Virus record (IMG/VR): IMGVR_UViG_3300043313_001888
Location: 1-37,540 of that record
Length of the DNA: 37,540 nucleotides
Reading direction: 5' to 3' (one strand)
Source of the DNA: a virus
Of this stretch, positions 1 through 37,540 are shown piece after piece; the stretch's first letter is position 1; each line of letters opens with the position of its first letter. Under the pieces are notes generated by a model. The model saw only the letters and a program-made list of their open reading frames with translations. It did not search any database and was not told the DNA's origin. The position numbers and the translations under genes were made by a program.

Positions 1-69
1 CCCACGACCGCTGCGCGCACGACCACCGCCACCTTGAGCACTGGCGCCGGGATCGACCGACCGGTCTCG
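1..69. repeat. Terminal direct repeat, left copy (circular overlap)
   Basis: These 69 bases are identical to the last 69 bases of the window. The same reading frame crosses both copies without a stop, so the repeat is best read as the overlap of a circular assembly or a circularly permuted phage genome. It lies inside a coding sequence, which argues against a physical packaging end. Confidence 0.95.
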
Positions 70-1554
70 GGCAACCTGCCCGTCACGGCCGCTCTGGTGG
101 CGGATGCGTCCGTCTCGCGGGGGGTGAGCGGATCGCTCCCTGTCACCGCCGGGCTCGCTACGGTGGGACTGGCCAGCGACGCGGCGCTAGCGAGTCGCTC
201 CATCGCTGTGTCGCTGGCCACCTCTGCGGACATGGTGCGGGTGGGCATCAGCAGCCTGGCGCTGACGGCCGATCGCGCGGCCGTCGGGGGAGTGGACCGG
301 CCGAGCGCCGCCAGCCTCCCGGTGACGGTCAGCAGCGTGGCCACGCCGCTCCTGGAGCGCGGCCTGGTCGCGACCTACACCGGCACTGCGACGCTGCTCG
401 GGACACCGGCGATCGACCGACCGATCACCGCCACTCAGGCGGTGAGCGCCACCTTGAGCACCGCCGCCAGCGTGGACCGAGCAGCTGTGGCCAGCCTGCC
501 GGTGACCGCGTCGCGCAGCAGCACGGCCAACCGGGACACCAGCACCACCGCAGCGCTGAACCTGCTCGCTGACTTGGCCACGGCCAGCGGCGCCAGCAGC
601 CGCGACATCACCGCCACCCTCACCTCGACCGCCACCCTGCTCGCCGCCCAGGCGGTGGATCGTCCGGTCACTGGGACCCGAGCGGTGCTCGCATCCTTGG
701 CCACCTCGGCTGCGGTGGACCGGTCGGCGGCCGCGACCCTTGCAGCGACGGCAACTCCGGTCGCGGCCGCGAGCCGGAACGTCACTGCCACAACAGCGCT
801 GAACGTCACTGCCGATCTGCAGAGCGCGTCGGGCGCGTCGTCCAAGAGCATCGACGGGTTGCTGCCGGTCACCGCCTCCCGCGCGGCTGCCCTGGGTGTG
901 GACCGCCCGGTCACCGGGACCCTGCCGGTCACGGCCACGCTCGCCGCTGTCTGTGCTGTCGACCGAGCGGCTACCGCCGTGCGCTCGGTGACCGCGTCCC
1001 TGGTCACCGCCGGGCTGGCCGAGCGGGCGGTCTCCGGGTCCTTGGCCGTGACCGCCTCGCGCACCGCGGCGGCACAGAGCACCGGGGTTGCCTCGGCCAG
1101 CGCCAGCCTGCTGGTGATCGCCACCCCGATCGCGTTGGCCGGGATCGCCACCGACCACACCGCGACTCGCACCGTGACGGCCACGCTCTCCGCCTCGGCG
1201 GAGGTGCAGCGCGCCGGCGTGGCGAACCGCCCAGTGACCGCGTCGCTGAGCGCCTCGATGCAGTTGGTCGCCAACGCCACCGCGCACCTGCCGGTCACCG
1301 CGGCCCGCCCGGTGGTCACTCAGGTGCTGGACTGGTGGGAGGCCGACCTGCAGTTCGAGTTCGCCGCTGCGTTGCTGGCTTCGGCGGTGGTGCTGCGGGT
1401 GGATGCACCGTCCACGATCACCGTTCCCACCCACGACCGCGGCTTCGCCACGTCCGTGACTCGGGGCGAGCTGGTCACCACTGTGCGGACCGGCGCGAGC
1501 GTTACTGTAAACACGCGAGAGGCGATCACGACAGTCGCCGGGAGAGAGGTCTGA
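1..1554 (+). CDS. Giant chimeric virion surface protein, 3' part (continues from 37540)
   Basis: This is the 3' end of the gene starting at 34145. Positions 1-69 duplicate 37472-37540, so new sequence begins at 70. An apparent TTG start at 34 is not a real start. To about 1326 the protein is a tandem array of roughly 21 degenerate units of 19-24 residues, with consensus near DRPVTASLPVTATLAAAAxV. Two units are interrupted by a longer SASGASS-type variant. A non-repetitive tail of about 75 residues starts at DWWEADLQF and ends the protein. The array probably forms an extended beta-rich stalk. The stop TGA (1552-1554) is one base before the ATG of the adaptor gene, so the two are likely co-transcribed. 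Confidence 0.85.
   Translation, partial: PTTAARTTTATLSTGAGIDRPVSGNLPVTAALVADASVSRGVSGSLPVTAGLATVGLASDAALASRSIAVSLATSADMVRVGISSLALTADRAAVGGVDRPSAASLPVTVSSVATPLLERGLVATYTGTATLLGTPAIDRPITATQAVSATLSTAASVDRAAVASLPVTASRSSTANRDTSTTAALNLLADLATASGASSRDITATLTSTATLLAAQAVDRPVTGTRAVLASLATSAAVDRSAAATLAATATPVAAASRNVTATTALNVTADLQSASGASSKSIDGLLPVTASRAAALGVDRPVTGTLPVTATLAAVCAVDRAATAVRSVTASLVTAGLAERAVSGSLAVTASRTAAAQSTGVASASASLLVIATPIALAGIATDHTATRTVTATLSASAEVQRAGVANRPVTASLSASMQLVANATAHLPVTAARPVVTQVLDWWEADLQFEFAAALLASAVVLRVDAPSTITVPTHDRGFATSVTRGELVTTVRTGASVTVNTREAITTVAGREV
100..1326 (+). repeat. Protein-level tandem repeat array (19-24 residue units)
   Basis: About 20 consecutive units are recognisable by eye, each opening with D/S/E-R and containing LPVTA or a related V-T-A-T/S-L core. 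DNA identity between units is low, so the repetition is at protein level and old, not a recent slippage product. Further copies precede the circular joint (from about 37285), and single copies serve as linkers near 35935 and 36612. Confidence 0.8.
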
Positions 1555-1555
1555 G

Positions 1556-2320
1556 ATGGTCACCAGCTTCTACGTCGGGGAGCAGCCCTCGGACCCCCTG
1601 GTCGTCACCGTCAACGACGCCTCAGGCAACGCCCTGGATCTCTCGGACGTGTCCGTGGTCGAGTTCGTCGGCGACCCGCTGCCTGCCGGGGACGCGGCGA
1701 TCTCCAGCCCCACTCAGGGAAAAGTGCAGTACAGCTTTGAGGCACCGTTCACCGAAGCGGGCACGCTCACCCTGCAGGTGAAGATGACCGACGAGGTGGC
1801 TGGTGTGGACTACTCCGCACCGTTCACGATCACGGTGGCCGACCCCACCGAGGTGGCCGAGCTGCTGGTCACCCCCACCCAGGTCGAGGACTGGACCGGG
1901 CAGAGCGTCTCGACCAGCAACGTCGCCCGCGCACAGGCCGACGTCGGGTTGGCCTGCGCTCGTGACCTGGCTGAGGTCGGCTGGCTGGCTGAACTCTCCT
2001 CTGCGGACTACTACTGGTTGACGCTGGCGGTCGCCTACCAGGCCGCCGCGGTCGCTGCGCAGGACGAGGGGCTGGGTGCGCTCTATGTCCCCGGTGCCAG
2101 CTCGGTGGCCAACGGCGACATCCGGATCACCTACCGCGACACCTCGGCCGGCAGTGGTGGCACCGAGCCCTCGGGGGTGACCGGGCAGGCTGGGGTCGCG
2201 GTCTCGCGGCTCTCCTGGATGCGCCCGTTCCGCTCGATCCAGGCGCAGCCGTTCTCCCAGCGCGGGGAGCAGCCCGACTTGTGGCGGCCGATGAGCATCA
2301 GCGGCGGGTGGCCGCGATGA
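1556..2320 (+). CDS. Head-tail adaptor with N-terminal Ig/BppU-like domain
   Basis: 254 residues, ATG 1556 right after the preceding stop. Residues about 1-95 look like the small beta-sandwich found at the N-terminus of BppU-type baseplate proteins (pattern PLVVTVNDASGNALDLSDV, then GKVQYSF and TLTLQVK). Residues about 100-180 are helical (DVGLACARDLAEVGWL, YYWLTLAVAYQAAAVAAQ) as in head-completion adaptors that bind the portal. The C-terminal part is Gly/Ser-rich and ends in Pro/Trp-rich sequence. The position just before the head-closure gene fits the adaptor role. The N-terminal domain is an extra module compared with compact adaptors of about 100-150 residues. Function is inferred from gene order and helical pattern. 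Confidence 0.7.
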   Translation: MVTSFYVGEQPSDPLVVTVNDASGNALDLSDVSVVEFVGDPLPAGDAAISSPTQGKVQYSFEAPFTEAGTLTLQVKMTDEVAGVDYSAPFTITVADPTEVAELLVTPTQVEDWTGQSVSTSNVARAQADVGLACARDLAEVGWLAELSSADYYWLTLAVAYQAAAVAAQDEGLGALYVPGASSVANGDIRITYRDTSAGSGGTEPSGVTGQAGVAVSRLSWMRPFRSIQAQPFSQRGEQPDLWRPMSISGGWPR

Positions 2321-2676
2321 TCCCGGCGCCGACCACACTGGTAACGCTGCTGAAGCCGCGCGAGGGCGACTCCGACTCCGACGACTGGGGCACCGCACCG
2401 GACCCCGAGACGGGGTACGAGGCGGTCGCCACCGGGATCCGGGCGCACTTCTCCGGGTCCGGGTCGGGCTCGACGACCAGCTCCTCGGCGGACGCCTCGG
2501 GCGGCAGCGTGCTGCTGCGCTACCGGCTGCTGTGCGACCCGTGTGCGCTGGCCACCGACATGCGGGTGCGTGACGAGCGCACCGGTCTGGTCTACGACGT
2601 GGCGTGGGTGACCCCGAAGCCGGAGCCGCTGAGTCACCTGGTCGCCTCGGTCACGCGTTCCACCGGGACGTCATAG
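2317..2676 (+). CDS. Head closure (stopper) protein
   Basis: 119 residues. ATG 2317 overlaps the TGA of the adaptor gene (ATGA), a translationally coupled start. The small beta-rich protein opens MIPAPTTLVTLLKPREG and ends with a V-Y-D-V-A-W-V strand. Its length and position between adaptor and gp10-like protein match head-closure/stopper proteins that seal the portal after packaging. A Gly/Ser stretch around residues 46-60 may be the flexible stopper loop. Assigned from gene order and size; no diagnostic motif was found. Confidence 0.6.
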   Translation: MIPAPTTLVTLLKPREGDSDSDDWGTAPDPETGYEAVATGIRAHFSGSGSGSTTSSSADASGGSVLLRYRLLCDPCALATDMRVRDERTGLVYDVAWVTPKPEPLSHLVASVTRSTGTS

Positions 2677-2743
2677 GGCGTACCTTGTTTCCGTAACCAC
2701 CGCAGCACCGGCCACACCCCGCAGCACCGCCAGGAAGACGACG

Positions 2744-3055
2744 ATGGGCCACTATTCGATCGACCGCGCAGCCGTTGCTGGGCTGGGCGCTCACCCTCCC
2801 ATCGACGCCGCGGTGCACGGCTGTGCCAGCGACATCTACGACGACTCTCAGGCGCTGGTTCCACAACCAGGCCAGGCCGATGACCCGTACGCCACCGGTG
2901 AGCTGAAGGCGTCTGGCTTCGTGGACGGCCGGGCTTCGGAGTACACCATCGGCTACGGGACCGATCACGCAGGCTTCGTCGAGTTCGGCACCCGGTACAT
3001 GGACGCCGAGCCGTTCTTGACCCCCGCCGCGGTGCGCCAGCGAGGTCGGCTGTGA
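2744..3055 (+). CDS. HK97 gp10-like neck protein
   Basis: 103 residues, ATG 2744 with an AGGAAG Shine-Dalgarno six bases upstream. The C-terminal pattern VEFGTRYMDAEPFLTPA is the hallmark of the HK97 gp10 family, small neck/tail-completion proteins at the head-tail joint. The N-terminal half contains alpha-helix and a substrate-like SQALVPQ...GELKAS motif also usual for the family. It follows a 67-base gap carrying the GTT-N3-GTAACCAC motif, so it may begin its own transcript. The stop overlaps the next GTG start. Confidence 0.85.
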   Translation: MGHYSIDRAAVAGLGAHPPIDAAVHGCASDIYDDSQALVPQPGQADDPYATGELKASGFVDGRASEYTIGYGTDHAGFVEFGTRYMDAEPFLTPAAVRQRGRL

Positions 3056-3450
3056 ACGCCTCCGACGTCGCCGAGATCGTGGTCCGCGATTACCTGCGCA
3101 CCTGTGATGCCGTGATGGCGCTGCTCAACGACGAGACCAAGCGGCTCAACCTGGACTTCAGCGGCAACATGGCTGCTACCCACGTGACGATCAACCTGGC
3201 CGGCGGCGGCCTGCACCCCTATCTGCCGATCGGCCAGCCCGCGCTGCAGATCCACTGCTTCGGCAGCACCCGTCCGGCGGCGGCCATTCTTGCCTCCGAG
3301 GTCGCCCGAGCACTACACGAGGTCTCCGAGGCACATGCCCCGTTGGCCTCGGCCGAGGTGCTCTCCATCAACTTCGCGCCCACCACCGACGGTGTGGCCC
3401 GATACGTGGTGACGACGTCCGTCGTGGCCAAGCTCAAGGCTTCGGCCTGA
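3052..3450 (+). CDS. Tail terminator protein
   Basis: 132 residues, GTG 3052 overlapping the TGA of the upstream gene. The alpha/beta pattern, with a first helix (VAEIVVRDYLRTCDAVMALL), LNLDF, LQIHCFGS and a final strand YVVTTSVVAKL, fits tail-terminator/joining proteins that cap the tail tube before head attachment. The order gp10-like, terminator, major tail protein is the standard siphovirus one. Name based on position, length and secondary-structure pattern. Confidence 0.65.
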   Translation: MNASDVAEIVVRDYLRTCDAVMALLNDETKRLNLDFSGNMAATHVTINLAGGGLHPYLPIGQPALQIHCFGSTRPAAAILASEVARALHEVSEAHAPLASAEVLSINFAPTTDGVARYVVTTSVVAKLKASA

Positions 3451-3468
3451 CCCAGGAAAGGAATCATC

Positions 3469-4083
3469 ATGGCGATCACAGATCCCACCAAGCCTGTGGT
3501 GGGCAACGGAGAACTCGTCCGGATCGGACCCGGAAAGCTGTGGGTCGCGCCCTTCGGCACGGCTCTTCCGACGACGCTGGCCGCAGCTCCGAACGCGGCC
3601 TTCCGTGAGGTGGGATTCACCACCGAGGGCAGCGTCGTGAACTACACCCAGGCCAGCGAGCAGGTCGAGGTGGCCGAGCGACTGCGCGGGATCAAGAGCA
3701 TCATCACCTCGGTCGAGATGACGTTTGAAGTCACCCTCGCCCAGCTCTCGCTGGAGAACATGGCGATGGCCATGAACGCTGGCGCCGAGTCGATCGTGGA
3801 GACCACCGCCGAGCGGATCTTCATCTGGCCCAAGTCCGGCGGCACCAACCGGGTCTCGCTGATCTGGCAGTCCGACGACAACCTGGAGCGCGAGGTGCTG
3901 GTCAAGTGCTTCGCCGGCGGCGACATCGCCATCCCTCGACGCAAGGGTGTCGAGCCCGCGGCGCTGAACGTGACGTTCACCATCGAGGAGAACGCCTCGG
4001 TCGAGGTGACTCTGGACGGCGAGGATCTGCTGCCCGACGCCTTCTACATCCAGGACATCGACCTGGGTGAGGTCGCAGCGTGA
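3469..4083 (+). CDS. Major tail (tube) protein
   Basis: 204 residues, ATG 3469 with a strong AGGAAAGGA Shine-Dalgarno. It carries the usual features of siphovirus tube proteins: an N-terminal G-x-L-W-V-A-P strand with FREVGFTTEG, a central long-helix segment (LAQLSLENMAMAMNAGA), then beta strands with FTIEENASVEVTL. It directly precedes the two overlapping chaperone frames and the tape measure gene, which is the diagnostic arrangement. Expected to be one of the two most abundant virion proteins. Confidence 0.9.
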   Translation: MAITDPTKPVVGNGELVRIGPGKLWVAPFGTALPTTLAAAPNAAFREVGFTTEGSVVNYTQASEQVEVAERLRGIKSIITSVEMTFEVTLAQLSLENMAMAMNAGAESIVETTAERIFIWPKSGGTNRVSLIWQSDDNLEREVLVKCFAGGDIAIPRRKGVEPAALNVTFTIEENASVEVTLDGEDLLPDAFYIQDIDLGEVAA

Positions 4084-4445
4084 GTGCGGTCGCCAAGGTG
4101 CCGGACCCGGATCCGCAGGATGACGTCACTCCCACCGAGCCGTTGGAGGGGGACGCGGAACCGCACGTGCTCGTCCTCGGCGAGGAGGTCTTCACCTGTG
4201 CCGACGATCTGCCGGTGCGCACCCTGGTGCGCTATGCCGACGGTGGTCTGGAGCAGATCCACTACATCCTGGTCCGGCTCGTGCCTGATTTCGATCTGGA
4301 CCGGATGTGGGACGCGTGGGAGGCGATGCCCTCTGACGACGCGGCGATGGAGGCAGTCAAGGAGCTGATCGACACCTACTCCGAGCGCCCTACGGAGAGG
4401 CCCTCGCCCTCGCGGCGTGGGTCGAAGAGCACAAGGAAGCGGTAG
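4080..4445 (+). CDS. Tail assembly chaperone (G-type product)
   Basis: 121 residues, GTG 4080 overlapping the TGA of the tail-tube gene. An acidic protein with a Pro/Asp-rich N-terminus, VLVLGEEVFTCADDLPVRTLVRYADGG and helices in the second half. It ends in a short Arg/Ser/Lys-rich tail after the point where the other frame becomes protein-like, as expected for the unshifted product of a lambda G/GT-type locus. Such chaperones coat the tape measure during tail assembly and are absent from the virion. Confidence 0.8.
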   Translation: MSAVAKVPDPDPQDDVTPTEPLEGDAEPHVLVLGEEVFTCADDLPVRTLVRYADGGLEQIHYILVRLVPDFDLDRMWDAWEAMPSDDAAMEAVKELIDTYSERPTERPSPSRRGSKSTRKR

Positions 4446-4750
4446 TGCGGATGCTCGTCTGCGCCGGGTACGCCCGTCCCGGCCAGACGGGTTGGCAGTT
4501 GCTGGACAGCTTCCACCTCGACCTGCTGCTCGATCTGGCCTACGCCGAGATCACCAACGGGCTGGATCCCGAACAGCGCGAGGAGATGGACAGCAAGCTC
4601 GACGAGGTCAGTGCCCTGTACGACGAGCCCTCGGCGGACGAGCTGGTTGAGGTGAAGCGGAAGTCCACCGGAGAGGTGGTGCAGATCAGCGAAGCACGGT
4701 TGGCCCAGCTGCGGCGCAACGCAGGCGGATCCATGGGTCGCCCCCAGTAG
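4080..4750 (+). CDS. Tail assembly chaperone, frameshifted (GT-type) product
   Basis: The second frame (open from 4337 to 4750) is in the -1 register relative to the 4080 frame. It reads as convincing protein from about 4391: YGEALALAAWVEEHKEAVV, then VCAGYARPGQ and a long helix region. The best slip site I can see is at 4386-4393, where the P-site CCT codon (4389-4391) can re-pair on CCC (4388-4390), giving ERP-YGEA. The product would be about 223 residues. A GTG at 4445 could also start a separate 101-residue protein. The frameshift is inferred from family behaviour; the exact slip site is uncertain because no classic XXXYYYZ heptamer is present. Confidence 0.7.
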
Positions 4751-4779
4751 ACGAACTTGAAGGGACGGTGTAGTGCACA

Positions 4780-7700
4780 GTGCGTATCGCTGACCTCTAC
4801 GTCGACCTTCACCTGGACACGGGATCGTTCACTCGTGACCTGAACGCCACCCTGGCCAAGGCGTCGCGCCGCGACATCGACGTCAAGGTCAGAGCCGACA
4901 CCCGCACCGCGAGTCGCAACCTGCAGACGCTGACCAAGAACGTCAACAACGCCAGCTCCGGGATCAACACCCTGACCGGGCGGATCTCGCTGATGGCCTC
5001 GGCAGCAGCAGCGGTTGGCCCCACCATCGTCCCGATGGCCGCCGCCCTGACCAACGCCGCCGGCGCGCTGACCTCAGCGCTGGTCGCAGGTGGTGGCGCT
5101 GGTGGCATCTTCGGCGCGTCGGTGGCTGGTCAGGCGGCCCGGATGAAGGAGGCCCGCCAGCAGATCGAGTCGACGCGGAAGTCGATGGACAACTACGCCA
5201 AAGGCACCAAGGAGCACGCCGAGAAGCAGAAGCAGCTGAACGTGCTGCAGAAGGACTTCAACAAGACCTTCGGCCCAGCAGCCAAGGGGTTCAACCAGCT
5301 CTCACGCGGCTGGGACAAGTTCCTCTCCGGTACCCAGAGCGTGACGCTCGGGGTGATGGGCGACGCAATGGGGTCGCTGGCCGGCATCCTGCCCAGGTTG
5401 GTGCCGGTGGCCAACGCTGCTGGCGGTGCGGTGCGCGGGCTGATCAGTGAGTTCGACGCGTTCACCGGCACCAAGGATTTCCAGGACATCCTCGACTTCT
5501 TCGAGACCCAAGGCCCCAAGGCGATCACCAGCTTCGGGCACATCGCAGGCAACGTGTTCGAGGGCATCTTCGGGATCCTGCAGGCGTTCGCACCCCAGCA
5601 GGACAAGGTGCTCGGCGGTGTCGAGGGAATGAGCAAGGCGTTCGCTGACTGGGGCAAGAACCTCAAGGACAACCCTGCCTTCCAGGACTTCGTGGACTAC
5701 GCGAACAAGAACGGTCCCGAGGTGCTCAACCTGGTCAAGCAGATCGCCGAGACCGGTGTCGAACTGGTCCAGGCGTACGCCCCGATCGGGCAGGCAACAC
5801 TGCCGGTGCTGTCCGCGTTCGCCGACATCATCGGGAAGATCGCCAAGATCCCGTTCGCCGGTGAACTCATCGCCGCAGCCGGTGCGTTCCGGTTGATGTC
5901 GGGACCGATCGGTGGTCTTCAGCGAGGAGTGGCGGGACTGAGCGAGGCGTTCCTGGACCTGCGTACCAGCCCCAACAAGGCGAAGACCGCGATGGAGCGG
6001 TTCGGCGGAGCAGCACGCGCTGCTGCTGGGGTCGGCGGGATCATGGCATTGACGGACGGAATGTCCCGTGCCGAGGGCAAGCTCAGCACCTTCGAGACCA
6101 CGCTTGGCGGTGCATTGCTTGGCTTCTCGGTGGGCGGTCCGTGGGGTGCCGCCATCGGTGGAATCGCGGGGTTCTTCTCGACTGCGTTCAAGGAGACCGA
6201 GAAGGCGAACAGCGCAGCCCAGGACTACATGGCCACGCTGGATGAGTTGTCGGGGAAGGTCACTGAGGCCACCCGCAAGGCAGCCACCAAGGCGGTGACC
6301 GGGCAGACAGGTGTCGAAGAGGGCGGCACCATGAATGCCGCCGGCGCCGGGATCTCGACCCGTGAGCAGGTCAACGCGATCACCGGTGGAATCAAGCAGT
6401 GGGGCAAGCTCAAGGCCGATGTCACGGCTGCGATCAAGCAGGGTCTGATCAGGCCCGAAGACGGCGACAAGCTGCTCGATTTCTTGGGCGAGCAGCGTGA
6501 GAAGGCACAAGGTGCTGTCGGCGCCTGGAAGGACTTGGATGCGACCACCCGCACGTTCTCCGGCAACATCAACAAGCTGCCCAAGAACGTGCAGATGAAG
6601 CTGGAGACTGACGGGCTCGAACGGTCGAACAAGGGCATCGCCGAGCTGGTGGCCCAGTTCCCGAAGCTCGATCGCAAGGACATCCGGCTGCTGATCCGGG
6701 AGAACGGTGGCAAGCCGACCAAGAAGATGGTGGACAGCATCCTGGCGCAGGCCGACCGGATCAAGCAGCACAAGGCAGAGATGAGGATCACTGCCAAGAA
6801 CGCCACCAAGCCTGACATCGGGGCGGCGCTGAACGACATCGGCAAGATCAAGACGAAGAAGAAGAACGTCGGTACGCTCACCGCAGCTAACAGGACCGGC
6901 ATCGGGATCAAGGCCGCCACCGGGATGATCACCGGAGCCAGGACCGTCACCAAGACGCTTGGGACTTTGGTGGCGAAGAACTCCGTCGGGATCGCGATCA
7001 AGGCCGGAAGTGCTGCGATCAGAGGCGCCAAGCTGGTCACCAAGACGATCGGCAAGCTCACCGCCGAGAATGCCGTGTCAGCGGGCATCAGTGCTGCGCA
7101 GTCCGCGATCCGGGCGATCGTGCCGATCACGCACGTGGTCGGCAACCTGGTCACCCGTGCCCTCGGCGGCGGCTACGGCGGCGGTCTGCTGGGGCGCGAC
7201 TTCGACCGCGGTGGCTACACCGGCGACGGTGGCAAGTACCAGCCCGCGGGCATCGTGCACCGCGGTGAGTTCGTGATGGACAAGGCGCACACCCAGCGCT
7301 ACCTGCCGCTGCTGGAAGCGATGCATGCCGGCGAGGAGATCATGGGGTACCGCCGCGGTGGGCGAGCTGGTGGTCGTCGGGGTAGGACCAGGCAGCCGTA
7401 CGGCGCTGCCACCATCCGTGACTACGCCAACGGCCTGGAGGCAGGCTTCAACGCCAGCACGGTGGCGAGCAACCTGGAGAAGATCATCAAGCACGACCTG
7501 TCCGGACGGGCCGAGCGTCTCCAGCTGCGCAAGCTCGACAAGCTGGGCGACAAGCTCGACGACGTGGTCGCCGCCAACAAGCGGGTCGCCAAGGCCACCG
7601 AAGCGCGGGACCTGCAGGTCTCGCGGCGTACCGACATGGCCTCGTCCATCTCCTCGGCGATCACCCCCGACATCAGTCAGTTCGGCCAGACCGCCGGCGG

Positions 7701-8382
7701 GATCGCGGCAGGGCTGCGCACTCAGCGCGTCAACGCCAGCGCACTGGTTACCGCATTGCGCAAGCTCAACACCGCGGGCTTCCCGCCGTTCCTGGTCTCC
7801 CAGGTCGCCGGACTCGGGCTGGTCGACGGTGTCTCGGCCGCCAACCAGCTGCTCGCACTGTCCTCGGGAGACCGTCGGCAGACGATCGCGGACTTCAACT
7901 TCCTGGACACCTACGCCCAGCAGCAGAGTGCCAGCCTGTCCAACGCCACCTTCAAGGCCAGTGTGGACGCGGCGAACGCCTACCTGAGGACGATGCAGGG
8001 ACAGCAGCGGCACTACAACGCGATCTTCGCCACCGCAGCTGACGCGTTCGCCACCCAGCTGGCGAGTGCTGTCGGGGTCAGTCTGACCACACGACGTCGT
8101 GGTGGCCGCGGTGGTAGGCGTCGTCGGCGCCGGCACGACTCCGGCGGCTGGCTGAGCCCAGGTGTGACGGAGGTCGAGAACTTCACCGGAAAGCCGGAGC
8201 CGGTGCTGACCGCTGGGCAGTGGAGCCAGATGGAACGGCTGATCTCCGCGGTCGAGTCCGGACGCAGCGTCGGCGGTGGCGCACCGTTGATCGGGCACGC
8301 CGTGATCCGCGAAACCGTGGATCTTGCAGCGTACGAACGCCAGCGTGCCTTCCGCGAACGCGCTACCAGGATTGGACACTGA
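4780..8382 (+). CDS. Tape measure protein
   Basis: 1200 residues, GTG 4780, 29 bases after the chaperone stop. It sets tail length and is expected to be ejected with DNA. N-terminal helical region with VKVRADTRTASRNLQTL; hydrophobic segments near residues 70-117 and 437-465; three 30-residue repeats at about 697-786; a Gly-rich region GGGYGGGLLGRDFDRGGYTG near 800. The second half carries a basic RRGGRGGRRRRRR stretch near 1104-1117 and a C-terminal LSPGVTEVENFTGKPEPVL motif common in actinophage tape measures. It follows the chaperones as expected. At about 0.15 nm per residue the tail would be near 180 nm. No lytic or peptidase domain was seen. Confidence 0.95.
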   Translation: MRIADLYVDLHLDTGSFTRDLNATLAKASRRDIDVKVRADTRTASRNLQTLTKNVNNASSGINTLTGRISLMASAAAAVGPTIVPMAAALTNAAGALTSALVAGGGAGGIFGASVAGQAARMKEARQQIESTRKSMDNYAKGTKEHAEKQKQLNVLQKDFNKTFGPAAKGFNQLSRGWDKFLSGTQSVTLGVMGDAMGSLAGILPRLVPVANAAGGAVRGLISEFDAFTGTKDFQDILDFFETQGPKAITSFGHIAGNVFEGIFGILQAFAPQQDKVLGGVEGMSKAFADWGKNLKDNPAFQDFVDYANKNGPEVLNLVKQIAETGVELVQAYAPIGQATLPVLSAFADIIGKIAKIPFAGELIAAAGAFRLMSGPIGGLQRGVAGLSEAFLDLRTSPNKAKTAMERFGGAARAAAGVGGIMALTDGMSRAEGKLSTFETTLGGALLGFSVGGPWGAAIGGIAGFFSTAFKETEKANSAAQDYMATLDELSGKVTEATRKAATKAVTGQTGVEEGGTMNAAGAGISTREQVNAITGGIKQWGKLKADVTAAIKQGLIRPEDGDKLLDFLGEQREKAQGAVGAWKDLDATTRTFSGNINKLPKNVQMKLETDGLERSNKGIAELVAQFPKLDRKDIRLLIRENGGKPTKKMVDSILAQADRIKQHKAEMRITAKNATKPDIGAALNDIGKIKTKKKNVGTLTAANRTGIGIKAATGMITGARTVTKTLGTLVAKNSVGIAIKAGSAAIRGAKLVTKTIGKLTAENAVSAGISAAQSAIRAIVPITHVVGNLVTRALGGGYGGGLLGRDFDRGGYTGDGGKYQPAGIVHRGEFVMDKAHTQRYLPLLEAMHAGEEIMGYRRGGRAGGRRGRTRQPYGAATIRDYANGLEAGFNASTVASNLEKIIKHDLSGRAERLQLRKLDKLGDKLDDVVAANKRVAKATEARDLQVSRRTDMASSISSAITPDISQFGQTAGGIAAGLRTQRVNASALVTALRKLNTAGFPPFLVSQVAGLGLVDGVSAANQLLALSSGDRRQTIADFNFLDTYAQQQSASLSNATFKASVDAANAYLRTMQGQQRHYNAIFATAADAFATQLASAVGVSLTTRRRGGRGGRRRRRRHDSGGWLSPGVTEVENFTGKPEPVLTAGQWSQMERLISAVESGRSVGGGAPLIGHAVIRETVDLAAYERQRAFRERATRIGH
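6868..7137 (+). repeat. Three tandem 90-bp repeats in the tape measure gene
   Basis: Units start at 6868, 6958 and 7048. Each encodes 30 residues beginning V/L/I-G-T/K-L and the first two end in V-T-K-T. A fourth partial unit starts at 7138 (VGNLV). The exact 90-base spacing keeps frame, so repeat number could change tail length. Confidence 0.85.
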
Positions 8383-8383
8383 C

Positions 8384-11300
8384 ATGGCCATCGTCATCAC
8401 GGCAGGAACCAACACCGAGACTGGTGGGGCCTCGTCGACCAACAGCATCAGCGTGACCGCGCCGTCGCTGGCAGCTGGTGACATCCACATCATCGCGGCG
8501 TCCACGATCGCGACGGCGCCGGCACTCAGCACGCCGACCAACTACACCCTGCTGTCCTCCCAGGGACTGCAGGGCGCGAGCAACGCCATCCAGTACTTCT
8601 GGTACCGGATCGCCACCGGCACGGTGGCTTCCGGTTCGGTGGTGCTGGCCTTCGTCAGCGGCCTGGGCAAGATCGCTGCCGCGCAGGCGAAGATCACCGG
8701 CGCCAACACCACCACCCCCTTCCCGGTCACACCGGTGCTGTCCATCTCACTGACCGCGAGCACGGTCACTCCGACTGCTGCCAACCAGGTACTGCTGACC
8801 ATGCACTCGTTCCGCGAGGCGAACGCCACACCCTCGGCCGGGTTCAGCTTCACCCCAGCGTCGGGGATGACCGAGGTCGCCGACGTCTCCACGACCACCA
8901 ACAACGGGGTCACCCAGATCGGCACGATGCTGGCCTCGCAGACCACCACCAACGGGGTCGCCACCGGCACCAAGGCGGCCACCGTCTCGGCACCGACCAC
9001 CGGTGGCGCGCAGGCAGCCATGACGATCCTGATCGCCGAAGGTACCGCCGTTCCGCCACCCCCTGCAGGTCCGGTCTCGTTCCTCGCCCGGTCACCGGTG
9101 GCGACCACTGGCGGTGTGCACCTGGCCAACCTGGCGGTTTCCGCACCGACGCTGAGCGCCGACGAGGCGCACCTGATGTTCGTGACCATCTCGGCCAACG
9201 GCGGGTTGCTGGACACCCCGGCGGGCTACACCCAGCTGGGCACTGCCAAGCCGCTGACCACCAGCGGTGGCAGCTCGTCGAGCAGCGCGGTGCTGTTCTG
9301 CTTCTACCGCCAAGGCCCCGCAGCCGGCGGCACGGTGACGTTGTCGTTCCCGAGCACGCCTTCCCCCGTGGTCGGCAAGATGGCGGTCGTCCACGGACTG
9401 ATGTTCAACCTCGATCCGGTGGCACCGTTCGAGCTGTACGGCGCCGGCGACTACCTGACGGCGCCCAGCCTGCCCGCCTCCTCGGCCGACCTGCTGCTGG
9501 TCGGGGTTGGTGTGCGCGAAGGCATTGACGGGAACGGCAGCATCACGATCGCACCCGGTGCGGGACTGACCGAAGCCTCCGAGTCGCTGACCGCGGTCAC
9601 CAACCTGACCACCCAGGTCGCCTGTGAGGTCTCCCAAGCAGCCGTCTCCGCACCTGGCGCTACCGGTGCGAAGACGGCCACCACGACCGCCACCATGACC
9701 GGTGCCACCGAACTGGGTGTGGCGGGGACGATGGCGGTGCTGGTCAACGCGGGCACCGCGGTGCAACGCGTGCCCGGTGCGCCGGTGATCACCACGGTGC
9801 CGGGTAACACCCAGGTGACGGTGAACTGGACCGCGCCGTCCTGGGGTGGTTCGGTGATCACCGACTACACCCTGCAGCGCAAGTCGGGTGCGGGCTCGTT
9901 CACCACCATCGGTGCTGCCACCATCGACGGGTCTTCGACCAGCTACACCGACACCGGCCTGACCAACGGCACCGTCTACACCTATCGGCTGCTGGCCACC
10001 AACGCGATCGGTGACAGCGCGTACTCCGCCGAGGTCACTGCCACTCCTGCTGCCGCGTCCTCGACCGGCTACGCAGCCGTGGTGCTGGCCACCGCACCCG
10101 ATCACTACTACCCGCTGAACTCCACCTTCCAGCTCTCCGACAAGGGGGCCTCGCCCACCCCGATCGACGCGAACGCCGTCACGGGCACAGTGCCGATCGG
10201 GTCCTCTACGGTGGGTGGCTCCACGGTGGATGCGGCCAAGTTCACGGGCGCGCAGATGCTGGAGATCCCCAACTCCCAGGACTTCTCGGTCACCAAGACC
10301 AAGGAGCTGACGGTGATGCTGCACATCACCATCGACGACTACGACCACCCCTCGAACCCGGACCAGTTCTACCACCCGCTCCACAAGACCGAGGCCGGCA
10401 AGCGGGAGTGGGAGATTCGCTACTACGACAGCTCCGGGCTGGGTGACAGCCCGCCCAGGCCGCGTCGGCACAGCGCCTACTACTTCGCTCCCGTCACCCC
10501 CTCACGCGGACCGGGCTCCTACGCCCAGCCTGCGAACCTAGTGGCCGGACAGGCCAGCCCGAACATGACCGACGCCGAGACAACGCAGACCGCACCCGGC
10601 GTCGAGCACTGCATCATCGCGCAGTACTGGACCACCGGTTCGGGCACCAACCCCGGCGGGATCAAGATCTTCTTCAACGGTCGCGCCACCGACACCGACG
10701 CGATGAGTTCAGGCCCGGATGGGGCCTCAGTGCCTGGGTGGACGAGCCAGAACGTGCGGATCGGTCACGACCAGATGCACGGCACCTGGCTGACCGGGAG
10801 GATCCGCCGGATCGGGTTCTGGAACCGGTTGCTCACCCAGACCGAGATCGACACGCTGACCAGCACCACCAACCGTGCGCTGGCCGAGGGCACCATCGGC
10901 ACCGCTCCGATCACCACCGCACCTGGTCCGCCGCTGAACGTCTCGGCGCTGCGCTCTGGTACCAGCTCGGCGGCCGGCACCGTGTCCTGGACGCCGCCCA
11001 CCACCAGCGGCGGCTCGGCGATCACGGGCTACGTCGTGAGCCACGACAACGGCGGCATCGGCACCCCGTTCACGTCCTCGCTGCTGTCCGCCTCGACACG
11101 CTCGCTGGCACTCACGCTGCTGCCGAACGCACCGATCAACGTCCAGGTGAAGGCGCGCAACGCGGCGGGTGACTCCTCGCCCGGCGTGGACGTGATGGAT
11201 CCGTACGTGGCGCTGCCGCTGATGGGCACGGTCACCGACACCTTCAACGCGGGTGTGGACTCGCGACGGCACTTCGACTCCGACGTCACCCAGGTCAACG

Positions 11301-11716
11301 GCGAGCTGGAGTGGGCGGTGGTCTCCACCACCAAGCGCGGCACCTGGATCCGCGGGGACATGCGCGGGCAGAGCTTCTTCCACCTGGTCGCACCCTCGGG
11401 GGGCGCCGACACCGTCACCTGCCTGTTCGTGCGCTCCACGGCGAACCCGGCGAAGTCGGTGCGGTTGGCCTACCTCAACGGCACCCTGGTCGGGCGCTAC
11501 GACGACACCACCGCCGACCCCAGCCCGGCGCTGCGGCTCTACAACGCGGCCAGCGACAAGTACTGGCGGATCGTGGACAGCAACGGCCAGGTGGCCCTGC
11601 AGACCTCGATCGACGGGGTCTCCTGGATCTCGATCGGTCGGGCGCCGTTCGCCACCCCGTCCTGGTTCGACGACGTGCAGTGCGGCGTCGAGGCGTACAC
11701 CGGGACGGCGATCTGA
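8384..11716 (+). CDS. Large modular tail protein (duplicated N-domain, FN3, LamG-like)
   Basis: 1110 residues from ATG 8384, directly after the tape measure stop. An in-frame upstream extension lies inside the tape measure gene and is not used. Modules: two related beta-rich domains at about 1-222 and 228-458 (both with a V-S/T-APSL-x-A-G/D start and an (A)M-x-V/I-L-x-x(E/A)GTAV end); FN3 at about 462-556 (PGAPVITTVPG...VTVNWTAP); LamG/concanavalin-like domain at about 562-829 with a late RIRRIGFWNRLLTQTEID motif; second FN3 at about 845-936; C-terminal jelly-roll at about 948-1110 similar to modules of the giant protein at 34145. Likely a tail-tip or side-fibre protein binding cell-surface glycan. 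The role is inferred from the lectin-like folds and position. Confidence 0.8.
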   Translation: MAIVITAGTNTETGGASSTNSISVTAPSLAAGDIHIIAASTIATAPALSTPTNYTLLSSQGLQGASNAIQYFWYRIATGTVASGSVVLAFVSGLGKIAAAQAKITGANTTTPFPVTPVLSISLTASTVTPTAANQVLLTMHSFREANATPSAGFSFTPASGMTEVADVSTTTNNGVTQIGTMLASQTTTNGVATGTKAATVSAPTTGGAQAAMTILIAEGTAVPPPPAGPVSFLARSPVATTGGVHLANLAVSAPTLSADEAHLMFVTISANGGLLDTPAGYTQLGTAKPLTTSGGSSSSSAVLFCFYRQGPAAGGTVTLSFPSTPSPVVGKMAVVHGLMFNLDPVAPFELYGAGDYLTAPSLPASSADLLLVGVGVREGIDGNGSITIAPGAGLTEASESLTAVTNLTTQVACEVSQAAVSAPGATGAKTATTTATMTGATELGVAGTMAVLVNAGTAVQRVPGAPVITTVPGNTQVTVNWTAPSWGGSVITDYTLQRKSGAGSFTTIGAATIDGSSTSYTDTGLTNGTVYTYRLLATNAIGDSAYSAEVTATPAAASSTGYAAVVLATAPDHYYPLNSTFQLSDKGASPTPIDANAVTGTVPIGSSTVGGSTVDAAKFTGAQMLEIPNSQDFSVTKTKELTVMLHITIDDYDHPSNPDQFYHPLHKTEAGKREWEIRYYDSSGLGDSPPRPRRHSAYYFAPVTPSRGPGSYAQPANLVAGQASPNMTDAETTQTAPGVEHCIIAQYWTTGSGTNPGGIKIFFNGRATDTDAMSSGPDGASVPGWTSQNVRIGHDQMHGTWLTGRIRRIGFWNRLLTQTEIDTLTSTTNRALAEGTIGTAPITTAPGPPLNVSALRSGTSSAAGTVSWTPPTTSGGSAITGYVVSHDNGGIGTPFTSSLLSASTRSLALTLLPNAPINVQVKARNAAGDSSPGVDVMDPYVALPLMGTVTDTFNAGVDSRRHFDSDVTQVNGELEWAVVSTTKRGTWIRGDMRGQSFFHLVAPSGGADTVTCLFVRSTANPAKSVRLAYLNGTLVGRYDDTTADPSPALRLYNAASDKYWRIVDSNGQVALQTSIDGVSWISIGRAPFATPSWFDDVQCGVEAYTGTAI

Positions 11717-11717
11717 G

Positions 11718-13580
11718 ATGGCTGCCCTGGTCCGGGTCGACAACCTGAACACCACCGCCTCGGTGTTGCCGGTCCCTTCGGCGGACAACCTCAACGTCCC
11801 GGCGGCGCTGGGCAACTCCCCGGTGTCGCCGACCGGGCTGGTGGCCACGCCGCTGAACACCGGCGCGTCGTTGACCTGGTCGGCACCGAGCGGATCCTTC
11901 GACTCCTACCAGGTCACCGCCCGCGCACCCGGACGCGCGGATCGGGTCTACACCTTGAGCACCGACCTCACCGCGGCGGTGCTGAGCACGCTGGTCAACA
12001 CCGAGACATGGACGCTGAGCCTGGTCGCGCTGAACGGTGAGGACGCGTCCCTGCCCACGGTCACCACTGTCACTCCGACCGCGGCCAGTGGTGCACTGCC
12101 CGGTACCGAGCAGGCCCCAGTACCTGGCCTGCCCGACCCGCCGGTGCTGAACACGGTGCTCGCCGGTGATGAGTCGCTGCAGGCGCAGTGGACGCCGGCG
12201 GCATGGAGTGGTGGCACCGGGATCCTGTCCTGGCGAGTGATGGTCGGTGAGCTGCCGTACACCGTGCCCATCCCGACGGCTGTCCGAGGCAACGTGGACC
12301 AGCTGAGCAACGGGACCAACTACGACGTGCAGGTGATCGCCAGCAACGCTCAGGGTGACAGCACGCCGTCGAACATCGTGGTGGCCACCCCGGTCGCCGG
12401 CCGGACCCACTACACACCGGAGGAGGTCGAGCCGCCGACCACGGTTCTGATCCCGGCACCGACGATGGTCGCGTTCAGCCCGCAGAGCACTTTCGCCCCC
12501 GGTCGCTGGATCGGGGTGACCAGCGAGGTGCGTGGTCCGATCAAGCAACTGGCTCTGGTCGAGACCTACCGTGACCCCACCACCGGCATCGCACGGGTCT
12601 CCGACTCGTTCCCGATCACTCCCTCGTGCGGTGTGGTCTGGTACACCAGCGTCGATTTCGGTGCCCCCGATTCGCGCGCCTCGGTCCAGGAGCTACCGGA
12701 GGCGGATGGCACCTTGGACACCACCCGCTACACCGGCGCTCGCCAGGTCAGCATCGAGGGGGTGGTGTTGGACAACGCGTACGGAGAGATGCCCGCGGCC
12801 AACGGCTGGAACACTGCGGTGGGCTGGAACAGCGCTTCCTGGTTCACCTCGCTGCTCTCCGGATGGGCCTCCCCGGCGCGGCGGTTCCGGCTCTACTGGA
12901 CCGACGAGATCGGCCGCAGCCGGTTCATGGACGTGCGCGGTGACACGTTCACCTCCCAGGTCGATCGAGGCTCCGCGAGCTACCGGTCCTTCCAGCTGAA
13001 CCTGGTCAACCCGTCCGGGAAGATTTACTCGCTGCTGCCGGGGAGTGGGGCCAGGGTCACTGCGGACGGTCGGCACACGGTGCCGATCAAGGTGAGCGGG
13101 GCCGAGGCACCGGGGCGGGTCTACCCCGAGCCGGCGCCGTACCTGCGCGACTACCCCGAGATCCCGTTCGGCTACGACTCGATCAGCTACCAGGGCACCA
13201 CACCCAACGGCTGCGTGGTCGAGATCAACTCCGGCTCGGCGACGTTGCAGTCTCCGCGGGTCACGTTCACCGCACCGAACGGGTCGGTGTCCTCGGTGGG
13301 ACTGACCGGCGTGACGATCCCGACGCACACCACGCTGACCTTTGACACCACCGAGCGCACCGTGACCACGCGGGCGGACAACTCTGCGACCGTGCTGAAC
13401 CGGGAGCGCTATCTGGTCGCGCCGCTGGTCTGGCCGCGGCTGTACCCCGGCATCAACCTGAACGCCCCGACAACCCAGGCACGTTCGCGCGGCTACAACC
13501 GGATCGACTTCTCGTCGTCCCCGGCCGCTGCGATCGACGCCACCATGACTGTCCTCTTCCATGAGGCGGACCTGCTGTGA
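11718..13580 (+). CDS. Distal tail (Dit-like) protein with two N-terminal FN3 domains
   Basis: 620 residues from ATG 11718, two bases after the previous stop. FN3-type domains lie at about 36-121 and 137-231 (GTNYDVQVIASNAQGDS is typical FN3). The C-terminal 370 residues match the siphovirus distal-tail family pattern: a segment with GARQVSIEGVVL, FRLYWTDEIGRSRFMDVRG, SFQLNLVNPSGKIYSLLPG, then a beta-rich part GCVVEINSGSATLQSPRVTF. Dit forms the hub that links tail tube and baseplate. The FN3 fusion at the front is an elaboration on the usual family layout. Confidence 0.75.
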   Translation: MAALVRVDNLNTTASVLPVPSADNLNVPAALGNSPVSPTGLVATPLNTGASLTWSAPSGSFDSYQVTARAPGRADRVYTLSTDLTAAVLSTLVNTETWTLSLVALNGEDASLPTVTTVTPTAASGALPGTEQAPVPGLPDPPVLNTVLAGDESLQAQWTPAAWSGGTGILSWRVMVGELPYTVPIPTAVRGNVDQLSNGTNYDVQVIASNAQGDSTPSNIVVATPVAGRTHYTPEEVEPPTTVLIPAPTMVAFSPQSTFAPGRWIGVTSEVRGPIKQLALVETYRDPTTGIARVSDSFPITPSCGVVWYTSVDFGAPDSRASVQELPEADGTLDTTRYTGARQVSIEGVVLDNAYGEMPAANGWNTAVGWNSASWFTSLLSGWASPARRFRLYWTDEIGRSRFMDVRGDTFTSQVDRGSASYRSFQLNLVNPSGKIYSLLPGSGARVTADGRHTVPIKVSGAEAPGRVYPEPAPYLRDYPEIPFGYDSISYQGTTPNGCVVEINSGSATLQSPRVTFTAPNGSVSSVGLTGVTIPTHTTLTFDTTERTVTTRADNSATVLNRERYLVAPLVWPRLYPGINLNAPTTQARSRGYNRIDFSSSPAAAIDATMTVLFHEADLL

Positions 13581-13596
13581 TCGAGAGGAAGAGCTA

Positions 13597-14589
13597 ATGC
13601 CCGAAGCACTGTGGGTCCAGGCGGGATCCGTGTCGTACGCCGCCGATGAGGACCGGAAGCTGATCTCGGCGTTGTCCACGCCGGGTGTCTCGAAGGGGTT
13701 GGCGCTGTCCATCGGTAGTGGACTGCAGGTCAATGTCGCTGCGGGGGTGGCGATCATCGACGATGGTGCGGGCGGTGCGTTCGTCGGCTACACCACCGGC
13801 ACTTCGACGGTGACGCTGCCGGCCTCGACCGCGACCAACAACATCTACCTGGTCGTCGACCCGGCAACGGCGCTGACCACGGTGGTGGCTGGTGCCACCC
13901 CGAGCAACCCCGCACTGCAGCTGGGCTCTGCGGTGACCGGTGCCACCACGGTGACCTCGGTGACCAACAGCACGGTGCGTGCGCAGCCGCCGTCGCTGGC
14001 GGATGCGGTGGTGCGCAAGGCCGGCGACACGATGACCGGCGCGCTGACCGTGCCCAGCCTGGCAACGACCGGGGAGGTCAACGCCGCCGGCGGGCTCAAG
14101 CTGGGCTCGGCGGCCCAGCCGACGCGACGGCACTACGCGATCGTGTCGACCAGCAACTCTTCGACGTCGGTGCCGGTGGGTGCTTGGACGCGGGTGAACT
14201 TCACCGGTGCCGTGGACGGCGGGACCTCGGACTACGGGGTCACCCCGCACGTCGGCAACGGGCGGTTCCAGGCAGCGGTGAACGGGTTCTACCTGTTCTC
14301 CGGCTACATCAACTGGCCGGTCGGTACCGCCGACACCGAGCGGGCCGGGCTGATCGCCCGGTTCCCGAAGACGAACACCTCCGGCACGTTCGCGGCGGCC
14401 AACCAGGGCTACGTGATGACCAACCCGCTGATTCCGCAGCGGTCTGGGGTCAACACCAACAGTGTCTTTCACTGCCTGTTCTACCTCTCCGCGGACCAGT
14501 ACGCCTGCGCCTGCGTCTACCACAACAGCGCCGCCGCCCTGGCGCTGGCTGGCGGCTACATGACGTTCTCGTTGTTCCAGGCGACGTAG
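13597..14589 (+). CDS. Tail fibre with C1q/TNF-like C-terminal head
   Basis: 330 residues. ATG 13597 is chosen over the in-frame ATG 13561 because GAGAGGAAGAG sits just upstream and the earlier start lies inside the Dit-like gene. Residues 1-140 look like an attachment domain (MPEALWVQAGSVSYAADEDRKL) followed by a beta region. KAGDTMTGALTVPSL near 152-166 is the phage-fibre shaft motif. Residues about 186-330 (VGAWTRVNFTGAVDGG, NGRFQAAVNGFYLFSGYINWPV, final GGYMTFSLFQAT) resemble the C1q/TNF jelly-roll, a trimeric receptor-binding tip. The likely receptor-binding protein of the phage. Confidence 0.75.
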   Translation: MPEALWVQAGSVSYAADEDRKLISALSTPGVSKGLALSIGSGLQVNVAAGVAIIDDGAGGAFVGYTTGTSTVTLPASTATNNIYLVVDPATALTTVVAGATPSNPALQLGSAVTGATTVTSVTNSTVRAQPPSLADAVVRKAGDTMTGALTVPSLATTGEVNAAGGLKLGSAAQPTRRHYAIVSTSNSSTSVPVGAWTRVNFTGAVDGGTSDYGVTPHVGNGRFQAAVNGFYLFSGYINWPVGTADTERAGLIARFPKTNTSGTFAAANQGYVMTNPLIPQRSGVNTNSVFHCLFYLSADQYACACVYHNSAAALALAGGYMTFSLFQAT

Positions 14590-15905
14590 TGGCGACGTGG
14601 GTGCTGTTGCAGGTGACCTCGCCGTGGCAGAGCACGGTGGGCGAACCGACGACGGTGCGCGAGCTGACTGTGGCCTCGTCCCGGCAGCTGCATTTCTCCA
14701 ACACCGAGGCGGCGACGTTGTCGTTCTCGATGCCCGGCAACCATCGCCAGACTGCTGGGCTGGAACCGTTGGTCAGCGACATTCTGGCGTTCCGCACCGA
14801 GGGTGCCGTCACCGAGGTGGTGCAGCGTTTCCGCGTCGTCAGCCGGGTGCTGGCCAAGGACAACGGCGTGATGTCGGCGCAGTTCTCGGCGGTGAGCTAC
14901 CGCGCGTTGTTGGACGGCTGGCTGCTGCACGGCACCGACCAGCGCTCCTTCCCTGGCACTGGATCGGTCGCGGTCGAGCAGACGTTGGTCGCGTGGACGC
15001 TGCTGAGCACCTGCCAGGCGCGCTCGGCCAGCAGCAACCTGGGCATCACCCGTGGCCCGGTGCCGACGTTGTCGGAGACCCGACTGCTACAGCCCGAGGG
15101 GTCGTTCGGTGCGACCGGTGGGGGTGCTGAGGAGTACTTCGCCGAGGGGATGAAGCTGGGCGAGGCGATCACTCAGCTCGCCGAAATGGACAAGGGCTTC
15201 GAGTGGGACATCGTGCCGGACACCCGCGTCGGGCGTGACCCGTACAAGGATCTGGCGTTCATGACCTGGACCGTGGGCGACGGTGGCCGGACAGCGCCGG
15301 TGCCTTCGGACCTGCTGCTCAACGACGGCGGCTCGGTGGTGTCCTGGAGCCACACCACCACGCCCTCGGAGTACGCCAACGTGCTACGGGTGACTGGCCC
15401 CGAGCCGACCGCCTTCAACGTCACCGGGTCGACCTCTGCAGCGATCTGGCAGAACGGCCCGACCGACACCAGCATCGGGGAGAGCCCGACTGGCAACGCC
15501 GCGCTGGTTCCCCCGGAGCCACACGAAGGGCGTTGGGAGGCCGAGGGCGGCAGCCTGGACCTGCAGAACGACGAAGCGGTGGGCGCAGCAGCTGCAACGG
15601 CATGGAAGAAGGCGCACGACTACGTCCCGGAGATCAGTGTCTCGTTGGCCCGCGGCCGGTGGACCGGGCTTGGCCAGCTGTGGCTGGGCAGCATGCTCCG
15701 GCTGCTGATCACCGAGCCTGTCGACGATGAGCCCGGTGAGTGGATCTTGTTCATCGACGAGGACGTGAAGGTGATGGAGGTCGACGTCACTGTCGACGAG
15801 CTGGGCGCCGAGGACGTGTCCCTCTCGCTGAACCGATCGAAGTTCAACGCCAGCACCGACGCCCGTCGGGTCTATGACCGGCTCGCTCGGATCGAGCGGA
15901 GGTAG
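14589..15905 (+). CDS. Gp37-like (ReqiPepy6-type) tail protein
   Basis: 438 residues, GTG 14589 overlapping the TAG of the fibre gene. N-terminal WVLLQVTSPWQSTVGEPTTVRELTVASSRQLHFSNTEAATLSF resembles the family of siphovirus minor tail proteins named after ReqiPepy6 gp37, which occupy the tail-lysin/hub position in actinophages. A central AEMDKGFEWDIVPDTRVGRDPYK segment and a C-terminal LRLLITEPVDDEPGEWILFIDEDVKVMEVDVTVDELGAEDVSLSLNR support the assignment. No peptidoglycan hydrolase motif was seen. Family recognised from sequence pattern and position. Confidence 0.75.
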   Translation: MATWVLLQVTSPWQSTVGEPTTVRELTVASSRQLHFSNTEAATLSFSMPGNHRQTAGLEPLVSDILAFRTEGAVTEVVQRFRVVSRVLAKDNGVMSAQFSAVSYRALLDGWLLHGTDQRSFPGTGSVAVEQTLVAWTLLSTCQARSASSNLGITRGPVPTLSETRLLQPEGSFGATGGGAEEYFAEGMKLGEAITQLAEMDKGFEWDIVPDTRVGRDPYKDLAFMTWTVGDGGRTAPVPSDLLLNDGGSVVSWSHTTTPSEYANVLRVTGPEPTAFNVTGSTSAAIWQNGPTDTSIGESPTGNAALVPPEPHEGRWEAEGGSLDLQNDEAVGAAAATAWKKAHDYVPEISVSLARGRWTGLGQLWLGSMLRLLITEPVDDEPGEWILFIDEDVKVMEVDVTVDELGAEDVSLSLNRSKFNASTDARRVYDRLARIERR

Positions 15906-15907
15906 TG

Positions 15908-16162
15908 ATGACGAAGTGGAACGACCGGCCCGCCACCGAGCTGATGCTGCTCGGGATCACCGGCGTGATCGGGTTCGTGATCGTGCTGTTCGCGATCGCT
16001 GTATGCATCATCAAGGTGGTGCACCCCGAGGCCAACATCGACCGCGCTGCCACCACGCTGTCCGACACCCTCGGTGCGCTGATCGCGCTGCTCGCGGGGT
16101 ACGGCGCGGGGCGTGCCGCCACCGCCACCAGCACCAGGAAGCCTCCGGAGGGCGGGCCGTGA
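15908..16162 (+). CDS. Two-TM small membrane protein, holin candidate
   Basis: 84 residues from ATG 15908 (a GTG at 15905, overlapping the upstream stop, is an equal alternative). Two hydrophobic segments at about 14-36 (MLLGITGVIGFVIVLFAIAVCII) and 54-72 (LGALIALLAGYGAGRA) flank a short polar loop, with a charged, Pro-rich C-terminus. Size, topology and place at the end of the tail module fit a class II holin-type protein. No endolysin is found next to it, so the holin role is a guess from topology. It could also be a virion or other membrane protein. Confidence 0.6.
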   Translation: MTKWNDRPATELMLLGITGVIGFVIVLFAIAVCIIKVVHPEANIDRAATTLSDTLGALIALLAGYGAGRAATATSTRKPPEGGP

Positions 16163-16362
16163 TGGAGCAGCGTGACGAGACGCCCGACCTGTCGATGATT
16201 CATCTGGAGGTCGTCAACGGGGTGGTGATCGTCGGGCTGCCGGACCAGTCGCGGGGTGTGGTGGTAAACGTCGAGATGACCGGCGTGCTGGCGCGTGAGC
16301 TGGCCGAGGCGCTGTTCAAAGCAGGTGCGAGCGCGGATGCGTACGGTCACGAGCAGGCATGA
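16162..16362 (+). CDS. Small unknown protein after holin candidate
   Basis: 66 residues, ATG 16162 overlapping the TGA of the membrane-protein gene (an in-frame GTG lies immediately before). An acidic beta-alpha protein (VVNGVVIVGLPDQSRGVVVNVEMTGVLARELAEALFKAG) without membrane segments. I do not recognise a family. It is the last gene of the plus-strand structural run, followed at once by a terminator hairpin. Confidence 0.65.
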   Translation: MEQRDETPDLSMIHLEVVNGVVIVGLPDQSRGVVVNVEMTGVLARELAEALFKAGASADAYGHEQA

Positions 16363-16390
16363 GGCTCACCCTCCGGAGAGAGTGAGCCTC
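16361..16390 (+). terminator. Terminator hairpin of the tail operon
   Basis: Perfect 9-bp stem GAGGCTCAC / GTGAGCCTC with a 12-base loop containing CTCCGGAG, right at the stop of the last tail-module gene. No T-run follows. Instead a pentamer array begins directly after the stem. Confidence 0.75.
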
Positions 16391-16566
16391 CCGTGCCTTG
16401 CCGCGCCTCGCCGCACCGAGCCCAGTCGCGCCGCGCCTGACCAAGCCAGACCGCGCCTCGCCTGCCTCACCATGCCTTGCCAAGCCCACCGATCCTGGCC
16501 ACACCTTGCCTGCCAGACCGCGCCATACCAGGCCGGAGCCGACCTAGCCGTGCCACGCCAAGACCG
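16391..16566. repeat. NNGCC/NNACC pentamer array
   Basis: About 36 consecutive near-pentamers of the form NN(G/A)CC, with a few 4- or 6-base units, for example GTGCC TTGCC GCGCC TCGCC. It follows the 16361-16390 hairpin. Translation in either direction gives only Arg/Ala/Gly- or Pro/Cys-rich low-complexity sequence without a Shine-Dalgarno, so it is treated as non-coding. A shorter relative is at 32901-32964. Confidence 0.8.
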
Positions 16567-16610
16567 CGAGGCTACTCGTCGCGCAACAGCTCACACCACC
16601 ACCGTGGACG

Positions 16611-16642
16611 GATCAAAAGGGGTGGCGTCGCCCCCGTTGATC
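16611..16642. terminator. Bidirectional terminator between convergent operons
   Basis: Interrupted stem GATCAA-aa-GGGG pairing with CCCC-cg-TTGATC. It lies in the gap between the plus-strand tail operon and the minus-strand accessory operon. On the minus strand the 3' arm includes TTTTGATC. The rest of 16567-16665 shows no gene. Confidence 0.6.
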
Positions 16643-16665
16643 ACTCGCCAGTTCAAGGGTGCTGT

Positions 16666-16685
16666 TCTACCTCGCGGGAGGTAGA
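16666..16685 (-). terminator. Hairpin at the 3' end of the minus-strand operon
   Basis: Perfect 8-bp stem TCTACCTC / GAGGTAGA with a GCGG loop, directly abutting the stop codon of the last minus-strand gene (stop at 16686-16688). No T-tract; termination or 3'-end stabilisation is inferred. Confidence 0.55.
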
Positions 16686-17351
16686 TCAGGAACGCGGTCC
16701 CTCGATCTCGCTGCGCCGGATGTCGGTCATCTTCCGTGCCCGCTCGATCATCGCCGGTGTGATCGTGACCATCTTCCCGGAAGGCGGCGCGTGGGTCGGG
16801 AAGTCCTGCCGCGCGTACGGGTCAGAGTGTGTCGGCAGTGACGCAGAAGGCGGAGGCGGTGGTGGTGGCGAGTGCGACGGTCGCTGCGCCTGCGGTCCGA
16901 ACCTCTCCTCCAGTTGCTCCCAGGTGAAGTGCGCCTGCTCGTCCGGCTCGTACATCTCGACGCCGTCCTCCTGGAAGGTGACCAAGAACGGACCCCAACC
17001 TCTGATGCTGGCCGGCGAGCCCCAGCCGACTGGGGTGATCCACTCGCCGCCCTGCTCGTCCGGGCCGAGCGGCATCGCCCCGTGTTGCAGCCGCTCCAGC
17101 CTGGCCCGGTCCTCGGGGTTGTCCCGGCGGAACCAGCCCTCGGGTGGGGTGGGGTGTCGGCGGAGGAACTCCGCGCTCATCGCGTTGCGGAACTCCTGCA
17201 GCCGGTCCAGCTTGGCCGGGTACAACTCGTCGGGGACTGGGTTCTCGTTGTGCTCGTCGATGATCAGGTTGTCGAGTTCACGCAGCTCGGTGTCGGTGAG
17301 GTCGCGGATCCGGGCCAGGTAGTCGGCCAGACGCTGGGTGCTGTTGGTCAT
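16686..17351 (-). CDS. Unknown acidic protein with proline-rich linker
   Basis: 221 residues, start ATG at 17351 with GAGAGGA upstream; it overlaps the stop of the preceding minus gene by four bases. N-terminal helical segment (RLADYLARIRDLTDTELRELDNLIIDEHN), then a Trp-containing middle (GWGPFLVTFQEDGVEMYEPDEQAHFTWEQLEERFG). A proline run near residues 164-171 separates this from a C-terminal helix (TPAMIERARKMTDIRRSEIEG). I do not recognise a family. Last gene of the accessory operon. Confidence 0.75.
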   Translation of the reverse strand: MTNSTQRLADYLARIRDLTDTELRELDNLIIDEHNENPVPDELYPAKLDRLQEFRNAMSAEFLRRHPTPPEGWFRRDNPEDRARLERLQHGAMPLGPDEQGGEWITPVGWGSPASIRGWGPFLVTFQEDGVEMYEPDEQAHFTWEQLEERFGPQAQRPSHSPPPPPPPSASLPTHSDPYARQDFPTHAPPSGKMVTITPAMIERARKMTDIRRSEIEGPRS

Positions 17352-17719
17352 GCGGGGTCCTCTCGTGGCGGGGTGTGGGCGAAGCACGGGTGCTCCTCGC
17401 CGATCTGCTCGCGGTACAACTCTTTCGCCGCGGCGACGGTCTCGTTGTAGAACGTCGGGTGCAGGTAGGCCAGCCGACCCATCGCCATCCACCAGCCGAC
17501 GACCTTCTTCTTGAGCCGGGACCGGACGTAGGACTTCACGCCCTCGTGCTTCAGGACCACCGGCCACTCGGCGTTGGTGAACAGGTCGGCCCAGTAGGTC
17601 GCCTTGTAGACGGCGACCTGCTCCTCTTGGCTCATCGACTCGATGTCGGCCGCGATGGCGCACGGCATGTAGAGGTTCTTGCGGCGGAAGGTGTCGTCGC
17701 CGATCTTGTAGCTGGGCAT
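17348..17719 (-). CDS. Unknown basic protein
   Basis: 123 residues from ATG at 17719, chosen because the stop of a 20-codon upstream ORF overlaps it as TGATG; an in-frame ATG at 17755 has no Shine-Dalgarno. The sequence is rich in aromatic residues and Lys/Arg (YKATYWADLFTNAEWPVVLKHEGVKSYVRSRLKKKVVGWWMAMGRLAYLHP). No signal peptide, membrane segment or known motif. Function unknown; it overlaps the next gene and is clearly part of the operon. Confidence 0.7.
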   Translation of the reverse strand: MPSYKIGDDTFRRKNLYMPCAIAADIESMSQEEQVAVYKATYWADLFTNAEWPVVLKHEGVKSYVRSRLKKKVVGWWMAMGRLAYLHPTFYNETVAAAKELYREQIGEEHPCFAHTPPREDPA

Positions 17720-17781
17720 CAGCCGAGCATGCCAGACGTTGCACAGGGTATGCAACCGATGGGGTGGGCGGGGGTGCTCAT
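17719..17781 (-). CDS. 20-residue coupled leader peptide candidate
   Basis: The tiny ORF encodes MSTPAHPIGCIPCATSGMLG. Its ATG overlaps the stop of the upstream gene (ATGA) behind an AGGAG Shine-Dalgarno six bases away, and its TGA overlaps the next ATG (TGATG). This perfect coupling at both ends is the evidence that it is translated. It contains a C-x2-C pair, and the DNA carries a palindrome. No homology assessment was possible by eye. Confidence 0.5.
   Translation of the reverse strand: MSTPAHPIGCIPCATSGMLG
17739..17757. promoter_or_regulatory. Palindrome GTTGCA-N7-TGCAAC
   Basis: Perfect 6-bp inverted repeat with a 7-base spacer, centred about 29 bases upstream of the 17719 start and inside the small leader ORF. 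It has the shape of a dimeric-regulator site or small RNA hairpin. The regulator is unknown. Confidence 0.4.
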
Positions 17782-18026
17782 GACGGGCTCCTGTCGTAGC
17801 GGCTGGGGTCGATCTGGATCTGGTTCATCACGTCGGTGATGTCGCGGATGTGCTCGTCGAGCACCTCGAACCGGGTGTCCTCGCGCAGCACCAACCGCCA
17901 GCTGAACCTGCGGAACGGCACGCTGTCGGGCTCGGCGGTGAGGTGCCGACCCTCAGACAGGTCCAGCCGGAAGGTGAGCGCGGACACCGGGATCCAGGTG
18001 TGCTCGCTATCGTGGGGGGTGCTCAT
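17778..18026 (-). CDS. Small unknown protein
   Basis: 82 residues from ATG 18026, with GAGGAG five bases upstream. It contains beta-type sequence (TWIPVSALTFRLDLSEG, FRRFSWRLVLREDTRFEVLDEH) and ends in an Asp/Arg-rich stretch. The preceding gene upstream is separated by a strong hairpin (18074-18104), so this gene depends on read-through or a promoter I could not identify. No family recognised. Confidence 0.7.
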   Translation of the reverse strand: MSTPHDSEHTWIPVSALTFRLDLSEGRHLTAEPDSVPFRRFSWRLVLREDTRFEVLDEHIRDITDVMNQIQIDPSRYDRSPS

Positions 18027-18073
18027 CGTGCTCCTCGTGGTCGCTGTCACGCCTTCGGGTGGGTTTGTGAGCT

Positions 18074-18104
18074 GAGAGCCGGGGTTGTTGTGGCCCCGGC
18101 TCTC
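18074..18104. terminator. Strong hairpin terminator inside the minus-strand operon
   Basis: Perfect 11-bp stem GAGAGCCGGGG / CCCCGGCTCTC with a 9-base loop, 20 bases beyond the stop of the Ltp-like gene on the minus strand. Probably attenuates transcription into the four downstream reading frames. Confidence 0.75.
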
Positions 18105-18123
18105 ATCACGCTCAGCCGGTGGT

Positions 18124-18669
18124 TCAGTTCAGGCCGACCTTGTCAGCGGCGTACTCGGCCTGCGCCGGGGTGAACTTCTCACCGGCGCCGGAAGAGAGCT
18201 GCGTGATCAACGCCGCCCGCGACATGGGGCTCGTGTCGAGGTAGTTCTTCGCCGACTCGACGGCCTCCTTGTTGTAGTCGACCTTGATGTGGTTGACGGC
18301 GAACACGGCGTCCTTCCGTGAGTAGCCCTCGCCGTACTGCGAGGAGAGCTGCAGGATCAAGCCGCGCCGACTCATCCCTGACGTGGAGAGGTAGTTCTTC
18401 GCCGACTCGATCGCGTTCTTCTGTGCGGCGGTGTACTCGGGCTTCGGCTTGGACTTCGGCTTGGTTGCCGTCTCAGATCCAGAGTCTGAGTCGGAGGACG
18501 ATGACGTCGACTTGTCCTTCGACGAGCTGTCGCTTCCGCTGCCGCCACCGCTGGTGGCGATCGCGATCACGATGATCACCGCGACGACGATCGTGATGAT
18601 GCCGAGCGGCCGCTTGTAGAAGGGCTTCTTCTTGGTGGGTGCTGCGGGTGCTTCGGGCGTGCTGGACAT
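18124..18669 (-). CDS. Membrane-anchored Ltp-repeat protein, candidate superinfection exclusion
   Basis: 181 residues from ATG 18669 with AGGAGA upstream. Basic N-terminus, one TM segment at about 22-40, a Ser/Asp/Lys-rich linker at about 43-78, then two tandem copies of the Ltp-type helical repeat at about 87-129 and 135-177 (both A-x-ESAKNYL followed by MSR and LI-QLSS). In Streptococcus phage TP-J34 the lipoprotein Ltp with these repeats blocks DNA injection by other phages, and the repeat is common in actinobacterial surface proteins. No lipobox Cys is present, so the protein would be held by its TM helix with the repeats outside. Exclusion function is inferred from the family. It lies in the promoter-proximal half of an accessory operon, between a membrane coiled-coil gene and a terminator. 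Confidence 0.85.
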   Translation of the reverse strand: MSSTPEAPAAPTKKKPFYKRPLGIITIVVAVIIVIAIATSGGGSGSDSSSKDKSTSSSSDSDSGSETATKPKSKPKPEYTAAQKNAIESAKNYLSTSGMSRRGLILQLSSQYGEGYSRKDAVFAVNHIKVDYNKEAVESAKNYLDTSPMSRAALITQLSSGAGEKFTPAQAEYAADKVGLN

Positions 18670-18714
18670 GCGTTTCTCCTGTGTGTGTTGGGTGGTGAGT
18701 GCTGCGTGGCTGGT

Positions 18715-19212
18715 TCAGCTGGTCACGTGCTTGGGAGCGCAGGCTCCCCAGAAGGACTCGTAGTCCTCGAACCCGGCGTCCTCGATCAGCTTGTTGACGG
18801 CCTTGGCTTTCGGGTCCGCCTTGCCGATCTTGGCGTTGCCGGCGGCGTAGTCGAGGTCCAGGTAGTCGGTGGTGGCGTCGACCACCAGCTGGAGCTGGTC
18901 GTACTGGAGGTCGGAGACTTCGACCACCAGGGCGCACGCGGTCAGCTGCTCCTTGGCGTCGGACAGCTCCGACTGGGTGTTGTTGCGGTCATCGCGCGCC
19001 GAGTCGCGCTGGTCGGTGAGCGTGGCTACGCGAGCTTCGGCCTTGTCGGCCCTGGTCTCCTCGCTGACCGCGTAGACGGACACGCAGAGCAGCAGGAACA
19101 TCCCCAGCAGGGTGACGATGATGCCGATCAGCATCGGCACCTTGCTGCGCGTAGGCGGTGGTGGTGCGTACGGCACCGGTGTGGGGGTCGGAGTGTGGTC
19201 GATGGTCGTCAT
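18715..19212 (-). CDS. Membrane-anchored coiled-coil protein
   Basis: 165 residues from ATG 19212 (GAAGGA upstream), overlapping the upstream stop by four bases. A Pro/Thr-rich cytoplasmic N-terminus, one strong TM helix at about 25-49 (VPMLIGIIVTLLGMFLLLCV) and a coiled coil at about 50-95 rich in Ala, Asp, Glu and Arg. A C-terminal helical domain (VVDATTDYLDLDYAAGNAKIGKADPKAKAVNKLIEDAG) follows, ending with WGACAPKHVTS. Two Cys near each end of the soluble part could form a disulfide outside the cell. Its proximity to the Ltp-repeat gene suggests the two act at the envelope together. No family name is claimed. Confidence 0.8.
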   Translation of the reverse strand: MTTIDHTPTPTPVPYAPPPPTRSKVPMLIGIIVTLLGMFLLLCVSVYAVSEETRADKAEARVATLTDQRDSARDDRNNTQSELSDAKEQLTACALVVEVSDLQYDQLQLVVDATTDYLDLDYAAGNAKIGKADPKAKAVNKLIEDAGFEDYESFWGACAPKHVTS

Positions 19213-19739
19213 GCGTCGTTCCTTCTCTGTGTGGGTGGTGCGATGGGTGGTTGAGCGTTCGGGTAGCCCGCGAACAGTCGTTCGCGGAGGTTGCGGCTGA
19301 TGTCGTGAGAGGAGGGACCGTGCCGCAGCTCCCACTGCAGCCCGCGCGAGGCCACCTCGGCAGCGGCGTACTCCGCCCAGACCTTGGCCGCATCCGAGGT
19401 CGGGTAGTCCCGCCCGTGGATGAAGTAGCCCGAGAACGTGTCGGTGACGATCGCGTCCCAGTGCTGGCCGGGACCCTCCTGGGTCAGATCCCGGACCACG
19501 CACAAGGTGACCTCGCGGTTGCTGCGCTCGGCCTGGTCTTCGGGCATCCCCTGGACGCCGGGTCGGGTGAGAGTCAGGGTCCAGTAGCGATGGTCCGGGT
19601 CTTCGGTGTTGAGACCCCAGCCGTACGCAGGCTTTGGAGGCTCGAACTGGGGCAGGACCGGCCGCTGCAGGACGGGCCTGGCAGATGGATTCTCGGGCTC
19701 GGTCCAGACGATGCGGAACGGCTCGGTGGTGTCGGTCAT
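19209..19739 (-). CDS. Unknown protein with PTSxAAKxWAE motif
   Basis: 176 residues from ATG 19739, AGAGAGG upstream. The middle holds a strand-rich region (YWTLTLTRPGVQ, EVTLCVVRDL, HWDAIVTDTFSGYFIHGRDY) followed by YPTSDAAKVWAEYAAAEVASRG. The same closing motif occurs in the small protein encoded at 20330-20590, suggesting duplicated beta-beta-alpha domains. C-terminus Pro-rich. Comes after an inter-gene hairpin (19778-19808). Function unknown. Confidence 0.75.
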   Translation of the reverse strand: MTDTTEPFRIVWTEPENPSARPVLQRPVLPQFEPPKPAYGWGLNTEDPDHRYWTLTLTRPGVQGMPEDQAERSNREVTLCVVRDLTQEGPGQHWDAIVTDTFSGYFIHGRDYPTSDAAKVWAEYAAAEVASRGLQWELRHGPSSHDISRNLRERLFAGYPNAQPPIAPPTQRRNDA

Positions 19740-19777
19740 GTCGTGCCTCTCTGTGTCGTTGCGTGGATGTGCAGGTG

Positions 19778-19808
19778 CTGGGCGGCCGGTCCGAGGTCGA
19801 CCGCCCAG
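19778..19808 (-). terminator. Intra-operon hairpin
   Basis: Perfect 8-bp stem CTGGGCGG / CCGCCCAG with a 15-base loop in the 79-base gap between two minus-strand genes. No T-run. Probably a partial terminator or processing hairpin that sets expression of the downstream genes. Confidence 0.5.
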
Positions 19809-19818
19809 CGGTGGTGCG

Positions 19819-20124
19819 TCATGCGTCGTTGGTCAGGTTGTTCTCCACGTAGTGATCGACTGCCCGTCGGGCTCGCTCCTCGTCAGGCTCGACATCCCAA
19901 GCAATCGCGGTGTGGCTGCCAAGGCCGCTCAGCTCGTTGACCCGCCACAGCCAGGCGTCGTGGGACAGCCTCTCGGTCCAGAGCCGAAGCTCGATCGGAG
20001 GTTCTTCGGGATCGTCGTCAGGCACCGTCGTGCGACGGGTGCTGACCGAGTCGTTGTAGCCGCCTTGGTGACCACAGCGTTGCCAGCGTTCCGGGTCAGC
20101 TCGACCGGCGATGGGGATGCTCAT
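19819..20124 (-). CDS. Small unknown protein
   Basis: 101 residues from ATG 20124, overlapping the previous gene's stop (ATGA). It includes a pattern of strands and a helix (IELRLWTERLSHDAWLWRVNEL, then EERARRAVDHYVENNLTND). The general W/strand then helix layout recalls the neighbouring PTSxAAKxWAE proteins, but the motif itself is absent. No family recognised. Confidence 0.7.
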   Translation of the reverse strand: MSIPIAGRADPERWQRCGHQGGYNDSVSTRRTTVPDDDPEEPPIELRLWTERLSHDAWLWRVNELSGLGSHTAIAWDVEPDEERARRAVDHYVENNLTNDA

Positions 20125-20333
20125 GCGGGCACCTCGGTGAGGTCAGCGGTCCAGCCGGTGACCTGCTCGCCGTGGCAGTGCAACAGGGAGGCGATCATCT
20201 CGACCATGGCCTTGTCGTCGCCGGTAGCGGCGGCCAGCTCGACCAGCTCGGCGACGACCGTGTTGGTCTGCTCCACGTGCGTGCGGAGCAGCTCGGCCGC
20301 GCGGGCCACGGCGGTGGTCTCGGTGTCGGTCAT
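20121..20333 (-). CDS. Small helical unknown protein
   Basis: 70 residues from ATG 20333, overlapping upstream stop and downstream start by four bases each. Almost entirely helical and acidic (RAAELLRTHVEQTNTVVAELVELAAATGDD), probably a small helical bundle or dimer. Confidence as a gene rests on the two ATGA overlaps and on codon composition. Confidence 0.65.
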   Translation of the reverse strand: MTDTETTAVARAAELLRTHVEQTNTVVAELVELAAATGDDKAMVEMIASLLHCHGEQVTGWTADLTEVPA

Positions 20334-20590
20334 GCCGGCACCTGGGCTTCGGCCCACGTCTTGGCGGCGTGGCTGGTCGGGAACCCGTCGCGCTGCTCGC
20401 GCTGGTAGCCGTCGCGGCCACGGACGGACGAGTCGATCTGCTGGATGTCGGCGGACCAGGTGCCGTCTTCGACCTTCCAGGTGGACAGGTCGATCTCGAC
20501 GTTGCCTCGGTTGAGGTAGACGGCCGTGTGGCCGTCGTCGCGCTTGGTCCAGCGGTGCTGGAGAGCGGGCGTACGCTCGGGATTGCTCAT
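20330..20590 (-). CDS. Small unknown protein, first gene of the minus-strand operon
   Basis: 86 residues from ATG 20590 with an AAGGAG Shine-Dalgarno. Strand-rich start (TAVYLNRGNVEIDLSTWKVEDGTWSADI) and a C-terminal GFPTSHAAKTWAEAQV motif shared with the 19209-19739 protein. It is the promoter-proximal gene, behind a leader of about 65-70 bases carrying a GC-rich hairpin. Function unknown; the strand-helix design and basic residues would suit a small nucleic-acid or protein ligand, but nothing shows which. Confidence 0.75.
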   Translation of the reverse strand: MSNPERTPALQHRWTKRDDGHTAVYLNRGNVEIDLSTWKVEDGTWSADIQQIDSSVRGRDGYQREQRDGFPTSHAAKTWAEAQVPA

Positions 20591-20618
20591 CGGGACTCCT
20601 TCTCAGTCCTGGTGGGTC

Positions 20619-20645
20619 GCCCCGTCGGTCTGTAGCCGGCGGGGC
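20619..20645 (-). promoter_or_regulatory. Leader hairpin of the minus-strand operon
   Basis: Ten-pair stem GCCCCGTCGG / CCGGCGGGGC (one T-G wobble) with a 7-base loop in the 5' leader. Read on the plus strand it is followed by TTCTT and would terminate plus transcripts. On the minus strand it may act as an attenuator or stabilising hairpin. Confidence 0.5.
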
Positions 20646-20664
20646 TTCTTGCGTTGTGGAGACC

Positions 20665-20692
20665 ACTCTAGCAGATATGACAGAGATGTCAA
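20665..20692 (-). promoter_or_regulatory. Minus-strand operon promoter
   Basis: On the minus strand: -35 TTGACA (plus-strand 20687-20692), 16-base spacer, -10 TAGAGT (20665-20670). The -35 is a perfect consensus and the -10 matches TANNNT, making it the best sigma70-type promoter seen in the window. Confidence 0.8.
20678..20691. promoter_or_regulatory. Operator TGACA-N4-TGTCA over the promoter
   Basis: Perfect inverted repeat TGACAGAGATGTCA lying over the -35 and spacer of the minus-strand promoter. A dimeric repressor bound here would block RNA polymerase. The adjacent divergent HTH gene (20757) is one candidate regulator. Confidence 0.6.
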
Positions 20693-20756
20693 ACCTTGAT
20701 TGAGAGCGTTCCGTCTGCTTGACTGGGCGCACGACACATGACGCATAGGAGGCACC

Positions 20757-20963
20757 ATGACGACCCCACCGATCGAGGAGAACGATCTGCAGGAACGGCT
20801 CAAGCCGCTGGTCACCATCAGCCAGGCCGCCGAGACGCTGAACATGGACTACCAGCGGTTCTACCGGCTGGTACGTCGCGGTGAGGTGCCGGTCTACAAG
20901 GTCGCCGGCCGCAAGATGGTGCATCGCGACGACCTGGCCAAGCTGGTCGAGTTCCCGGCCTGA
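20757..20963 (+). CDS. Excisionase-like / MerR-type HTH protein
   Basis: 68 residues, ATG 20757 behind a good AGGAGG Shine-Dalgarno. Single winged-HTH of the excisionase/HTH_17 type: LVTISQAAETLNMDYQRFYRLVRRGEVPVYKVAGRKMVHRDDLAKLVE at about residues 17-65. The pattern S-Q-A-A-x-x-L plus R-x-G-x-x-P is diagnostic. In phages such proteins act as excisionases or small regulators. No integrase is present here, so a regulatory role, probably over the divergent operon, is more likely. It is the first plus-strand gene after the divergent promoter region. Confidence 0.85.
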   Translation: MTTPPIEENDLQERLKPLVTISQAAETLNMDYQRFYRLVRRGEVPVYKVAGRKMVHRDDLAKLVEFPA

Positions 20964-20990
20964 GCCGTAGACCTACAGGGCGGTCGATGC

Positions 20991-21004
20991 GTATGTTTAA
21001 CCAC
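20991..21004 (+). promoter_or_regulatory. Copy of the 14-nt motif (variant) upstream of primase
   Basis: GTATGTTTAACCAC, two mismatches to GTT-N3-GTAACCAC, in the 207-base gap between the HTH gene and the primase gene. Confidence 0.4.
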
Positions 21005-21070
21005 ACCCTCTTCGCCCCGGACCTTGGCGCGGTGGCTCTCGTGGAGCTGACGTCATAGGACGCCCGGATA

Positions 21071-21096
21071 GGCGAAAGCCCCGCTGGCACGGGGCT
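21071..21096 (+). terminator. Overlapping GAAA-loop hairpin and terminator hairpin
   Basis: GGC-GAAA-GCC (21071-21080) is a GNRA-capped mini-hairpin whose 3' arm is also the start of a second stem, AGCCCCG-ctggca-CGGGGCT (21077-21096). The two cannot form together, an arrangement expected of an RNA switch or attenuator ahead of the primase gene. No known riboswitch family is claimed. Confidence 0.5.
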
Positions 21097-21170
21097 CTCA
21101 GAGAAAGGCACTTGGTGAAGGCGCGACTTTCTGATTCGCATGATAGCCACTCTCAGGGTTGGCGACCAGC

Positions 21171-22208
21171 ATGAGTGGCAACGACGAGACCAGCGACCGG
21201 ATGATCCGCGCGGCTCACGACGCCGCGACGATGCCCACCGGCCGCGACGCTGGGGCGATGCTCAGCGCTGCTGGCTGGGCGGTGTTCCCGGTGCCGGTCG
21301 GACACGACCGAGACGGGTGCTCCGCCTGCCCGCCGACCAAGGCGCCGTGCGAGGGCAAGCACGACACCGGCCTGTCAGCGATGTACTACCGGCACGCCTC
21401 GACCTCACCGCAGACCTGGATCACCAACGCTGTCGGGGTGATGCGCAGGCACCGGGTCACCGACGTCAACATCGCGGTGGTGCCGTGGATGTGCGCGGTG
21501 CCGCTGATCGGCATCGACCTGGACGGCGGTGAGGCGGTCGACGGGTTTCCCGCGCTGCACACCGGCAGCTTCCGGGTGGAGACCTCCGGCAAAGGTGTCG
21601 GGCGGCACGTCTACCTGGCCGGTGCCAAGGCGGCGATCACCGGGCTGCACCGCTGGGGCGGTGAGGTCAGGAGTGACCGCGGGCACCTGATGATGGCACC
21701 CTCGCTGGTGGCCGATCGGCGCGACTACTACCGACCCGTCGGGGGGCGGTTCCCGGACGTGTCCGACCCTGCGATGGACGAGGTGCTGGCGGGGGTCTCC
21801 GCCAGCTCTTCGGGAGTGGGGGCCGACGCGCTGCCCGAGGACGAGGTCTGGGAGACGGTGTTGGCGTTCTCCCGCCGACCGGCCCAGCCGTGGGCGGTGG
21901 CCAAGCTGGACTACTACCTCGACCGGCTGGCCCAGGCCGGGCCTGGTGACCGGCACCCCAAGATGGTGGCCGCGGTCGGCTGCGCGGTGGCCTGTGCCGG
22001 TCGCGGGGGGCTGCCGCTGCGGTGGGCGCTGGAGCGGGTGACCGAGGTGTTCGGCACCGTCCTGTGGGGCGAGGCCGACCGCAACCCCGAACGCGAGGTG
22101 CTCGCGGTGGCAGCCTGGACGCTGGGTCAGCAACGGGCGCGGACTGACGAGATCTACATCGACGATGACTTGATCGAGTGGGCGCGGCGCGCTCACGAGG
22201 AGAGCTGA
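21171..22208 (+). CDS. Prim-pol type DNA primase
   Basis: 345 residues from ATG 21171 (a TTG 12 bases earlier is in frame but lacks support). Archaeo-eukaryotic primase fold as in bifunctional primase/polymerase N-terminal domains: an N-terminal AGWAVFPVPVG motif, GIDLDGG at about 114-120 with the metal-binding D-x-D (116-118), SGKGVGRHVYL at about 140-149 with the conserved His, and RSDRGHLMMAPS at about 167-178. A cysteine cluster CSACPPTKAPCEGKHD near 45-60 probably binds zinc, as in related primases. The C-terminal 120 residues are helical linker. It synthesises primers on the replication fork and is coupled by a 1-base overlap to the helicase gene. Confidence 0.85.
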   Translation: MSGNDETSDRMIRAAHDAATMPTGRDAGAMLSAAGWAVFPVPVGHDRDGCSACPPTKAPCEGKHDTGLSAMYYRHASTSPQTWITNAVGVMRRHRVTDVNIAVVPWMCAVPLIGIDLDGGEAVDGFPALHTGSFRVETSGKGVGRHVYLAGAKAAITGLHRWGGEVRSDRGHLMMAPSLVADRRDYYRPVGGRFPDVSDPAMDEVLAGVSASSSGVGADALPEDEVWETVLAFSRRPAQPWAVAKLDYYLDRLAQAGPGDRHPKMVAAVGCAVACAGRGGLPLRWALERVTEVFGTVLWGEADRNPEREVLAVAAWTLGQQRARTDEIYIDDDLIEWARRAHEES

Positions 22209-24088
22209 TGGCCACTATCCGGGACAAGATCTACACAGCCGTGAGCAAGCGGTCCAAGCTCGGCACCGGACCCGACGGCAAACCATGGGTGGTGTGGGTG
22301 CCCACCGGGTTTCTCTACTGTCTGACCTACGAGCCGGACGCCAAGCTCTTCCAGGGCGTGATGGTGGGGGCCTACCGCGACGACACCGGATCCATCCCGG
22401 ATCCGCGGCACGCCGTGGAGGTCTTCAAACTGCTGGTCGCCGACGCGATGATGGAAGCCTCGCTGCCCGAGGTGACCGAGGCCGAGGTGCTGGCTCGTGG
22501 GAAGGGCGCCACTCCCGACGACATCGACCTGGACCAGGGTGAGGTGCACACCGTGCACCAGGTGCTGGCCAGGCTCGGCGGCCACGACGACCTGTTCCGC
22601 ACTGGGGTCTCGCTGGTCCGGCTGCTGCGTGACTCCGACGAGCGGCTGCTGCTGCAGCCGATGGTGCCGACCGAGCCCGCCACGCTGAGCAACTGGTGCG
22701 ACAAGCACGCGATCACCTTCTACGGCAAGGATCGACGCATCGGCGGGGTGGTACCTCAGTTCCTGCCCCCGCGTGAGGGTCGGATGGTGCTGGCTCGCGG
22801 TGAGTGGGCCGACGTCCGCAAGGTCTCCGGGATCTCGGTGATGCCGATCGTGCGCCAGGACGGGACCTTGGCCACCAAGATCGGCTACGACGAGGGCACC
22901 ACCTACGTCATCGACACCGACCCCGACCTGCGCACCCTGCCGATCACCGAGGAGCCGGACGAGGCCGAGGTTGAGCTGGCCCGGCTGACCATCGAGGAGC
23001 TGTACGACGCCTTTCCCTGGGACCCCGATCAGTTCCCGGAGGCGTCACGGGCCAACGCCATCGGGCTGCTGCTGACCACCCATCTGCGGCGCACCTTCCC
23101 ATCCATGTTGGTCCCGCTGCACGCGGTCTCGGCACACGCCCAAGGATCGGGCAAGACGCTGGTGGCCGGCGACCTGCCCGGTGATTTCGGTGGCGGGGGT
23201 CGCTCGCTGCTGACCTACGACCCGATCGAGTACCAGCTGCGGACTCGGTTGACCTCGGAGATGCAGGGCCAGGGGACCGGAGTGTTGTGCTACGACAACG
23301 TCGCGCCAGGTACCGTCTTCGACTCCCCGTTCATCGCGGCGGTGTTGACCAGCGAGACCTACGACGACCGGCTACTGGGTGGTAACGCCAAGCTGGTGGT
23401 CCAGCAGTCGCGGACGTTGAGCGTGACCGGCAACCAGCTCCAGCTCGGCCGGGACATGGCCGCGCGCTCAGTGATCTCCTGGCTCAACCCGGACACCCCG
23501 CGCCCGGAGAAGCGCAAGTTCCCGGTCCGGCTCGACGACAAGGCCAGCCGGTACCGGGAACGGCCACGGGTGGTGAGCGCGATCCTGACGCTGATCCTGG
23601 CCTGGGTCCAGGACGGTTGTCCCCGCGCGGACGCGCCTGCGGAGATGCGGCAGTTCACCCAGTGGGCCGAGCGGATGGGCGGGCTGCTGGAGTTCGCGGG
23701 GGTCAACGGGCATCTGGCCAACGCCTCGCTGCTGGTCAGCGCCGACGACACCGCGGTGCGGATGGGGGTGCTGCTGCACCTGCTGCACGACCGGTACGGC
23801 ACAGGTGACTGGACCAGTGCGTGGGCGGCGCAGGCGATCAGCGAGCGTCCGGAGCTGGACTCCGAGCTGCCGGCCTGGCTGGAGAAGGCGATCGAGCGCG
23901 ACGAGTACGGCTATCTCGCGGCGGCTCCGGAAGGGTTGACGGCGAAGTCGATGAAGGCGGTGACGAGCAAGATCGGTTACGCATGCCGAAACCATGTCGG
24001 AACCTATTACGACGGGTTGAAGATCGAGCGGGTCGGAACAGCACACACCAAGGTAACCACTTGGAAGATTTCTGAAGGGAGAGTGTGA
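22208..24088 (+). CDS. SF3-like replicative helicase / ATPase
   Basis: 626 residues, ATG 22208 overlapping the primase TGA. The N-terminal 290 residues are a DNA-binding/regulatory region. Walker A is AHAQGSGKT (GSGKT at about 313-317), Walker B-like GVLCYDNV is near 358-365, and a sensor-type LSVTGNQLQLGRDMAARSV lies near 400-420. The C-terminal part (AAAPEGLTAKSMKAVTSKIGYACRNHVGTYYDG) looks like a winged-helix segment. This is the helicase half of phage prim-pol/helicase systems, here split into two genes. It presumably unwinds the origin, which may lie immediately downstream. The exact superfamily assignment is inferred. Confidence 0.8.
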   Translation: MATIRDKIYTAVSKRSKLGTGPDGKPWVVWVPTGFLYCLTYEPDAKLFQGVMVGAYRDDTGSIPDPRHAVEVFKLLVADAMMEASLPEVTEAEVLARGKGATPDDIDLDQGEVHTVHQVLARLGGHDDLFRTGVSLVRLLRDSDERLLLQPMVPTEPATLSNWCDKHAITFYGKDRRIGGVVPQFLPPREGRMVLARGEWADVRKVSGISVMPIVRQDGTLATKIGYDEGTTYVIDTDPDLRTLPITEEPDEAEVELARLTIEELYDAFPWDPDQFPEASRANAIGLLLTTHLRRTFPSMLVPLHAVSAHAQGSGKTLVAGDLPGDFGGGGRSLLTYDPIEYQLRTRLTSEMQGQGTGVLCYDNVAPGTVFDSPFIAAVLTSETYDDRLLGGNAKLVVQQSRTLSVTGNQLQLGRDMAARSVISWLNPDTPRPEKRKFPVRLDDKASRYRERPRVVSAILTLILAWVQDGCPRADAPAEMRQFTQWAERMGGLLEFAGVNGHLANASLLVSADDTAVRMGVLLHLLHDRYGTGDWTSAWAAQAISERPELDSELPAWLEKAIERDEYGYLAAAPEGLTAKSMKAVTSKIGYACRNHVGTYYDGLKIERVGTAHTKVTTWKISEGRV

Positions 24089-24156
24089 TGACGTCTCGTT
24101 TGTCACTTCAGACTCAGAAGATAACAAAACGGAGGAGATGGAGGAGATGGAGGTGA
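24088..24156 (+). CDS. 22-residue cationic peptide candidate
   Basis: ATG 24088 overlaps the helicase TGA, with AAGGGAGAG upstream. The ORF encodes MTSRLSLQTQKITKRRRWRRWR. The Arg/Trp end is encoded by a GGAGGAGAT tandem repeat that forms one arm of a long inverted repeat, so the peptide may be an accident of RNA structure. Translation is supported only by the coupled start. Confidence 0.35.
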   Translation: MTSRLSLQTQKITKRRRWRRWR

Positions 24157-24259
24157 CCCCCCCATGCTGCCTTCATAGGGCGCGTTTCTCAAAAAACTTG
24201 CGTTTCGCGCACTAAGAAAGGTGGATAGGGGCATCTCCTCCATGTCCTCCATCGCCTCC
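24131..24259. repeat. Long inverted repeat downstream of helicase, possible origin
   Basis: Left arm at 24131-24156 (GGAGGAGAT twice, then GGAGG) is the near-complement of 24232-24259, with two mismatches over the first 23 positions. The 75-base segment between is AT-rich with an A6 run and a GCGTTTC direct repeat. Gene-free stretch 24157-24355. Structured and AT-rich next to the helicase gene, hence origin or regulatory RNA candidate. Confidence 0.6.
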
Positions 24260-24355
24260 AGTAGACATATCGGACAACGAAACAATGCAGTAGACAGAAA
24301 CACGCGGAAGACACGGCAGCACCAGGAATCCAGTGAGGAACGAAAGGACACACGG

Positions 24356-24991
24356 ATGGTTACGACGACAGCGACAGTGGAGGTGCTGACCGCGGAGGTA
24401 CGCACCCTGATGGTGGGCTCACGGCAGGTGACGTTGTCGGTGTACCGGCAGCTTGATGGCGTAGGGGGTGTCGGCTGGGAGTGGATGAAGGACTTCGAGC
24501 CGTTCGGCCGGGTGCACGACAGCAAGGACGAGAGCGAGTTCATGCCTGGCGTGCTGTTCCTGATCGGCCGACACCGTGAGACCGGAGCCTTGGTCCGAGC
24601 CTGGCTGGTGCCTCCAGGCACCGATGATTGGGTCGAGCGTGCCCCCGAGGGCTTCGTGCACTGGCTCCTGCACGTCAAGACCAGCAGCCTCAAGCTGTCC
24701 ACAGCGGAGTACACGATGCCGTCCGAGGACATCTCGACGTTCATGAAGCGCAAGCAGGTGCGGGTGGCCGGTGAGAAGAGCAGCCGATTGTGGTGGGAGA
24801 TCGACCGCACCTACATGACGACCGAGCTGTGTGGTCGTGACTGTGATCTCGACGTCGAGGCTGAGGAGGAAGGCTGGCGCAACGCGGCGCTGGCCCAGCA
24901 CGCCGCACTGATGCGAGAGCGGTCGGCTCTCCAACGCTGCTACGACGAGTGGTCGGCGCTGCCGCTGATCGTGCTGGCAGGTCTGCGATGA
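24356..24991 (+). CDS. Unknown protein after putative origin
   Basis: 211 residues from ATG 24356 with GAAAGGA upstream. An earlier in-frame extension through the repeat region is not used. Beta-rich N-terminus with RQVTLSVYRQLDGV and WEWMKDFEPFGRVHDSKDE, FLIGRHRETGALVRAWLVPPG, a mid region FVHWLLHVKTSSLKL and a helical C-terminus. No Walker, nuclease or peptidase motif seen, and no signal peptide. It heads a run of seven further overlapping small genes up to the packaging region. Function unknown. Confidence 0.8.
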   Translation: MVTTTATVEVLTAEVRTLMVGSRQVTLSVYRQLDGVGGVGWEWMKDFEPFGRVHDSKDESEFMPGVLFLIGRHRETGALVRAWLVPPGTDDWVERAPEGFVHWLLHVKTSSLKLSTAEYTMPSEDISTFMKRKQVRVAGEKSSRLWWEIDRTYMTTELCGRDCDLDVEAEEEGWRNAALAQHAALMRERSALQRCYDEWSALPLIVLAGLR

Positions 24992-25287
24992 GCGGCGCAC
25001 TGAGCTGGGAGGAGTACAACGCCCGCACGGCAGCAGGCGAGATCTTCGAGAAGCCGCCGCTGGTGATGCCGCCCGGCTTCCGGGCCAACGGCGAGCTGAT
25101 CGACTACGACGGGCCGCTGCGGATGCCGGTCACGCTGATGTCGGCCAGCGAGGCACTGCAGCGGATCTCGCACATCGCGGTCGAGCACCCTGACCTGACG
25201 ATCGGGCTGTGCCTGATCCACGAGGTCGAAGACGAATGGGACGATGACGGCACACGAGGAGGGCGCGATGAGCACCCAGGAAGCTGA
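24988..25287 (+). CDS. Small unknown protein
   Basis: 99 residues, ATG 24988 overlapping the previous TGA (ATGA). Acidic, with a helical opening (SWEEYNARTAAGEIFEKPP) and a hydrophobic LTIGLCLIHEVEDEWDDDGT. Translational coupling and codon pattern support it. Function unknown. Confidence 0.7.
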   Translation: MSGALSWEEYNARTAAGEIFEKPPLVMPPGFRANGELIDYDGPLRMPVTLMSASEALQRISHIAVEHPDLTIGLCLIHEVEDEWDDDGTRGGRDEHPGS

Positions 25288-25525
25288 GCAGGACGAGACC
25301 GAGGCCACCAGCCGCGGTCGGGTTTACCGACGCTTGGATCCGATCAAGCACAAGGCCCAGGTGAGGGCTGCCAACAAGGCGCGGTACAGGGCGCTGCGTG
25401 ACACCGCGGACGCCTTCCCGGAGTTCTTCATGGAGCGCTACCGGTACTACGGCGAGGTATACGGGGTGGACCCGAAGGGACCACGCAAGCGGCCGGCGGG
25501 CGAGGACGATGGCACAGCAGCCTGA
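25268..25525 (+). CDS. Small basic unknown protein
   Basis: 85 residues from ATG 25268, preferred over ATG 25244 because CGAGGAGGG is positioned 5 bases before it. Lys/Arg-rich helix (RLDPIKHKAQVRAANKARYRALRDTADAFPEFFMERYRYYGEVYGVDP). The stretch of spaced basic and aromatic residues suggests nucleic-acid binding, but no family is recognised. Overlaps the preceding gene by 20 bases. Confidence 0.65.
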   Translation: MSTQEAEQDETEATSRGRVYRRLDPIKHKAQVRAANKARYRALRDTADAFPEFFMERYRYYGEVYGVDPKGPRKRPAGEDDGTAA

Positions 25526-25700
25526 GATCTACGCCGTGCACATCGGCGAGCCCGAGATCGCGCCTCGTAGCTCAGTCGACATGGACGAGGTCGAGTTCAC
25601 CGAGAAGCTCCTCGATCATGTGACCGGGCGCCGGCGCTGGCCGGTGGAGGTCACGGTGCCGGTCGACATCGTGCTCTGGCCGAAGCCGCGTGGAGTCTGA
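25509..25700 (+). CDS. Small unknown protein
   Basis: 63 residues from ATG 25509, overlapping the upstream gene's 3' end. Acidic beta-type sequence (EIYAVHIGEPEIAPRSSVDMDEVEFTEKLLDHVTG) ending in VTVPVDIVLWPKPRGV. Part of the coupled small-gene run. No family recognised. Confidence 0.6.
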   Translation: MAQQPEIYAVHIGEPEIAPRSSVDMDEVEFTEKLLDHVTGRRRWPVEVTVPVDIVLWPKPRGV

Positions 25701-25701
25701 G

Positions 25702-25917
25702 ATGGACCCCGTTGTGGACGTGGACAAGGATCTCGATCGCGCGGTCGAGGCAGCCGTGGCCTCCGACGTGGACCAGCCCCAGGTGATGGGCTGGCTGGTT
25801 GCTGCGGTGCACCTGCTGCCCTCCGGTGAGACGGCCATCTGGTACGCGACAGGGGACCTGTCCGAGCGTCAGGCGGTGGCGCTGGCCGAGTCGCTGACTG
25901 AGGAGCTGGGCGGGTGA
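25702..25917 (+). CDS. Small acidic unknown protein
   Basis: 71 residues from ATG 25702, right after the previous stop; a GTG at 25690 is an in-frame alternative. Acidic helix followed by VMGWLVAAVHLLPSGETAIWYATGD and a helical end. Its stop overlaps the next GTG. Function unknown. Confidence 0.65.
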   Translation: MDPVVDVDKDLDRAVEAAVASDVDQPQVMGWLVAAVHLLPSGETAIWYATGDLSERQAVALAESLTEELGG

Positions 25918-26006
25918 GTCCGGCCCAGCAGCGGTGGCTGGTCTGGACCGCGGCTGCGTCGGGGTTCCTGGTGGTGCTGATCGGGCTGTGGCTGCTGGGT
26001 CGGTGA
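25914..26006 (+). CDS. 30-residue single-pass membrane protein
   Basis: GTG 25914 overlaps the upstream TGA (GTGA) and the stop overlaps the next GTG (26003). The product is almost one TM helix (WTAAASGFLVVLIGLWLL) with a short polar N-terminus. Overlaps at both ends show coupled translation. Too short for family assignment; a membrane function, including lysis, cannot be excluded. Confidence 0.6.
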   Translation: MSPAQQRWLVWTAAASGFLVVLIGLWLLGR

Positions 26007-26383
26007 AGGTGGTGACCGCGGTGCCCGAGAGCTACCGCAGCTTCGTGCTCGACCCCAGCACCGACCCGTGCGCACCGACGCTGCACGCCCGCACCGAGAC
26101 GCTGCGCACGTGGACGGTGCACGCCCGTGTCGAGGCCCGGATGCTGGAGGCACCCGACAGCCAGCGACTGGCCGACGAGATCTGGTGCCGGCTGCGCGAG
26201 GAGCTGACGCACCAGGTCACCGCCATCCACCGGATCGTCCACGGCGACATGGTGATCGAGATGCACGAGGACCACATGCGCGACCAGGTGGTGTTCACCG
26301 CCAAGGCACTGACCCGTCGGTCGGAGGAGGGCGAGTGGTGGGCGATCTGGGAGGCGATCGAGGCCGACGGAGTGTGGGGTTGA
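26003..26383 (+). CDS. Small unknown protein before terminase
   Basis: 126 residues from GTG 26003, overlapping the TGA of the small membrane gene. Mixed alpha/beta with ESYRSFVLDPSTDPCAPTLHARTETLRTWTVHARVE, an acidic helix region and VFTAKALTRRSEEGEWWAIWEAIEADGVW. Last gene before the packaging transcript. No family recognised. Confidence 0.7.
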   Translation: MKVVTAVPESYRSFVLDPSTDPCAPTLHARTETLRTWTVHARVEARMLEAPDSQRLADEIWCRLREELTHQVTAIHRIVHGDMVIEMHEDHMRDQVVFTAKALTRRSEEGEWWAIWEAIEADGVWG

Positions 26384-26409
26384 GCGGGGAAACTACACCC
26401 GTGTGAAAA

Positions 26410-26423
26410 GTGGTTAGAGGAAC
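26410..26423 (-). promoter_or_regulatory. Reverse copy of the 14-nt motif upstream of terminase
   Basis: On the minus strand reads GTTCCTCTAACCAC, one mismatch to GTT-N3-GTAACCAC. It lies 7 bases upstream of the TAGAGT -10 box of the small terminase gene. Confidence 0.45.
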
Positions 26424-26429
26424 TAGCTC

Positions 26430-26435
26430 TAGAGT
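26430..26435 (+). promoter_or_regulatory. -10 box for leaderless small terminase start
   Basis: TAGAGT, identical to the -10 of the minus-strand promoter at 20665. It ends 7 bases before ATG 26443, so transcription would begin at the start codon. There is no convincing -35 or Shine-Dalgarno. Confidence 0.55.
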
Positions 26436-26442
26436 TTGCACC

Positions 26443-26940
26443 ATGGCGTCGGCAAGCGTGGCTCGCCGCTATCGCGGCATGGACGAGCATGATCGCCTCG
26501 TCGAAGGCGAAAAGATGCTCGCGATGTACAACAAGGGTGCACGGCTCAGCGAGCTGGCCAAGGCGTTCGGCTATTCCGGCAACACCATCCGAAACCGAAT
26601 AGACCAGGCCACAGCCGCACGTATCGCCCCAACGGTGGACAAATACCGCATGATCCAGGGCGAGGCGATCGACACCCAGCTGGCGCGGGTCGAGGAGCAG
26701 CTGGAGAACGTCGACCGGTTCCTGCTGCTGGCCGTCGAGCAGAAGGACGCCGCTCTGATCGAGAAGGGTCTGGCCCAGCGACTGCATGCCATCGAGGCGC
26801 GCAACCGCGTTCTGATGATGCGCGCCAAGCTGTTCGGTCTGGACATGCCGGTCAAGGCCGAGGTGTCGGTGGTGGTGACCACCCCGATCGACAGCGCGGT
26901 GGACGCGTTGATGACGCAGCTGCAGGACACGGACGCCTGA
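26443..26940 (+). CDS. terS: Small terminase subunit
   Basis: 165 residues from ATG 26443, with a -10 box immediately upstream and no Shine-Dalgarno; an in-frame GTG at 26410 is earlier and rejected. N-terminal HTH (GARLSELAKAFGYSGNTIRNRIDQATAARI at about 33-62), then a long coiled helix (TQLARVEEQLENVDRFLLLAVEQKDAALIEKGLAQRLHAIEARNRVLMM) for oligomerisation, and a short C-terminal extension. This layout is typical for TerS rings that select phage DNA for packaging. Its stop TGA overlaps the ATG of the large subunit. Confidence 0.8.
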   Translation: MASASVARRYRGMDEHDRLVEGEKMLAMYNKGARLSELAKAFGYSGNTIRNRIDQATAARIAPTVDKYRMIQGEAIDTQLARVEEQLENVDRFLLLAVEQKDAALIEKGLAQRLHAIEARNRVLMMRAKLFGLDMPVKAEVSVVVTTPIDSAVDALMTQLQDTDA

Positions 26941-28412
26941 TGCACCCGCGGCTGCGGGCCTCGGTCGAGCAGATCCGCAAGATGCTCGTGGTGCTGGAGG
27001 CTAACGAGATCACCGACCCGGCGGTGGTGTCGGGGTTCCGCCGGCGGGTGGCCGAGGCGGACGTGCTCACGTGGGCGCTGGTCTACTGCCCGATGCACCT
27101 GACCCTGGACGACGGATCCATCTCGCTCTCCGACATCCACGCCGAGTGGGTCGAGCACGCCGACGACCGCGCTCGGCGGATCTACATCGCCCCGCGTGGC
27201 GCCGGAAAGAGTACATGGCACTATCTGATCATCCCGCTCTACCTGGCTGCCACCGGACGCCGGAAGTTCATCGCCGCGTTCTCCGACTCCGGCACGCAGG
27301 CGGAGCTGCACCTGTCCACGCTGAAGCTGGAGATGGCCCGCAACGATCGGCTCCGGCAGGACTACCCGGATCTCTGCGCGGCCGGCAAGCGACCGACCGG
27401 TGCGTCCGTCGCGGACAACCAGGCGCTGCTGTTCACCAAGAGTGGCTTCGCATTCGCTGCACGGGGCGCTGACGGCTCCTCACTGGGTATCAAGCTGGGC
27501 GACCAGCGCCCCGATCACCTGCTGCTCGACGACATCGAGCCGCACGCCTCGGCCTACTCCGCCTACCAGGCCGAGAAGCGGCTGGCCACGCTGACCGACG
27601 CGATCCTGCCGATGGGCTCGCAGACCGCGTCCTGCACGGTGGTCGGCACCACCACGATGCGCGGCTCGATCATCCACCAGGCAGTTCATCACAGCGTTGA
27701 GCCAGCCAGCTGGATCGACGAGGAGAACTTCACCGTCCACCACGCGCTGCCCTTCGATGACGCAGGCGAGAGCGTGTGGCCGGAGAGGTGGAGCACCGAG
27801 TACCTGCGCTCGATCGAGGGCACTCGGTCCTTCCGGCTGAGCTTCCTCAACGAGCCCGCCACCGTGGACGGTGAGTACTGGGTCGAGTCCGACTTCAGCT
27901 ACGGGACGTTGCCGAGTGTCAGCAAGCGGATCGTGGTGGTCGACCCGGCGGTGACCACCAACCGCACCTCGGACGAGACCGGCGTGGCGGTGATCAGCTA
28001 CTCCGCAGCGCAGCGGATGGCGTGCGTTGAGGAGGCGTTCGGGATCAAGGTCAAGGGCGAGCCGCTGCGGCAGCGGGTGCTCGGGCTGATCCAGCGCTAC
28101 CCCGACATCGCCGAGTGCTACGTCGAGCGGAACCAGGGTGGCGAGATGATGGTCGAGTCTGTCTTCCACGACATGCCGGTGCCGGTCGAGACCAAGCACA
28201 ACAGCATCAAGAAGGAGATCCGGATCGAGACGCTGCTCTCGTTCTACCGTCGCGGTGTGGTGCTGCACGCGCGCAAGCTGCCGGCGTTGGAGGACCAGCA
28301 GCGTGAGTACCCGCACGTGTTGACCGACGACGTGGTCGATGTGGTGGCGATCGGGATGGCTCGGTTGGCGGGGGTGCCGCAGCGTTCTACGTTGCGCCGA
28401 GCTGTCGCCTGA
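26940..28412 (+). CDS. terL: Large terminase subunit (ATPase-nuclease)
   Basis: 490 residues, ATG 26940 overlapping the TerS stop. Walker A APRGAGKST at about 84-91 and Walker B LLLDDIE at about 194-201 form the packaging motor. The RNase H-like nuclease is marked by VVVDPAVT near 332-340 (motif I Asp), CYVERNQGGE near 393-402 (Glu) and DDVVDVVAIG near 463-472 (Asp). This is the motor that pumps DNA through the portal and cuts the concatemer. The 3' 26 bases overlap the convergent minus-strand gene. Confidence 0.95.
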   Translation: MHPRLRASVEQIRKMLVVLEANEITDPAVVSGFRRRVAEADVLTWALVYCPMHLTLDDGSISLSDIHAEWVEHADDRARRIYIAPRGAGKSTWHYLIIPLYLAATGRRKFIAAFSDSGTQAELHLSTLKLEMARNDRLRQDYPDLCAAGKRPTGASVADNQALLFTKSGFAFAARGADGSSLGIKLGDQRPDHLLLDDIEPHASAYSAYQAEKRLATLTDAILPMGSQTASCTVVGTTTMRGSIIHQAVHHSVEPASWIDEENFTVHHALPFDDAGESVWPERWSTEYLRSIEGTRSFRLSFLNEPATVDGEYWVESDFSYGTLPSVSKRIVVVDPAVTTNRTSDETGVAVISYSAAQRMACVEEAFGIKVKGEPLRQRVLGLIQRYPDIAECYVERNQGGEMMVESVFHDMPVPVETKHNSIKKEIRIETLLSFYRRGVVLHARKLPALEDQQREYPHVLTDDVVDVVAIGMARLAGVPQRSTLRRAVA

Positions 28413-28941
28413 CCTTGTGCCAGGTGCTCAGCCGGGTGCCGTTCGGGGTGCGGCACGCCATGTCACCCATCGCGTCACACTGCGGGCACACCGCGTTCGT
28501 AGTCTGACGATCAGAGCGCCATTCCTTGTTGGCCTGTGCCTGGATGGCTTTGGCCTGCTCCCGTTCCCTCTGGCTCAGCCCGGTGCGCCAGGCGAACCGA
28601 GGGCGCACCCGCGCCGGCGGCTCCTCGGGTGGTGGTGGGCGTCTGGGCCGCACGGGTGGAGGTACTGGTGGTGAGGGTGGCTCCCATCGCTCGTCGGTGC
28701 CCTTGCTGCGCTCCTCGACCGCCCATCGGTAGCTGCCGTAGTGGGTCAGGTACCGGCGCACCTGCTGGTCGGTCATCTGGTGTTCGATGCCGACCTCGGC
28801 GAGGGTCATCCCCGAGACCCACGCCTCGGCGAGCTTGAGCGCCTTGGCCTGCTGCTCGCTGGTGATCTTCCGCAGCACGGGCAGGCGGATGCGTGGATCC
28901 CGCTCGGACTCGGCCAGGTAGTCGGGCGCCACCTTGTCCAT
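28387..28941 (-). CDS. HTH plus zinc-ribbon DNA-binding protein, antisense in the packaging cluster
   Basis: 184 residues from ATG 28941; the start is uncertain because there is no clear Shine-Dalgarno and an in-frame GTG lies 23 codons upstream. N-terminal HTH: TSEQQAKALKLAEAWVSGMTLAEVGIEHQMTDQQVRRYLTHYG at about 27-69. A proline-rich linker follows, then a C-terminal zinc-ribbon with CPQCD...C-R-T-P-N-G...W-H, the phage zinc-finger type seen in many actinophage proteins. Encoded opposite to its neighbours, between terminase and portal, and its upstream gap carries two copies of the 14-nt motif, so it may bind there. The minus frame remains open far into the portal gene, but that part is a GC-rich shadow. 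Confidence 0.75.
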   Translation of the reverse strand: MDKVAPDYLAESERDPRIRLPVLRKITSEQQAKALKLAEAWVSGMTLAEVGIEHQMTDQQVRRYLTHYGSYRWAVEERSKGTDERWEPPSPPVPPPVRPRRPPPPEEPPARVRPRFAWRTGLSQREREQAKAIQAQANKEWRSDRQTTNAVCPQCDAMGDMACRTPNGTRLSTWHKVRRQLGAT

Positions 28942-28986
28942 CTTGCGCGACGGTGGCGTTCGTGTCTTCTCCAGCGTGGGACATTT

Positions 28987-29000
28987 TGTTGGGTAACCAC
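28987..29000 (+). promoter_or_regulatory. Copy of the 14-nt motif (spacer variant)
   Basis: TTGTTGGGTAACCAC region: GTT and GTAACCAC are present with a 2-base spacer in place of 3. It lies in the gap between the antisense HTH gene and the portal gene. Confidence 0.5.
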
Positions 29001-29023
29001 ACGACCCCACACCGGCCGATCGA

Positions 29024-29037
29024 GTTACTGTAACCAC
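29024..29037 (+). promoter_or_regulatory. Copy of the 14-nt motif with divergent -10 boxes at the portal start
   Basis: GTTACTGTAACCAC ends one base before GTG 29038. The palindromic core GTTACTGTAAC holds TACTGT on the plus strand (29026-29031) and TACAGT on the minus strand (29027-29032), so it can be a divergent pair of -10 elements. The plus one is 6 bases from the start codon, implying a leaderless portal mRNA. Confidence 0.6.
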
Positions 29038-30450
29038 GTGCCGCTGCCCACCTACCTGACCCAGGCGATCGACGTCTTGGACAACGCCGCGGTCGGCTAC
29101 GACCAGGCCGAGGCGTACTACGAGGGCAACGTCGGCGAGGTGATCACCAGCCGGCGGCTGCGTCAGGTGTTCGGCCTCGGCTCCTCGGGACTCGACCGGT
29201 TCCGGATCAACTACGCCCGCACCCCGGTCGATGCGCTGCTGGAGCGGACCCAGATCCAGGGCATCACCTGTTCGGACGCCGGCGCGCTGAAGATCCTCGA
29301 CACGGTGTGGAAGAGCAACGAGCTGGGCCTCGAAGCCAAGGACATCCACCGGATGGTCTACGAGTTCGGCGACGCCTACCTGATCGGGTGGCAGTCCGAT
29401 GAGGTCGAGGGCGGTGTCGAGCTGTACGCGCACTCGCCCCAGAACGTGCGGATCTTCTACGACCCGGCTCGACCACGGCGCAAGCAGTACGGCGTGCACC
29501 GGTGGATCGAGCAGGGCAACCCCGACAACGAACTGGGCGAGGGTCTGTTCACCCGCGTGAACATCTACTGGCCCGACGGCGTCGAGCAGTGGCAGTCGCG
29601 GCACCGGATCGACGACGTGATGGGGGTGCCGGCGGCCACCACCCTGGTCAGTGACGAGCCCGACCTGGTCCCCTACGGCCCGGCCCCACTGCTGGAGAGC
29701 CCGACCCCCGGCATCATCCCGATCTTCCACTTCAGGAACGCCAGGCCCTTCGGTCGTCCCGAGCATGCGGATGCCTACGGGCCGCAAGACGCTATCACAA
29801 AGTTGCTGGTGACCATGATGGTGAGCGTGGATTTCGCTGGCTATCCGCAAAGATATGTTACTACAGACTCTGCACTGGCACCCGGCCCGCAGGCCGACGC
29901 GTTCGGTCCGCCACCTGACGACAGCATCAGCCTCGATGAGGGGCTGGACGGACTCGCCGGTGACTCCGAGATGGAGGCAGGCCCCGGTTCCACCTGGCTG
30001 CTCTCGGGCGCCAACGTGAAGGTCGGCCAGTTCGCCACCGCGCAGACCGACAACTTCCTGGCCGCGATCCACAGCTTGATCAAGCAGATGGCCAGCGTCA
30101 CCGACATCCCGGCTCACTACTTCGACCGGGCCGGCCAGATGCCGTCGGGCGAGGCGTTCCGTCGGGCCGAGGCGCCGCTGAACAGCAAGGTCGAGGACCG
30201 CGAGGCGCTGCTCGGGATCACCTGGGCCGAGACCTTCAACTGGATCCTGGACGCGAACAACACCTTCGCCGCGGACCCGATGCCGATCTGGGCGCCGACC
30301 CAGGTGTGGAACGACAAGGACTCCTGGAGCACCGCGAAGCTGGAGCTGGAGGCTGGCGTGCCGGCTGACCAGGTCTACCGCGAGCGCGGGATCTCCGAGG
30401 AGCTGATCGCCGAGTGGACCGCTAACCAGCCCGATCCGGCGTTAGAGTGA
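29038..30450 (+). CDS. Portal protein (SPP1 gp6-like)
   Basis: 470 residues, GTG 29038, leaderless start as described for the site at 29024. Typical portal elements: helical N-terminus, YGVHRWIEQ, LFTRVNIYWPDGVEQW, PIFHFRNARPFGRPEH, a central GYPQRYVTT motif near 275-283, the long stem helices (TAQTDNFLAAIHSLIKQMASVTDIPAHYFD) and the EAFRRAEAPLNSKVEDRE clip/wing segment. It forms the dodecameric DNA channel at one capsid vertex. A run of rare A/T-rich codons lies at about 29790-29880. The TGA sits within TTAGAGTGA. Confidence 0.9.
   Translation: MPLPTYLTQAIDVLDNAAVGYDQAEAYYEGNVGEVITSRRLRQVFGLGSSGLDRFRINYARTPVDALLERTQIQGITCSDAGALKILDTVWKSNELGLEAKDIHRMVYEFGDAYLIGWQSDEVEGGVELYAHSPQNVRIFYDPARPRRKQYGVHRWIEQGNPDNELGEGLFTRVNIYWPDGVEQWQSRHRIDDVMGVPAATTLVSDEPDLVPYGPAPLLESPTPGIIPIFHFRNARPFGRPEHADAYGPQDAITKLLVTMMVSVDFAGYPQRYVTTDSALAPGPQADAFGPPPDDSISLDEGLDGLAGDSEMEAGPGSTWLLSGANVKVGQFATAQTDNFLAAIHSLIKQMASVTDIPAHYFDRAGQMPSGEAFRRAEAPLNSKVEDREALLGITWAETFNWILDANNTFAADPMPIWAPTQVWNDKDSWSTAKLELEAGVPADQVYRERGISEELIAEWTANQPDPALE
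30443..30448 (+). promoter_or_regulatory. -10 box before scaffold gene
   Basis: TAGAGT overlapping the portal stop, third copy of the same hexamer in a promoter-like place. The 14-nt motif starts 12 bases further on (30455). A -35 is not clear. Confidence 0.4.
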
Positions 30451-30454
30451 CCGT

Positions 30455-30468
30455 GTTCAAGTAACCAC
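30455..30468 (+). promoter_or_regulatory. Copy of the 14-nt motif before scaffold gene
   Basis: GTTCAAGTAACCAC, perfect fit to GTT-N3-GTAACCAC, in the 56-base gap between portal and scaffold genes, 39 bases before the start codon. Confidence 0.6.
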
Positions 30469-30506
30469 CCAGGTGGTGGCGTATCACCCGCACCAGGAGT
30501 GCACCG

Positions 30507-31118
30507 ATGAGTGAAGCAGCAGTGACCGACGCCGAGGTCGCCTCTGCGCTGGGAGTGGGAGAACCCGCACCCGACGCAGCCGACCAGGCCGACGAGCATG
30601 ACCAGCAGGACCCAGACCACCAGGCTCAGGAAGCCGAACCCGCCTTCGAGGATCTGCCGTCTCACTGGCAGGACGAGATCAAGCGTCTACGTCGTGAGAA
30701 CGCAGCCCAGCGTGTCGCCAGGCGCGACACTGCCCGGCAGCAGCAGCAGACCGGCGAAGGAGACGGCAGCACCGACAAGGCTCCGAGCGCTCAGGCACTC
30801 AGGGCAGCGGAAGAGCGCGGCCGGTCCGCAGCTCGACTGGAAACCGGAGTACGGCTCGCAGGAGCCGAGGTACGGGCAGCCCTGGCGGCCACCCTTCCCG
30901 AGGATCAGATCGAGGAACTCGTCGAGCACCTCGCGTTGAGCCACTTCGTGACCGACGACGGCGACGTCGACCGGGACGCAGTCAAGCACTTCCGCGACAC
31001 CACCGTCTCCATCCTCGGCCGAAAGCCCGCTGTGCGTCCGGGCCATGGCCAACGGCAGACCGCGACGACGAAGAAGAGCAACGCGGATCTGTTCGGCGAC
31101 TGGCTGAACGGGCAGTAG
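30507..31118 (+). CDS. Capsid scaffolding protein
   Basis: 203 residues, ATG 30507 with an AGGAG Shine-Dalgarno. Acidic, Ala/Gln/Asp-rich N-terminus, a coiled helix (DEIKRLRRENAAQRVARRDTARQQQQ), Arg-rich helix and a C-terminal basic tail. This composition between portal and major capsid genes is typical for scaffold. No separate prohead protease gene is found, and no catalytic triad is evident here, so assembly may proceed without a phage maturation protease. Confidence 0.85.
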   Translation: MSEAAVTDAEVASALGVGEPAPDAADQADEHDQQDPDHQAQEAEPAFEDLPSHWQDEIKRLRRENAAQRVARRDTARQQQQTGEGDGSTDKAPSAQALRAAEERGRSAARLETGVRLAGAEVRAALAATLPEDQIEELVEHLALSHFVTDDGDVDRDAVKHFRDTTVSILGRKPAVRPGHGQRQTATTKKSNADLFGDWLNGQ

Positions 31119-31165
31119 GCACCGCCTACTGAGCCGCTGAGTGCGGCAGAACGGAGGCAGCCCCG

Positions 31166-32059
31166 ATGGCTGCTGTGGACATCAACCGAGGCACTACGGG
31201 CGTTCTGCTCCCTCCCTCGGTCAGCAACGAGATCTGGGGCTCGGTGGTCGAGCAGTCCGCCGTGATGCAGGTCTCCCGCCAGATCAGCCTGCCCGGCAAC
31301 GGCGTCACCATCCCGATGGTGACCGGCGAGGCAGTGGCCAACTGGGTGAACGAGAGCGAGGAGAAGCCGATCAGTCGGCCCACGGTCTCGAACAAGGCGA
31401 TGACCGCCTACAAGATCGCCGTGATCGTGCCGTTCTCGAACGAGTTCAAGCGGGATCTGGGCACCCTCTACGCCGAGCTGGTCCGTCGTCTCCCCGCCGC
31501 TCTCGCCAAGAAGTTCGACACCACTGTTTATGGAAACAGTGCTGCGCCGGGCTCCAACTTCGACACCCTGGCCGCGGTGCCGACGACCACCGTCGACAAC
31601 ACCAACACCTTCCAGGACCTGATCGCGGTCGTGAACATGCTCGGTGCGGCCGGCTACGACAACAGCGCCTGGCTCGCCAGCCCCGCGCTCTACGGTCTCC
31701 TGCTCAGCACCACGAACACGCTGGGCCAGCAGGTCTTCACCGCGGACGGCAGCCAGTCCAACGCGGTCGGCTCGGTGCTCGGCAGCCCGGTGGTCAAGAC
31801 CCGCACCTCGTTCCCCTCGGGAGCCGGTGCGACCAACGACATCCTCGGCATCGCCGGTGACTGGGCCGGTGCCTCGGTGTGGGGCTCGGTTGCGGGCGTG
31901 CAGGTGGCGCAGTCCGACCAGGCCACGCTGTTCGAGGGAGCGACGCCCATCTCGCTGTTCCAACGCAACATGTTCGCCGTGAGGTGCGAGATCGAGGTCG
32001 GCTTCCGGCTTCGTGACCCGAACGCGTTCGTGCGCCTCAACGACGGCACCGCGGACTGA
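31166..32059 (+). CDS. Major capsid protein (HK97 fold)
   Basis: 297 residues, ATG 31166 with CGGAGG upstream. HK97-family pattern: N-terminal LPPSVSNEIWGSVVEQSAVMQVSRQISLPGNGVTIPMVTGEAVANWVNE, spine helix LYAELVRRLPAALAKKFDTTVYG, and the A-domain region (FRLRDPNAFVRL). The expected most abundant virion protein. No N-terminal delta domain beyond a few residues, consistent with a separate scaffold. It contains an intragenic perfect inverted repeat at 31522-31541 with unusual codons. Confidence 0.9.
   Translation: MAAVDINRGTTGVLLPPSVSNEIWGSVVEQSAVMQVSRQISLPGNGVTIPMVTGEAVANWVNESEEKPISRPTVSNKAMTAYKIAVIVPFSNEFKRDLGTLYAELVRRLPAALAKKFDTTVYGNSAAPGSNFDTLAAVPTTTVDNTNTFQDLIAVVNMLGAAGYDNSAWLASPALYGLLLSTTNTLGQQVFTADGSQSNAVGSVLGSPVVKTRTSFPSGAGATNDILGIAGDWAGASVWGSVAGVQVAQSDQATLFEGATPISLFQRNMFAVRCEIEVGFRLRDPNAFVRLNDGTAD
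31522..31541. repeat. Perfect inverted repeat inside the capsid gene
   Basis: CACTGTTT-atgg-AAACAGTG, 8-bp arms and a 4-base loop, within a local stretch of A/T-ending codons in a GC-rich gene. Confidence 0.6.
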
Positions 32060-32064
32060 TCGCC

Positions 32065-32370
32065 GTGGCTGACCAGGAGAGCAGGCAGAAGGACGAGGCC
32101 AAGGCTGCTGAGGAGCAGCAGAAGGCCGAGGCCGAAGCACTGGCCGCGGATCCCATCGGGGGCAAGCCCCAGATCGACATCGCTCAGGAGCGGTGGGCCG
32201 AGCACCTCGACGCGGAGCCTCCGGGCTACGTGGATCCCAAGGCTCAGGAGCAGCCGGAGGGTTACGCGCCTGACCCAAAAGACGTGGAGAACCCTCCCGT
32301 CAAGGAGCCCAAGCAGTCCAAGGAGTCGAAGAAGTCCAAGTCCGGAGTCACGCGCGACTCGACGTCGTAG
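32065..32370 (+). CDS. Charged small head-region protein
   Basis: 101 residues from GTG 32065. Highly charged and low-complexity: N-terminal acidic/Lys helix, central HLDAEPPGYVDPKAQEQPEGYAP and a Lys/Ser-rich C-terminus. No cysteine or membrane segment. Position after the major capsid gene suggests a minor head protein or assembly factor; function unknown. Its stop TAG lies 48 bases before the next usable start codon of a partly overlapping downstream frame. Confidence 0.65.
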   Translation: MADQESRQKDEAKAAEEQQKAEAEALAADPIGGKPQIDIAQERWAEHLDAEPPGYVDPKAQEQPEGYAPDPKDVENPPVKEPKQSKESKKSKSGVTRDSTS

Positions 32371-32417
32371 GCAGCTCATCCACACCCGGCGAACCGGTCC
32401 CCGACGACATCACCGCA

Positions 32418-32549
32418 GTGATCCTGCAGTGGGTCGGGAGGGATCGGGACCGGGCACAGGCGGCCTACGACGTCGAGCAGGGCAAGGACAAGCCCCGCAG
32501 GGGACTGTCGGGCGAGCTACGCAGGATCTTGAACCAGGACCAGGAGTGA
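32418..32549 (+). CDS. 43-residue protein candidate (start uncertain)
   Basis: The frame from about 32370 to TGA 32547-32549 reads as credible protein: DDITAVILQWVGRDRDRAQAAYDVEQG and GLSGELRRILNQ, a pattern seen in short actinophage helical domains. The only clear start is GTG 32418, without a Shine-Dalgarno. The frame extends upstream as -1 relative to the 32065 gene, so a -1 frameshift from that gene is an alternative. Confidence 0.45.
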   Translation: MILQWVGRDRDRAQAAYDVEQGKDKPRRGLSGELRRILNQDQE

Positions 32550-32555
32550 ACACCG

Positions 32556-32858
32556 ATGCAGCTGACCCACCCGACCACCGGCGCCACCAAGACCCTGCCC
32601 GACGACGCCGACGTCACCGAGTACACCGACGCGGGCTGGCAGGTATCGAGCCCCCCTGCGGCGGACGAGGACTCGGCCGATGAGTCTGCGGACGATGCCG
32701 CCTCGGCGGCCGGCACCACAAGCTCGAAGGAAGCGGAGTCGGCGGAAGCGGCGAACACCACCGCACCGACGACCCAGGACGAGGTAGACGCCGGTCACGC
32801 CGGACTCCAGGTCGACGAGGGCGCCACCACGGCCGAGACGGGGACCGACCCGGCATGA
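32556..32858 (+). CDS. Small acidic head-region protein
   Basis: 100 residues, ATG 32556 with AGGAG upstream. Beta-rich start (MQLTHPTTGATKTLPDDADVTEYTDAGWQVSSPP) and a long acidic Ser/Thr/Ala/Glu tail. Probably a head accessory or decoration protein. It ends just before a hairpin and pentamer array. No family recognised. Confidence 0.65.
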   Translation: MQLTHPTTGATKTLPDDADVTEYTDAGWQVSSPPAADEDSADESADDAASAAGTTSSKEAESAEAANTTAPTTQDEVDAGHAGLQVDEGATTAETGTDPA

Positions 32859-32875
32859 GCACACGTGGCGTGTAT

Positions 32876-32901
32876 GAGGCGGCCCCCGGAGGGACCGCCT
32901 C
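32876..32901 (+). terminator. Terminator hairpin within the head cluster
   Basis: GAGGCGG / CCGCCTC stem with an inner CCC-CCGGAG-GGA, 17 bases after a stop codon. It shares the CCGGAG apex and the following GCCTCCC with the 16361-16390 hairpin. Confidence 0.65.
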
Positions 32902-32964
32902 CCACGCCATGCCAGATCACGCCCGGCCTTGCCGCGACTTGCCGCGCCTGGCCACGCCTTGCCG
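32902..32964. repeat. NNGCC pentamer array, second copy
   Basis: About 13 near-pentamer units (ACGCC ATGCC ... TTGCC GCGAC TTGCC GCGCC TGGCC ACGCC TTGCC) directly after the 32876 hairpin. Same design as the longer array at 16391. Confidence 0.75.
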
Positions 32965-32979
32965 AGGGGAGCGTAGCCC

Positions 32980-33204
32980 GTGGCCAAGCTGAAGGCGGCA
33001 CGACGTCGCAAGATCCCGAAGTCGCAGTTCGGACTGCCCGGCTCGCGGCGCTTCCCCGTGCATGACAGGGCGCACGCGGTCGCGGCGAAGGGTCGGGCTA
33101 CCCAGCAGTACCGCAAGGGCAAGCTCAGCAAGGCGTCGAAGGACAAGGTGCACGCTCGCGCCAACAAGGTGCTGGCGCGCAAGACCCGGAAGGGGAAGCG
33201 ATGA
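32980..33204 (+). CDS. Small very basic protein
   Basis: 74 residues from GTG 32980, with GAGGGGAGCG upstream. Extremely rich in Lys/Arg. Contains FGLPGSRRFPVHDRAHAVAAKGRATQ, a motif common in small basic phage proteins of the capsid region. DNA or capsid-interior binding is plausible. Stop overlaps the next ATG (ATGA). Confidence 0.7.
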   Translation: MAKLKAARRRKIPKSQFGLPGSRRFPVHDRAHAVAAKGRATQQYRKGKLSKASKDKVHARANKVLARKTRKGKR

Positions 33205-33338
33205 CCAGCCAACAGTTCGAGCTGATCTTCGAGGCCGACGCCGAGGTTGAGAGCCCCGAGCACGACCACGTGCAGGAGTGCGTGGACACCCACCCCGGTG
33301 AGCCGTGTCCCGGCTACCCGCACAGCAAGGAGGAATGA
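33201..33338 (+). CDS. Small acidic protein
   Basis: 45 residues from ATG 33201, coupled to the basic gene by an ATGA overlap. Acidic, with QECVDTHPGEPCPGYPHSKEE at the end (two Cys). The opposite charge to the preceding protein suggests the two might bind each other. Function unknown. Short but well supported by coupling. Confidence 0.6.
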   Translation: MTSQQFELIFEADAEVESPEHDHVQECVDTHPGEPCPGYPHSKEE

Positions 33339-33339
33339 G

Positions 33340-33738
33340 ATGGCTGCAGGACTCGCCCCGACGGGGTACGCGCACAAGGTCTTGGACCACATGCACCGCG
33401 CCCAGGCCAGCACCGCGCCGGCGGGCAACTTCGTACAGCTGCACACCGCCGACCCTGGTGTCGCAGCCACGAACGCACCGTCGGCATTCGGGATCACCGG
33501 CCGCAAGACGCTGACCTTCAACGCCGCGGCGGCCGGGGCGGTTGCCTCGTCCAACGCACCGCAGTGGGCGACCTGGGCCAGCGGCACCGAGACGATCACG
33601 CACATCAGCGTGTGGGACGCGGCCTCGGGTGGCACGTTCCTGTACTCGATCGCGTTGGCCACCAGCAAGACGGTGACCAACGGTGACACGTTGAACTTGA
33701 CCTCGACGTCGGTCAGCTTGGCCCCCCTCGCTGCCTGA
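33340..33738 (+). CDS. Small beta-rich virion protein
   Basis: 132 residues from ATG 33340 with a strong AAGGAGGAATG Shine-Dalgarno. The pattern GNFVQLHTADPGVAATNAPSAFG, RKTLTFNAAAAGAVASSN, THISVWDAASGGTFLYSIAL and VTNGDTLNLTSTSVSL is typical of a family of small phage structural proteins often called tail-fibre or decoration proteins. Placed in the head cluster and before the giant surface protein, so capsid decoration is plausible. Confidence 0.7.
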   Translation: MAAGLAPTGYAHKVLDHMHRAQASTAPAGNFVQLHTADPGVAATNAPSAFGITGRKTLTFNAAAAGAVASSNAPQWATWASGTETITHISVWDAASGGTFLYSIALATSKTVTNGDTLNLTSTSVSLAPLAA

Positions 33739-33788
33739 TCAGCAGCAGCTGCTGAGCGGGCGGCGGTCACACGAGGATCGCCGCCCGC
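33739..33788 (+). terminator. Tandem hairpins between head and surface-protein genes
   Basis: A 17-base palindrome TCAGCAGC-A-GCTGCTGA (33739-33755) is followed by a perfect 10-bp stem GCGGGCGGCG / CGCCGCCCGC (33756-33788). The combination is a credible terminator or processing signal after the small virion gene. Confidence 0.6.
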
Positions 33789-33809
33789 CGGCACGAGGAG
33801 GAGGTGCGC

Positions 33810-34145
33810 ATGCCGATCTACGCCAGCAAGTTCGTCGGCGCGGGCACCGTCGCGGACCCCAAGCTCCCCGAGGCCGCGCTCGGCATGAAGACCTTCCGCA
33901 CCGCGGTGATCGGCAGCACCGCGATCAGCAACGTGCCGGTCCAGCAGCAGCTGCTGCCCGCACCCGACCCTGGTGGGCAGGCGGCCCCGAGCACGGTGGT
34001 GTACCTGGGCGAGACCCTGGACTCCCCGATGAGTGCGACCGCGGTCAAGGATCTGCGGACCAAGCACAACATCATCGCGACCGCGGGCGAGACTCCGCGG
34101 CAGATGGGTGCCCGGCTCGGCGTGCAGCTGGGGAGTGGTAACTGA
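33810..34145 (+). CDS. Unknown small protein upstream of giant surface protein
   Basis: 111 residues from ATG 33810, with a GAGGAGGAGG Shine-Dalgarno. A GTG at 33804 is an alternative. Begins MPIYASKFVGAGTVADPKLP and has VYLGETLDSPMSATAVKDLRTKHN and a C-terminal Gly/Arg-rich tail. Overlaps the ATG of the giant gene by one base, so it may be its partner, for example an attachment protein or chaperone. No family recognised. Confidence 0.65.
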   Translation: MPIYASKFVGAGTVADPKLPEAALGMKTFRTAVIGSTAISNVPVQQQLLPAPDPGGQAAPSTVVYLGETLDSPMSATAVKDLRTKHNIIATAGETPRQMGARLGVQLGSGN

Positions 34146-37100
34146 TGGTTGTCGCGTTCGTCAAGAGCCACACCCTCGTCACCGAGAAGGTGCTGGACAC
34201 CTCGATCGACCTCACCGTCGCCACCACCGTCCCGGCAGGCAACCTTATCGTCGCGGCGATCCTCTACGACAACGCAGCCACGGTCGGCAAGCCCACCATT
34301 GCGGCTGCGTCGAGCATCGCCAGGATGTCGGGCGAGACCAACAGCTGGGTGCTCCTCGGTCGCATCAACCACCCCTCGTCCACGTCGATCGGCGCGTTCG
34401 CCGGTGGTGAGCTGTGGGCGATCAAGACCACGGTCGCGTGGTCGGCGGCCAACTACGTGGCCACCCTGGACACCGCGGTCACCATGAAGGCCACCGTCTT
34501 GGCCGAGTTCTCCGGCGCGGAGGTCACCGCACGCAGCACCGCGGGTACCGCCTACTCCACCACCACGACAGCAGCCTCAGCAGCGACCACGGGCACCACT
34601 CCGGTGATCGGGGACCTGGCGCTCGGGTTCCTGTTCGGCTCGAACATTGCCGTTGCACCGGCGGGTGACACTGACACCACCGGTGGCTCCTGGTCCACTG
34701 CGATTGGTGTCGGCTCAACCGGCGGCTCCGCGGCAACCAACAACTTCGGCATCGTGCAGTACAAGGTGCTGACCGCCGCGTCGGCGCAGACCTACAACAG
34801 CTCGGCAGCGGGTGCAGCGGGCAACGGCGCGATCGTCACGGTGCTGCAGGCCACACCGACTGCCGCGATCACCCAGGCGAACGTGTATCCGTTCTACACC
34901 GAAGGCACCGAGACCGGCAGCACTGCCCTGGGCAATAGTCAGGCCATCGACCTCACCAGTGGCGACGCCAACATGGGCGTTCGGATACGCCTCCAGTCCA
35001 CTACCTCCGTCACCATCCCAGCCACTGACGACTGGCAGCTGCAGTGGGAGAAGAACGCCAGTGGCACCTGGACGGATGTCACCACCAGCAGCAGCACCGT
35101 GTCGGGGTACGCCTCTCCGAACCTGACTGACGGCGGCGCCACCACCAAACGGCTTTCCGGAGGTACCGGCACCTTCGAGGCAGGCAAGATCTCCGAGACC
35201 GGCCTGGTCTCCGACCTTGGCTGGGCTGGTCTCAATCACACCGAGGTGCTGTATGCGGTCACGATCAAGAAGGCCGACTTCACCAACTTCGACACGCTGC
35301 GGTTCCGGGTGCTTCGCAACGGTGTGACTACCACAATGACCTACAGCTTCCCTGCGGCCGCCACGATCTTCGGGGTCACACCGTTCCCGTCCATCACGAC
35401 TCTTCCGACGGACTTCACCAACTCCGCGTGGGTGGCGCACGACACGGCTCCCACGATCACAACCACCAGGATCAGCTGTCCACCAGCGGGTGCCTCCGGA
35501 GCAAGAACGGAGACGACCTGGTACGACTTCACCGGGAGGCGACTATCGGTCAGGATCGCCCAGTCCCCTACCGCGGGTACTGCGTATCTGAGCATGTACG
35601 TTCCCGGTGAAGGGACGTTGCCCGCCGGTCGGATCGGGCACAACAGCACTGCTGGCACGGTGATCTGGATTACTGCGATCACAGGCACGACCGGATCCAC
35701 CACCTGGGACCCGAGCAAGCCGTATCTGTCGATCCGGGAAGACAGCGGCACGCTCTACTACGAGCGGTCCGCGACCGGTGCGGCAGGAACCTGGGAACTC
35801 CTCGCCTCTCTAGCGAGCTACAGGCCCGTTACCGGCGTTCGAGTTGACGTGAATACCGTGTCCACCGCCAGCAGCACCCAGGCTGTCTGGTACGAGGAAG
35901 TCCTTGGCTCGTCGCCGTCTACGGGCACCACCCACTCGGCGTCCGCATCGCTGGCTGCGACCGCCACCCTCACCACAGCCGCTTCGGTCACTGCCGGCAC
36001 CCGCGCCAAGATCGACACCCTGTCCGACGACTTCTCCACCAAGGACACGACGAAGTGGACCTGGGGCGCCTCGGCCACCCAGGGCTCCGGACTGGTCAGC
36101 CTGCCGGCCAACGCGTTCGGGTTTGCTCAGTCGATCGAGTCCATCGACCGGTTCGATCTGACCAACAGCTCGATCACGATCCGGGTGCCGAGCATCCCCA
36201 CACGCAGCTCCGGCACCGGTCCCTCGCTGACGCTCTCACTGATCTCGACCGCCAACCAGGCAGCCGCCTCCGAGCAGTCCATCAACTTGCAGTCGAACAT
36301 GGCCGACCCGACCGTGGACGTCTATCCGATGATGGTCGTAGGCGGTACTCCTGACTACCCCGTCGCCACCTCCCGACTGCTGGCGACCTACCGCTGGTGG
36401 CGGATCGCACACAACGGCACCAACGTCGTGTTCACCGCCTCGGCCGACGGGGTCACCTACGACTCGATCTACAGCGTCGCCGCGTCCACGCTCACTGCTG
36501 CTGGGCACACGCTGTCCGACCTGCGGGTGGCAATCCGCTCGGTCGGTTCGGTCGGTGGCTCCACCGGTGCCTGGACCCTGGACTGGGTCAACGTTGCCGG
36601 GGTTACCCACTCGGCCACGGCCAGCCTGGCCGGCACGGCCACGCTGAGCACCACCGCTGCGGTCACCCGCAACGCCACCGCGTCTCTGGCGGTGACTGCC
36701 AGCCCCACTGCTGCAGCGACGGTGGTCACCCCGCACAACCTGTCTGCGCTGATTGAGGACTTCACGCTCACCAGCATCTGGGACGTGGATCCGCTGGCCA
36801 CCGCGACCACGACCAGCGCCACCATCCCGGCCACCAGCGCCCAGCCGACCGTGTCCACCGACACCAGCGACTGGTCCTTGGACGAGCAGCGGTTCTTCTG
36901 GCGCTGGAGCCCCCCGCCGGCGGTCTTGAGCGCCACCGCCAGCGCCGAGCTGCAGCCCGGTCCGAGCCCGTCCTCGACGAACATGCTGCGGTTCTTCTAC
37001 GACAACGGCACCCTGTTCATCCGGCACCACGTCGCCTCCACGGTGACCACGCTGGCCTCGTACACCTGGAACCCCGCCAGCCCGTACCTGGCGTTCCGCG

Positions 37101-37540
37101 ACACCGGCACCACCCAGTACTGGGAGACCTCGGCGGACGGCACGAACTGGACCACGGTTGGCTCCGCGGTCACCGGGCTGAGCATCGGTGGCGCGCAGGT
37201 CATCTTCCGCACCAACGCCTCGGGCACCTCCGGGTTCGGCAACCTGGTCATCGACAAGGTCAACACCGCGTTGCCGGCAGGCACCACCCACAGCGCTACC
37301 GCGGCCCTGGCCGTGACCGCTACCGGGTCCACCGTCGGAGCCCTGGACCTGTCCCGGCTGGCTGTCCTCGCCACCACGGCGACCACCAGCACCACCGCGG
37401 CGGTGAGCATCTCGCGGACTGCCACAGCGGTGTTCACCGCTGCCCTGACCACGACCGGTGCTACTGACCGGCCCACGACCGCTGCGCGCACGACCACCGC
37501 CACCTTGAGCACTGGCGCCGGGATCGACCGACCGGTCTCG
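34145..37540 (+). CDS. Giant chimeric virion surface protein, 5' part (continues at position 70)
   Basis: The start is ATG 34145, overlapping the TGA of the previous gene, with a GGGGAG Shine-Dalgarno upstream. The frame stays open to the window end and continues through the circular joint to 1554, giving about 1626 residues in all. Residues 1-233 resemble the two N-terminal modules of the tail protein at 8384. Three jelly-roll (concanavalin-like) modules follow at about 417-588, 625-822 and 871-1040. Each begins with a TDF/DDF/EDF motif, and modules 1 and 3 share a W(D/N)P-PYL--R pattern. Linkers between them carry a short Ala/Thr/Val repeat that expands into a long array after residue 1044. 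The composition is rich in Thr, Ala, Ser and Val and poor in Cys, as in secreted beta-structured fibres. It sits between small head genes and the head-tail adaptor, so it may be a head fibre or decoration, or an adsorption protein. Structural modules are seen; the exact location in the virion is inferred. Confidence 0.85.
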   Translation, partial: MVVAFVKSHTLVTEKVLDTSIDLTVATTVPAGNLIVAAILYDNAATVGKPTIAAASSIARMSGETNSWVLLGRINHPSSTSIGAFAGGELWAIKTTVAWSAANYVATLDTAVTMKATVLAEFSGAEVTARSTAGTAYSTTTTAASAATTGTTPVIGDLALGFLFGSNIAVAPAGDTDTTGGSWSTAIGVGSTGGSAATNNFGIVQYKVLTAASAQTYNSSAAGAAGNGAIVTVLQATPTAAITQANVYPFYTEGTETGSTALGNSQAIDLTSGDANMGVRIRLQSTTSVTIPATDDWQLQWEKNASGTWTDVTTSSSTVSGYASPNLTDGGATTKRLSGGTGTFEAGKISETGLVSDLGWAGLNHTEVLYAVTIKKADFTNFDTLRFRVLRNGVTTTMTYSFPAAATIFGVTPFPSITTLPTDFTNSAWVAHDTAPTITTTRISCPPAGASGARTETTWYDFTGRRLSVRIAQSPTAGTAYLSMYVPGEGTLPAGRIGHNSTAGTVIWITAITGTTGSTTWDPSKPYLSIREDSGTLYYERSATGAAGTWELLASLASYRPVTGVRVDVNTVSTASSTQAVWYEEVLGSSPSTGTTHSASASLAATATLTTAASVTAGTRAKIDTLSDDFSTKDTTKWTWGASATQGSGLVSLPANAFGFAQSIESIDRFDLTNSSITIRVPSIPTRSSGTGPSLTLSLISTANQAAASEQSINLQSNMADPTVDVYPMMVVGGTPDYPVATSRLLATYRWWRIAHNGTNVVFTASADGVTYDSIYSVAASTLTAAGHTLSDLRVAIRSVGSVGGSTGAWTLDWVNVAGVTHSATASLAGTATLSTTAAVTRNATASLAVTASPTAAATVVTPHNLSALIEDFTLTSIWDVDPLATATTTSATIPATSAQPTVSTDTSDWSLDEQRFFWRWSPPPAVLSATASAELQPGPSPSSTNMLRFFYDNGTLFIRHHVASTVTTLASYTWNPASPYLAFRDTGTTQYWETSADGTNWTTVGSAVTGLSIGGAQVIFRTNASGTSGFGNLVIDKVNTALPAGTTHSATAALAVTATGSTVGALDLSRLAVLATTATTSTTAAVSISRTATAVFTAALTTTGATDRPTTAARTTTATLSTGAGIDRPVS
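37472..37540. repeat. Terminal direct repeat, right copy (circular overlap)
   Basis: Exact copy of positions 1-69. Collapsing the two copies gives a closed molecule of about 37,471 bp. The joint lies within the degenerate-repeat part of a long surface-protein gene, so repeat copy number at the joint could have been miscounted by the assembler. Confidence 0.95.

What the first reader, a model, noticed from the sequence alone, without database searches (positions are those of the whole stretch)
16361..16566. Composite element: CCGGAG-capped hairpin followed by an NNGCC pentamer array, present twice
Seen: at 16361-16566 and 32876-32964 a GAGGC...GCCTCCC hairpin with a CCGGAG apex is followed directly by about 36 and about 13 five-base units of NN(G/A)CC. 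The first site is a convergent operon end, the second lies within the head cluster. Translations are low-complexity and unsupported. Inferred: not coincidence; it could be a termination or pausing element with an unstructured C-rich RNA tail (Rho-type loading), an mRNA 3'-end protector, or a recombination or mobile cassette sequence.
Basis: partly seen in the sequence, partly recalled or inferred. Interest (0 to 1): 0.85.

Follow-up and report, generated by a model that had tools for sequence, protein, structure and literature searches.

The report
Vipr-less guide-RNA arrays in a phage
Read on the opposite strand, the two "hairpin plus pentamer" elements look like guide RNAs (vrRNAs) of VIPR, a phage-borne RNA-guided DNA-recognition system described in a 2026 preprint; unusually, this phage carries the guides without a detectable partner protein gene, and the guides seem to spell diverged versions of the very genes they sit beside.

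Summary
There each element is a promoter-like -10 box, an array of GGY-NN pentamers (34 steps at 16391-16559; 12 units at 32904-32963), then a 3' hairpin tail (16390-16361; 32901-32876). This is the anatomy of a vrRNA, the guide RNA of VIPR systems (preprint PMC13142463). I reached this from sequence: degenerate (RCCNN)n arrays occur in at least 120 viral stretches, lie beside one ~190-aa family (phrog_4652) in 187 of 245 array loci, and that family matches PDB "SUSP1 Vipr protein" (E 2e-52) and folds like Csm3/Cas7. Termination, Rho-loading and mobile-cassette readings are not supported. New here: the window encodes no detectable vipr, so these are apparently orphan guides. Decoded with the published 1-nt-skip rule, both tail-adjacent guides partly match, in frame, the gene next to their own array (8/14 and 8/12 dinucleotides; shuffle p 0.009 and 0.0008). 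Vipr-less contigs show this more often than vipr-bearing ones (8/52 versus 6/329 guides). Best reading: orphan vrRNAs aimed at rival phages' alleles of neighbouring genes, using a Vipr supplied in trans. Expression, targets and function are untested.

The parts
16569..16574 (-). promoter-like -10 box TAGCCT, 9 nt before array 1 (minus strand)
   Evidence: TANNNT occurs 0.53 per kb on the window's minus strand; chance of one in a 5-nt placement window about 0.003. Across 283 RCC arrays TANNNT is about 3x enriched 6-12 nt upstream. Noticed after the fact.
16391..16559 (-). GGY-NN array 1: segments of 10, 5, 5 and 14 units separated by 4-nt steps
   Evidence: the NN parts vary while GGY is conserved
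16393..16462 (-). guide D: 14-unit segment next to the tail (NN = GA GC CT TT CA GC GC TG TC GC GA GC AA AC)
16361..16390 (-). 3' hairpin tail of vrRNA 1 (minus strand GAGGCTCACTCTCTCCGGAGGGTGAGCCTC)
16162..16362 (+). 66-aa gene ending at tail 1; in-frame partial match to guide D at 16306-16346 (EALFKAGASADAYG)
32970..32975 (-). promoter-like -10 box TACGCT, 6 nt before array 2 (minus strand)
32904..32963 (-). GGY-NN array 2 (guide vr2): 12 units (NN = AA GT CA GC AA GC AA CG GT CT AT GT)
32876..32901 (-). 3' hairpin tail of vrRNA 2; shares GGGAGGC...CTCCGG...GCCTCAT with tail 1, with changed bases on both sides of the stem
32980..33204 (+). 74-aa gene beside array 2; in-frame partial match to guide vr2 at 33145-33179 (KVHARANKVLAR)

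Best explanation
The two elements are orphan vrRNAs: guide RNAs of the VIPR (Viral Interference Programmable Repeat) kind, transcribed from the minus strand as a GGY-NN repeat tract capped by a 3' hairpin tail, in a phage without a detectable vipr gene. Most likely they are loaded onto a Vipr protein made by a co-infecting or resident phage. Each guide spells, in its NN dinucleotides with a one-base (wobble) skip, a diverged allele of the gene beside which it sits, so it would repress that gene in a competing relative while the carrier's own copy is spared by mismatches. Shown here: anatomy, family association, absence of a detectable vipr, skip-1-specific partial matches to the neighbouring genes. 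Inferred: transcription, use of a Vipr in trans, repression of rivals.
For: Anatomy on the minus strand: -10-like box, GGY-NN units, 3' hairpin; unit number (12, 14) and RNA length (about 95-105 nt) fit the published 9-16 repeats and ~100-nt vrRNAs. Degenerate (RCCNN)10 arrays in at least 120 viral stretches; their NN parts are not serially repeated (8.3% versus 7.4% expected). In genome contigs most hits (by eye about nine in ten) are near-perfect microsatellites, and of about nine degenerate ones five carry the same protein family. Arrays lie with phrog_4652 in 187/245 loci, 97% within 1.5 kb, in fixed orientation (RCC 338 anti: 1 same); phrog_4652 = Vipr (PDB 36pp, E 2e-52; Csm3-like fold). 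Targets: the window's guides match neighbouring genes notably only at skip 1 (8/14, p 0.0086; 8/12, p 0.0008; 0/158 and 0/272 control guides). Vipr-less contigs 8/52 versus 6/329 with vipr/vap, Fisher 1.1e-4. Homologues of the array-2 gene have K where guide vr2 specifies AA (K/N) but the window has R.
Against: No expression data. No perfect target found: the three viral-contig hits of guide vr2 match 9 units and then none of the last 3, guide D has none, and 396 Streptomycetaceae genomes have none for vr2 at 2 or fewer mismatches. The window's tail was not found in other viral contigs. Genome-wide, without restricting to the array's neighbourhood, guide D's match is not significant (p 0.10 on dinucleotides; 12/60 shuffles on codon score). 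Guides A and B+C have no significant match. The 1-kb neighbourhood test was devised after seeing the two window matches, so the window's own p values and its 2 of the 8 orphan hits are not independent of the hypothesis; the other 6 of 50 (versus 6/329) are. A very divergent Vipr type could have been missed.
Confidence: 0.6

Rival explanations
1. Ordinary VIPR guides whose vipr gene is present but unrecognised (a divergent Vipr type) or lies in a small part of the genome missing from the contig.
For: The preprint describes seven Vipr types and my profile may not cover all; the record is classed linear with no completeness estimate. Some loci without a local vipr have one elsewhere on the contig (5 of 46).
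Against: Profile search of all window frames at maximum sensitivity gives nothing better than E 1.1, and no credible G-loop motif. Contig ends share a repeat and one reading frame stays open across the joined ends, suggesting a near-complete circularly permuted genome with head, tail, replication and packaging genes. No G-loop-like ORF lies near arrays in other vipr-less loci.
Confidence: 0.25
2. Decoy or anti-VIPR RNAs: mimic guides that occupy a rival's Vipr, by analogy with RNA anti-CRISPRs (solitary CRISPR repeats carried by phages; from my own knowledge).
For: Guides without an effector; some non-canonical units that could impair function.
Against: A decoy need not spell diverged copies of the neighbouring genes, yet the guides appear to do so specifically at skip 1.
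Confidence: 0.12
3. Self-regulation: the guides tune the phage's own adjacent genes through imperfect matches.
For: The best matches in the genome are the adjacent genes.
Against: Only 8/14 and 8/12 dinucleotides match, with clustered mismatches; no Vipr is detectably encoded; a conserved self-target would be expected to match better.
Confidence: 0.08
4. Terminator or pausing element with a C-rich Rho-type tail on the plus strand.
For: Hairpin 1 directly follows a stop codon and array 1 lies at a convergent gene end.
Against: Arrays come in three mutually exclusive triplet classes, not all C-rich; orientation follows the vipr gene; hairpins are not general partners.
Confidence: 0.03

Closest known systems
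VIPR systems (Viral Interference Programmable Repeat; PMC13142463), vrRNAs
   Same: GGY-NN pentamer tract with variable NN, 9-16 units, structured 3' tail, intergenic in a phage; partial targets stand out only with the published 1-nt-skip rule.
   Different: No vipr or vap gene detected in the window; two unlinked single loci within and at the end of the late genes; tails are simple GC-rich hairpins; guides resemble neighbouring genes of their own phage.
Class 1 CRISPR RAMP proteins (Csm3/Cas7)
   Same: The array-linked protein family folds like Csm3 (Foldseek E 3.5e-5).
   Different: No CRISPR array, no cas genes; pentamer rather than repeat-spacer architecture.
Free-standing phage homing endonucleases beside a resistant allele (own knowledge)
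   Same: A selfish specificity element placed next to an immune copy of its target gene, excluding a rival's allele.
   Different: RNA guide instead of an endonuclease; no cleavage expected; analogy only, not tested.
TRAP (tryptophan RNA-binding attenuation protein) sites (own knowledge)
   Same: Triplet repeated with about 5-nt pitch in RNA.
   Different: Different triplet, function and protein; considered before Vipr was identified.

Membership tests
VIPR vrRNA | 9-16 tandem GGY/NN (YNNGG) repeats | tested here: met
   12 units (10 canonical) and 14 units (13 canonical), plus further segments in array 1
VIPR vrRNA | NN positions hypervariable, GGY conserved | tested here: met
   for the class; window units
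VIPR vrRNA | structured 3' tail after the repeat tract, shared between vrRNAs of one phage | tested here: met
   both tails share GGGAGGC...CTCCGG...GCCTCAT with changed bases on both sides of the stem; only two sequences, so covariation is weak
VIPR vrRNA | expressed as a ~100-nt RNA bound by Vipr | not testable with these tools
   only promoter-like -10 boxes seen
VIPR vrRNA | target recognised by NN pairing with 1-nt skip | tested here: inconclusive
   partial matches to neighbouring genes that stand out only at skip 1; no perfect target found
VIPR system (complete locus) | vipr gene (ancestral RAMP) | tested here: not met
   no match in the window:
VIPR system (complete locus) | vap accessory gene | tested here: not met
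   no match to the two partner families found here (F1, F4) in the window; other vap families not tested
CRISPR array | identical direct repeats separated by unique spacers, with cas genes | tested here: not met
   pentamer array; TRF finds no such repeat structure in the window; cas genes not searched for separately

The most novel reading that the evidence does not exclude
Vipr-less phages carry orphan vrRNAs as allele-exclusion elements: each guide sits beside an immune, diverged copy of its target gene and borrows the rival's own Vipr to silence that gene in the rival during co-infection or superinfection.
Probability: 0.35. Interest if true: 0.85.

Novelty: new variant of a known kind. 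Interest (0 to 1): 0.68.

Why it matters
VIPR was reported only in April-June 2026 and is proposed as an ancestor of CRISPR. This window points to a vipr-less form and to a simple rule for what such guides target (alleles of the neighbouring gene), which would show how guide specificity can arise locally without an adaptation machinery. The skip-1 enrichment near vipr-less arrays is also an independent, purely genomic check of the published decoding rule. I know the preprint's main text only; its supplements (types, consensus variants, target lists) could not be read, so orphan guides or the CGC/TGC variants may already be noted there.

Tried and rejected
Rho/terminator reading: rejected on class diversity and orientation. 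Slippage-type microsatellite: rejected, NN not serially repeated. Coding repeat: not pursued beyond noting that NN is near random. RGC control pattern was ill chosen because it is the reverse complement of GCC arrays; the YGC control partly overlaps but revealed the CGC and TGC classes. Blast of the element against phages: no homologue of the site itself, weak hits to other arrays. Relatives of the major head protein (29 loci) have no array and no vipr in the stretches held. Relatives of the minus-strand gene beside array 1: none. Literature before the PDB hit: nothing. Target searches. Window tail pattern: none elsewhere.

Full report
Observation. Both hairpins and both pentamer arrays are in the sequence. 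Array scores (38, 26 and 28 for the main runs) are far above 30 Markov shuffles of the window (at most 15), and there is no third array. The window is a 37,540-base virus record, 67% GC, with terminase, portal, scaffold, major head, tape-measure and replication genes. Its ends share a repeat inside one reading frame that stays open when the ends are joined, so the genome is probably near complete and circularly permuted; this is inference.

The element is widespread. The same scan of bacterial genomes returned mostly near-perfect microsatellites, with only about nine degenerate arrays. A further pattern revealed CGCNN and TGCNN arrays. The three classes do not mix on one contig in this set. 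The NN positions are close to random and successive NN are no more alike than expected for the RCC class, so slippage did not make these arrays. The sample is shaped by the search patterns and is not a census.

What the arrays belong to. Clustering of genes near the arrays gave one dominant family. A profile finds it in 187 of 245 array loci, with arrays within 1.5 kb in 97% of cases and in a fixed orientation for each class: RCC 338 antisense to 1, TGC 30 to 0, CGC 84 same-sense to 4. Where a partner was recognised it was one of two families, never both on one array contig. Five of the degenerate-array bacterial loci carry the main family too. It is phrog_4652, unknown function, present in Felixounavirus wV8, Pseudomonas phages Medea1 and LESphi2, mycobacteriophages LittleE and Quico, Gordonia phage MakoManhole and cyanophage Cy-LDV1, with arrays beside it in each. 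Its profile matches PDB 36pp, "SUSP1 Vipr protein", at E 2e-52, and its AlphaFold2 model (pLDDT 97) is closest to Csm3/Cas7 RAMP proteins. The preprint PMC13142463 describes VIPR: a Vipr RAMP and vrRNAs of 9-16 YNNGG repeats followed by a structured 3' tail, whose NN dinucleotides recognise double-stranded DNA with a one-base skip and repress transcription, mostly against competing phages.

Reading the window. On the minus strand each site is: a TANNNT box (TAGCCT at 16574-16569; TACGCT at 32975-32970), 9 or 6 nt, GGY-NN units, then a hairpin. The boxes are notable because TANNNT is rare on this strand (0.53 per kb), and TANNNT is about threefold enriched 6-12 nt upstream of RCC arrays in general. 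The two tails share GGGAGGC...CTCCGG...GCCTCAT while the inner stem differs on both sides, as expected for a conserved RNA structure, though two sequences are few. Other vipr-less loci (L024, L043, L058, L252, L287) also end in strong hairpins, several followed by T-runs. Array 1 has 4-nt steps that divide it into 10, 5, 5 and 14 units; the preprint mentions staggered arrays, and which segments form RNAs is not known here.

No Vipr in the window. The phrog_4652 model at E 10, my own profile at maximum sensitivity (best E 1.1) and a search for the G-loop motif found none. Forty-one of 46 contigs searched that lacked a local vipr also lack it elsewhere on the contig; two of these contigs are 105 kb, but completeness is unknown.

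What the guides may aim at. [quoted passage not shown] Within 1 kb of the array the matches are 8 of 14 (shuffle p 0.0086) and 8 of 12 (p 0.0008) at skip 1, and not significant at skips 0, 2 and 3 (lowest p 0.08); none of 158 and 272 guides from other phages reaches them. Genome-wide, guide D alone is not significant. I devised the neighbourhood test after seeing these two matches, so they are not independent support. Applied to all RCC guides it gives 8 of 52 at p 0.02 or less for vipr-less contigs against 6 of 329 for contigs with vipr or vap (Fisher 1.1e-4), and 2, 0 and 0 of 52 at skips 0, 2 and 3. Without the window's two guides the figure is 6 of 50. Several of these sites lie in plausible coding frames (L052, L252, L043); others (L024, L074) do not. 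Three homologues of the array-2 gene carry lysine where the guide specifies AA, while the window's own copy has arginine. No complete target was found.

Interpretation. That these are vrRNAs is, in my judgement, about 0.93 likely; that the phage lacks its own vipr about 0.75; that the guides aim at alleles of the neighbouring genes about 0.6. The use of a rival's Vipr in trans is inference without direct evidence and is the weakest step; the novel case, which needs all of these, is put at 0.35.

Limits. Gene calls on other contigs came from longest open frames, not a gene finder. The preprint's supplements could not be read. Host and expression are unknown; the portal's nearest named relatives are Streptomyces satellite phages at 33-35% identity, which suggests but does not show an actinobacterial host.

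Noticed in passing
L304, L314, L315, L336 (CGCNN) and L301, L303, L312, L330, L344 (TGCNN): Two further degenerate pentamer classes, CGCNN and TGCNN, also beside vipr (29/37 and 12/13 loci) and not mixed with RCC arrays on the same contig; the CGC class has the opposite strand relation to vipr.
   Followed up: partly
L408 3753-3810 and 5146-5203 (Escherichia phage wV8): The annotated repeat DR_4 is a hairpin unit lying between GGY-NN array segments on both sides of vipr (gp95) and its partner.
   Followed up: partly
L411 (Mycobacterium phage LittleE) 3653-5425; L409 (Pseudomonas phage Medea1): vipr and partner sit as a separate cassette inside tail genes; inverted relative to them in LittleE.
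   Followed up: partly
L052 568-1318, contig of 105 kb without phrog_4652: Two orphan arrays, each partly matching an adjacent coding frame at skip 1 (10/14 at 117 nt; 7/13 at 69 nt); one frame resembles RecA by eye.
   Followed up: partly
window 1-60 and 37481-37540: Contig ends share a ~51-base repeat encoding PTTAARTTTATLSTGAGIDRPVS; the reading frame continues across the joined ends.
   Followed up: partly
window 28741-30450: Portal protein's best named relatives are Streptomyces satellite phages Mulchroom and MiniFlayer (33-35% identity).
   Followed up: no
window 18124-18669 (-): Gene matching superinfection-exclusion families (phrog_4980, E 6e-49).
   Followed up: no

Follow-up and report, generated by a model that had tools for sequence, protein, structure and literature searches.

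A probable antisense regulator gene between the terminase and portal genes of an unclassified phage

How could the terminase–portal gene pair, which is among the most conserved in tailed phages, take in an antisense regulator gene and yet not cut off the head genes downstream? The question is raised by a 37,540-base virus record with 67% GC, the whole of which is called the window here, where a minus-strand open reading frame (ORF), P0001, separates the two genes. A sequence-only reading of the locus had described the ORF product as a DNA-binding regulator that may control the portal and head genes as well as itself, and as the best candidate to bind a 14-nt motif found in its upstream gap. 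By our analysis, the likeliest explanation is that the antisense gene is an accessory gene of the ordinary kind. In the form that we favour with moderate confidence, it is a lineage-specific, 'moron'-like gene for a regulator, with a divergent promoter region from which transcription of the portal gene is restarted as well.

The phage is unclassified, and its host is probably a high-GC actinobacterium. It has no DNA-level similarity to known phages, and among named phages its terminase and portal find their best matches, at about 28–43% identity, in those of Streptomyces and Microbacterium. The genes run from an excisionase-like helix-turn-helix (HTH) gene through primase/polymerase-like genes, small genes, terS, terL, the antisense ORF and the portal gene to the scaffold, major capsid, tail tube, tape measure and tail genes, after which a leftward block includes an Ltp-type superinfection-exclusion lipoprotein gene. 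The sequence of this lipoprotein suggests a role in superinfection exclusion and perhaps a temperate lifestyle; the scanned genes showed no integrase, and no tRNA was found. The ORF at 34145–37540 leaves the right end of the record and resumes in frame at 1–1554, giving one ORF of 1649 aa. Because one frame runs through both ends, the record, although classed as linear, is apparently a full genome in circularly permuted form. This long ORF is rich in Ala, Thr and Ser and is positioned between the head and tail-tube genes; neither of its parts has a PHROG match. Tandem repeats occur in the gene gaps at 16401–16464 (25-bp unit, 2.6 copies) and 32926–32964 (10-bp unit, 3.9 copies).

Table 1. Coordinates of the features discussed
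Feature	Position	Strand	Details
Antisense ORF P0001	28387-28941	-	ATG at 28941; 184 aa; predicted HTH, Pro-rich linker and CCCH zinc ribbon
HTH_23-like (homeodomain-like) HTH, predicted	28738-28857	-	residues 29-68; 15.8 bits
CCCH zinc ribbon CPQCDAMGDMACRTPNGTRLSTWHKVR, Phage_zn_bind_8-like, predicted	28408-28488	-	PF24623, 17.4 bits, E=1.4e-4 in genome
Convergent overlap, 3' ends of terminase and antisense ORF	28387-28412	both	26 bp
Terminase large subunit (terL)	26940-28412	+	phrog_38, E=2.7e-56
Portal protein	29038-30450	+	phrog_104, E=1.1e-57; GTG start placed as in the closest relatives
Putative divergent control region, antisense gene/portal	28942-29037	both	96 bp; 58% GC vs 67%
TANNNT -10-like box TACTGT	29026-29031	+	6 nt before portal GTG; putative leaderless promoter
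TANNNT -10-like box TACAGT	29027-29032	-	inside the same palindrome GTTACTGTAAC
Motif copy GTTTCCGTAACCAC	2687-2700	+	intergenic
Motif copy GTATGTTTAACCAC	20991-21004	+	intergenic, upstream of replication genes
Motif core GTAACCAC, sole genic copy	24053-24060	+	inside 3' end of primase/polymerase-like gene
Motif copy GTTCCTCTAACCAC	26410-26423	-	intergenic, upstream of terS, reverse orientation
Variant motif copy TGTTGGGTAACCAC	28987-29000	+	core GTAACCAC exact, GTT one base closer
Exact motif GTTACTGTAACCAC	29024-29037	+	contains 5-1-5 palindrome GTTACTGTAAC
Motif copy GTTCAAGTAACCAC	30455-30468	+	intergenic, between portal and scaffold
Excisionase-family HTH protein	20757-20963	+	68 aa; adjoins motif copy at 20991
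Ltp-type host-surface lipoprotein	18124-18669	-	Lipoprotein_Ltp, E=3.5e-35; PHROG superinfection exclusion, E=6e-49

The antisense reading frame and its predicted domains

The minus-strand ORF is present where the earlier reading had placed it, overlapping the terminase 3' end, and the identities of the terminase and portal genes on either side are secure (Table 1). It was picked by a codon-model gene caller and is the sole stop-free frame of the terminase–portal gap with a positive overall codon score; ahead of the ATG the score drops below zero, and the other five frames are interrupted and lower-scoring. Even the weakest accepted gene scores slightly higher than this ORF, as do 9 of the 113 non-gene ORFs; the top scorers among the latter are antisense to genes, as are many long ORFs in this GC-rich window. 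No Shine-Dalgarno sequence was found before the ATG, and no homologue of the whole protein or of either domain was detected in phages, viral contigs, genome contigs or 296 genomes of one phylum. Such features are those of a chance open frame in GC-rich DNA, in which case the insert would be only a promoter or spacer. We regard this as unlikely, since a single frame holds both domain matches and the remaining frames are broken, and since the insert is extra DNA relative to the relatives, of a kind that carries genes elsewhere. The ORF is real in the sequence and is probably a gene. It goes beyond chance only moderately, and the two domain matches in one frame outweigh the codon score as evidence; from these we infer that it is translated. 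Weak matches in L133 and L142 were dismissed as homologues, being proline-rich low complexity, and kinship with the phage's own terS HTH was rejected, as the two gave no alignment. The single-sequence AlphaFold model of the protein was poor (pLDDT 54.8), too poor to serve as a search query.

The composition proposed earlier, an HTH plus a zinc ribbon, was borne out by matches to both, each below its curated cut-off. The HTH_23 match (E=0.032 in Pfam; E=5.3e-4 within its own genome) does not reach the cut-off of 24.6 bits; its only other matches in the genome are the two genuine HTH genes, terS and the excisionase-like gene. The PF24623 match likewise stays below its cut-off of 24 bits. The zinc-ligand pattern C-x2-C-x7-C with a later H is present (CPQC-x7-C-x11-H), and its C-x2-C-x7-C spacing equals that of an above-cut-off Phage_zn_bind_8 member in L143. 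In a sample of 100 genomes from the phylum to which the relative-bearing actinobacterial genome belongs, only one had a significant Phage_zn_bind_8 match at a threshold of E=1e-4. The two matches are weak but independent, and they occur in order in the same frame. Judged from its sequence, the antisense protein is probably a DNA-binding regulator, and as such would bind DNA. This is the best-supported reading of the locus, together with a control region of its own next to the portal gene; control of the portal gene and of itself would be a further step, which the protein may or may not take.

An extra segment next to the portal gene

We then compared the locus with the closest relatives, L054 and L055, which share the order terS–terL–portal–scaffold–capsid at 36–81% identity (terminase and portal 57–60%, capsid 76–81%). 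Terminase and portal are 10 bp apart in both relatives and 625 bp apart in the window. More widely, the terL–portal gap is at least 250 bp in 23 of 94 related junctions, where it holds mostly forward genes, and shorter than 250 bp in the other 71. Antisense cargo is found at the junction in three other lineages (L077, L119/L120 and L127), and that of L127 includes a significant HTH_3 regulator (E=3.9e-8). On account of these wide gaps and antisense genes, the terminase–portal boundary is a recurrent accessory site, and by sequence comparison an antisense regulator has arisen there more than once. In L127 (6187–8128), a distantly related contig, four antisense ORFs, two of them HTH-like, lie between terminase and portal.

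Extra DNA could also have reached this place through a selfish element, for instance a homing endonuclease or what is left of a transposon. The same conserved gene block has been targeted in L054 (3574–4108), where an HNH_3 endonuclease gene interrupts the 3' end of the portal gene and the portal tail resumes beyond it, as judged from the intact L055. In the window, searches of Pfam, PHROGs and NCBIfam gave the insert neither a nuclease nor a transposase match, and no repeat above 8 bp flanks it; we consider a selfish origin highly improbable.

In the accessory-gene reading, the gene would have been inserted at a boundary that repeatedly acquires foreign genes, and its product would be a small DNA-binding regulator in which a flexible proline-rich linker joins the HTH to the CCCH zinc ribbon. 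The 96-bp gap that precedes the gene would work for both strands. Leftwards it would drive the regulator gene; rightwards it would supply a new, probably leaderless portal promoter, replacing the read-through and Shine-Dalgarno sequence of the relatives. The head genes downstream would then not be cut off, because the insert seems to bring a portal start site with it.

Several features of the gap bear on this proposal. L054 and L055 carry an AGGAGG Shine-Dalgarno sequence before the portal ATG, and the portal gene in the window lacks one. The GTG start is confirmed by the alignment of the portal starts with those of the relatives (MPLP/MPTP), and the sequence before it reads TACTGT-AACCAC-GTG. 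Among this genome's genes, the portal gene alone has a TANNNT box 5–8 nt before its start. The overlapping -10 boxes for both directions that had been reported earlier do exist, in the form of the palindrome GTTACTGTAAC, though neither a -35 partner nor a sigma-70-type promoter was found with them. Leaderless promoters are established in actinobacteria. They have also been predicted for Cluster O phages (PMC4351075), and by analogy the portal promoter may be leaderless and the gap a promoter. A structured RNA in the gap was rejected (z=-1.68, no Rfam match).

A dispersed motif and its candidate binders

We also investigated the motif that recurs in this gap. TAACCAC is the most enriched intergenic 7-mer of the genome: six of its seven copies lie in the 5.0% of sequence outside genes, where 0.12 would be expected, and its enrichment score was matched by no 7-mer in 1000 dinucleotide shuffles of the gaps (0/1000). 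The motif is non-random. Five copies, all intergenic, have GTT 2–4 bases before TAACCAC. The intergenic copies occur at rightward gene gaps only, preceding position 2744, the replication genes, terS (in reverse), the portal gene (twice) and the scaffold gene, and the remaining one is near the end of a polymerase-like gene. Six of the seven are oriented with transcription, a bias that is not significant (one-sided p about 0.06). As for the two 14-nt copies previously noted in the gap, the one at 29024 is exact, while that at 28987 keeps the exact core and has two mismatches to GTT-N3-GTAACCAC. Four exact matches to the motif plus start codon in other viral contigs were set aside as AT-rich and unrelated. 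Reading GTAACC as an ECF-sigma -35 element was likewise rejected, as the copies inspected have no common -10 at a fixed downstream spacing.

We tentatively suggest that the antisense protein might bind GTT-N3-GTAACCAC and so repress or auto-regulate these units. The claim that it is the best candidate did not hold clearly: the phage also encodes the excisionase-family HTH protein and several small genes, and five motif places lie away from the antisense gene. About as likely is another binder, whether the excisionase-family protein (the main rival candidate), another phage gene or a host factor, or else a role of the motif as a promoter element. In either case the antisense gene would adjoin two copies merely because its gap holds the portal promoter. 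This possibility, which we rate a little short of even, agrees with the presence of copies in rightward gene gaps where there is no antisense gene. Set against it are the two copies in the antisense gene's own gap and the relatives, admittedly short contigs, in which the gene is missing and the window's motif places are empty. L054 has no copy at all; the only one in L055 falls between the scaffold and capsid genes, within a hairpin-like sequence, and matches none of the motif places of the window. In these two short contigs the co-occurrence fits a link between protein and motif. The alternative has to do with the motif alone and can be true together with the accessory-gene reading.

Resemblance to known phage systems

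Like moron and other accessory genes, the antisense gene is an extra gene between genes that are adjacent in relatives, in opposite orientation and apparently with its own control region. Unlike them, its insert has no detectable terminator, and its GC content hardly differs from that of its neighbours (0.69 vs 0.67). We call it 'moron-like' rather than a 'moron' because a terminator of its own was not found. The antisense HTH_3 gene of L127 shares the site, the orientation and the character of a DNA-binding regulator. Its HTH family is different and it has no detectable sequence similarity to the gene in the window; for these reasons the two are probably independent acquisitions.

In Cluster O mycobacteriophages, the putative DNA-binding gene gp53 of Corndog runs leftward within a structural operon that is read rightward, and its promoter, PL2, is predicted to be leaderless; these genomes carry more than 30 copies of dispersed 17-bp repeats (PMC4351075). 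The window has the same kind of gene in the same kind of operon, as well as dispersed repeats. It differs in that the leaderless-type start belongs to the rightward portal gene and not to the antisense gene, and its motif is distinct and far less numerous (7 copies vs more than 30). In a database search, as opposed to a direct sequence comparison, gp53 did not match the antisense protein.

The L5 repressor of Cluster A, a protein of 183 aa, recognises 13-mers that are asymmetric and located in promoters and in short gaps between genes (PMC9283540), and its stoperators are mostly oriented in the direction of transcription. A comparable scheme for the window would have the 184-aa protein act as a monomer, its two DNA-binding domains on the asymmetric gap motif, silencing lytic genes in the L5 manner. 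The near-equal length, the two predicted domains and the dispersed intergenic sites all recall L5, and the lean of these sites towards the direction of transcription may do so too. We nevertheless consider the scheme doubtful. There are only 7 sites vs more than 20 in L5, one of them reversed; the second domain is a zinc ribbon; no similarity to known repressors was seen in Pfam, PHROGs, NCBIfam or phage tblastn; the scanned genes include no integrase; and the motif could serve some other protein. The analogy is suggestive, while site number, homology and orientation depart from the definition of an L5-type system or do not prove it. Less probable still is a new, independently evolved form of stoperator-like silencing, in which a monomeric HTH and zinc-ribbon protein would act on an asymmetric 14-bp site in the few gene gaps of the phage, its antisense gene being switched off inside the head operon by late terminase transcription. 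Should binding to the dispersed motif prove true, the protein would represent a new sequence-specific DNA-binding module and, next to the L5 type, a second and unrelated way of silencing phage genes across the genome.

What the first reader, a model, noticed from the sequence alone, without database searches (positions are those of the whole stretch)
34145..37540. 1626-residue modular lectin-like surface protein encoded between head and neck genes
Seen: one gene of about 4.9 kb with an N-terminal domain, three related jelly-roll modules and a long repeat array, placed after small head genes and before the head-tail adaptor. Known: tail fibres are normally encoded after the tape measure. A fibre of this size at the capsid-neck boundary suggests a head fibre, whisker or collar appendage that binds surface glycan. 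I know of no described equivalent with this layout.
Basis: partly seen in the sequence, partly recalled or inferred. Interest (0 to 1): 0.8.

Follow-up and report, generated by a model that had tools for sequence, protein, structure and literature searches.

The report
Bead-chain adhesin fibre at phage neck
A phage known only from sequence encodes, between its head and neck genes, a long string-like adhesin whose 20-residue repeats probably thread small bead proteins into a chain-like fibre for touching host sugars; this kind of fibre is known from one short-tailed phage but had not been recognised in this form and place.

Summary
The window has an exact 69-bp terminal repeat; closing it gives one 1,626-aa gene (34145-37540 joined to 1-1554) with two N-terminal domains, three related lectin-like beta-modules and 25 tandem 20-residue repeats (28 in all), between small head genes and a neck-adaptor-like gene. 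The same period occurs beside PF23140 genes across IMG/VR (28 of 41 partner ORFs against 14 of 386 others). The protein is best read as adhesin payload fused to rope. Six other contigs carry the cassette 1.5-4 kb after the capsid gene, so the layout recurs. An Ig-like domain fused to the adaptor just downstream is a plausible anchor, but neck attachment is inferred: GP4's collar protein is absent here, and mycobacteriophages carry the collar-bead-rope trio after the tape measure. New variant of a known kind; 'no described equivalent' is too strong (GP4 fibre I, A-1(L) neck fibres, lactococcal NPS).

The parts
34145..37540 (+). 5' part of the 1,626-aa payload-rope gene (residues 1-1132)
   Evidence: open frame; circular join
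1..1554 (+). 3' part of the same gene (residues 1110-1626; first 69 bases duplicate 37472-37540)
34145..34858 (+). N-terminal domain (res. 1-238), related protein in L005
34859..35374 (+). second domain (res. 239-410), present several times in the 3,014-aa L006 protein
35375..35920 (+). beta-module A (lectin-like)
36008..36610 (+). beta-module B (lectin-like)
   Evidence: 33% identical in L009
36740..37279 (+). beta-module C (lectin-like)
37292..37540 (+). start of terminal rope array (25 units of 20 residues, res. 1050-1551)
1..1326 (+). rest of terminal rope array
1327..1551 (+). C-terminal cap, with short HDR/TRE-type motifs resembling the ends of other ropes
   Evidence: by eye, sequences printed
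33340..33738 (+). bead protein, PF23140 / phrog_240, homologue of GP4 gp80
   Evidence: E 3.5e-28; 8jou_a, 4.8e-8
33804..34145 (+). 113-aa protein of unknown family between bead and payload-rope
1556..2320 (+). 254-aa protein: Ig-like N-terminal half, head-tail adaptor-like C-terminal half; proposed anchor
   Evidence: (Invasin_D3 4.4e-5; phrog_22288 7.4e-7; phrog_541 adaptor 0.015)
31166..32059 (+). major capsid protein (phrog_10)
32065..32370 (+). small ORF of the head block
32556..32858 (+). small ORF of the head block
28741..30450 (+). portal ORF (phrog_104 from residue 108)
2281..2676 (+). 131-aa ORF in the head-closure position (no significant family match)
2744..3055 (+). neck protein Ne1 (phrog_5)
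3052..3450 (+). tail terminator (phrog_123)
3469..4083 (+). tail tube protein (phrog_117, PF25681)
4780..8382 (+). tape measure protein
1..69 (.). terminal direct repeat (copy at 37472-37540)

Best explanation
The gene encodes the payload-plus-rope of a bead-chain fibre of the PF23140 (GP4 gp80) kind. Its N-terminal two-thirds (two domains and three lectin-like beta-modules) is the adhesin payload. Its C-terminal third is an extended rope of 20-residue units, on which the small PF23140 protein encoded two genes upstream assembles as beads, one unit per bead subunit (28 units, so about 14 dimers). The C-terminal end is held at the neck, most simply by the Ig-like domain carried on the head-tail adaptor-like protein encoded directly downstream, so flexible beaded fibres hang from the collar and let the payload sample host-surface glycans before the tail tip engages. 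Shown: gene anatomy, bead homology, shared period, cassette position and its recurrence. Inferred: bead-rope binding in this phage, the one-to-one count, polarity, neck anchoring, glycan binding.
For: Bead 33340-33738 matches PF23140 at 3.5e-28 and solved GP4 gp80 8jou_a at 4.8e-8, deposited as 10 chains. In Lessievirus podophages (beads 57-66% identical to GP4's) the gene after the bead is a period-20 protein with 10.2-10.4 units, matching 10 gp80 chains, and BcepIL02 gp57 matches 8jou_D at 2.9e-20. Period 20 recurs in 28 of 41 non-redundant ORFs just downstream of PF23140 genes against 14 of 386 other ORFs. The repeat profile of this protein also scores in the ropes of L059 (z 14.8) and L050 (z 5.9). 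Six contigs have a phrog_10-type capsid gene 1.5-4 kb upstream of the bead, as here at 1.3 kb; in L050 the order is capsid, small genes, bead, payload-rope, neck-region genes. L066 has an Ig-plus-adaptor protein (phrog_442, 1.8e-23) beside a bead, whereas homologous adaptors without the Ig half have no bead in the DNA held. The phiM5 bead homologue is in the virion proteome. LSH1 (PMC13243795) has an analogous three-gene module proposed to work as payload, 8JOU-like fibril and Ig-fold attachment.
Against: No homologue of the GP4 collar protein (8jou_D) was found in the window. A 113-aa gene separates bead and rope. In mycobacteriophage clusters L and M the collar-bead-rope trio lies after the tape measure, so the module is not tied to the neck by gene position. 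13 of 41 bead partners show no period 20. The Ig-adaptor association rests on one assessable positive case. The adaptor assignment of the 254-aa protein is weak by sequence. AlphaFold models were poor (pLDDT 40 and 54). Carbohydrate binding is untested, and the A-1(L) neck-fibre CBM did not bind its host (PMC10966104).
Confidence: 0.6

Rival explanations
1. The same bead-rope adhesin, but attached at the tail tip or along the tail like a conventional side fibre; its gene merely moved into the head block.
For: In Gardann (cluster L) and prophiGD54-2 (cluster M) the collar homologue, bead and 528-761 aa rope-bearing 'minor tail protein' lie after the tape measure; in myophage PVJ1 the bead follows a baseplate gene. 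Gene position does not prove virion position.
Against: Here and in six other contigs the cassette is inside the head-neck block; here it runs directly into the adaptor-like gene (stop 1554, start 1556), and Lessievirus has it beside capsid genes. The phage has a separate LamG/fn3 adhesin after its tape measure (8384-11716).
Confidence: 0.22
2. A head-surface (capsid) fibre or decoration, as in phi29 gp8.5 or the 7-7-1 capsid fibres.
For: Close to the capsid gene; PF23140 is labelled 'head protein' in PHROGs and RefSeq.
Against: The structurally known homologue, GP4 gp80, is part of a tail-vertex fibre, not a general capsid decoration; no capsid-binding domain recognised.
Confidence: 0.1
3. A non-virion or degenerate adhesin: the repeats are a low-complexity linker with no bead partner.
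For: Alanine/threonine-rich composition; the LSH1 authors could not build a complex of their module.
Against: Strict 20-residue period over 25 units without stops, and its association with PF23140 genes across unrelated phages.
Confidence: 0.08

Closest known systems
Fibre I of Ralstonia podophage GP4 (gp80 dimers on a rope protein; PDB 8jou)
   Same: PF23140 bead; in its close relatives a 20-residue-period rope partner in the head gene block
   Different: Siphophage; rope fused to a payload of about 1,050 residues; 28 rather than about 10 units; no GP4-type collar gene, an Ig-adaptor fusion instead. The GP4 fibre description is from my memory of Zheng et al. 2023 (J Mol Biol 168258, not held); only PDB sequences were tested.
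LSH1 gp34-gp36 module (PMC13243795)
   Same: siphophage; payload with a poorly predictable tail, 8JOU-like fibril protein, Ig-fold attachment protein
   Different: located after the lysis genes; lyase-like payload; the repeat nature of the tail not recognised there
Mycobacteriophage cluster L/M module (Gardann gp22-gp24, prophiGD54-2 gp40-gp42)
   Same: collar homologue of GP4, bead about 50% identical to this one, period-20 array at the C terminus of a large protein
   Different: after the tape measure, glycine-rich instead of lectin-like middle, annotated as minor tail, head or hypothetical proteins
Neck passage structure (NPS) of lactococcal 936/P335 phages (PMC6669499)
   Same: neck collar with beta-sandwich base, fibres and carbohydrate-binding ends, optional accessory
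   Different: BppU base, coiled coil and CBM in one polypeptide; no beads or rope
Neck fibres of Anabaena myophage A-1(L) (PMC10966104)
   Same: bead-chain neck fibres with a distal CBM
   Different: beads join head to tail as trimers without a rope; no relation tested here

Membership tests
PF23140 bead-rope fibre | PF23140/gp80 bead gene in the cassette | tested here: met
   E 3.5e-28; 8jou_a 4.8e-8
PF23140 bead-rope fibre | 20-residue-period rope protein close downstream of the bead | tested here: met
   one 113-aa gene lies between
PF23140 bead-rope fibre | beads physically bound to the rope | not testable with these tools
   needs co-expression or cryo-EM
GP4 fibre I in the strict sense | 8jou_D-type collar (fibre-tail adaptor) gene | tested here: not met
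   profile search of window ORFs found none; the 254-aa protein has no 8jou match
Lactococcal NPS | BppU N-domain, coiled coil and CBM in one protein | tested here: not met
   no such Pfam domains in the 1,626-aa protein; a distant match could be missed
Mycobacteriophage minor tail protein, phrog_9784 type | sequence match to the family | tested here: not met
   no PHROG match for the payload-rope protein; only a weak rope match to Gardann gp24
Lectin / ConA-like modules | ConA-like beta-sandwich fold | tested here: inconclusive
   low-confidence model, weak matches mostly of that class
Head-tail adaptor (254-aa protein) | match to an adaptor family | tested here: inconclusive
   phrog_541 E 0.015, phrog_22288 7.4e-7 (unknown function), position, two long helices in a low-confidence model

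The most novel reading that the evidence does not exclude
Siphophages carry neck-anchored beaded lectin fibres in which one polypeptide is both adhesin and rope, with one 20-residue repeat setting the place of each bead subunit, so that fibre length is written in the repeat number, and the fibre is hooked to an Ig domain built into the head-tail adaptor.
Probability: 0.4. Interest if true: 0.72.

Novelty: new variant of a known kind. Interest (0 to 1): 0.55.

Why it matters
If true, the chain-like fibre seen in one podophage is a widespread appendage (503 confirmed relatives in one capped IMG/VR scan) used by podo-, sipho- and probably myophages, now annotated as 'head protein', 'minor tail protein' or hypothetical. 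The repeat count would be a simple ruler for fibre length, and the module tells annotators where to look for host-binding payloads outside the usual tail-fibre locus. It also offers an explanation for the unpredictable tail sequence that the LSH1 authors noted as puzzling.

Tried and rejected
Sequence search of the 1,626-aa protein in annotated phages and the PDB: nothing useful. Tail-fibre gene misplaced by assembly: rejected, unique 69-bp repeat and unbroken repeat phase. Layout shared with the nearest capsid relatives: rejected, those inspected have a compact capsid-neck block without the cassette. GP4 rope chain in the PDB: not found with two Lessievirus ropes, so the rope is assigned by gene position, period and unit number only. 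Relatives of the 254-aa protein in phages and viral contigs: none found. Payload relatives in prokaryote genomes: two MAG hits only, so no host call. AlphaFold of the 254-aa protein: low confidence. Slicko01, a relative named in the LSH1 paper: only its first 50 kb fetched, no structural module there, not pursued.

Full report
What is there. The record ends in an exact 69-bp direct repeat (1-69 = 37472-37540), found nowhere else in the window; joining the ends gives a single 1,626-aa frame. The gene starts on the last base of the 113-aa ORF before it and its stop ends one base before the ATG of the 254-aa adaptor-like ORF, so the 113-aa protein, payload-rope and adaptor-like protein form one tight gene run, with the bead gene just upstream. 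From the protein's own sequence: two N-terminal domains (1-238, 239-410), three related beta-modules, one rope unit between modules A and B, two between B and C, then 25 units from 1050 to 1551 and a cap to 1626. The 20-residue phase passes through the join without a break, which supports the circular reading.

Neighbourhood. Upstream are terminase, portal (phrog_104), scaffold (phrog_4708) and capsid protein (phrog_10); downstream are the 254-aa protein, a 131-aa ORF, Ne1 (phrog_5), tail terminator (phrog_123), tail tube (phrog_117) and tape measure. The 254-aa protein is Ig-like in its first 100 residues (Invasin_D3 4.4e-5, below that family's own cut-off) and adaptor-like after that (phrog_22288 7.4e-7, of unknown function; phrog_541 head-tail adaptor 0.015); a low-confidence model shows seven strands and then two long helices. 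Annotated relatives of the capsid protein go straight from capsid to adaptor, so the cassette is probably an addition.

The bead. The gene at 33340-33738 belongs to PF23140, 'Podophage GP4 fiber I protein gp80' (3.5e-28), and matches PDB 8jou_a (4.8e-8, 10 chains). I recall from the abstract of Zheng et al. 2023 (J Mol Biol 168258; not in the library) that GP4 fibre I is five gp80 dimers linked by an elongated rope protein at the edges of the tail vertex. [quoted passage not shown]

The rope. In BcepIL02 and JC1, whose beads are 57% and 63% identical to GP4's, the gene right after the bead is a period-20 protein with 10.4 and 10.2 units, close to the 10 gp80 chains of 8jou. The rope itself could not be found in the PDB by sequence, so this assignment rests on position, period and number. 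The same period is seen in this window, in Gardann gp24, prophiGD54-2 gp42, ctjtQ328 and C72C1, and in 28 of 41 non-redundant ORFs directly downstream of PF23140 genes in IMG/VR against 14 of 386 other ORFs of the same loci; several of those 14 lie one to three genes from the bead and may be ropes too. 13 of 41 do not show it. The repeats of this protein match those of L059 and L050 in residue pattern as well as in period.

Position in other phages. With simple marker profiles, 35 of 89 bead loci have a podophage-type capsid gene upstream, 6 (L048, L050, L052, L066, L073, L087) a phrog_10-type capsid gene 1.5-4 kb upstream as here, 5 a tape measure upstream, and 43 gave no call. Capsid assignments of L050, L066 and L087 were confirmed with PHROGs. 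L087 also carries a lyase-like protein, a 741-aa payload-rope and a 122-aa protein that looks BppU-like by eye. L005, the closest relative of the payload (54%), also appears to have it a few genes after the capsid gene (the L005 head genes were read by eye, not tested). So the layout recurs among uncultured phages.

Anchor. L066 has an Ig-plus-adaptor protein assigned along its length to phrog_442 head-tail adaptor (1.8e-23) next to its bead cassette. Among loci with homologous adaptors, those without the Ig half show no bead in the DNA held; L130 is L066 again, and L131 (Ig present) ends too soon to judge. This is suggestive but rests on one positive case. The GP4 collar (8jou_D) has homologues in BcepIL02 (2.9e-20), Gardann and prophiGD54-2 (4e-13 and 9e-15), but none in the window. 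Mycobacteriophages of clusters L and M thus hold the complete collar-bead-rope trio, after the tape measure, which shows that gene position alone does not fix where the fibre sits.

Function. The payload modules look lectin-like, but the model is weak and no binding was tested. A neck fibre with a CBM need not bind the host: in A-1(L) it did not. In lactococcal phages the neck CBM bound host cells weakly, and the TP901-1 collar is non-essential for infection. I therefore expect an accessory adsorption role; the protein after the tape measure at 8384-11716 (LamG, fn3) is the likelier main host-recognition protein (inference).

Verdict. Observation confirmed; interpretation partly supported; new variant of a known kind.

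Noticed in passing
L039 6641-9673 (Gardann gp22-gp24); L040 8636-10980 (prophiGD54-2): Mycobacteriophage clusters L and M encode homologues of all three GP4 fibre parts (8jou_D-like collar, PF23140 bead, period-20 rope at the end of a large protein) after the tape measure; they are annotated as minor tail, head or hypothetical proteins.
   Followed up: partly
window 18124-18669, - strand: Strong match to Lipoprotein_Ltp (PF07553, 3.5e-35), a family that I recall for superinfection-exclusion lipoproteins of phages of Gram-positive bacteria.
   Followed up: no
window 21159-22208: Prim-Pol (PF09250) bifunctional primase/polymerase N-terminal domain, 3e-7.
   Followed up: no
window 8384-11716: Second large adhesin after the tape measure: two copies of an N-terminal domain, fn3 domains, a LamG match and a C-terminal stretch that was aligned with modules A-C of the finding.
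   Followed up: partly
L006 7461-16505: 3,014-aa protein with several copies of the second domain of this payload, downstream of tail-like genes, followed by a 104-aa protein that looks Ig/BppU-like by eye.
   Followed up: partly
L050 10581-11609: 342-aa protein in the adaptor position with an extra middle region (weak K1-lyase Rider match), recalling the lectin-type insertion reported in the DEV adaptor gp83 (PMC10925440).
   Followed up: no
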